Positions 1 to 35,283 of a DNA stretch of 35,283 bases are shown here, one piece after another. The notes below the pieces were generated by a model. That model was given only the letters and a program-made list of their open reading frames with translations. It ran no database searches and was not told the DNA's origin. Position numbers and translations under genes: made by a program. Origin of the DNA: Gemmatimonadetes bacterium SCN 70-22. GTDB taxonomy: Bacteria > Gemmatimonadota > Gemmatimonadetes > Gemmatimonadales > Gemmatimonadaceae. Numbering within the stretch: position 1 is the stretch's first letter; the number at the start of each line of letters is the position of its first letter. The stretch covers positions 1-35,283 of the forward strand of contig MEDZ01000036.1 of assembly GCA_001724275.1 (NCBI GenBank). Reading direction: 5' to 3'.

Positions 1-112
1 GGGGGGCGGGGATCCCGCCCCATGCACTGGCGCCGCTTCCGGGAGGCGGTCCGTGGGGTTGCCTGCGTCCAGCGCTGCTGCGATATGTTGGGGAAGTCCC
101 GGAGCCCCCCTC

Positions 113-2749
113 GTGACCGACACGCTCGCCCAGCTGCAATCCGCCCTTCGCGATCGCTACCAGATCGACCGCCCGGTCGGCGCCGGTGGCATGGCGACGG
201 TCTTCCTCGCCACGGACCTCCGGCATCACCGCAGGGTCGCGATCAAGGTGCTCCGCCCCGAACTCGCGGCACTGCTGGGGCCGGAACGCTTCCTCCGGGA
301 GATCACGACCACCGCGCAGCTCCAGCACCCGCACATCCTCCCGCTCTTCGACTCCGGAAGCGAGGGGGGCTTCCTGTATTACGTCATGCCGTTCCTCGAC
401 GGCGAGTCGCTGCGCGGGAAGCTCGACCGGGAAACCCAGCTGAGCGTCGAGGAATCGGTGCGCATCGCCACCGAGGTGGCCGACGCCCTCGACTACGCCC
501 ACCGCCACGGCATCGTCCACCGCGACATAAAGCCGGAAAACATCCTGCTCCACGACGGGCGGGCGACGGTCGCCGACTTCGGGATCGCGCTCGCGGTGAG
601 CGCCGCGGGCGGGGGACGCATGACCGAGACCGGAGTGGCCGTCGGCACGCCCCACTACATGAGCCCCGAGCAGGCCGCCGCCGACAAGGAGCTGACCTTC
701 CGCTCCGACATCTATTCGTTAGGCGCGGTCCTCTTCGAGATGCTGACCGGCGGGCCCCCGCACCAGGCCCCGTCGGCCCAGCAGGTCATCATGAAGATCG
801 CGATCGAGGAGGCGCCACGAGTCAGCGGCCTCCGCAAGTCGGTCCCGGCGCACGTGTCCAACGCGGTGGCGGTGGCACTCGAGAAGGTCCCGGCCGACCG
901 GTTCAACAGCGCCCGCGCCTTCGCCGAGGCGCTCGCGACTCCCTCCTTCGCCGGCCCCGCGATCGAGGCCCAGGCGACACGGGCTCGGCGGCGATTCCCG
1001 CTCGTGGCCGTGGCCGGCGTCGCCGCGGGGCTCGCGATCGGCGCGGCCCTCGGGCGTTCGCTCGTCCGGGAGTCGCCGCGTCCGGTGACCCGGTTCGCGA
1101 TCACCCTCCCGGATTCCGCCGCCTTCCTTCCCGGCGCCGGCGTGAACCTCGCCTGGTCCCCCGAGGGATCGCGCCTGGTGTACGTCGGCCGCTCGTCGTC
1201 GGGGCGCGACCTGCTCTGGCAACGCCTGCTCGACCAGGTCGGCACGCAGCCGATCCCGGGGACCGACGCGGGGCGCATCCCCACCTTCTCGCCTGACGGG
1301 GCCACGCTGGCCTTCACCGCGGGCGGCGCCCTCAAGACTGTCTCCTTTCAGGGAGGGCCAGCCCTCACGGTCGTCCCGCAGGGCGTCCCGTCGGCGGGGG
1401 GCGGACTGGCGTGGGGCGACGACGACCGGATCTACTTCGTCAATGACAGCGGGGCGATTCAACGCGTCTCCCCGGCGGGTGGCGCGATCAGCACGGTGGC
1501 CGTCCCCGAGGGTGACGCCGGCTACATGTGGATCGACGCCCTCCCGGGAGCGCGGAACCTGCTGGCCACGATCGGGTGGTTCGGTGTTCCCGAAGCGAGC
1601 GAGATCGCGGTGGTGCCGACCGACGGCGGGCGCATCACGCGGCTCTTCCGGGGGACGATGGCGCGGTACGCGCCTTCGGGACACCTGGTGTACGCGACGG
1701 CGGACGGCGCGCTGATGGCGGTGCCGTTCAATGCCCGGCGAGCGGTCGTGACCGGCGGCCCCGTGGCGCTCTTCCAGGGGGTCGATGTCTACATGGGCTC
1801 CGCCTCGCAGTTCTCCCTGACGAGGTCCGGCGGGCTCGCCTGGGTCGGCTACGGCGGCCGCCGTGAAGTCCTGAAGGTCGACCGCCGCGGCGTCACGACC
1901 CACACCGATTCGGGGTGGAAGGGCGACATCCGGGCCTTCGCGCTCTCGCCGGACGGCACTCGGCTCGCCTTGACCACGGCCGAAGTCGGTGGGCTTCGCG
2001 TCGGGATCAAGTCACTCGGGCTGGGCCCCCTCGCTCCGCTTGCGTTCGAGGGGAGCCGCAACATCGGACTCGCGTGGTCGGCCGACGGGAAGTCGATCGT
2101 GATGCTGTCCAACCGCTCCGGGACCAATGCACTCTGGCTGGTGCCGGCCGACGGATCCGGCCGCTCGACCCCCATGCCCATCACGGGGAGCGTCTTCGGC
2201 GCCGACGTGTCATCCGACGGCCGTGCGCTGATCGCCGCGCGTGCCAGCCCGGGCGCGAGCTCGGAGATCGTCGGCTTCCGGCCAGGAATCGACAGCGCCG
2301 CGCGTACGCTCGTGGCCGGACCGTTCCTCACCCAATACGCGACACTCTCCCCGGATGGTCGCTGGATAGCCTACTCCGGAAACGAGACCGGTCAGGACCA
2401 GGTCTACGTGCGCCCATTCCCGGAGACCGACGACGGCAAGTGGCAGGTCTCTCCGGGAGGGGGAATCGAGCCGGTGTGGGCGCATGGCGGGCGGGAGCTC
2501 TTCTACCGGGCCCCCTCCGGTGACCTCGTGTCGGTCGAGATGACCCTCGACCGCTCGGGCGCGCCGCGGTTCGCGGCCCCGCGTCCCCTCTTTCGGATCA
2601 CCATCGACGAGAACGCGGACGGGCGCCACTACCACGTCATGCCGGACGACCAGCACTTCGTCCTGCTGCACACGATTGGCGGCTCGAAGCGGGAGCTGAT
2701 GGTCGTCGAGAACTTCGCCGAGGAGCTCAGGCGAAAGGTGCCGCGCTGA
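113..2749 (+). CDS. Receptor-type Ser/Thr protein kinase with C-terminal TolB/PD40-like beta-propeller
   Basis: An 878-aa membrane-anchored kinase that probably phosphorylates Ser/Thr on partner proteins in response to an extracytoplasmic signal. The kinase domain spans about residues 14-275: Gly loop VGAGGMATVF at 22-31, ATP lysine K45, catalytic HRDIKPEN at 136-143, DFG at 155-157, then VGTPHYMSPEQ. One hydrophobic segment at about 295-316 is followed by about 550 residues with recurring SPDG-type blades (SPEGSRLVY, SPDGATLAF, SADGKSIVM, SPDGRWIAY), typical of a PD40/TolB propeller. I chose GTG at 113 because GGAG at 101-104 is correctly spaced and the offset to the kinase core (V1 to Y16) matches the other two kinases here. 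An in-frame GTG at 53 would add 20 unlikely residues. A 12-bp hairpin follows the stop codon. The ligand and substrates are unknown. Confidence 0.93.
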   Translation: MTDTLAQLQSALRDRYQIDRPVGAGGMATVFLATDLRHHRRVAIKVLRPELAALLGPERFLREITTTAQLQHPHILPLFDSGSEGGFLYYVMPFLDGESLRGKLDRETQLSVEESVRIATEVADALDYAHRHGIVHRDIKPENILLHDGRATVADFGIALAVSAAGGGRMTETGVAVGTPHYMSPEQAAADKELTFRSDIYSLGAVLFEMLTGGPPHQAPSAQQVIMKIAIEEAPRVSGLRKSVPAHVSNAVAVALEKVPADRFNSARAFAEALATPSFAGPAIEAQATRARRRFPLVAVAGVAAGLAIGAALGRSLVRESPRPVTRFAITLPDSAAFLPGAGVNLAWSPEGSRLVYVGRSSSGRDLLWQRLLDQVGTQPIPGTDAGRIPTFSPDGATLAFTAGGALKTVSFQGGPALTVVPQGVPSAGGGLAWGDDDRIYFVNDSGAIQRVSPAGGAISTVAVPEGDAGYMWIDALPGARNLLATIGWFGVPEASEIAVVPTDGGRITRLFRGTMARYAPSGHLVYATADGALMAVPFNARRAVVTGGPVALFQGVDVYMGSASQFSLTRSGGLAWVGYGGRREVLKVDRRGVTTHTDSGWKGDIRAFALSPDGTRLALTTAEVGGLRVGIKSLGLGPLAPLAFEGSRNIGLAWSADGKSIVMLSNRSGTNALWLVPADGSGRSTPMPITGSVFGADVSSDGRALIAARASPGASSEIVGFRPGIDSAARTLVAGPFLTQYATLSPDGRWIAYSGNETGQDQVYVRPFPETDDGKWQVSPGGGIEPVWAHGGRELFYRAPSGDLVSVEMTLDRSGAPRFAAPRPLFRITIDENADGRHYHVMPDDQHFVLLHTIGGSKRELMVVENFAEELRRKVPR

Positions 2750-2755
2750 ACGATG

Positions 2756-2785
2756 CCGCTGGGAGCCGTGGGCGGCTCCCAGCGG
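2756..2785 (+). terminator. Hairpin terminator after the propeller kinase
   Basis: Perfect 12-bp inverted repeat, CCGCTGGGAGCC at 2756-2767 and GGCTCCCAGCGG at 2774-2785, with a 6-nt loop. It starts 7 nt after the kinase stop codon. No T-run follows, so it is either a GC-only intrinsic-like terminator or an mRNA 3' end stabiliser. Confidence 0.6.
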
Positions 2786-2859
2786 CGGATCCCGTGGGTG
2801 GCGTGTCCCGGGGCGCCTGGCGAGCTCTGCCGACCAGCGGAACGCTCCAAAGTCCGTTC

Positions 2860-2888
2860 TTGACAAAAATATTTGTCAACGCTACCGT
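2860..2888 (+). promoter_or_regulatory. Promoter and palindromic operator of the ArsR/SRPBCC cassette
   Basis: TTGACAAAAATATTTGTCAA at 2860-2879 has perfect 8-bp arms (TTGACAAA/TTTGTCAA) around a 4-bp spacer and is strikingly AT-rich for this DNA. Its left end is a perfect -35 box (TTGACA, 2860-2865). A 17-bp spacer leads to TACCGT (2883-2888), an acceptable -10. Transcription would start about 7 nt later, at the ATG at 2895, giving a leaderless mRNA. A dimeric winged-helix protein bound here would block RNA polymerase; autorepression by the downstream ArsR-family protein is my inference. Confidence 0.75.
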
Positions 2889-2894
2889 CTCCCC

Positions 2895-3497
2895 ATGCTC
2901 GACATCCAGGTCATTGATGATCCGGCGGCGGCGACAGTGGCCCTCGAGCCGGTGCGAAGCCGGCTCCTCTCCGAGCTGGCGGAGCCCGCCTCGGCGGCGA
3001 CGCTGGCCTCGCGGGTCGGCCTCCCTCGCCAGAAGGTCAACTACCACCTGCGTGCGCTCGAGGCGCACGGGCTGGTGCGGCTGGCCGAGGAACGAAAGTG
3101 GGGAGGGCTGACGGAACGGCTCCTCGTCGCGAGCGCCGTCTCCTACGTCGTTTCACCGAGCGCGATGGGAGCGGTCGCCGTCGACCTCGATCGCGAGGTC
3201 GACCGCCTGTCCGCCAGCTACCTCATCGCCCTCGGCGCGCGGCTCATCCGCGAAGTCGGCACCTTCGTGCGTCGCGCACACGAGGGAGGCAAACGACTCG
3301 CAACGCTCGCGGTGGATACCGAGGTCCGCTTCCGGTCGCCGGCCGATCGGGCGGCCTTCAGCGCCGAACTCACCGACGCCATCGCCAGGCTCGTTTCGAA
3401 GTACCACGATGAATCCGCCCCCGGTGGACGCGCGCATCGCCTGATGGTCATGGCGCACCCACTCCCACAGAAGTCCGAGCCCAAGGAGGCAACATGA
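2895..3497 (+). CDS. ArsR-family winged-helix transcriptional regulator
   Basis: A 200-aa DNA-binding protein. Residues about 12-70 form an ArsR-type winged helix, with a recognition-helix region near PRQKVNYHLRALEAHGLVRL (residues 45-64). About 120 residues of helical C-terminal domain follow, longer than a minimal ArsR protein. No cysteine cluster for metal sensing is present, so it is probably not a metalloregulator. The ATG at 2895 has no Shine-Dalgarno sequence and sits at the predicted transcription start, consistent with leaderless translation. The stop overlaps the start of the SRPBCC gene (ATGA), so the two are co-transcribed and translationally coupled. Regulators of this kind are commonly paired with SRPBCC/AHSA1 genes. 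The inducer is not evident. Confidence 0.88.
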   Translation: MLDIQVIDDPAAATVALEPVRSRLLSELAEPASAATLASRVGLPRQKVNYHLRALEAHGLVRLAEERKWGGLTERLLVASAVSYVVSPSAMGAVAVDLDREVDRLSASYLIALGARLIREVGTFVRRAHEGGKRLATLAVDTEVRFRSPADRAAFSAELTDAIARLVSKYHDESAPGGRAHRLMVMAHPLPQKSEPKEAT

Positions 3498-4306
3498 GCG
3501 TGAAGAAGGAGGCATCGGGACGCCGTTCGATCCAGGTCGAAGTCGAGGTCCCCGGGACGCCGGAGGAGGTCTGGCAGGCCATCGCCACGGCGCCGGGAAT
3601 CTCGTGCTGGTTCGTCCCGGCCCAGTTCGAGGAGGAGGGGGGGAAGCCCGTCGCCGTGACGTTGGATTTCGGCCCCGGGATGAGTTCACGCTCCGTGGTG
3701 ACGACTTGGGATCCGCCGCGCACCTTTGCGCGCCGAGGAGAGGGGTGGGTCCCGGGGTCGCCGGCGCTGGGGACGGAGTTCAACATCGAAGCGCGAGCGG
3801 GTGGCACGTGCGTCGTCCGCATCGTGCAGAGCCTGTTCGCCAGCACGGACGAGTGGGACGGCCAGCTGACGGGCGCCGAAGAGGGGTGGCCCGGTATCAC
3901 CCGTATCCTGCGGCTCTATCTCACGCACTTCCGCGGACAGCGCGGCGCGATCATGCAGGTGATGACTCCGATGGCGGGGACGCCAGCCGAAGCGTGGGCG
4001 GCGCTGACCGCGGCGCTGGGGGCGAATTTCGTGAGCGACGGGGAGCGTTGGGCCGCCCCCGCAGGCGTCCCGCCGCTGGGCGGCGTGGTGGAGAGCGCGA
4101 GTGTCGCGCCGTTCGGCGCGCTGCTGCGTCTCGACACCCCAGCCCCCGGCGTCGCCGCGCTGGGGACCATCGAGTTCGGCGACTCGGTCTTCGCGACGCT
4201 CTCCTTCTACCTGTATGGCGATGACGCCACCGCGACCGTCGCCCGCGAGACGGCGCGGTGGCAGGCGTGGATCCAGGAACGATTCCCGACGCCGGTGCAG
4301 CCATGA
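3494..4306 (+). CDS. SRPBCC (AHSA1/START-like) domain protein
   Basis: A 270-aa cytoplasmic protein with an SRPBCC helix-grip domain in residues 12-150 (opening RRSIQVEVEVPGTPEEVWQAI, then ISCWFVPAQF). A second, weaker repeat covers 155-265 (IMQVMTPMAGTPAEAWAAL). These domains bind hydrophobic ligands or act as chaperone co-factors; nothing here fixes the ligand. The start is supported by AAGGAGG at 3483-3489 and by the 4-nt ATGA overlap with the regulator, so it is the second gene of an ArsR operon. The same regulator/bidomain SRPBCC pairing recurs at 31213-32548 with clearly different sequences. Confidence 0.85.
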   Translation: MSVKKEASGRRSIQVEVEVPGTPEEVWQAIATAPGISCWFVPAQFEEEGGKPVAVTLDFGPGMSSRSVVTTWDPPRTFARRGEGWVPGSPALGTEFNIEARAGGTCVVRIVQSLFASTDEWDGQLTGAEEGWPGITRILRLYLTHFRGQRGAIMQVMTPMAGTPAEAWAALTAALGANFVSDGERWAAPAGVPPLGGVVESASVAPFGALLRLDTPAPGVAALGTIEFGDSVFATLSFYLYGDDATATVARETARWQAWIQERFPTPVQP

Positions 4307-4433
4307 ACCCTGCGGGTCGATGTCATGCCGCCGTCCGGCGATGGCGCGCTGTCGGCGATCGCCTAACGCAGGCCGTACGCGTGCACCTCCACGCGTTCGC
4401 CGGGTTACTCCACCTCCAGGCCGAGGACATGCG

Positions 4434-4808
4434 ATGTCCGCCAATCCGACCACAGGGCTGCTGAAGGAATTCCTCGAGGCATTCAACCGCCATGACCTCG
4501 ATGCCATCATGACATACTTCGCCGACGATTGCGTGTTATACACACCGCGTGGCGCCGGACCTCGGGGCGATCGGTACGCGGGGAAGGAGGAAGTACGAGC
4601 CGGCCTGGCCAAGCGCTTCGCAGGGATTCCGGACGTGCATTACGGCGAGGACCGACATTGGGCGTGCGGTGAGCTCGGCGTCTCGGAGTGGACGCTCACC
4701 GGCACGTCCCTGTCCGGGAAGCGAATCGAGGTACGCGGCGTTGACCTGCTCGAGTTCGCCGACGGCAGGATCACGCGCAAGGACTCATTCTGGAAGCACG
4801 TCGAGTGA
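4434..4808 (+). CDS. SnoaL-like / NTF2-like domain protein
   Basis: A 124-aa single-domain protein with the features of the SnoaL-like polyketide-cyclase/NTF2 fold: LLKEFLEAFNRHDLDAIMTY near the N-terminus, FADDCVLYTPRG, and the C-terminal sheet VRGVDLLEFADGRITRKDSFWKHVE. Members are ligand-binding or small hydrolase-like proteins; the substrate cannot be inferred. ATG 4434 is supported by GAGG at 4423-4426 and by the family N-terminus; the overlapping ATG at 4429 is in another frame. It lies 127 bp after the SRPBCC gene on the same strand and may be the third gene of that operon. Confidence 0.85.
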   Translation: MSANPTTGLLKEFLEAFNRHDLDAIMTYFADDCVLYTPRGAGPRGDRYAGKEEVRAGLAKRFAGIPDVHYGEDRHWACGELGVSEWTLTGTSLSGKRIEVRGVDLLEFADGRITRKDSFWKHVE

Positions 4809-4883
4809 CCGACTCGCCCGTCACCCTCGCCCACGGTGAATCCGCCGAGCGCCAGGTACGTCGGCAAGTCGGTCACCACTCCG

Positions 4884-6023
4884 TCAGAATCGATACGTCG
4901 CCGCGGCGCCGGTCGTGGTAGGCATGCGCTCCGCCGGGACGACGACGACCTCGCCGTTCGCACGCAGCACCGCCTCGCCAAGGTCGTCGAAGACGTCCTC
5001 CACTTCGGGATCGGCGAGCTCCGCAGAGACGATCTCCCCGGTCGTCGGGTCAATCCTCCCCGGCATCACCCGGTCCGCCTCCAGAAGCAGCGTACTCACG
5101 CGACCCTGTATCGCCGCCGCCGCCACCTCGGCGACGTCGTCCGATCCCCTCTGCCGCGCGCGCGCCGACCGCCAAGCGTCGATCAGCCCGGCGAGCCTCG
5201 ACAGGTAGGACGGCATCACCGCTTCCCACGCTCTCGAACGCAACTCGTCGGTGGTGAGTGATTCGGGGTTTACCATCAATCCCTGGTCCATGAGGAAGGG
5301 GTTCCGGCTCACCTCGCGAAATGGGAAGTGGTGTTCGGGAAGCGCCGCCAGCAGGAGCGGCAGCCCCGTAGGACGTGAGTGATGCTCGAGCACGGCGCGA
5401 TCGACGGCACGGAAGAACTTCGGGGTGTCGATGTCCACCTCGTCCTTCTTCCGCCCCGTGCCGTAGTGCATCGCGGCCTGTCCACCGACACTGCGAGCAG
5501 CGTTGTAGGGTTCGGTGAACTGCTCCCCGAGCGCCTCGGTGATCGTGCCAGGAACGTCGGCCAACTCGACCTCATCCAACGCATCGCGATTCCCCTCGAA
5601 GAGCCGCGCGCGCTCACGGGTCATGCAGAGCACCTGGTAGCGATCCGCCGATTGCAGCACCCGCAACAGCGGTTTGACGTGGAAGCTGTTGGCGACGACC
5701 GCGAACGCCTTCACCGGTCGCTGGAGCTCCAGCACCTCGAACATCCCCCCGGGCGCGCTGAGGACGACCAGTCCATCCGTGCGGTGGTTCCAGAATTGGT
5801 CGTCACGGGCCAGCGCTTCCAGCTGCTCGAGCTGCGGACGCACGTCCCGGTTTGGATACGACTTGGCCAGTGACGCCTCGACCTCCCGCAGGAGGTTGCG
5901 GTAGCGAATCGAATCCTGCTGGTTGTCCGGGTGGTGCCGGTGGGTCGGCTGGTACAGGGAGATGCACGGCGGTTGTGCCCCGGACAGCAGTCCGGCGAGA
6001 CCCGTGATGCTGAGTTGGCGCAT
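4884..6023 (-). CDS. baeRF family protein (bacterial archaeo-eukaryotic release factor-like, probably family 3)
   Basis: A 379-aa protein resembling the bacterial eRF1-like (baeRF) families. Diagnostic stretches are the N-terminal CISLYQPTHRHHPDNQQDSI, then RYRNLLREVEASL, LVVLSAPGG, FHVKPLLRVLQSADRYQVL, and C-terminal HHSRPTGLPLLLAALPEHH and FDDLGEAVLRANGEVVVVPA. Family members are proposed to act at the ribosome in stress, quality control or hibernation; that is family knowledge, not visible here. A GAGGGG upstream of the ATG is the likely ribosome-binding site. The same-strand gene upstream encodes a two-CBS protein, a frequent companion of stress genes. It converges on the SnoaL-like gene with 75 bp between stops. 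Confidence 0.82.
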   Translation of the reverse strand: MRQLSITGLAGLLSGAQPPCISLYQPTHRHHPDNQQDSIRYRNLLREVEASLAKSYPNRDVRPQLEQLEALARDDQFWNHRTDGLVVLSAPGGMFEVLELQRPVKAFAVVANSFHVKPLLRVLQSADRYQVLCMTRERARLFEGNRDALDEVELADVPGTITEALGEQFTEPYNAARSVGGQAAMHYGTGRKKDEVDIDTPKFFRAVDRAVLEHHSRPTGLPLLLAALPEHHFPFREVSRNPFLMDQGLMVNPESLTTDELRSRAWEAVMPSYLSRLAGLIDAWRSARARQRGSDDVAEVAAAAIQGRVSTLLLEADRVMPGRIDPTTGEIVSAELADPEVEDVFDDLGEAVLRANGEVVVVPAERMPTTTGAAATYRF

Positions 6024-6305
6024 GGTGGCTGTTCCCCTCGATTTTCATGTGGCTAGTCGATCGCCGCGGGATCGCCGGCACTTGGCGACGCCGATCCTCC
6101 CCAGCGTGTGATCTGGTACCCGCCTTCCGTCGGCGGCGGCGGCTTGGCCGGCCCGGTCAATCGCCGTTCCGTCCAGGGGGCAAGCGTCAAGGACTGATTG
6201 ACGTCGCGCCCCGACGCTTCGCGCGAGAAGTCCGACGGTCGGCTGGCGACGGTTGTGCGGCCTGGCCTCGTGGCTACGAGGCGTGCCAACCTATGGCATG
6301 GCCAG

Positions 6306-6707
6306 CTACAGGCGGCCCGCTCCCATGGCCTGTGCGATGTCCGTCTGGGAGATCACGCCTACCAGTCGCTCCTTCTCCACCACGAACAACCGCCGAACGT
6401 CGGTATAGAGCATCTGCTGCGCGGCGTGCCGCACGTCCGCGTCCGGTTCGATCGTCAGCACAGTCCGAGTCATGAGGTCGGCGGCGGTCGAGTGCTGGAA
6501 GAGGGTGGCGCGCGCACGCTCGTCCTCCTTCTCGGCGGCCGCCTGCAACACATCGGTCGCCGTGACCACTCCCACTATCCGCGCACTCCGGTCGACCACC
6601 GGGAGTCCCGACACATGCGCGTCGGCCATCACACGCACCAGCTCGGCCACCGTCATGTCCGGGGATACCGACTGGACCGGGTGTAACATCAGTTCCGCCA
6701 CCTTCAT
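6306..6707 (-). CDS. Two-CBS-domain protein
   Basis: A 133-aa protein consisting of a Bateman module: CBS1 at residues about 7-63 (MLHPVQSVSPDMTVAELVRV, SGLPVVDRSARIVGVVTATD) and CBS2 at about 75-130 (DLMTRTVLTIEPDADVRHAA, RRLFVVEKERLVGVISQTD). Such modules bind adenine nucleotides and act as energy or ligand sensors for a partner. ATG 6707 is fixed by an excellent Shine-Dalgarno sequence and by the conserved start of CBS1; the frame stays open 86 codons further upstream without homology. It lies 282 bp upstream of the baeRF gene on the same strand; one stress-related unit is plausible but unproven. Confidence 0.93.
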   Translation of the reverse strand: MKVAELMLHPVQSVSPDMTVAELVRVMADAHVSGLPVVDRSARIVGVVTATDVLQAAAEKEDERARATLFQHSTAADLMTRTVLTIEPDADVRHAAQQMLYTDVRRLFVVEKERLVGVISQTDIAQAMGAGRL

Positions 6708-7134
6708 CTGCGACCTCCTTTCAAGTCCGTTGGTCCGCGCAATGCCGACCTGATAGCCTCCCGATCCGAAGGCCAACCTCGCGATGCGGGAGTGCCCGCC
6801 GCCCACCGTGAAGGCGAGCAGCGTCAGCGGATCGGTACAGTCACCGGAGCGTACCGTGATGCAATGTACCCCTCGTCTGGGGGGCGTATCGTCGGGGTGG
6901 CCGCTGAAACTTCGACGTGCTTTCCCCGACGCCTGTCGCCGGTGCGAGGATGGCGCGCCACCCACCGACAGAGGTCAGGCTTTTCTCGTCGTGGTGGCCA
7001 GCCCGACGCCGTTACGACACGGTCGGCGGGCCACCTCAGCCTAGCCCGCCACCGCCCTCCGCCGCATCTTGGGAACGCCTCCACCGCGCGCCCCCGGCAA
7101 TCGGTTACTTCTGGACGCGACGCCCAGCGACTCC
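6708..7134. other. Divergent intergenic region, CBS gene / kinase
   Basis: 427 bp between divergent genes. Apart from the CBS ribosome-binding site I see no confident promoter, repeat or small gene. Open frames here are GC-driven and lack family signatures. Confidence 0.6.
6713..6719 (-). promoter_or_regulatory. Strong ribosome-binding site of the CBS gene
   Basis: Minus-strand AGGAGGT, part of AAAGGAGGT, lies 5 nt before the ATG at 6707. It is among the strongest Shine-Dalgarno matches in the window and decides the start. It contrasts with the leaderless or SD-poor starts of several neighbours. Confidence 0.85.
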
Positions 7135-10100
7135 GTGCCCGACACGTTCGCCCCCTTCGTGGCTGCCCTGGCCGACCGCTATCGCGTCGAGCGTGAACTC
7201 GGGCGCGGCGGGATGGCCACGGTCTTTCTCGCGCACGACGTCCGACACGATCGCCCCGTCGCGCTCAAGGTCCTGCACCCGGAACTCGCGGCCTCGCTCG
7301 GCGCCGAACGATTCCTGCGCGAGATCCGGATTGCAGCGCGCCTGCGGCATCCGCGCATCCTTCCCGTGCACGACTCCGGCGAGACGGTCGGATGGCTCTG
7401 GTACACGATGCCGTTCGTGGAGGGCGAGTCCCTTCGGCAGCGCCTCGCACGAGAAGGGCAGCTGCCCATCGAGCAGGCCTTGCGGATCACCTCCCAGGTC
7501 CTCGGCGCCCTCGGCTATGCCCACGCGCACGGCGTGATCCATCGCGACATCAAGCCGGAGAACATCCTGCTCGAGGGTGACGAGACGGTGGTGGCGGACT
7601 TCGGCGTGGCGCGAGCGATCAGCTCCGCCGGCCAGGATCGGTTGACCGAGACCGGGCTCGCCATCGGCACTCCCGCCTACATGAGTCCGGAGCAGGCGAC
7701 TGCAGAGAAGGAGCTCGATGGGCGGAGCGACCTGTATGCCGTGGGCTGCGTGCTCTACGAGATGCTCGCGGGGCAGCCGCCGTTCGTGGGGGCCAGCGCG
7801 CAGCAGCTGGTGGCACGCCACCTGATGGATACGCCCCCACCGATCCGCATCGTGCGCGCCACCGTGCCGGACCGCGTGGAACGCAGTGTCATGCGCGCAC
7901 TGGCCAAGCTCCCGGTGGATCGCTTCGACTCGGCAGCCGAGTTCGCGGAGGCGCTTGCCAGCGGCCCCGATGTCGTCGTTGCTCACCAAGGCGTCTCGTC
8001 CACGCCGACAGCAACGTCCGCGTGGCCGGTGGGTGCTCGAGGGCGTCGCGTGGCCGTGATGGCCGGTGCCGCGCTGACCCTCTCCCTCGCGGCGTACCTC
8101 GCATGGCCAAGGCCGAAGTCCACCCTCGACCCGAACGTGGTGGCGGTGGTTCCCTTTCGCATCGGCGGTGCGGCGCCGGCGCTCAACTACCTGCGCGAAG
8201 GGATGATCGACCTCGTCGCCGCGAGGCTGACCGGTGAGGGGAGCGCGCAAGCGGCCGATCCGGGTTCGGTGATGACGGCCTGGCGACAGGCCGCGGGATC
8301 GGAGTCGCGCGACCTCCCCGAGGCGGACATGCTCGCGCTGGCGCGCCGCCTGGGCGCGGGGCAGCTCCTGCTGGGCGGCATCGTGGGGACGACCGAGCGC
8401 CTGACAATCAACGCGTCGCTCATCCAGCTGGAGAGTGGAAACGCTCGCATTACGGCGACGGTCGAGGGGGCCGCGGATAGCCTGCCGCAGCTGGTGGATC
8501 GGCTGATCGCCGAACTGCTCACCGAAGGCACGGTCGCGGCGCACGGTCTCACGGGCCTCGTCAACACGCCGCTCCCCGCCCTGCGGCACTACCTCGAGGG
8601 TCGGTCGGCGCAGCGTCGCGCCAGGTACGCCGACGCGGTCGCCAGCTTCGGGCGGGCACTGGACGTCGATTCGACGTTCGCGTTGGCGGGGCTGAGCCTC
8701 GCGACGGCCGCGGGATGGAGCGCGATCCCCGGGGCGGGGCGTCGCGGCCTGGAGCTGGCCTGGGCAAGCCGCTACAAGCTGAGCCCGCGCGACCATGCCC
8801 TGTTGATGGCCGACGTCGGCCCCAAGTATCCCGAGACCTCCACGCTCGTGCAGCACCTCCGGGCGTGGGAGCAGGCGGCAGAGCTGGCGCCCGACGAGCC
8901 CGACCGCTGGTACGAGCTGGGCGACGAGTACTACCATGAAGCCCCGTACCTGCAGGTCGAATCGTCGCGACGGCGAGCGGCCGACGCCTTCAGGCGATCG
9001 GTCGCGCTGGACTCGGGTGCCTCGTCGATCGGGCACCTGCTCGAGATCGCGGTCCTCGACGACGACAGCGCTTCGATTCGGCGCTTGAGCGCCCTGTACC
9101 TGGCGCGCGACTCGAGCGGCAACCTGCTGGACTTCTACCGTTGGCGCATCGCCGTCGGGCTGCACGACGAGCCAGCGCTGCGCGCGCTGCGCGCGCGCTA
9201 CCGCCAGATGCGCCTCGAGAGTCTCTGGCGCATCATGAACCACGCGGTGCTCGACGGTAGCCGGATGGACGATGCCGACTCGGCCGCCGCCGCCATCCGA
9301 GCGATTGCCGCGCGCAGTTCCGATTGGCAGCGGAGCAAGACCTACCTGCACGCCTTCGAGGTGAACCGCGGTCGTCCGGCGGCGGCGCTCGCGGACACAG
9401 CTGGTTCGGACGAAGTCGAGTACGGACCGCACGCCGCGCGGTACGAGCGCGTGCTCGACGCGCTCTACGGCGATGGCGACAGCGCCAGCGGCCGCCAGGC
9501 CGCGCGCGAGTTGGAGCGGTTGGCCGGCCGTCCGCAATCGGGCGACGGCGACATGCGCGCGACCGCCCTGACGGACCTCTGCGTGGCCACGCTCTGGCGC
9601 GTGTCGCATGGCGAGACCGACGGTGCGCGCCAGGCCATCGGTCGGCTCGGGATTCGTGCGGCCGGCGACACCCCGCATGCGGCCACCTCGCACATGCTCT
9701 GCGCCGCGCTGCTGGAGGCGAAGTTCCGGTTCTCGTCAGGCGCGCCCGGTGCGGCGTCGGCGCTGGATCGCCTCGACTCGCTCATGCGCGGCGGTCCCGG
9801 TGCGCAGCGCAACGGTCCCCCTGTCTCATTCACTCTCAGTCCCGCCTATGTCCGGTCCATGATCGGGATCAGTCCGGTCGGCTTCGAGGACTTCGCGAAC
9901 ATCGAGATCGCGCGCATGCGCGAGCAGCAGGGCGACGTGCGCGCCGCGCTGGCCGCGCTGCGGCGCCGTCCGTACGCCTACCACCTCACCGACTACCTCG
10001 CCCCCACCCTGCGCGAGCACGGGCGGCTTGCTGCCCTGGCCGGCGAGCGCGCCGAGGCGATCCGCGCCTATCGACACTACCTGGCGCTGCGTTCCGATCC

Positions 10101-10170
10101 CGAGCCGGCGTTGCAGCCGGCGGTAGACGCGGTCCGCGCGGAACTGGCGAGACTGGGCGGCGCGCGCTGA
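7135..10170 (+). CDS. Receptor-type Ser/Thr protein kinase with TolB-like and TPR C-terminal half
   Basis: A 1011-aa kinase. The N-terminal domain has LGRGGMATVF, ATP lysine K45, HRDIKPEN from 136, DFG at 155-157 and IGTPAYMSPEQ. A single hydrophobic segment lies at about 306-324. The following VAVVPFRIGG...LNYLREGMIDLVAARL region resembles the TolB/FlgO-like domain that often precedes TPR arrays in bacterial kinases. The rest, to residue 1011, is helical with TPR-like repeats (LEGRSAQRRARYADAVASFG; ending EAIRAYRHYLALRSDPEPAL). GTG 7135 is preferred over TTG 7069 because V1-to-Y16 spacing before the kinase core is the same in all three kinases. No convincing Shine-Dalgarno sequence precedes either start. 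It converges with the next kinase, with 20 bp between stop codons. Confidence 0.92.
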   Translation: MPDTFAPFVAALADRYRVERELGRGGMATVFLAHDVRHDRPVALKVLHPELAASLGAERFLREIRIAARLRHPRILPVHDSGETVGWLWYTMPFVEGESLRQRLAREGQLPIEQALRITSQVLGALGYAHAHGVIHRDIKPENILLEGDETVVADFGVARAISSAGQDRLTETGLAIGTPAYMSPEQATAEKELDGRSDLYAVGCVLYEMLAGQPPFVGASAQQLVARHLMDTPPPIRIVRATVPDRVERSVMRALAKLPVDRFDSAAEFAEALASGPDVVVAHQGVSSTPTATSAWPVGARGRRVAVMAGAALTLSLAAYLAWPRPKSTLDPNVVAVVPFRIGGAAPALNYLREGMIDLVAARLTGEGSAQAADPGSVMTAWRQAAGSESRDLPEADMLALARRLGAGQLLLGGIVGTTERLTINASLIQLESGNARITATVEGAADSLPQLVDRLIAELLTEGTVAAHGLTGLVNTPLPALRHYLEGRSAQRRARYADAVASFGRALDVDSTFALAGLSLATAAGWSAIPGAGRRGLELAWASRYKLSPRDHALLMADVGPKYPETSTLVQHLRAWEQAAELAPDEPDRWYELGDEYYHEAPYLQVESSRRRAADAFRRSVALDSGASSIGHLLEIAVLDDDSASIRRLSALYLARDSSGNLLDFYRWRIAVGLHDEPALRALRARYRQMRLESLWRIMNHAVLDGSRMDDADSAAAAIRAIAARSSDWQRSKTYLHAFEVNRGRPAAALADTAGSDEVEYGPHAARYERVLDALYGDGDSASGRQAARELERLAGRPQSGDGDMRATALTDLCVATLWRVSHGETDGARQAIGRLGIRAAGDTPHAATSHMLCAALLEAKFRFSSGAPGAASALDRLDSLMRGGPGAQRNGPPVSFTLSPAYVRSMIGISPVGFEDFANIEIARMREQQGDVRAALAALRRRPYAYHLTDYLAPTLREHGRLAALAGERAEAIRAYRHYLALRSDPEPALQPAVDAVRAELARLGGAR

Positions 10171-10190
10171 GCGGGACGACGATGGAGCAG

Positions 10191-13100
10191 TCAGCCGGTG
10201 GCGCGACGGAGCCGGTTCACGCGCTCTCGCACGTCCCGCACGATCGGTTGCAGCTCCGGCTCCGCGTCTCGCCAGAACTGGAGGAACGCTTCGTACGCCT
10301 CGATCGCCTGCTGCTTGTCCCCCTTTGCCTCGAACAGCTCGCCCAGCCGGCGCCAGGCGGGCGCAATCTGTGGCGTCACGGCATCGTACGTCCCCGGCGG
10401 GCCGAACTGCCGCACCCCGCGATGCTCCACGAATCGCCGGTAGGCGACGATCGCGGAATCGGTCCGCCCCGCCTTGTCCTGCGCCTCGGCCGCCTCGACG
10501 AAGGCGAGATCCCGACAGACGCCGTAACCCGTCCCCAGCACGCTGCATCCTTCCCGCAACGAGGACAACGCGTCGTCCGGCCGACCGGCCGCCAGCGCGA
10601 TGTTGGCTGACGCCACGTAGCTCATCATCCTTGCGGCAACGGCCGGGTAGTCGCGATCGCTCATCATCCCCCGGAACTCGTTCACGATCGCCTGCGCCCG
10701 TTCCGTCGCGCCCAGGCGCGCGTACGCGATCGCGAAGGGCAGGTGCCGGCGCAGGATGCGGGGGCGCGAGGCGGTGAGCTCACGATTCCGCGCCCATAGC
10801 GCGTCGAGGCGCCTGATGAGCGGTTCTGGTTGGACCGCGTAGTCCGCGTTCCACCGAGTGTCGTCGAGCTCCAGGACGAGCTCGGCGTCGGCGGCGCTCA
10901 TTTGACCGCGTTGTTGCTCCACGCGCATGGCGTTGCGCCGCTCGCGCGCTGCCTCGCCCGGACGTCCGTGCAGCGCGGCGATGGTGGCCAGCATGCGGTG
11001 ACCGACGACGCGCTCTCGTGGCGAGCGGCCGATCATGACGCGTGCGACACTGTCCGCCGCCTGAAAGTCCTGCCGAGCGGACGAGAGTGCGACGACGGCA
11101 TCGGTCAGCTCGCTCGACTCGGGGAAGTCCTCCCGAAGCTGCGCAACGACCGAGTCGGCTTCCGCAAAGCGCCCGCGGGAACCCAGGAAGACGATGGCAT
11201 TCGCATACGTGAGGGCCGGCGCCATCCGCGTGGCGATCGCGCGCCGGTAGAGATCGATGGCCTCGCGGTCGCGTCCCATGCGCTCGCGCATCGCTGCCAG
11301 ATTGTTCAGCGCCGTCGCATCGTTCGGGTACTTGGCGATGATCGCCGAGTACGCCGCATCCACCCCCGAAAAATCCGGCTCGACGACCGTGGCATACGAT
11401 GCCTCCACGAACAATCGCTCCCGCTCGGGCAGGCGGCTCCGCAGCGCGTAGGCGCGCCGAATCGCCGTGTCCCCCATGGCCCTCACGATCGGGCCCTGTC
11501 CCGGGTTCGTCGCGTACATGCCGAGCCGCCGCCACGCCATGGCGAAGCTCGTGTCCAGCTGGACCGCCTGCTGGAGCAGCGAGATCGCCTGGTCGTAGCC
11601 GGTCCTGTCCGCCGCGCGCGTGGCTTCCGCGTACAGTTGCAACGCCGGGAGCGACGCGGTCGTCACCTGCTCCAGGGGGGGATCCGCGCGGACCGAACGC
11701 AGCGACTCCCCGATCTCCTCGCGCAGTTTCGACGAGAGCCGGTCCACCGCGTCCATGAGCTCGTCCGGCGATGCGACCTCCTGCCGCAAGGTCACCAGCG
11801 CGTCGCCTGTTGACGGACTGACCAGCCTGGCGGTGACGACGAACCCGCTCCCGACCGGGAGAATCTCGCCGGCCAGGTACGCCTTGATCCCCTCGCGGGT
11901 CGCGATCTCCTGCGCGACATCCGGGGTGACGTCCGTTGCCCGATCGCGCTGCATCCGCTCCAGCACCATCGACACCTGGCCCGGCTCCATGACCGAGATC
12001 GATGGCGACTGGGCCAGGTCGATGCGCAGGAGCTGCGTGACGGTGAGGGCCAGGGTGCTGTCGTCGGTGCGATTCGTGAAATCGGCAATCACGATCCGGT
12101 CGCGCGGCGCAAGCACACCGGCGCTCATCAGGGTTGCCCCGGGGCCGATGCCCAACGCGCGCGACGTCATGAACGCCGCCGTCAGCATCCCCAACCCGGC
12201 GAAGGCCAGGACGCCACCCTGGATCGAGCGGCGCCAGGTGAAGAGGCGCGCGAGCCCGACCGGCGTGGGAGCCTGCAATGCGGCAGCCCGTTGCCGCTCG
12301 CGCGCGCTGGTGAGCAACATGATCGGAACGCCAGCCACGAGGAGCCCGATCGCCCCTTGAAAGACCCAGTCGGGGAGGGCGAGCGACTGGACGAGGATCC
12401 AGGCGAGGGCGAGGACGGCGACCGAGGCCAGCCCGAAGAGGACCGCCCATCGCCACGAGTGGGGTTCGCGATCCGGCTTGGGCGCGTTCAGGGGCGCGGG
12501 CACCGGTGCGGGCTCCGGTGCGGGCTCCGGTGCGGGCACCGGTGCAGCCGCCGTCCGCGCACTGGCGGCCGGCGTCGACACCACGCTTGCCAGCGAGTCC
12601 AGGTGCGGGATGATCTCTCCCGCGGTCTGCCAGCGGTCGGCCGGCCGCTTCTCCAGGCAGCGCAGGACGATGGTGTCGAGCGCCGCAGGGCTCGACCGCC
12701 GCAGCGTGGCGAGCGACGGTGCCGGCTGCGACATGTGGGCGGCGAGGACCGCCTGCGTGGTCGCGCCACGAAACGGCTGGAGTCCGGTCACCATCTCGAA
12801 GGCCAGCGCCCCGATCGCATAGATGTCGGCGCGCTGGTCCACGTTAGGCTCGGCGGCGATCTGCTCCGGCGCCATGTAGGCCGGCGTCCCCACGGCAATC
12901 CCGGTCGACGTCAGGCGCACGTCGCTGGTGGCATCGACCAGCGCCTTGGCCACGCCGAAGTCGGCAACCATCGCATGGTTCCCGGCAAGGAGGATGTTGT
13001 CCGGCTTGATGTCACGATGAACGACGCCATGCCGATGGGCGTACTCGACCGCGTCCAGCACCTCGCGCAACAGCTTCACGACATCGGCCAACGGCAGCTC

Positions 13101-13421
13101 ACCGTCGCGTGCCAGCCGCGCCCGCAGCGACTCGCCCTCGACGTACGGCATCACGTAGTACGGGAGGTCATCGGCCGAGCCCGCTGCGAGCAGCGGCACG
13201 ATGTGCGGATGCTGGAGCTGCGCGGCGAGACGGATCTCCCGCGCGAATCGCTGGCCGTTGACCCCGCTTGCCATCTCGGGCGGGAGCACCTTGAGCACGA
13301 CCCGGCGCCCGAGGCCGACGTCCTCGGCGACGAAGACACGGCTCATCCCGCCGCCGAGCTCGCGCTCGATTCGGTAGGTCGCGCCGAGGGCGCGCTGAAT
13401 CCGTTCGAACAGGTCGGACAC
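10191..13421 (-). CDS. Multi-pass Ser/Thr protein kinase with TPR domain
   Basis: A 1076-aa kinase with K44, HRDIKPDN from 135, DFG at 154-156 and VGTPAYMAPEQ. Its Gly loop reads LGGGMSRVF, one residue shorter than LGRGGMATVF in the other two kinases. A Pro/Ala/Glu linker at about 294-310 is encoded by 12-bp tandem repeats. Three hydrophobic segments follow (about 325-346, 353-371, 402-420), then a TolB-like domain (RIVIADFTNRTDDSTLALTV) and many TPR-like helices to the C-terminus (YPNDATALNNLAAMRERMGR; KGDKQQAIEAYEAFLQFW). GTG 13421 (VSDLFERIQRALGATYRIE) is preferred from the shared V1-to-Y16 spacing; ATG 13469 would add 16 residues and is the alternative. The C-terminal motif AEPELQPIVRDVRERVNRL resembles the end of the neighbouring kinase, suggesting common ancestry. 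Confidence 0.92.
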   Translation of the reverse strand: MSDLFERIQRALGATYRIERELGGGMSRVFVAEDVGLGRRVVLKVLPPEMASGVNGQRFAREIRLAAQLQHPHIVPLLAAGSADDLPYYVMPYVEGESLRARLARDGELPLADVVKLLREVLDAVEYAHRHGVVHRDIKPDNILLAGNHAMVADFGVAKALVDATSDVRLTSTGIAVGTPAYMAPEQIAAEPNVDQRADIYAIGALAFEMVTGLQPFRGATTQAVLAAHMSQPAPSLATLRRSSPAALDTIVLRCLEKRPADRWQTAGEIIPHLDSLASVVSTPAASARTAAAPVPAPEPAPEPAPVPAPLNAPKPDREPHSWRWAVLFGLASVAVLALAWILVQSLALPDWVFQGAIGLLVAGVPIMLLTSARERQRAAALQAPTPVGLARLFTWRRSIQGGVLAFAGLGMLTAAFMTSRALGIGPGATLMSAGVLAPRDRIVIADFTNRTDDSTLALTVTQLLRIDLAQSPSISVMEPGQVSMVLERMQRDRATDVTPDVAQEIATREGIKAYLAGEILPVGSGFVVTARLVSPSTGDALVTLRQEVASPDELMDAVDRLSSKLREEIGESLRSVRADPPLEQVTTASLPALQLYAEATRAADRTGYDQAISLLQQAVQLDTSFAMAWRRLGMYATNPGQGPIVRAMGDTAIRRAYALRSRLPERERLFVEASYATVVEPDFSGVDAAYSAIIAKYPNDATALNNLAAMRERMGRDREAIDLYRRAIATRMAPALTYANAIVFLGSRGRFAEADSVVAQLREDFPESSELTDAVVALSSARQDFQAADSVARVMIGRSPRERVVGHRMLATIAALHGRPGEAARERRNAMRVEQQRGQMSAADAELVLELDDTRWNADYAVQPEPLIRRLDALWARNRELTASRPRILRRHLPFAIAYARLGATERAQAIVNEFRGMMSDRDYPAVAARMMSYVASANIALAAGRPDDALSSLREGCSVLGTGYGVCRDLAFVEAAEAQDKAGRTDSAIVAYRRFVEHRGVRQFGPPGTYDAVTPQIAPAWRRLGELFEAKGDKQQAIEAYEAFLQFWRDAEPELQPIVRDVRERVNRLRRATG
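12498..12545 (-). repeat. 12-bp tandem repeat, 4 copies, in the kinase linker
   Basis: Four 12-bp units on the plus strand, GGGCACCGGTGC / GGGCTCCGGTGC / GGGCTCCGGTGC / GGGCACCGGTGC. On the coding strand they give the Ala-Pro-Glu/Val-Pro repeat between the kinase domain and the first membrane segment. Changes in copy number would alter linker length without changing frame. Confidence 0.85.
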
Positions 13422-14021
13422 GCTGAGGCGGGCGGGGCAGGGGTCGGACTGCAAAGGTACGATCCGCATCGCTGCCGCAACAGGACGCCTGATGCGACAC
13501 AGTCATCTCGATGGATCACCCGCCATCGCGCCCGGCGTCACGCATTCCGTGTCTTGTTTCCGGGTCGTGGACCGGGATTCCAGTCGAGCAGCTCCGACGG
13601 TTCGGTCGTCTCTGGCCATGAGGAGCCGCTCCGGCCGGTTCCCGTCGCGGAGACCGCCCGACGCCCCGCAGCAGCCGCACCGCCGCACCCCAAACGACGA
13701 CGTGCAGCGTCGTGACGTCTGGCGCAACGGCGAGGCCGATCCCCTGCCGCTCGGCCGCGCGACCTCCGGCGTGATGAACGGGAGCGGGGGCATCGGCAAT
13801 GCGGTTCGCGCCGGAAAGGCAGCCATTGGGCGGAGGCGCGGATCCGGGAGGCGAACCGGTCGCACGCTCCGGCCACGTATCGATTGCCCCGAGCCGTCAC
13901 CGTCGCCAACATACGGCGTCCGGCTTGGCACGCGCGCCGAATTCGGCGTGCGGCGCAAGCGCCTGTCCCCCGCACTTCGCCACCGACGGCCGCGGTTCCG
14001 GCCGTCCTCCGGGAGCCCTTC
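13422..14021. other. Divergent intergenic region, kinase / amidohydrolase
   Basis: 600 bp between the preferred starts of two divergent genes (552 bp if the kinase starts at 13469). The only structured element found is the 14-bp palindrome at 13935-13948. Long open frames on both strands here have no recognisable domain and look GC-driven. Confidence 0.55.
13935..13948. promoter_or_regulatory. 14-bp perfect palindrome upstream of the amidohydrolase operon
   Basis: CGCCGAATTCGGCG, 73 bp before the amidohydrolase GTG. TTGGCA at 13925-13930, just upstream, could be a -35 element, with the palindrome then in the spacer. An operator is possible, but chance is not excluded in GC-rich DNA. Confidence 0.3.
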
Positions 14022-17021
14022 GTGAGAGCCTCTCGTTTCATCCTCGGCATCGCGGCGCTCGCCGCCGGATCGCTCGAGGCCCAGCAGTCCTCCCGCACGC
14101 AACCGGTCACCGGGTTGCGCGACAACACCACGGGCTACCATGCCCTGGTGGGTGCGCGCGTCGTGACTTCCCCGGGCCAGGTTCTCGACAACGCCACGAT
14201 CGTCATCCGGAACGGCGTCATCACCGCCGTGGGCGCCGGCATGGCCGCTCCCGCCGGTGCCCGCGTCTGGGACCTCGAGGGCCTCACGGTCTATCCCGGC
14301 TTCATCGACGCCTCGGCCGACCTTGGCGGCGATGCCCCCCCGCAGGGAGGCGACGTGGGCCCCACGCACTGGAATCCGCAGGTGCGCGCCTGGTTCAGCA
14401 CCACCGCCAACCTCAAGGACGACTCCACCCGACGCGTCGCGCTGCGCTCGCTCGGCTTCGGGGCGGCGCTCGCGGTGCCGAGGCAGGGGATCTTCCGCGG
14501 CTCGGCGTCGGTCCTCGACCTCGGCGATGGCGGCGCGCGCGAGCGCGTCCTGCGCCCCGACATCGCCCAGGCGGTCGGCTTCCAGCGCTCGTTCGCGTTA
14601 GGCGGGATGTATCCCAACTCCGCCATGGGGACCATCGCCCTCATGAAGCAGACCTTCCTGGACGCGGAGTGGTACATCCGCGCCTGGGGGGCCTACGAGG
14701 CCAGCGGACGCGCCCTCCTCCCCCCCGAGACGAGCGAGGCGCTCGCCGCGCTCGGCAAGGCCGTGAAGGGACAGCACCCCGTCTTCTTCGAGACCGCGAG
14801 CGAGGAGGAGTACCTCCGCGCGCACAAGCTCGCCCAGGAGTACAGGCTCACCCCGTGGTTCCGCGGCAGCGGGCAGGAGTACCGGCTGATCGACGTGCTG
14901 AAGGGGCGGACGCAACCGCTGGTGGTGCCGCTCGCCTTCCCCGATGCGCCCAACGTGTCGAGCCCCGAAGCCGCCGCCAACGCGACGCTGGCGGAGCTGC
15001 GGCACTGGTACCTGGCCCCGACCAACCCGGCGCAGCTGGCGGCGGCCGGAGTGCCGTTCGCCATCACCGCCGATGGCCTCTCCTCGCTGGCGCAGTTCCT
15101 CCCCAACCTGCGCACCGCCGTGGCCCGGGGGCTGGCTCCCGACAAGGCGCTCGCGGCGCTCACCACGGTCCCCGCGGCGTGGCTCGGCATCGACAAGACG
15201 CACGGGACCATCGCCGTCGGCAAGGCGGCGAACCTGGTGGTGAGCGAGGGCGACCTGTTCACCCAGGAATCGGCGGTGCGCGACGTGTGGGTGCAGGGGA
15301 GGCGATACGGCGTGACGCGGCCGCCGCAGGTGGATCCGCGCGGGACGTGGACGATCGCCTCCAGCGACGCGGGGACCTTCAGCAGCGCGACGCTGCGCCT
15401 CGAGGGGCCGCTCAATCGCATTCGCGGGACGATCGAGATCGGCGGCCGCCGCCCGGTGAACCTCACGTCGGCCCGCATCACCGCCGAGACCGGCCGCCTC
15501 GAGGCGACCTTCCCCGGCGAGGCCGTCGGGCTGGAAGGGGCGATGCTGCTGGCGGGCTCCGTGCAGGACTCGGCGTTCTTCGGCTGGCTCTCGCTGCCTA
15601 ACGGGACGGATGCACGGTACCGGGGGACGCGCACCGAGGCGTACGAGGGGCCCGCCCGCGGTGCCGTGGCGGTCAAGGTCCCCAGGCTCGACCTGCCGTT
15701 CATGCGCCCCTCGATGGAGTTCGGCCGCACGGCGCCGCCCGTGCAGCCGGCGGCGGTGGTGGTGCGCAACGCCACCGTGTGGACGCAGGGCCCGCAGGGG
15801 CGCCTGGAGAGCGCCGACCTGCTGGTGCAGGCGGGCAAGGTCGTCCGCGTGGGGCAGAAGCTCGCCGCCCCCGCCGGGGCGCTGGAGATCGATGCCACGG
15901 GGAAGCACGTCACCCCGGGGCTCATCGATCCGCACACGCACTCGGGGGTCAGCGCGGTGAACGAGAGCGGCTTCGCGATCGTCCCCGAGGTGCGGATGGG
16001 CGACGTGATCACCCACAACAACATCTGGTTCTACCGCCAGCTGGCCGGCGGGCTCACCACCACCATGATCAAGCACGGCTCCGCCAATCCCATCGGCGGC
16101 GAGAACGTGTACGTGAAGACCCGGTGGGGTGGGCTGCCTGACGAATACAAGATCCAGGGGGCGCCGCGCACGGTGAAGTTCGCCCTCGGCGAGAACCCGA
16201 AGCGCAGCCCCACGCGCTACCCCAACACGCGCATGGGGGTGCAGGAGATCATCCGCGACCACTTCCTGGCCGCCCGCGACTACGAGAAGGAGTGGAAGCG
16301 CTGGGAGAAGGAGAAGACGGGGATCCCGCCGCGGCGCGACCTGCGCATGGAGGCCATCCTCGACATCCTCGGCCAGAAGCTGCTGGTCTCGTCGCACGGC
16401 TATCGCGCCGACGAGTTCCTGGCGCTGGTGCGGCTGGCGGAGGAGTTCGGCTTCCGGGTGCAGACGCTGCAGCACGGCGTGGAAGCGTACAAGATCGCCA
16501 GCGAGCTCAAGGCGTCGGGAGTGGCGGCCGTGGTGTGGAGCGACTGGGGAGCGTTCAAGATGGAGGCGTACGACAACACGACGTACAACGCGCGCCTCCT
16601 CATGGAGGCGGGAGTCGTGACCTCGCTGCATTCCGACAACGCCGAGATCTCCACCCGCATGAACTGGGAGGCGGGGAAGCTGCTGCGGACCGGGGTGGAC
16701 GAGATCGCGGCGCTTTCCACCGTCACCAACCAGTCGGCGAAGGCGATCGCCATCGACAACCGCGTCGGGTCGCTCGAAGCGGGCAAGGATGCCGACTTCG
16801 TGATCTGGAACGGCAACCCGCTGTCGCAGTTCACCAAGGCCGAGCAGACGTGGGTCGACGGTCGTCGCTACTTCTCGCTCGACGAGGACAAGGCGCTGCG
16901 CGAGGAAACCGCCCGGCAGCGCGCGCAGCTCATCCAGGCGGTGCTGGCGGCGAGCGCCGCGGAAGGCACGCCCGCAGGCGCACCCGCACGCCCCCGCGGC
17001 ACGGAGGGCACGCGCCGATGA
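14022..17021 (+). CDS. Secreted two-module amidohydrolase (degenerate N-module, metal-competent C-module)
   Basis: A 999-aa exported protein of the imidazolonepropionase-like amidohydrolase superfamily. The signal peptide is VRASRFILGIAALAAGSLEAQ. GTG 14022 has GGGAG at 14011-14015; an in-frame upstream ATG adds 46 unlikely residues. The N-module (about 45-430) keeps the composite-domain edges (VYPGFIDASAD; LGIDKTHGTIAVGKAANLVV) but its metal HxH is DASAD, so it is probably not catalytic. A beta-rich linker (about 440-560) leads to the C-module (570-975), which has the full set: PGLIDPHTH with H638/H640, LQHGVE H818, and SLHSDN H870/D872. It is therefore a likely metal-dependent hydrolase of the envelope; the substrate is unknown. 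Its stop overlaps the next start (ATGA). Confidence 0.88.
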   Translation: MRASRFILGIAALAAGSLEAQQSSRTQPVTGLRDNTTGYHALVGARVVTSPGQVLDNATIVIRNGVITAVGAGMAAPAGARVWDLEGLTVYPGFIDASADLGGDAPPQGGDVGPTHWNPQVRAWFSTTANLKDDSTRRVALRSLGFGAALAVPRQGIFRGSASVLDLGDGGARERVLRPDIAQAVGFQRSFALGGMYPNSAMGTIALMKQTFLDAEWYIRAWGAYEASGRALLPPETSEALAALGKAVKGQHPVFFETASEEEYLRAHKLAQEYRLTPWFRGSGQEYRLIDVLKGRTQPLVVPLAFPDAPNVSSPEAAANATLAELRHWYLAPTNPAQLAAAGVPFAITADGLSSLAQFLPNLRTAVARGLAPDKALAALTTVPAAWLGIDKTHGTIAVGKAANLVVSEGDLFTQESAVRDVWVQGRRYGVTRPPQVDPRGTWTIASSDAGTFSSATLRLEGPLNRIRGTIEIGGRRPVNLTSARITAETGRLEATFPGEAVGLEGAMLLAGSVQDSAFFGWLSLPNGTDARYRGTRTEAYEGPARGAVAVKVPRLDLPFMRPSMEFGRTAPPVQPAAVVVRNATVWTQGPQGRLESADLLVQAGKVVRVGQKLAAPAGALEIDATGKHVTPGLIDPHTHSGVSAVNESGFAIVPEVRMGDVITHNNIWFYRQLAGGLTTTMIKHGSANPIGGENVYVKTRWGGLPDEYKIQGAPRTVKFALGENPKRSPTRYPNTRMGVQEIIRDHFLAARDYEKEWKRWEKEKTGIPPRRDLRMEAILDILGQKLLVSSHGYRADEFLALVRLAEEFGFRVQTLQHGVEAYKIASELKASGVAAVVWSDWGAFKMEAYDNTTYNARLLMEAGVVTSLHSDNAEISTRMNWEAGKLLRTGVDEIAALSTVTNQSAKAIAIDNRVGSLEAGKDADFVIWNGNPLSQFTKAEQTWVDGRRYFSLDEDKALREETARQRAQLIQAVLAASAAEGTPAGAPARPRGTEGTRR

Positions 17022-18436
17022 ACCGCTCATTCCCTTCCCGACCCTCTACCACGCGCGTCATGACCTGCACCGCGAAGCCCATCGGCCACTTCAGCGCACG
17101 CCGCGCACTGCTCGCCGTGGCCGCGTCGGTGGTGCTCCTTGCCGTCGATGCCCAGGCGCAGGAGCGCATGACCGTACCGCCTCAGGACCGCCCGGTGGTG
17201 CTGCGCGGGGCCACGATCCACACGGTCACCAACGGGACGATCGCCAACGGCACCATCGTGCTCGATCGCGGGAAGATCGCGGTGATCGGCGGCACCGACG
17301 TGGTCGTCCCGACGGGCGCCAGGGTGGTGGACGTGAGCGGCAAGCACATCTACCCCGGCCTCATCGACGCCTACACCACGCTGGGCATCACGGAGGTCGG
17401 CGCGGTGGACGTCACCAACGACATCAACGAGCTCGGCGACTTCAACCCCAACGTGCGCGCCGAGGTGGCGGTGAACGCCGAGAGCCGGCACATCGGCACC
17501 ACGCGCTCGGCTGGGGTGCTGGTGGCCTTCAGCACGCCGGAAGGCGGCGTGATCTCGGGGCTGTCGTCGGCGCTGTCGCTGGAAGGGTGGACGTGGGAGG
17601 AGATGTCGATGAAGGGCGCGGCCGCGCTCAACGTGCGGTGGCCCGACCCCAACGCGCGGCCGCGCCGCGGCTTCGGCGCCGGCCCCGGCGGGCGCGGGGC
17701 CGGCGGCCCACCCCCGAAGAGCTACGCCGAGCAGGTGCAACAGATCAAGGACTGGTTCGGCGAGGCGCGGGCGTATCGTGATGCGGTGAAGTCGGGGCAG
17801 GACGTGCGCACCGATGCGCGCTACGCGGCGATGATCCCGGCGCTCGACGGTGCGATCCCGGTGGTGGTGGCAGCCGACGGGGCGGCGCAGATCAACGACG
17901 CCATCACGTGGGCCAAGGCCGAAGGGGTCAGGCTGGTCATTCGCGGCGGGCGCGACGCGCTCTTCGTGGCCGACCGGCTGAAGGCGGAGAACGTGCCGGT
18001 GATCCTCACCTCCACGATGTCGGCCCCCGACCGCGACTACGAAGGCTATGACGGGGCGTACGCCACCCCGGCCGGGCTGCACGCCGCCGGGGTGAAGTTC
18101 GCCATTTCCGGCGGCTCCGGTGGGCTTTACAGCAATCGCCTGCCGTGGGAGGCCGGCGTCGCCGTGGCCTTCGGCCTCCCCGAGGAAGAGGCGCTCAAGG
18201 CGGTGACGATCAATGCCGCCGAGTTCATGGGCGTCGCCGACAAGGTGGGGTCGCTCGAGGTGGGGAAGGAGGCCACCCTCCTGATCACGACCGGCACGCC
18301 GCTCGACATGACGAGCGACATCGTCCAGTCGTACATCCAGGGGCGCGAGATCAACATGATGGACATCCACAAGCTCTTCTTCGAGAAGTACCTGGAGAAG
18401 ATCAGGCAGCAGACGCCGAAGAAGATCACGCCGTGA
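17018..18436 (+). CDS. Secreted amidohydrolase-like protein lacking the HxH metal motif
   Basis: A 472-aa exported amidohydrolase paralogue. From ATG 17018 the N-terminus is long and basic before the hydrophobic core RRALLAVAASVVLLAVDAQAQ; ATG 17060 would give a more compact signal peptide and is a real alternative. Composite-domain edges are clear (VVLRGATIHTVTNGTI; VSGKHIYPGLIDAY; VGSLEVGKEATLLITTG), but where active enzymes have HxH it reads IDAYTTLGITEV, as in the N-module of the preceding protein. A Gly/Pro-rich insert (GAGPGGRGAGGPPP) follows. It overlaps the previous gene by 4 nt, so the pair is translationally coupled and may form a complex. A large hairpin follows the stop codon. Confidence 0.87.
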   Translation: MNRSFPSRPSTTRVMTCTAKPIGHFSARRALLAVAASVVLLAVDAQAQERMTVPPQDRPVVLRGATIHTVTNGTIANGTIVLDRGKIAVIGGTDVVVPTGARVVDVSGKHIYPGLIDAYTTLGITEVGAVDVTNDINELGDFNPNVRAEVAVNAESRHIGTTRSAGVLVAFSTPEGGVISGLSSALSLEGWTWEEMSMKGAAALNVRWPDPNARPRRGFGAGPGGRGAGGPPPKSYAEQVQQIKDWFGEARAYRDAVKSGQDVRTDARYAAMIPALDGAIPVVVAADGAAQINDAITWAKAEGVRLVIRGGRDALFVADRLKAENVPVILTSTMSAPDRDYEGYDGAYATPAGLHAAGVKFAISGGSGGLYSNRLPWEAGVAVAFGLPEEEALKAVTINAAEFMGVADKVGSLEVGKEATLLITTGTPLDMTSDIVQSYIQGREINMMDIHKLFFEKYLEKIRQQTPKKITP

Positions 18437-18455
18437 GCTGAAGCGGTGCCACACC

Positions 18456-18498
18456 GCGCCTCATCTCCCCCCGTCGCGGCGTGGGGGCGATGAGGCGC
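18456..18498. terminator. Bidirectional hairpin between convergent genes
   Basis: Outer stem GCGCCTCATC (18456-18465) / GATGAGGCGC (18489-18498), one T-C mismatch, then an inner C5/G5 stem around a GC-rich loop. It lies between the amidohydrolase stop (18436) and the VOC stop (18520) and can serve both strands. There is no T-run. Confidence 0.65.
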
Positions 18499-18519
18499 AG
18501 GCCGTTGCGGCTGTCGAGC

Positions 18520-18924
18520 CTAGATCGGCGTGGAGACGCCGAGCTTGAAGCCGTCCGGATCCTTGAACTGGAACGTGCGGGCCCCCCACGGACGATCCGC
18601 CGGTTCGTTCAGGAGCGTCCACCCCGCCGCCGTGAGTCGCGCCGCTGCCGCATCGACGTCGGCGGGAGCGGCCACGTTGATCTGCAGGTAGAACCCCTGT
18701 CCCTTGATCCGGTCCCACCCCAGCTTGCCGTCGTCCTGGTTGAGGACGATGCGGATGTCGCCGGCGACGATCACCGCGGCGACGACCCGCCCGTCGCGCT
18801 CGAACTGGTGCGCCACGGCGAAGCCGAGGGCGTCGCGGTAGAAACGAATCGAGGCGTCGAGCTCCTTGCAGGTGAGGGAGCAGCCGAGGGTGGTGGCGTT
18901 GAACGCGGACGGGGCGTTGCTCAT
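18520..18924 (-). CDS. VOC superfamily (glyoxalase/bleomycin resistance-like) protein
   Basis: A 134-aa single VOC module. Family hallmarks are LGCSLTCKELDASIRFYRDA with LGFAVAHQF near the N-terminus, the mid-strand IRIVLNQDDGKLGWDR, and the C-terminal FQFKDPDGFKLGVSTP. VOC proteins bind metals or sequester small molecules; the number of conserved metal ligands here does not allow a choice between enzyme and binding protein. ATG 18924 fits the family length. The upstream bases on the minus strand are pyrimidine-rich with no Shine-Dalgarno sequence, so the start is leaderless or weak. It is divergent from the ABC-F gene. Confidence 0.88.
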   Translation of the reverse strand: MSNAPSAFNATTLGCSLTCKELDASIRFYRDALGFAVAHQFERDGRVVAAVIVAGDIRIVLNQDDGKLGWDRIKGQGFYLQINVAAPADVDAAAARLTAAGWTLLNEPADRPWGARTFQFKDPDGFKLGVSTPI

Positions 18925-19126
18925 TGCGTCGTCAGGAGGAGGGGATGGGAGCGCGTGCAACGGGAGTGCAACGCGCGCAGCTCCAAGTCTACCGGGTGGG
19001 GGCGACCGACACCATCCGCCCACCCGGGCGAGGCGGGGCGGGCGATTACCTTTCCCATGGCGCGTCGCCTCCCGCCGTTCGCGCGCGCGGACCGCCCTCG
19101 CTCCCCTGCTCTTCTCCCAGCACCGC

Positions 19127-20764
<1,638 letters not shown>

Positions 20765-20766
20765 CG

Positions 20767-20926
20767 TCTCATGGAGAAGTCGAAGCCCACGTAGGCGAGA
20801 GCACCCGGTTCTTCACCGTCGCGTCCGACGTGAGGTCGGTGACGCGGTGCTGGTACCGGGCAACGATGACGGCGAAGTGATCGCCGGCGGGAAGGGCGAG
20901 CCCACCCCCGACGACGGCAGCGCGCA
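20767..20926 (-). pseudogene. Frameshifted remnant of an outer-membrane beta-barrel gene
   Basis: The minus strand encodes a fragment matching the C-terminal quarter of the intact barrel protein at 23080-23733. Shared blocks are VVGGG-ALP, DHFA/RHFA, RYQH-TDL and VKNRVLS. After VKNRVLS the frame shifts by one missing base near 20794-20795; the last strand continues in another frame as YVGFDFSM, matching YAGLEFSL. No upstream three-quarters of the gene is recognisable; the remnant stops about where the oxidase gene's upstream region begins. It is a decayed paralogue rather than a functional gene. Confidence 0.75.
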
Positions 20927-21018
20927 TGGATCGAGCCGCGCTCCCTTGCGCCGCACCTCCGTCGCCCCCTAATTGTCGCCTGCGTAGTGGGAAGACCCCA
21001 CTCCCCCCGGGGGCATCG

Positions 21019-22959
21019 ATGCAGCAGGCCGTGATCGCTCTCGTTGTGGTCGGTTCCCTGCTCATGGCCCGCGCGCCAGGCGATGCGGTGCGGCCGCCCC
21101 CAGGGTCGGTGCAGGGCAAGCCCCACTCGCCCCTCGAGCGCGTCGAGCCGAACGACAACACCGTCCCCGCCGGCACGCTGCGGAACGACTCGCTCTTCGT
21201 GCGGCTAGAGGTGCGCCGGGGCGAGTGGCGCCCTGAAGCCGATTCCGGCCCTGTGCTGCAGGTCGAGGCGCTGGCAGAGGAGGGTAAGGCGCCGCAGATA
21301 CCGGGCCCGCTGCTGCGCGTGCCCGAGGGGACGACGGTCGTCGCGACGGTGACCAACCACTTGGCAGACTCGACGGTCATACTGCGAGGCTTCGTGGCAC
21401 GCCCGTCGCCGCGCGACAGCGTCCCCGTGCGCCCGGGCGAGACGCGCACGGTGACCTTCCTGGCGGGAGTGCCCGGCACCTACCTGTACCGCGTGCGGAT
21501 CGGGAACGTGGCCGACGCGGTGGAGCGCGACCTCACGGCGGGCGCGTTCGTGGTGGACCCGCGCGGCGCTCATGCGAGCGACCGCGTCAGCGACCGCGCC
21601 AGCGACCGCGCCAGCGACCGCGCCAGCCACCGCGCCGGCGACCGCATCATGGTGATCAACATCTGGGGGGCCCCGCGCGACTCGGGCGCATACGACAATG
21701 CACTCGCGATCAACGGGCGCTCCTGGCCGTACACGGAGCAGCTGGCCGCCACGGTGGGCGACACGCTGCACTGGCGGGTGGTGAACGCGTCGCTGCGTCC
21801 GCACCCGATGCACCTGCATGGCGCGTACTTCCGCGTGGAGAGCAAGGGGCACATCTGGGTCGACACGACCTTTGCGCGCGACCGCCAGCGCGAGGTGGTG
21901 ACCGAGGTGCTGCGGGGAGGGCAGACGATGCGGATGTCCTGGGCGCCGGTGAGGCCCGGGCGCTGGATCTTCCACTGCCACCTGATGTTCCATGTGGTCG
22001 CGCCGATCGCGCGTGCCGGGACGAATCCCGCCGACCTGCACCAGGCGCACGCCGAAGATCCCCGGTTGCACATGGCGGGGCTGGTGGTGGGGATCGACGC
22101 GCGACTCCCCGCGGGGGCGCGCGTGCCCCCGCGCGGGCGCGCGCGCACGCTCGACCTGTACGTGCAGGAGGGGGTGCGGCGCACGCGCGCGGCGCGCGCG
22201 ATGAGCTTCGTGCTGCAGCAGGGCGCTCGCGCGCCGGGTCCGGACTCGCTCGTGCTCCCCGGCTCGCTGCTGGTCCTGACGCGCGGCCAGCCGACGGATG
22301 TGCGCGTGCACAACCGGCTGCGCGAGGCGACGAGCGTGCATTGGCACGGCCTCGAACTCGAGAGCTATTCCGACGGCGTCGCCGGCTGGGGCGGAGTCGA
22401 CGGCGGACGTCCGACGCCATCGGTGCCGCCAGGCGGGCGCTTCACGGCGCGCCTGACGACACCACGCGCCGGAACGTTCATCTATCACACGCACCTGCGG
22501 GACATCGAGCAGCTGACGTCGGGGCTCTACGGTCCGCTCATCGTGCTGGAGCCCGGCCAACGGTTCGACGCGCGAACGGATCACGTGCACATCCTCGGCT
22601 GGGACTCCGCAGGGGATTCGGTGCAGGCATTGGTGAACGGTGACTCCGTGCGCGGCCCGCCGATCGCCATGCGGGTGGGCGAGGCGCATCGGTTCCGGTT
22701 CATCAACATCGGGCCGGCAGAGGCGTTCGCATTCACCATCCGCCGGGACAGCGCGCTGGCCGAGTGGGTGCCGCTGGCGAAGGACGGGGCGACGCTCCCG
22801 GCGGCATTGCGCGCGGCGCAGCCCGCGCGCGTGCGCGTGGACGTGGGAGAGACGTACGACTTCACCTTCACACCGCGCGCCCCGGGCGAGTACGTGCTGT
22901 CGACCGTGACGACACCGCCGGGGCGATTGTGGCGGCGGGTGCTGGTGGTATCGCCGTAG
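21019..22959 (+). CDS. Multicopper oxidase with permuted cupredoxin domain order
   Basis: A 646-aa protein with signal-like N-terminus MQQAVIALVVVGSLLMARAP; ATG 21019 is chosen because the signal starts there. All canonical copper motifs are present but in unusual order. A first cupredoxin-like domain lacks ligands (VILRGF, YLYRVR where HWHG and YHxH are expected). The usually C-terminal pair then follows: HPMHLHG (H262, H265, H267) and HCHLMFH (H319, C320, H321, H325). The usually N-terminal pair comes last: HWHG (H441, H443) and YHTH (H490, H492), followed by a middle-domain-like segment (RFRFINIGPAEAFAF). A type 1 and a trinuclear site can therefore form. It probably oxidises a substrate or metal in the envelope. 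A (Ser-Asp-Arg-Ala) tandem repeat lies at about 187-210. Confidence 0.88.
   Translation: MQQAVIALVVVGSLLMARAPGDAVRPPPGSVQGKPHSPLERVEPNDNTVPAGTLRNDSLFVRLEVRRGEWRPEADSGPVLQVEALAEEGKAPQIPGPLLRVPEGTTVVATVTNHLADSTVILRGFVARPSPRDSVPVRPGETRTVTFLAGVPGTYLYRVRIGNVADAVERDLTAGAFVVDPRGAHASDRVSDRASDRASDRASHRAGDRIMVINIWGAPRDSGAYDNALAINGRSWPYTEQLAATVGDTLHWRVVNASLRPHPMHLHGAYFRVESKGHIWVDTTFARDRQREVVTEVLRGGQTMRMSWAPVRPGRWIFHCHLMFHVVAPIARAGTNPADLHQAHAEDPRLHMAGLVVGIDARLPAGARVPPRGRARTLDLYVQEGVRRTRAARAMSFVLQQGARAPGPDSLVLPGSLLVLTRGQPTDVRVHNRLREATSVHWHGLELESYSDGVAGWGGVDGGRPTPSVPPGGRFTARLTTPRAGTFIYHTHLRDIEQLTSGLYGPLIVLEPGQRFDARTDHVHILGWDSAGDSVQALVNGDSVRGPPIAMRVGEAHRFRFINIGPAEAFAFTIRRDSALAEWVPLAKDGATLPAALRAAQPARVRVDVGETYDFTFTPRAPGEYVLSTVTTPPGRLWRRVLVVSP
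21577..21648 (+). repeat. 12-bp tandem repeat, 6 copies, in the multicopper oxidase
   Basis: Units of AGCGACCGCGCC, three exact and three with one to three changes, in frame. They encode SDRV-SDRA-SDRA-SDRA-SHRA-GDRI between the first and second cupredoxin domains. Near-identity of the central copies suggests recent slippage. Confidence 0.9.
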
Positions 22960-23042
22960 GGGGCGCGCGAGACGCACGGCTGCACCTCTCTCCCCCTGAC
23001 CGGCACGCTGGATGCCGCCACCCGGCGAGCGGAGTTGGCGCT

Positions 23043-23073
23043 CGGCGCGGCACCCTCGGCGGGCGCCGCGCCG
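23043..23073. terminator. Hairpin between convergent oxidase and barrel genes
   Basis: Perfect 9-bp stem CGGCGCGGC (23043-23051) / GCCGCGCCG (23065-23073) with a 13-nt loop, 6 bp before the barrel stop codon (23080-23082). It lacks a T-run. GC-rich stems arise readily by chance in this DNA. Confidence 0.4.
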
Positions 23074-23079
23074 CGCAGC

Positions 23080-23733
23080 CTAACGTGTCAGCGAGAACTC
23101 GAGGCCGGCGTATACCGACAGCACGCGGTTCTTGACCACCGATTCGGACTCCAGGTCGGTGAAGCCGTGCTGGTACCTGACCCCCAGGGTCGCGAAATGG
23201 CGGCCGATGGGGAGTGCCACCCCACCGCCGACGACCCCGGCGAAGTCCACGCTCTTGATGTCGAGATCGGCGTCGTCGCAGTCCATCGACGCCGTCACCC
23301 CTGCACCGGTGCCCTCGAGCTTGCAGCGCACCTTGAAGCCGACGGACGGCCCGGCGTACACGTGCGGGCGGACGCCGCCACCCGTCTTCCCCTCGTATTG
23401 CACCAATACGGGGACGTCCAGGTAGTCGATCTTGATCTTGGCCTTGCCCGTGACATCCTCGTCGTCGATCGGCGCCTCCGCCCCTCTGCGCGAATAGAGC
23501 AGTTCCGGGCGAATGCCCCAGCCACCGCCGAGCGGCTTGAGGACCGAGACGCCGAACAGGAACGCGGTCAGGCGGTCGGCATCCTCGGCGTCCTTGCCTC
23601 CGACGGTGGCGGAGTTGACGCCGCCAAGGATACCCAGCCGTATCGGATCGGCAGACGAGGTCTGGGCCGTGGCCACGGCGGGGATCCCCCCCATCACGAT
23701 GGCAGCCGCGACCGTTAGGACTCGCATGTGCAT
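23080..23733 (-). CDS. Outer-membrane beta-barrel protein (porin family, OMP_b-brl_2-like)
   Basis: A 217-aa exported protein. Signal peptide MHMRVLTVAAAIVMGGIPAVATAQ is followed by an eight-strand-type small barrel: RLGILGGVNSATV, WGIRPELLYSRRGAE (the FRPEL-Y-RRG signature of this family), KIDYLDVPVLVQYEG, PHVYAGPSVGFKVRCKLEG, a short loop with two more cysteines, and a final aromatic-ended strand VYAGLEFSLTR. Three cysteines are noticeable (one in FKVRCKLEG, one in SMDCDD, none elsewhere in the mature chain apart from these if the first is counted once), so at most a single disulfide is possible. Start at 23733 is supported by GGGAGG 6-8 nt upstream; the second Met is two codons in. Function is probably structural or small-molecule permeation; not specific. 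Confidence 0.88.
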   Translation of the reverse strand: MHMRVLTVAAAIVMGGIPAVATAQTSSADPIRLGILGGVNSATVGGKDAEDADRLTAFLFGVSVLKPLGGGWGIRPELLYSRRGAEAPIDDEDVTGKAKIKIDYLDVPVLVQYEGKTGGGVRPHVYAGPSVGFKVRCKLEGTGAGVTASMDCDDADLDIKSVDFAGVVGGGVALPIGRHFATLGVRYQHGFTDLESESVVKNRVLSVYAGLEFSLTR

Positions 23734-24118
23734 GGTGTCCTCCCGGTGACGTGTTGTCGCTTTCGACGCGGACGCGGACCAGCTTGCCCCGCGCCGCGCT
23801 CCATCATGACACCCCGCCCTGCCGGCACCATCCGTCAGTCCCGTATTTCGGCGGGGCGGATACCCTACACGTTTTGGCACACATGCTGCGCGCGCCTGCC
23901 TGGAGGTCTGGGGCGGCGGCAAGGATGACCCAACGGCGCGATGGCCAGCTGCACTCGATCACTCGCCCCCTAGCGGCCTCGTGCCATTCGTACCAACCTT
24001 CGGCGCTCGGCACGCACGCAGGCCCGCCTCCTTCCTGCAGCCGGCCATCACGCCCGTGGCGCCCCGCACAACCACCCACATCCGATCATCGTCAGCTACA
24101 AGGACCGAGGAACGCGCC
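23734..24118. other. Divergent intergenic region, barrel gene / DUF1801 gene
   Basis: 385 bp without a convincing gene. It contains the barrel gene's ribosome-binding site on the minus strand, GAGGAA at 24107-24112 for the DUF1801 gene, and a sigma54-like match at 23875-23889. Confidence 0.55.
23875..23889 (+). promoter_or_regulatory. Possible sigma54-type promoter
   Basis: TGGCAC-ACATG-CTGC: a perfect -24 TGGCAC and a -12 GC at the correct spacing, but only a partial TTGCA. It would leave a leader of about 220 nt before ATG 24119. A single-site match and weakly supported. Confidence 0.25.
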
Positions 24119-25444
24119 ATGCCACATAGCAGCGTCGAGGAGTACAATGCGGCCCAATCGCCCGCCGACCGGGCGATCTGCCAGCTGCTGGCCGAGGAGA
24201 TCACGCGCCACCTCCCCGAGGCGGAACACAAGATCTGGCACGCCCACCCCGTTTGGTTCCTCGACGGCAACCCGATCGTCGGGTACAGCAAGCTCAAGAA
24301 CAGCGTGCGGCTGCTGTTCTGGAGCGGCCAGTCGTTCGACGAGGCCGGGCTGGCGGCGGAGGGGACCTTCAAGGCCGCCGAGGCGCGCTATACGAAGGTC
24401 GACGATGTCGACACCAAGGTGCTCCAGCGCTGGCTGGCCAAGGCCCGCGATATCCAGTGGGACTACAAGAACATCGTGCGAAGCAAGGGACGGCTGGAGC
24501 GGCTGGAGACGTCGCCGGCAAAGCCTGCCCCCCGCGCACGCACGGCGCGGAAGCCGGCCGCCGGTGCAACGGCGGGGCCAAAGACGGGGCCAAAGACGGG
24601 GCCAAAGACGGGGCCAAAGACGGGGCCAAAGACGGGCTCCGCCACGCAAGACGCGTCGCGCCTCATCGACCAGCGGATCCGCGACCTGGGGGGATGGCGC
24701 GGGGAGACGCTGGCCCGCATGCGGGCGCTCGTACTCGATGCCGCATCAGGAATGATCGAGGAGTGGAAGTGGGACAATCCCGTCTGGTCGCACGGCGGGA
24801 TCGTCTGCACCGGCGAGGCCTACCAGAAGGTCGTGAAGCTCACCTTCGCCCGGGGAGCCAGCGTCCCGGACCCCTCGCACCTCTTCAATTCCAGCCTGAC
24901 GGGGAACACCCGCCGCGCGATCGATATCCGCGAGGGGGAGAAGGTCGACGCGCGCGCCTTCAAGGCGCTCGTCAAGGCGGCGGTGGCGCTCAACGGGTCC
25001 AAGGACGGCACGGGAGGGACCACGGCGAGCAAGCGCCCGCGCTTGCGCCTCCTCGCCGGTGGCAACCCCCAGGTCGCCAAGGCGGACGGTGACGCCCCCG
25101 TGCAGGCGTACATCGCCGCCATGCCGGGGTGGAAGCGTGAGCTGGGCGCGCGGCTCGACGCCATCATCTCGCGCGCGGTGCCTAACGTGCGCAAGGCGGT
25201 CAAGTGGAACTCGCCGTTCTACGGCATCGAGGGACAGGGGTGGTTCCTGTCGTTCCACGTCTACACCCACTACGTGAAGGTCACCTTCTTTCGCGGCACG
25301 TCGTTGCAGCCGGTGCCGCCTGGGGGCACCCCACGCAGCAAGGACGCCCGCTGGATCGACCTTCGCGAGGGCGACCGGCTCGACGAACGGCAGTTCGCGG
25401 CATGGGTGCGGCAGGGCGCAGCGCTTCCCGGCTGGACCCCCTGA
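24119..25444 (+). CDS. Protein with three tandem DUF1801-like domains
   Basis: A 441-aa soluble protein with three copies of the small DUF1801 (YdhG-like) fold, normally found singly at about 110-140 aa. Domain 1 (about 15-120) has KIWHAHPVWFLDGNPIVGYS and VRLLFWSG. Domain 2 (185-293) has EEWKWDNPVWSHGGIVCTGE and VVKLTFARGA. Domain 3 (325-438) has RKAVKWNSPFYGI and YVKVTFFRGT. Domains 1 and 2 are joined by a (Gly-Pro-Lys-Thr)5 linker at 153-172, encoded by a tandem repeat. ATG 24119 has GAGGAA 6 nt upstream. The DUF1801 function is poorly defined. Three diverged domains in one chain suggest distinct roles or a pseudo-trimer. Confidence 0.85.
   Translation: MPHSSVEEYNAAQSPADRAICQLLAEEITRHLPEAEHKIWHAHPVWFLDGNPIVGYSKLKNSVRLLFWSGQSFDEAGLAAEGTFKAAEARYTKVDDVDTKVLQRWLAKARDIQWDYKNIVRSKGRLERLETSPAKPAPRARTARKPAAGATAGPKTGPKTGPKTGPKTGPKTGSATQDASRLIDQRIRDLGGWRGETLARMRALVLDAASGMIEEWKWDNPVWSHGGIVCTGEAYQKVVKLTFARGASVPDPSHLFNSSLTGNTRRAIDIREGEKVDARAFKALVKAAVALNGSKDGTGGTTASKRPRLRLLAGGNPQVAKADGDAPVQAYIAAMPGWKRELGARLDAIISRAVPNVRKAVKWNSPFYGIEGQGWFLSFHVYTHYVKVTFFRGTSLQPVPPGGTPRSKDARWIDLREGDRLDERQFAAWVRQGAALPGWTP
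24574..24633 (+). repeat. 12-bp tandem repeat, 5 exact copies, in the DUF1801 gene
   Basis: Five identical units of GGGGCCAAAGAC, in frame, encoding the Gly-Pro-Lys-Thr linker. Perfect identity between copies indicates recent expansion and likely length variation between strains. Confidence 0.95.
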
Positions 25445-25473
25445 CGGGTGGCCGTCGCCCCGGAGACGGGGCA

Positions 25474-25518
25474 ACGCCGAGCGCGCCAAGCGCGCCAAGC
25501 ACGCCAAGCACGCCAAGC
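25474..25518. repeat. 9-bp intergenic tandem repeat, 5 copies
   Basis: Units ACGCCGAGC, GCGCCAAGC (twice) and ACGCCAAGC (twice), starting 29 bp after the DUF1801 stop codon. Noncoding as far as I can see, and a potential variable-number locus. Unit length and lack of spacers rule out CRISPR. Confidence 0.85.
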
Positions 25519-25664
25519 GCGCCCGTACCCACAACCTCGACGGCCGGCATTCTCCCGGGCACCTGACACGCGGTGCCCGTGACCTGCAACACGTGCGTTG
25601 GCGGCCCACGACATTATCGTGCGCCCGCTCCGCTCGCCCCCTGGCGCGCCGCCGCTCGCACGCA

Positions 25665-25699
25665 CCAAACGTTTGGCCACGCGGTGACGCCCATACCCT
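25665..25699 (+). promoter_or_regulatory. Palindrome and probable promoter of the 946-aa/PhoD-like unit
   Basis: CCAAACGTTTGG at 25665-25676 is a perfect 12-bp palindrome. TTTGGC at 25672-25677 could be the -35, with TACCCT at 25694-25699 as -10 (16-bp spacer), similar to the TACCGT -10 at 2883. The leader to ATG 25731 would be about 25 nt and contains GGAGG at 25718-25722. Regulation through the palindrome is inference. Confidence 0.45.
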
Positions 25700-25730
25700 G
25701 ACCCCGCCGTGACTCCCGGAGGCTATCGCG

Positions 25731-28571
25731 ATGGCATCACCGAAGCGCCTGACCGACCTGATCGACTACACCGCGGTCCTGCCATACGATAGCGAGCTCT
25801 TCGGCATCTACCAGCCGTTGCTCGGCTGGAAGTCCAAGCGCATCGCCTCCCGCCTCGACGCCGGCTACGACAACGATCGCCGATCCCTCCTGGAGCGGTT
25901 CGGCCGGCAGTTCAGCGGGCTCATCGACGTCACCTACGGCGAACGCTGCGAGGTGAAGATCAAGGTGCAACCCGGCGCGGCCACGGCGGTGGGGCTGCGC
26001 ACCTTCGACAGCGTCCTGCTGGCGAAGCTGGCAACCAAGTTCCCCGCGGGTGAGCGCCTCAAGCCGGCGCTCTGGCAGAAGCTCCTCTCCGCAGAGGAGC
26101 TCGAGCGCACCTTCGCGCAGGAGGTCACCCCCGTCTACACCGAGCTCTACCAGCAGCTCTGCAAGGGAGAGGCGACGGGGCGCTTCGAGACACTCGCGCG
26201 CAGCCGTGCGCTCGAACCCGATCGCGCCCGGGCCACGTTGGAGAGCCGGCTGCGCTACGAGTCGTCGATGGCCGGGGCGCTCCAGTACCTGGCCGCGCAG
26301 AAGGCCTTCGGCACGCTGGCCGACGTCTTCTTCACCACCAGGGACAACGCCGCCAAGGCGGCGTCGCTGCTGCAGGCACTCGGCGCCGCCAACCCCATCG
26401 AGGGGGCGCTCGGCCTGGACACGCTCAACCCGCGCGACCGCGAGCACCTGCAACGCGTGGCGCTCTCGCCGATCAGCGTCGTGCACCTCTTCCGGCAGTA
26501 CTTCTTCGAGCTCGACTCCTTCCTCGGCACGCCGGTCGGCCACGTGTGGATGAGCCCGGGCTCCACCGTGGAGCTGGTCGAGGTGCAGACGCGCCGCGTG
26601 GTTGTGGAGAAGACGCTGGAGCAGGCGCTGGAGACGACCTTCCGCAACGAGACGCAGACCAGCACGCAGGAAGAGATCAGCGAGGCGGTGAAGCAGGACA
26701 ACAAGGACGACATCAAGTTCGGGGCGAGCGTGAGCGCCTCCTACGCCTCGGTGACGGCCACGTCCAGCTTCGACTACAGCCGCAGCCAGCAGCAGGCCCG
26801 GGAGGAGTCGCACAAGCGGATGCGGCAGCAGACCGAGAAGCTGTCCAGCGAGATCCGCAAGAGCTTCAAGTCCACGTTCAAGACCATCAGCGAGACGACC
26901 GACACGTCGAGCAAGCGCTACGTCCTGACCAACACCACCGACGCCCTCATCAACTACGAGCTGCGGCGCAAGATGCGCCAGGTGGCGGTGCAGGTGCAGG
27001 ACGTCGGGAGCTACCTGTGCTGGCAGACCTATGTGGACCGCCCGGGCGAGCAGCTGGGGCTCGCCCAGCTGATGCACATCGCCAAGCCCGCCGACCTGGA
27101 CGGCATCCCGGCGCCGGAAGAGATCCCGATGCTGCAGCCGTTCGCCGAGCAGAAGGTGGTCACCATCCCGTTCATCTCGATCGAGGGGACCGACGCCGAC
27201 AACGAGGGGGAGGTGTACAAGGACGGCGTCGAAGTGGACGACTCGGAGTGGTTCGGCAACCTCGAGAAGATCCAGTCCGACTTCCCGATGGAGGCGGTCT
27301 GCCCGCGCTCGGGCTACGTGCTGGAGAACGTCGAGTTCGACGGCCAGGGGAAGCCGGTGCAGGCATCGCGCAAGGGAGGGATCGACAACGGCGACAACCG
27401 CGCCAAGTTCACCTTGCACCTGGACTCGGCGGACTTCCAGGGGCAGAACAGCGTGCAGGTGGGGCTCACCCTGCACTGGTCGCCGGCCCCGGGGGCCAAC
27501 GACGACGTCGTCGCCAGGAACAAGGCCAACCTCGACGCGTTCAAGGCGCGCGAGGCCGCCGAGTTCCAGAAGGCCTTCCTCGAGACGGCCAAGGAGCGCA
27601 TCAAGCTCACCCACGAGATCGCGCAGCGCCCCAGCGATGAGCTGCGGGAGGAGGAGCGGATCGTCGTCTACCGCAAGCTCATCCAGGAGATGCTGACGGC
27701 GGGCGTCCCGATGCCCGACGACCGGACGCGCCACGTGGTGGCGGAGCTGATCAACTCGATCTTCGACGTCGACAAGATGCTGTACTTCGTGGCGCCCGAG
27801 TGGTGGCGGCCGCGTTTCTACGACGCCAAGCAGCAGCTGGAGCCGCGCTCCCCGGCGCGCGAGCTCGTCCGCCGCCTCGACGCCGGCGTGCGGAGCCTGT
27901 TGCAGGGGCTCGCGAACGCGGCCAGCAGCGGGAACGCCGCCGCCCTCGCCGCCACCAAGGTCGGCTGGGGGGGCATGGACGATCCCAACCGCGACAACTA
28001 CTGGATCACCGCCGACTCGCAGCCGGCACGCTTCGGCAGCTCGCTCGGCTGGCTGTTGCAGCTGGACGGCGACAACATGCGCAATGCCTTCCTCAACGCC
28101 CCGTGGGTCAAGGCGGTGATCCCCATCCGCCCCGGCAAGGAGGAGGCCGCGATCAACTGGCTCCAGGGGGTGGAAGGGTTCAACGGGATCGGGCCGGCGG
28201 ACATCTACCAGACCGACAATCCCAACGAGAAGGACATCGACGGCAACCCGCTGAACGGGCAGCCGATGCTCGACGTGATCATGGACCTGGCGCGCAAGAT
28301 CCGGCGGAAGCACCAGGAGGGAGTCGAGACGGGGAAGTATCCCAAGGAGGACGAGATCGCCGATCCGCAGCTGGTGGACGAGGCGAACGTGGTCACCAGT
28401 ACCCCCATCGACCGCGTCTACGAACACGGCTTCTATCCGCTGGAGGGGGGCTTCCGGGCCAACGTCGGGGGGAACTACGAGATCTTCGACCAGTGGCTGG
28501 AGATCCTCCCCACCGACCAGGTGGTCCCCGTCGAGGTGAAGTACGACCCGAAGACCGGGCGACAGGTCTGA
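25731..28571 (+). CDS. Large protein of unrecognised family, partner of a PhoD-like phosphatase
   Basis: A 946-aa protein I do not recognise. There is no signal peptide and no classical transmembrane helix. It starts MASPKRLTDLIDYTAVLPYD, with GGAGG 8 nt before ATG. The N-terminal third is mixed alpha/beta. Around residues 300-395 is a distinctive block: a Thr/Glu/Gln-rich lead-in (RNETQTSTQEEISEAVKQDN), an alternating small/hydrophobic stretch (KFGASVSASYASVTATSSFD, from 329), then a charged predicted coiled coil (QQQAREESHKRMRQQTEKLS). A conserved-looking GSYLCWQTYVDRPGEQLGLA follows. The C-terminal third includes WWRPRFYDAKQQL and GWLLQLDGDNMRNAFLNAPW. The gene ends 2 nt before the metallophosphatase start, so the two are one unit. 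A structural, pore or scaffold role is speculation. Confidence 0.85.
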   Translation: MASPKRLTDLIDYTAVLPYDSELFGIYQPLLGWKSKRIASRLDAGYDNDRRSLLERFGRQFSGLIDVTYGERCEVKIKVQPGAATAVGLRTFDSVLLAKLATKFPAGERLKPALWQKLLSAEELERTFAQEVTPVYTELYQQLCKGEATGRFETLARSRALEPDRARATLESRLRYESSMAGALQYLAAQKAFGTLADVFFTTRDNAAKAASLLQALGAANPIEGALGLDTLNPRDREHLQRVALSPISVVHLFRQYFFELDSFLGTPVGHVWMSPGSTVELVEVQTRRVVVEKTLEQALETTFRNETQTSTQEEISEAVKQDNKDDIKFGASVSASYASVTATSSFDYSRSQQQAREESHKRMRQQTEKLSSEIRKSFKSTFKTISETTDTSSKRYVLTNTTDALINYELRRKMRQVAVQVQDVGSYLCWQTYVDRPGEQLGLAQLMHIAKPADLDGIPAPEEIPMLQPFAEQKVVTIPFISIEGTDADNEGEVYKDGVEVDDSEWFGNLEKIQSDFPMEAVCPRSGYVLENVEFDGQGKPVQASRKGGIDNGDNRAKFTLHLDSADFQGQNSVQVGLTLHWSPAPGANDDVVARNKANLDAFKAREAAEFQKAFLETAKERIKLTHEIAQRPSDELREEERIVVYRKLIQEMLTAGVPMPDDRTRHVVAELINSIFDVDKMLYFVAPEWWRPRFYDAKQQLEPRSPARELVRRLDAGVRSLLQGLANAASSGNAAALAATKVGWGGMDDPNRDNYWITADSQPARFGSSLGWLLQLDGDNMRNAFLNAPWVKAVIPIRPGKEEAAINWLQGVEGFNGIGPADIYQTDNPNEKDIDGNPLNGQPMLDVIMDLARKIRRKHQEGVETGKYPKEDEIADPQLVDEANVVTSTPIDRVYEHGFYPLEGGFRANVGGNYEIFDQWLEILPTDQVVPVEVKYDPKTGRQV

Positions 28572-28573
28572 TC

Positions 28574-30556
28574 GTGACCACCGACGACATCTTCTTCGGT
28601 CCGCTGCTTCGACGCTGCGAGCCGGAGCTCGTCGTCATCCAGCTCGCCACCTATTCCCGGCCAGACATCCGCTTCAGCGTGAAGCTGGCCGGGACGGGCG
28701 CCTGGCTTGCCCACGACGAGCACCCATTCACGGTGCAGGTCACCGAGCGCCTCTTCATCACCTTCGGTCGCATCCGGCCACCGCAGCCGTTCCCCACGGG
28801 GGCGCTGCTGGCGTACGGCATCGGCGTGCGCACGGCGACGGGGTGGGACGATGCCCCCTTCGCCGATCTCGTCAGGCAGGAGAAGCTGGCCTACGACGGA
28901 CAGGCGCTCCCCACGTTCTTCCTGCAGCGCCCGCGCGCCCCCCTCACGGCGTTCTACGGCTCCTGCCGCAAGATCCACGACGCCCACGGCGGGAAGACCG
29001 ATACCATGGCCGACGGCGACACCCTGGTGGCGCGCCACGTGACCGACCTTGCTCGGCGCCCCGCGGTCATGTGCCTCGGCGGCGACCAGGTATACGCCGA
29101 CGACGTGCACGACCTGGTGATGCGGCAGGTCATCGCGCTGTCGCGGAAGATCCAGCCGAAGGTCGAGGAACTCCCCGGCCCCGGGCGGCACGTCGGTGTC
29201 GGCAAGCGCGCCACCATCCTCAAGCGCTACGCCGGCCTGACCTCGGACGACCTGGACAACCACATGATCCGGCTCGCCGAGTACCTGGCGCTGTACGGGC
29301 TGATGTGGAACGTCCGCACGTGGAGCGACCCGCCGAAGGAGCTGGAGCACTTCACCAAGGGGCTCCCCGCCGCGCGGCGGCTGATGGCGAACTGCCCCAC
29401 GTACATGGTGTTCGACGACCACGACGTCACCGACGACTGGAACCTGAGCGTCCGGTGGAAGCGGGAGGTCTGGGCGAAGGAGCTGGGTCGCCGCGTGGTG
29501 GCCAACGCGCTCATGGCGTACTGGCTGTGCCAGGGCTACGGCAACGACCCCGACGCGTTCGGCGACGCCGGCGACCTCGCGGCGCTCGTGGAGGGGCGCG
29601 AGCGCCGGTACCCGCAGTGCGAGGAGGCGTTCTGGCGCATCGACCGCTGGGAGTTCTGCGTCCCCAGCGACCCGTTCATCTACTTCCTGGACACGCGCAC
29701 CATGCGGGGGCACCAGGACCACGATGCCGACCACGACCCCACCGGCCCCGCCTGGCTCAAGACCAAGCCGTCGTGGGACGCCACCATGCGACGGCTGCAA
29801 TCGCTCACCCGCAACTGGCCCACCACCCGCCCCATCGTCCTCGTCTCCGCCGCGCCGGTCTTCGGCTTTTCCAGCATCGAGTGGCTGCAGCGCTTCATCT
29901 CGTTCTTCATGGGCGACTACAAGTACGACTACGAGAACTGGGCGGCCAACGAGGAGCACCTCCACCAGTTCCTGCGCCTGATGGCCGGGCGCAACGTCGT
30001 GCTCCTGTCGGGCGACCTGCACTACGGCTACTCCTCGACCGTGCGCTACACCGTCTTCGACAGCCTTGCGCACCGCGCCGGGCCCAGGCGGACCTCTCCC
30101 ACCGGTGTCCTGCACCCGGCGCCCGCCGGCGCGACTCCGACCTACGATCCCGTCAGCACCGTGCAATTCCTGCAGCTGACGAGCAGCGCCATCAAGAACT
30201 ACGCGAGCAAGTTCCTCAAGTTCGTCTCGCGCTTCTCGGGGTCGCCCGTGGGGACGATCGTCGACGACGACGGGCGCTCGGCCTACGGGAGGTTCGAGAA
30301 CGGCGTCTTCGTGGTGCTGGAGCAGGACGAGAACGGGAGCGGCTTCTCCCTGGTGCAACGGACCCGGCAGGAGGTGCGCCCGGCCACCTACTTCCGCCAG
30401 CGCATCGCCGACGCGTACAACAGCGGCTACCTCGAGGGGCACAACCTCGGCATGGTCCGCATCCGCGACTCGTCGGTGGAGCACTCGTTCCTGACGCCGG
30501 GCGGTGTGGCGTCGCAGCGGAGCTGGGACTTCTCGAACGCGCGGTACTGGCAGTAG
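28574..30556 (+). CDS. PhoD-like metallophosphatase
   Basis: A 660-aa protein with PhoD-family metallophosphatase signatures: GDQVYADD (G170-D177), the DDHD block FDDHDVTDDWN (D281, D282, H283, D284) and GDLHYG (G480-H483), which supply the di-metal ligands for phosphomono/diester hydrolysis. Residues 1-125 form a beta-rich N-terminal domain (FSVKLAGTGAWLAHDEHPFT) as in other PhoD-like proteins. There is no Tat or Sec signal, so unlike classical secreted PhoD it is probably cytoplasmic. GTG 28574 lies 2 nt after the previous stop with no strong Shine-Dalgarno sequence, so translation is probably coupled. The phosphatase likely acts on, or is targeted by, the upstream 946-aa protein; the substrate is unknown. 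Confidence 0.88.
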   Translation: MTTDDIFFGPLLRRCEPELVVIQLATYSRPDIRFSVKLAGTGAWLAHDEHPFTVQVTERLFITFGRIRPPQPFPTGALLAYGIGVRTATGWDDAPFADLVRQEKLAYDGQALPTFFLQRPRAPLTAFYGSCRKIHDAHGGKTDTMADGDTLVARHVTDLARRPAVMCLGGDQVYADDVHDLVMRQVIALSRKIQPKVEELPGPGRHVGVGKRATILKRYAGLTSDDLDNHMIRLAEYLALYGLMWNVRTWSDPPKELEHFTKGLPAARRLMANCPTYMVFDDHDVTDDWNLSVRWKREVWAKELGRRVVANALMAYWLCQGYGNDPDAFGDAGDLAALVEGRERRYPQCEEAFWRIDRWEFCVPSDPFIYFLDTRTMRGHQDHDADHDPTGPAWLKTKPSWDATMRRLQSLTRNWPTTRPIVLVSAAPVFGFSSIEWLQRFISFFMGDYKYDYENWAANEEHLHQFLRLMAGRNVVLLSGDLHYGYSSTVRYTVFDSLAHRAGPRRTSPTGVLHPAPAGATPTYDPVSTVQFLQLTSSAIKNYASKFLKFVSRFSGSPVGTIVDDDGRSAYGRFENGVFVVLEQDENGSGFSLVQRTRQEVRPATYFRQRIADAYNSGYLEGHNLGMVRIRDSSVEHSFLTPGGVASQRSWDFSNARYWQ

Positions 30557-30728
30557 CGGGGGGGCGGCGGCGATGCGGCGGGCACAGCGAATCCGCGAAG
30601 GCTTCCGGGACATCCAGCTTGCGTCGGCCGCCGGCAGCACCGACCTTTGGGCGCCGAATCGCGTGAGATGGAGCTGGCGTCACCGGAGCCCCCCACACCG
30701 CTCTCCCCTCCCAACCGCGGAGCACGCC

Positions 30729-31157
30729 GTGAATCCCCTCATCCGCAATGTCCTGGCCGTGGTGGCAGGCTTCGCCGTCGGCAGCGTGGTCAACATGGGG
30801 CTCGTCACGGTGAGCGGGAGCATCATCCCCCCGCCGGCCGGCGCCGACGTCACGACCACGGAAGGGCTGAAGGCCTCGATGCACCTGTTCCAGCCCAGGC
30901 ACTTCCTCTTTCCCTTCCTCGCCCACGCGCTGGGGACGCTCGTGGGTGCGACGGTCGCCGCGCTGGTGGCCGTCAGCTACAAGCGGCGGCTCGCCCTCGT
31001 CATCGGCGTGCTCTTCCTGGCGGGGGGCGTGACGGCGGTGTCGATGCTGCCCTCGCCCATGTGGTTCAACGTCGTGGACCTGGTGGGGGCGTACCTCCCG
31101 ATGGCGTGGCTCGGCGGGATGCTCGGCGCGCGAAAGGCCACCGCGGCCCCTGCCTAG
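30729..31157 (+). CDS. Small four-helix membrane protein of unknown function
   Basis: A 142-aa protein with four hydrophobic segments: about 6-30 (VLAVVAGFAVGSVVNMGLV), 58-82 (FLFPFLAHALGTLVGATVAA), 88-106 (LALVIGVLFLAGGVTAVSML) and 112-134. A conserved-looking loop between segments 1 and 2 reads PPPAGADVTTTEGLKASM. GTG 30729 is supported by GGAG at 30719-30722 and begins VNPLIRN directly before segment 1; the frame is open further upstream without membrane or family features. No function is recognised. It lies 172 bp after the phosphatase on the same strand, but a shared operon is uncertain. A hairpin follows the stop codon. Confidence 0.8.
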   Translation: MNPLIRNVLAVVAGFAVGSVVNMGLVTVSGSIIPPPAGADVTTTEGLKASMHLFQPRHFLFPFLAHALGTLVGATVAALVAVSYKRRLALVIGVLFLAGGVTAVSMLPSPMWFNVVDLVGAYLPMAWLGGMLGARKATAAPA

Positions 31158-31161
31158 GGGA

Positions 31162-31205
31162 GCGACCGCGCACGCCGCAGCGTGCGCCGCAGCATGCGCG
31201 GTCGC
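31162..31205. terminator. Bidirectional hairpin between membrane-protein and SRPBCC genes
   Basis: Perfect 11-bp stem GCGACCGCGCA (31162-31172) / TGCGCGGTCGC (31195-31205), 5 bp after one stop and 7 bp before the opposing stop. The loop can alternatively fold as GCACGC-CGCA-GCGTGC (31170-31185). There is no T-run. Confidence 0.65.
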
Positions 31206-31212
31206 CACGGCA

Positions 31213-32187
31213 TCACGCCGCCAGCAGCTCCCGCTCCAGCCGCGCGTAGCTCGCCTCCATCCCCTTCGTCATCCCCGACCCGAGGACCATGTCACGCACC
31301 TCCTTGCTGGGGTACGTGATGATGAGGCTCATCAGCGTCCCCTCCTGCAACGGAGTGAGCGTCAGCTCGTTGCGCGTGCCGGGCCCCGGCATCCCGATCA
31401 TCTGCTCGGACGTCACCGCGCGGTGCGGCGGCGCGCTCTCCAGCAGCTCGCCCTCGAAGCCGAAGCGCTGCGAGCCGTCCGTCTTCTCCCACTCGTAGCG
31501 GTAGCGCTGGCCGACCGCGGTCGCGACCTCGCACACCGGCATCGTCCATCCATCGGGGCCCAGGAGCCATCGCCGCATGAGCGCCGGCTCGTGATGCGCG
31601 CGCCAGACCTGCTGCGCGCTCCCGCGGATGATGCGGCTCACGCGCACCTGCGTGTCGCTCAGGAGCTGCGCGTCGGTGCCACGGCTCGCCGCGAACGAGG
31701 CGAGGTCGGCCAGCACCGCATCGACCTGCCCCATCGCCGAGCGCATCCCTTCCATCATCCCCATCTGCACCAGCTGCTCCATCGCCTCGAGGCTGGGGAA
31801 GGTCGTCACGCTCCTGAAGCGCGACCCGGTGGGCGTGGACTCGAAGTGGAAGACCATGCGCATGGTGGGCATGGAGTCGTTAGGCGTGCCGTCGGCGTCG
31901 CCGAAGCCATCCTCCAGGTCGAGGCGCTTGTAGGGCTCGACGGCCAGGTAGCGGAACCACCCGTGCGACATCGCCCCGTCGGGGCCCGTCATGTAGTAGT
32001 GCGAGCGCCCCCCCACGGCCATGTCGTGGCGCGTGAAGGTGGCGGGCCACTGCTCGGGGCCCCAGAAGCGCTCCAGCTGCCGCGGGTCGGCATATGCGTC
32101 CCAGAGCCGTTCCACCGGGACGGGGTAGTCGGCGACGACCGTGAGGGTGAGGTCGTGCGCGTTGGAGGAGACGTCGGTGATCGGCAT
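31213..32187 (-). CDS. Two-domain SRPBCC (AHSA1-like) protein
   Basis: A 324-aa cytoplasmic protein with two SRPBCC domains. The first is at about 10-165 (LTVVADYPVPVERLWDAYAD, FWGPEQWPATFTRHD, VGGRSHYYMTGPDG). The second is at about 175-320 (VRVSRIIRGSAQQVWRAHHE, RRWLLGPDGWTMPV, RYRYEWEK). The WGP/LGPDGW and VGG/YYM pattern is typical of AHSA1-like proteins that accompany ArsR regulators. ATG 32187 follows the ArsR stop by 7 bp; AAGGAG overlapping that stop (32197-32202 on the minus strand) is its ribosome-binding site. Ligand unknown. Confidence 0.9.
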   Translation of the reverse strand: MPITDVSSNAHDLTLTVVADYPVPVERLWDAYADPRQLERFWGPEQWPATFTRHDMAVGGRSHYYMTGPDGAMSHGWFRYLAVEPYKRLDLEDGFGDADGTPNDSMPTMRMVFHFESTPTGSRFRSVTTFPSLEAMEQLVQMGMMEGMRSAMGQVDAVLADLASFAASRGTDAQLLSDTQVRVSRIIRGSAQQVWRAHHEPALMRRWLLGPDGWTMPVCEVATAVGQRYRYEWEKTDGSQRFGFEGELLESAPPHRAVTSEQMIGMPGPGTRNELTLTPLQEGTLMSLIITYPSKEVRDMVLGSGMTKGMEASYARLERELLAA

Positions 32188-32194
32188 GAGGGGG

Positions 32195-32548
32195 TTACTC
32201 CTTGCGTGGACGTGGTTCGGCGAGAATGGCGTCGAGCTGGCTGAAGCGGGACACCCAGAGCTGCTCCAGCTGGGAGAGGAGCGCGCGTGCCTGCGCGAGC
32301 CGCTCCGGATTGCCGCGGACGATGCGTTCGCGCCCGTGCGGATGCTTGGTCACGAGCCCAGCCTCCTCGAGCACGGCGACGTGCTTCTGCACGGCCGCGA
32401 ACGACATGTCGTAGTGCGAGGCGAGCGTCGAGACGGATGCCGGCTCATCCGAGAGCAGGCGCGCCACGATGTCGCGTCGCGTGGGGTCCGCGAGGGCGCG
32501 AAAGAGGCGATCGATCTCGCCATCGGGGAGTGAGAAACGTACAACCAT
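32195..32548 (-). CDS. ArsR-family transcriptional regulator
   Basis: A 117-aa minimal winged-helix repressor: FRALADPTRRDIVARLLSD, then the recognition-helix region SFAAVQKHVAVLEEAGLVTK and a wing with KHPHGRERIV. No metal-binding cysteine pairs are present, as expected for the SRPBCC-associated subgroup rather than arsenic sensors. ATG 32548 lies inside an 18-bp palindrome, with a good -10 just upstream, so the mRNA is nearly leaderless and repressor binding would cover the start of the gene. First gene of a two-gene operon with the SRPBCC gene. Confidence 0.92.
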   Translation of the reverse strand: MVVRFSLPDGEIDRLFRALADPTRRDIVARLLSDEPASVSTLASHYDMSFAAVQKHVAVLEEAGLVTKHPHGRERIVRGNPERLAQARALLSQLEQLWVSRFSQLDAILAEPRPRKE

Positions 32549-32585
32549 ATGGTTGTATGATATCTCCCACGGGCCCGACGCGCAA
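32540..32585 (-). promoter_or_regulatory. Promoter and palindromic operator of the second ArsR/SRPBCC cassette
   Basis: TACAACCATATGGTTGTA at 32540-32557 is a perfect 18-bp palindrome that includes the ATG of the regulator. On the minus strand, TTGCGC (32580-32585) and TATCAT (32557-32562) with a 17-bp spacer form a good promoter. The start site would fall at about 32550-32548, at or 2 nt before the ATG. Autorepression is inferred. Confidence 0.8.
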
Positions 32586-32693
32586 GAGGGCGTGCGGCCA
32601 CACACCGCCGGGATGTCGCATGCGGTCGGGTGCAGCACCGGATGTCCGTTTCGTGCCCGACGCGTGGATACCGCGTCGATCCAGCGACCCCCC

Positions 32694-35192
32694 TCAGTCG
32701 TATCGCAACGCCCGCATGGGTTGCGTCCGGCTGGCCCGGCGCGCCGGGATCCACCCTGCCCCGAACGCCACCGCCGCCAGGAGCAAGACCGCGGTCGCGA
32801 AGACGAACGGATCGTGCCCCTCCAGCCCGTAGAGGAGCGACTGCGCCGCACGCCCCAGGCCGAACGCTCCGAGCGCCCCCAGCGTCGCGCCGACGGCGAC
32901 CATCACCCCGACCTGCCGCAGGATCATCCCTCGCACGCGCCCGACATCCGCGCCCAGCGCCATCCGCACGCCGATCTCGCGCGTCCGCTGCGCCACCGAA
33001 TAGGCCAGGACGCCGTACAGCCCCACCGCCGCCAGCAGCGTCGCCAGGCACGCGAACGCGGCCGAGAGGATGGAGATCATCCGGTCCAGGAAGATGTTCT
33101 CCCGCAGCTGCTGGGGCATCGTCTTGAGCTCCTGCACCGGGAGCGCGGGGTCGATCCGCTTCATCATGCGCGGGATCTCCGCGATCAGCTGGTCGCTGGA
33201 TAGCCGCGTGCGGGTGTAGAAATACATCTGCCCCAGGATCCCCTCCTGCATCCATGGCAGGTAGAAGACGGGCTGCGGCTCGCGCTTGGCGTCGTTGTAG
33301 GCAACGTTGGGCGCCAGCCCCACGATCTGGATGCCTAGCGAGTCGTTGCCGCTGGCGCGCCCCATGAACTTGCCGACCGCGTCGCGCCCCAGCCCGAACT
33401 TCTCGGCGAAGGCCAGGTTCACCACCGCCACCCTCGGCGCCCCGGACTGGTCGGACGCGTGGAAGTCGCGCCCCGACAGCATCGAGGCGCCGATCATCGC
33501 GAAGTAACCTGCCCCCACCGCGGTGTAGCGCGAGTCGCAGTCGGTGTCGGGGAGGCACTCGAACCCTTGCACCCGCACGCCGTTCCCCCAACTGTCGCCC
33601 GACAGGAGCGGGACGAGCGAGCTCGTCACCCCGGTGACGCCGGGCAGGGCGCGCAGCTCGTCCTCGATGCGGGCGTAGAGCACCTTGGCGCGCAGGGTGT
33701 CGTAGCCCGCACGCAGGGGGGCGATCGAGAAGGTCGCGACGCTGTCGATGCGGATCCCGAGGTCGACGCGGCTCACGTTGACCAGGCTCTTGAGGAAGAG
33801 CCCGGCCGAGACGAGGAGCGCGGTGGAGAGGGCGATCTGCGCGACCGCGAGCGCCGTGCGGAAGCGCGCGGCCACGCCACCGCCGGCAATCTGTCCGGCC
33901 CCGGCGCGGATCGATGTGATGAGGTCGGGGCGCGTGGAGTGGAGCGCGGGGAAGAGGCCGAAGAGGAACCCCGTCCCCACGGCGAGCGCCGCCGCGAAGA
34001 GCAGCACCGGTGCCTGCACCCGGAACTCCAACGACATCGCCCCCTCGGGGGGGAGGAGACCGGCGATCCCCTGCAGCGTCCACCGCGCCACCAGCAGGCT
34101 CACCACCCCGCCGAGCATCGCCAGGACGAGCGACTCGACCAGCAGCTGCGAGACGAGCCGCTTGCGGCTGGCGCCTAGCGCCAGGCGCACCCCCATCTCG
34201 GTGGCGCGGCTCGCGCCGCGCGCGAGGAGGAGGTTGGCGATGTTCGCGCAGGCGATGAGCAGCACCACGGCGGTGATGGCGAAGAGCATCACCAGCGGCG
34301 TGCGCGCCTCGCCCTGCATGCTGCTCTGCCCACGGGCGCCCGGCTCCAGCACCACGCGCTTGGCCTTGAAGCGCGCCATCGTCGGCTCGCTCATCCCCCG
34401 CTGCAGCGGCGCCTCCACGTCGGCCAGGATCGGCGCGACGACGCGGTCCAGCCCCGCCTTCGTGGCCTCCATCGACATCCCCGCCTTGCGTCGCCCGAAG
34501 ACGTACACCCAGTAGTCGCGCCGATTCTCGAGGCCATTGTACGCCCCCACCCACACGCGCGACTGCATGGGGATGTACACCAGCGGGCGCGCGCCCAACG
34601 TGTTCCCCTCGAACCCCTCGGGGGCGACCCCCACGATGGTGTACGGCCGCCCGTTGATCCGCAGCAGCTCCCCCAGCGCGTCGCCCTTCCCGCCGAAGCG
34701 GTCGCTCCAGAAGCGGTGGCTGATCACCGCGACCATGTTGTCCGCCCCCGGCTCGTTGTCCCGCGGCTGGAGGAGGCGCCCTAACGCGGGGCGCAGCCCG
34801 AGCGTGGCGAAGTAGCCCCCCGTGACGAAGATCCCCTCCCCAACGGCCGGCTCGTCGCCGAGGGCGATGCTCGCCCCGAAGATCCGGTGCCCGGCGATCC
34901 CGGCCAGCGCCGTCTGCGTGCGCTCGAGGTCGCGCAGCATGGGATAGCTCCAGATCAAGCCGTCGCCGCACCCCGACTGGTTGCAGGAGTCGCTCCCCTG
35001 GATGGGGCCCGGGAGCTTCAGGTTGACCAGCTGCTCGGGCGCCTCGACCGGGAGGGGGCGCAGCAGAACCTGGTCGAACAGCGAATAGATCGCCGCATTC
35101 GCACCGATGCCGAGCGCCAGCGAGAGGATGGCGACCGCGTTGACGAATGGCGTCGTGCGGAGGGTGCGGAACGCGTAGCGGAGGTCGCGCAT
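32694..35192 (-). CDS. ADOP-type ABC transporter permease (MacB/FtsX family)
   Basis: An 832-aa permease of the acidobacterial duplicated orphan permease type: two MacB-PCD/FtsX repeats in one chain. It starts MRDLRYAFRTLRTTPFVNAV with TM1 (AVAILSLALGIGANAAIYSL), a periplasmic MacB-PCD domain (to about residue 280), and FtsX module 1 (LVMLFAITAVVLLIACANIA, ATEMGVRLALGASRKRLVSQ). A further TM segment (ALAVAQIALSTALLVSAGLF) leads to a second periplasmic domain and FtsX module 2 (TREIGVRMALGADVGRVRGM), ending PARRASRTQPMRALRYD. No ATPase is encoded next to it. ATG 35192 fits the family start although the preceding bases are pyrimidine-rich; an in-frame GTG at 35246 would add 18 residues. The substrate is unknown. 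Confidence 0.92.
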   Translation of the reverse strand: MRDLRYAFRTLRTTPFVNAVAILSLALGIGANAAIYSLFDQVLLRPLPVEAPEQLVNLKLPGPIQGSDSCNQSGCGDGLIWSYPMLRDLERTQTALAGIAGHRIFGASIALGDEPAVGEGIFVTGGYFATLGLRPALGRLLQPRDNEPGADNMVAVISHRFWSDRFGGKGDALGELLRINGRPYTIVGVAPEGFEGNTLGARPLVYIPMQSRVWVGAYNGLENRRDYWVYVFGRRKAGMSMEATKAGLDRVVAPILADVEAPLQRGMSEPTMARFKAKRVVLEPGARGQSSMQGEARTPLVMLFAITAVVLLIACANIANLLLARGASRATEMGVRLALGASRKRLVSQLLVESLVLAMLGGVVSLLVARWTLQGIAGLLPPEGAMSLEFRVQAPVLLFAAALAVGTGFLFGLFPALHSTRPDLITSIRAGAGQIAGGGVAARFRTALAVAQIALSTALLVSAGLFLKSLVNVSRVDLGIRIDSVATFSIAPLRAGYDTLRAKVLYARIEDELRALPGVTGVTSSLVPLLSGDSWGNGVRVQGFECLPDTDCDSRYTAVGAGYFAMIGASMLSGRDFHASDQSGAPRVAVVNLAFAEKFGLGRDAVGKFMGRASGNDSLGIQIVGLAPNVAYNDAKREPQPVFYLPWMQEGILGQMYFYTRTRLSSDQLIAEIPRMMKRIDPALPVQELKTMPQQLRENIFLDRMISILSAAFACLATLLAAVGLYGVLAYSVAQRTREIGVRMALGADVGRVRGMILRQVGVMVAVGATLGALGAFGLGRAAQSLLYGLEGHDPFVFATAVLLLAAVAFGAGWIPARRASRTQPMRALRYD

Positions 35193-35283
35193 CGGTCTGG
35201 AGGGGGTGGAGGGCAGTCCCGGGTGCCATGGTTCGACAGCCTCCACACGGCCGATGGTTTGGACCCCGGCCGTGGCACCACCC

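What the first reader, a model, noticed from the sequence alone, without database searches (positions are those of the whole stretch)
25731..30556. Two-gene unit: unrecognised 946-aa protein plus signal-less PhoD-like metallophosphatase
The large protein matches no family I know, yet sits 2 nt upstream of a phosphatase with complete PhoD metal motifs (GDQVYADD, DDHD, GDLH). PhoD enzymes are usually secreted; this one has no signal peptide, implying an intracellular substrate linked to its partner. A perfect palindrome and promoter-like boxes precede the unit. This is the best candidate here for an undescribed system.
Basis: partly seen in the sequence, partly recalled or inferred. Interest (0 to 1): 0.72.

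Follow-up and report, generated by a model that had tools for sequence, protein, structure and literature searches.

The report
Undescribed carrier with swappable enzyme partners
A large, previously undescribed bacterial protein travels between distant bacteria with a single neighbouring enzyme gene that is repeatedly swapped for unrelated enzymes (here a PhoD-type phosphatase, elsewhere lipases, cell-wall amidases, chitinase-like or protease-like proteins), which suggests a modular device for carrying enzymes to a target.

Summary
The two genes are real: a 946-aa ORF (A, 25731-28571) followed after 2 nt by a 660-aa PhoD-like metallophosphatase (B, 28574-30556). A matches nothing in Pfam, NCBIfam, PHROGs or PADLOC, or in PDB sequences. 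The PhoD pairing is not the rule: only 5 of 76 scorable A loci carry it. But 76 of 81 A loci have one adjacent co-directional partner gene, and its family changes. Partners include HKD phospholipase D, alpha/beta-hydrolase-like, Amidase_2, GH18-like, zincin-like, M14-like, caspase-like and REase-toxin-like proteins. Near-identical A genes (93-97%) carry unrelated partners between homologous flanks: cassette exchange. A is scattered over many phyla and was found in 1 of 395 genomes of this phylum (plus weak domain matches in two others). It has no signal peptide, no immunity-like follower in 63 of 69 loci, no need for contractile injection systems, and no defence-island context. AlphaFold shows a conserved body with an amphipathic hairpin region and a hypervariable beta-sandwich resembling H-type lectins and pyocin-fibre tips. 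Best reading: an undescribed modular effector system in which A binds or delivers and the partner is the enzyme. Modular exchange is shown; secretion, target and toxicity are inferred.

The parts
25731..28571 (+). Gene A: 946-aa constant component, no described family, no signal peptide, no TM helix
   Evidence: 80 relatives in many phyla; alignment A1
26451..26600 (+). A residues 241-290: near-invariant strand block (P247, F258, F264, H271, W273, P276, E281, E284, R288), first long strand(s) of the hairpin
   Evidence: Mean majority fraction 0.79, 22/50 columns at 90% or more; AF2 models
26601..26777 (+). A residues 291-349: S/T/G/A-rich low-confidence insert between the long strands; possible membrane-interacting segment (inference)
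   Evidence: pLDDT under 50 over most of 287-345; sequence pattern
26778..27110 (+). A residues 350-460: conserved helix plus second long strand block (motif E-L/Y-x-RRKM...Q-x-Q...LCWQ)
   Evidence: 37/111 columns at 90% or more
27129..27491 (+). A residues 467-587: beta-sandwich, H-type-lectin-like and pyocin-fibre-tip-like, the most variable domain-sized part of A
   Evidence: pLDDT mostly 90-97; VIA Z 5-6 to 2vme, 6cl5, 2ce6; 0 of 130 columns at 90% in 461-590
27966..28220 (+). A residues 746-830: most conserved C-terminal core (LGSSLGWLLQLDGDN.RNAFLNAPWVKAVIPIRPGKE)
   Evidence: 41/83 columns at 90% or more
28574..30556 (+). Gene B: 660-aa PhoD-like metallophosphatase, the exchangeable partner in this genome; GTG start, 2 nt after A
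   Evidence: PF09423 above cut-off; single copy in own genome, no full-length match among 298 genomes of the phylum
29081..29104 (+). B GDQVYADD motif
   Evidence: conserved in five A-linked PhoD proteins
29414..29425 (+). B DDHD motif (FDDHDVTDDW)
   Evidence: conserved in five A-linked PhoD proteins
30011..30022 (+). B GDLH motif
   Evidence: GD(L/V)H in five A-linked PhoD proteins
25665..25676 (.).

Best explanation
A and B form one instance of a widespread, horizontally moving two-gene effector module. A is the constant carrier. Its hypervariable lectin-like beta-sandwich probably recognises a target surface, and its conserved body with an amphipathic long-strand hairpin probably oligomerises and engages or crosses the target membrane. 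The partner is the exchangeable enzymatic cargo, here a PhoD-type phosphatase that would hydrolyse phosphoesters (for example phospholipid or teichoic-acid-type polymers) at the target. A and partner are made together from one transcript, probably associate in the cytoplasm, and leave by lysis or an unidentified route, because neither has a signal peptide. The target is probably a distantly related organism, because no immunity gene normally accompanies the unit. SHOWN: the two-gene unit, one-partner-per-A architecture, partner exchange with A unchanged, wide horizontal spread, hypervariable beta-sandwich, lack of signal peptides, absence of obligate contractile systems. INFERRED: physical A-partner complex, lectin function, membrane interaction, release, toxicity, target.
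For: 76 of 81 A loci have one adjacent co-directional partner, 59 within 60 nt, mostly downstream, in eight upstream. Partners fall in 27 BLAST clusters, including HKD phospholipase D (13; one matches PDB phospholipases D at 1.6e-14), Amidase_2 (7), an alpha/beta-hydrolase-like group with GxSxG in most members (10), GH18-like (6), PhoD (5), Tox-REase-5-like (3), zincin motifs, M14/AstE-like, DUF6345, Amidase_6. On the A tree there are 47 partner-family changes. Cassette swap: L029 vs L016, A 91% identical DNA up to its last codons, partners unrelated, downstream flank again 82% identical; L017 vs L021 the same; A 93-97% identical at protein level with unrelated partners. The beta-sandwich has 0/130 columns at 90%, against 22/50 and 37/111 in the preceding blocks, and resembles H-type lectins and R-pyocin fibre tips (Z 5-6; viral H-type lectin models prob 0.97-0.99). 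Pro-rich partner N-termini, a possible docking tail: 12/76 partners vs 5/441 flanking genes, p 1.5e-7. Immunity-like follower gene in only 6/69 units. Lack of linked immunity marks toxins aimed at distant organisms (PMC3482391).
Against: No toxicity, binding or secretion was tested. VIA Z values of 5-6 and the Foldseek E-values (none under 0.001) are weak, so the lectin resemblance is a lead only. The hairpin region is low confidence and its membrane role is inferred from sequence pattern. Several partner assignments are below Pfam cut-offs (Amidase_2 in all but one, Tox-REase-5, AstE, Amidase_6) or rest on motifs alone. Partners such as a beta-helix protein, a vWA protein or the OmpA-tailed proteins do not obviously act as toxins.
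Confidence: 0.5

Rival explanations
1. A is a carrier or anchor that displays secreted scavenging enzymes on polymers or dead cells (nutrient acquisition), not a weapon.
For: Most partners are hydrolases of phosphoesters, lipids, peptidoglycan, glycans or peptides; lectin-like beta-sandwich; no linked immunity genes.
Against: Nuclease-toxin-like (Tox-REase-5) and caspase-like partners and one-to-one rapid swapping look more like conflict effectors. No signal peptides, unlike normal scavenging exoenzymes. No polymer-utilisation genes were enriched nearby.
Confidence: 0.2
2. Anti-phage defence: A is an intracellular sensor and the swapped partner is the abortive-infection effector.
For: Constant-plus-variable-effector architecture, patchy horizontal distribution, no signal peptides; effectors overlap with defence effectors (phospholipases, nucleases, caspase-like).
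Against: No PADLOC match for A or B. Genes next to the unit are no richer in defence families than more distant ones in the same loci and are mostly housekeeping. Peptidoglycan-amidase-like, GH18-like and GH5-like partners have no cytoplasmic target. A carries a hypervariable lectin-like domain instead of a known sensor or NTPase.
Confidence: 0.12
3. Cargo pair of a contractile injection system (T6SS, or eCIS such as the PVC type).
For: Partners include classical T6SS-type effector activities (PLD, lipase, amidase); Pro-rich N-terminal tails could be loading tags.
Against: Own genome has neither sheath family. Of 50 A-bearing genomes, 25 have neither family at E 0.001. Many hosts are Gram-positive, and no injection genes flank A.
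Confidence: 0.06
4. One reading: A and PhoD are a dedicated intracellular pair acting on one substrate.
For: Tight coupling here (2 nt); PhoD partner recurs in several separate branches of the A tree.
Against: Only 5 of 76 partners are PhoD-like; closest A relatives (about 64-72%) have other partners.
Confidence: 0.04

Closest known systems
Polymorphic toxin systems (Zhang et al. 2012, PMC3482391)
   Same: Conserved delivery part with exchanged toxin or effector parts replaced by recombination; shared effector repertoire (REase, peptidase, amidase, lipase activities).
   Different: The variable part is a separate, complete gene instead of a C-terminal domain; immunity gene normally missing; no recognised trafficking domain; A belongs to no described family.
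Binary and tripartite toxins (constant binding/pore subunit plus enzyme subunit; Tc toxins and bacterial binary toxins, from general knowledge)
   Same: Separate carrier and enzyme genes; possible receptor-binding and membrane segments in the carrier.
   Different: No sequence or significant fold relation to known carriers; far greater enzyme diversity; no signal peptides.
T6SS effectors of the Tle5/PldA, Tae and Tse types
   Same: Partner enzyme classes overlap; one HKD partner matches PDB phospholipases D, including 7v53 at 9.8e-13.
   Different: No T6SS in 41 of 50 A-bearing genomes or in this genome; linked to A instead of VgrG, PAAR or adaptor genes.
H-type lectins / R-pyocin tail-fibre tips (Helix pomatia agglutinin 2ce6, discoidin II 2vme, 6cl5)
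   Same: Beta-sandwich of A 467-587 aligns over about 80-90 residues at Z about 5-6.
   Different: Low sequence identity, weak Z; embedded in the middle of a 946-aa protein.
PhoD alkaline phosphatase / phosphodiesterase family (PF09423)
   Same: Metal-binding motifs complete; passes Pfam cut-off.
   Different: No signal peptide; long N- and C-terminal additions; co-transcribed with A.

Membership tests
PhoD-like phosphatase (gene B) | PF09423 score above gathering cut-off | tested here: met
   33.9 vs 27 bits
PhoD-like phosphatase (gene B) | Complete metal-binding motifs GDxxY, FDDHD, GDxH | tested here: met
   conserved in five homologues
PhoD-like phosphatase (gene B) | Secreted, usually with a signal peptide | tested here: not met
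   no hydrophobic N-terminus
Polymorphic toxin system | Constant part with exchangeable effector part | tested here: met
Polymorphic toxin system | Effector is the C-terminal domain of the same polypeptide | tested here: not met
   separate downstream or upstream gene
Polymorphic toxin system | Adjacent immunity gene | tested here: not met
   co-directional gene within 100 nt after only 6 of 69 units
Polymorphic toxin system | Effectors are toxic to cells | not testable with these tools
   needs an assay
T6SS or eCIS cargo | Sheath genes in the genome | tested here: not met
   own genome lacks PF04984 and PF05943; 25 of 50 A-bearing genomes lack both
Anti-phage defence system | Match to a known defence family | tested here: not met
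   no PADLOC match for A or B; undescribed systems remain possible
Anti-phage defence system | Location in defence islands | tested here: not met
   near flanks not richer in defence families than far flanks; ordinary genes
Anti-phage defence system | Protects against phage | not testable with these tools
   -
H-type lectin (A 467-587) | H-type lectin beta-sandwich fold | tested here: inconclusive
   Z 5-6 with 2vme, 2ce6, 4q56 but no Foldseek E under 0.001
H-type lectin (A 467-587) | Carbohydrate binding | not testable with these tools
   -
Beta-pore-forming protein (A 240-440) | Amphipathic hairpin forming an oligomeric beta-barrel | tested here: inconclusive
   two long strands around a low-confidence S/T/G-rich insert; no significant fold match

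The most novel reading that the evidence does not exclude
A defines a previously unknown class of bacterial protein-delivery vehicle: a soluble, injection-machine-independent particle with a hypervariable lectin-like receptor domain that loads whatever enzyme is encoded in the adjacent slot, shared by Gram-negative and Gram-positive bacteria of many phyla.
Probability: 0.35. Interest if true: 0.93.

Novelty: new variant of a known kind. Interest (0 to 1): 0.76.

Why it matters
If A is a general carrier for interchangeable enzymes, it would be an undescribed weapon or delivery system spread over many bacterial phyla and missed by the family libraries searched here. Its slot would be a catalogue of effector enzymes, many unclassified. 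A naturally modular carrier whose receptor domain and cargo both vary could also be studied as a programmable protein-delivery scaffold. The A-B co-purification and membrane tests are simple and decisive.

Tried and rejected
PHROGs, PADLOC, NCBIfam and PDB-sequence searches with A gave only chance matches. A was not found in 50,697 phage records and was found on one plasmid-collection replicon, Embleya. The single viral-contig hit L084 has the same coordinates as the Nitrosomonas communis contig L013 and is most likely the same bacterial contig, not a phage. Foldseek against PDB and BFVD with the whole model and with residues 232-600 gave no E under 0.001. Rotavirus VP5, staphylococcal leukotoxin/gamma-hemolysin and Cry78 or Tpp80 toxins appear in the lists, but with rmsd over 10 A and were not used. 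Palindrome and promoter: rejected as chance. Contractile-system cargo: rejected as obligate. Defence island: no support. Literature searches found general polymorphic-toxin papers but nothing describing A; the held library lacks most subscription papers and preprints. Automatic gene calling missed or mis-started some partners; these were corrected by reading ORFs.

Full report
WHAT WAS CHECKED. The window lies in a 4.70-Mb, 84-contig genome (G000:C36) with one copy of A. A (25731-28571, 946 aa) and B (28574-30556, 660 aa) are intact and separated by 2 nt. A has no match in Pfam, NCBIfam, PHROGs, PADLOC or PDB sequences. B passes the Pfam PhoD cut-off and its metal motifs are kept in all five A-linked PhoD proteins. 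No promoter-like box was found.

A IS A HORIZONTALLY SPREAD FAMILY. A scan of 84,980 species genomes gave 96 relatives, of which 80 were kept. They come from Chloroflexota, Pseudomonadota (Legionella, Nitrosomonas, Rhizobium), Actinomycetota, Bacillota, Bacteroidota, Nitrospirota, Planctomycetota, Myxococcota and others. The closest (about 64-69%) are in Chloroflexi, Rhizobiales and Microbacterium. Within the window's own phylum, full-length A was found in 1 of 395 genomes, with a weak domain match in G100 and, by profile, also in G092. On a tree of 81 A proteins the phylum label changes at least 32 times. B shows the same pattern: one copy here, and no full-length match among 298 genomes of the phylum.

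THE PARTNER SLOT. In the relatives a PhoD-like gene follows A in only four (L025, L036, L040, L050). Yet gene calling and ORF reading found one adjacent co-directional partner in 76 of 81 loci, 59 of them within 60 nt. The partner is usually downstream and in eight loci upstream. The five others are a contig end (L048), an A gene interrupted next to a transposase-like ORF (L057), and three loci without a clear partner (L064, L072, L081). The partners fall into 27 BLAST clusters. The largest are HKD phospholipases D (13; L004 matches PDB PLDs at 1.6e-14), an alpha/beta-hydrolase-like group with GxSxG in most members (10), Amidase_2-type proteins (7), a GH18-like group (6; weak), PhoD (5), two further hydrolase-like groups (4 and 4) and Tox-REase-5-like proteins (3). 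Others carry HExxH zincin motifs (L006, L031, L033), M14/AstE-like (L013, L071), DUF6345 (L005), Amidase_6 (L023), GH5-like (L009, by motif only), OmpA-tailed, beta-helix and vWA domains. Several Pfam matches are below the curated cut-off, so individual labels are tentative; that the partners are different families is not.

PARTNERS ARE SWAPPED WHILE A STAYS. The A tree needs 47 changes of partner family. Direct proof comes from near-identical loci. L029 and L016 share A at 91% DNA identity up to its last codons. Their partners are unrelated (GH18-like vs caspase-like), and the downstream flank is again 82% identical. L017 and L021 show the same, and L012 vs L016 loses identity exactly at the end of A. 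The A proteins in such pairs are 93-97% identical, while partner alignments are at background, about 20%. PhoD partners sit on at least four separate branches of the A tree, so the PhoD cassette in the window is probably one of several independent acquisitions.

ANATOMY OF A. The AlphaFold model of A (mean pLDDT 70) and of residues 232-600 show a well-predicted beta-sandwich at 467-587 (pLDDT mostly 90-97 in the second model). It is preceded by two long conserved strand blocks that flank a low-confidence S/T/G/A-rich insert and a helix. VIA-align places the sandwich near discoidin II and Helix agglutinin H-type lectin domains, R1-pyocin fibre tips and phage tailspike ends at Z 5-6. Viral H-type lectin models rank high by probability. 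No E-value is significant, so this is a lead. The sandwich is the most variable domain-sized part of A (0 of 130 columns at 90%), while the neighbouring blocks and the C-terminal core are highly conserved (22/50, 37/111, 41/83). A constant body with a hypervariable recognition-like domain is what a receptor-binding carrier would show; this step is inference.

EXPORT, IMMUNITY AND CONTEXT. Neither A nor nearly any partner has a hydrophobic N-terminus. Twelve of 76 partners, against 5 of 441 flanking genes, start with a strongly Pro-rich stretch (p 1.5e-7), a candidate docking tail or linker. Only 6 of 69 units are followed within 100 nt by a co-directional gene, so a linked immunity gene is not normal. 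Zhang et al. (PMC3482391) take linked immunity as the mark that separates kin-directed polymorphic toxins from toxins aimed at distant organisms. The genome here lacks phage-sheath and VipB genes, and 25 of 50 A-bearing genomes lack both, so no contractile machine is required. Flanking genes are ordinary and not enriched in defence families.

INTERPRETATION. Shown: a two-gene unit with a constant, undescribed protein and an exchangeable, mostly enzymatic partner, moving horizontally across phyla. Most likely (0.5): A is a carrier that recognises a target surface and brings its partner enzyme to or into it, here a PhoD phosphatase. I file it as a new variant of a known kind, because constant-plus-variable effector systems are known. 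A separate-gene, immunity-free, machine-independent version built on an undescribed protein is not one I could find, and a categorically new delivery class is not excluded.

LIMITS. Completeness of the relative set depends on back-translated peptide patterns, so counts are lower bounds. Gene starts are computed. Partner labels rest on HMM hits, motifs and BLAST clusters. No complex prediction was available. The literature library is partial.

Noticed in passing
L088:1311-4079 (G092) and L082:697-3186 (G100): Distant, shorter A-superfamily members in the same class as the window's genome, sharing the long-strand domain and a C-terminal (L/V)PTDG motif. The G092 one lies next to a possible papain-like cysteine peptidase gene. 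The superfamily is wider than the A family proper.
   Followed up: partly
L012:2742-2873: A 132-bp stretch 81-86% identical to the start of A in related loci lies about 5 kb upstream of the intact A, apparently a remnant of a second A copy.
   Followed up: no
L057:8001-10208: A is cut after about residue 703 and a transposase-like ORF follows; probable insertion-sequence disruption.
   Followed up: no
window 25474-25523: Short tandem repeat with 9-nt period (GCGCCAAGC-like) at the 3' end of the upstream gene region.
   Followed up: no
window 4884-6023: Bacterial archaeo-eukaryotic release-factor-like protein (baeRF family 3, E 6e-48).
   Followed up: no
window 191-2749, 7366-10170 and 10191-13469: Ser/Thr protein kinase genes; the one at 10191-13469 has C-terminal TPR repeats, the other two are recognised from sequence only.
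   Followed up: no
window 24119-25444: Triplicated DUF1801 protein directly upstream of A; not conserved next to A elsewhere as far as seen.
   Followed up: no
L023 and L041 downstream of the partner: A second co-directional gene follows the partner closely (840 aa and 454 aa), so some units may carry two cargo genes.
   Followed up: no
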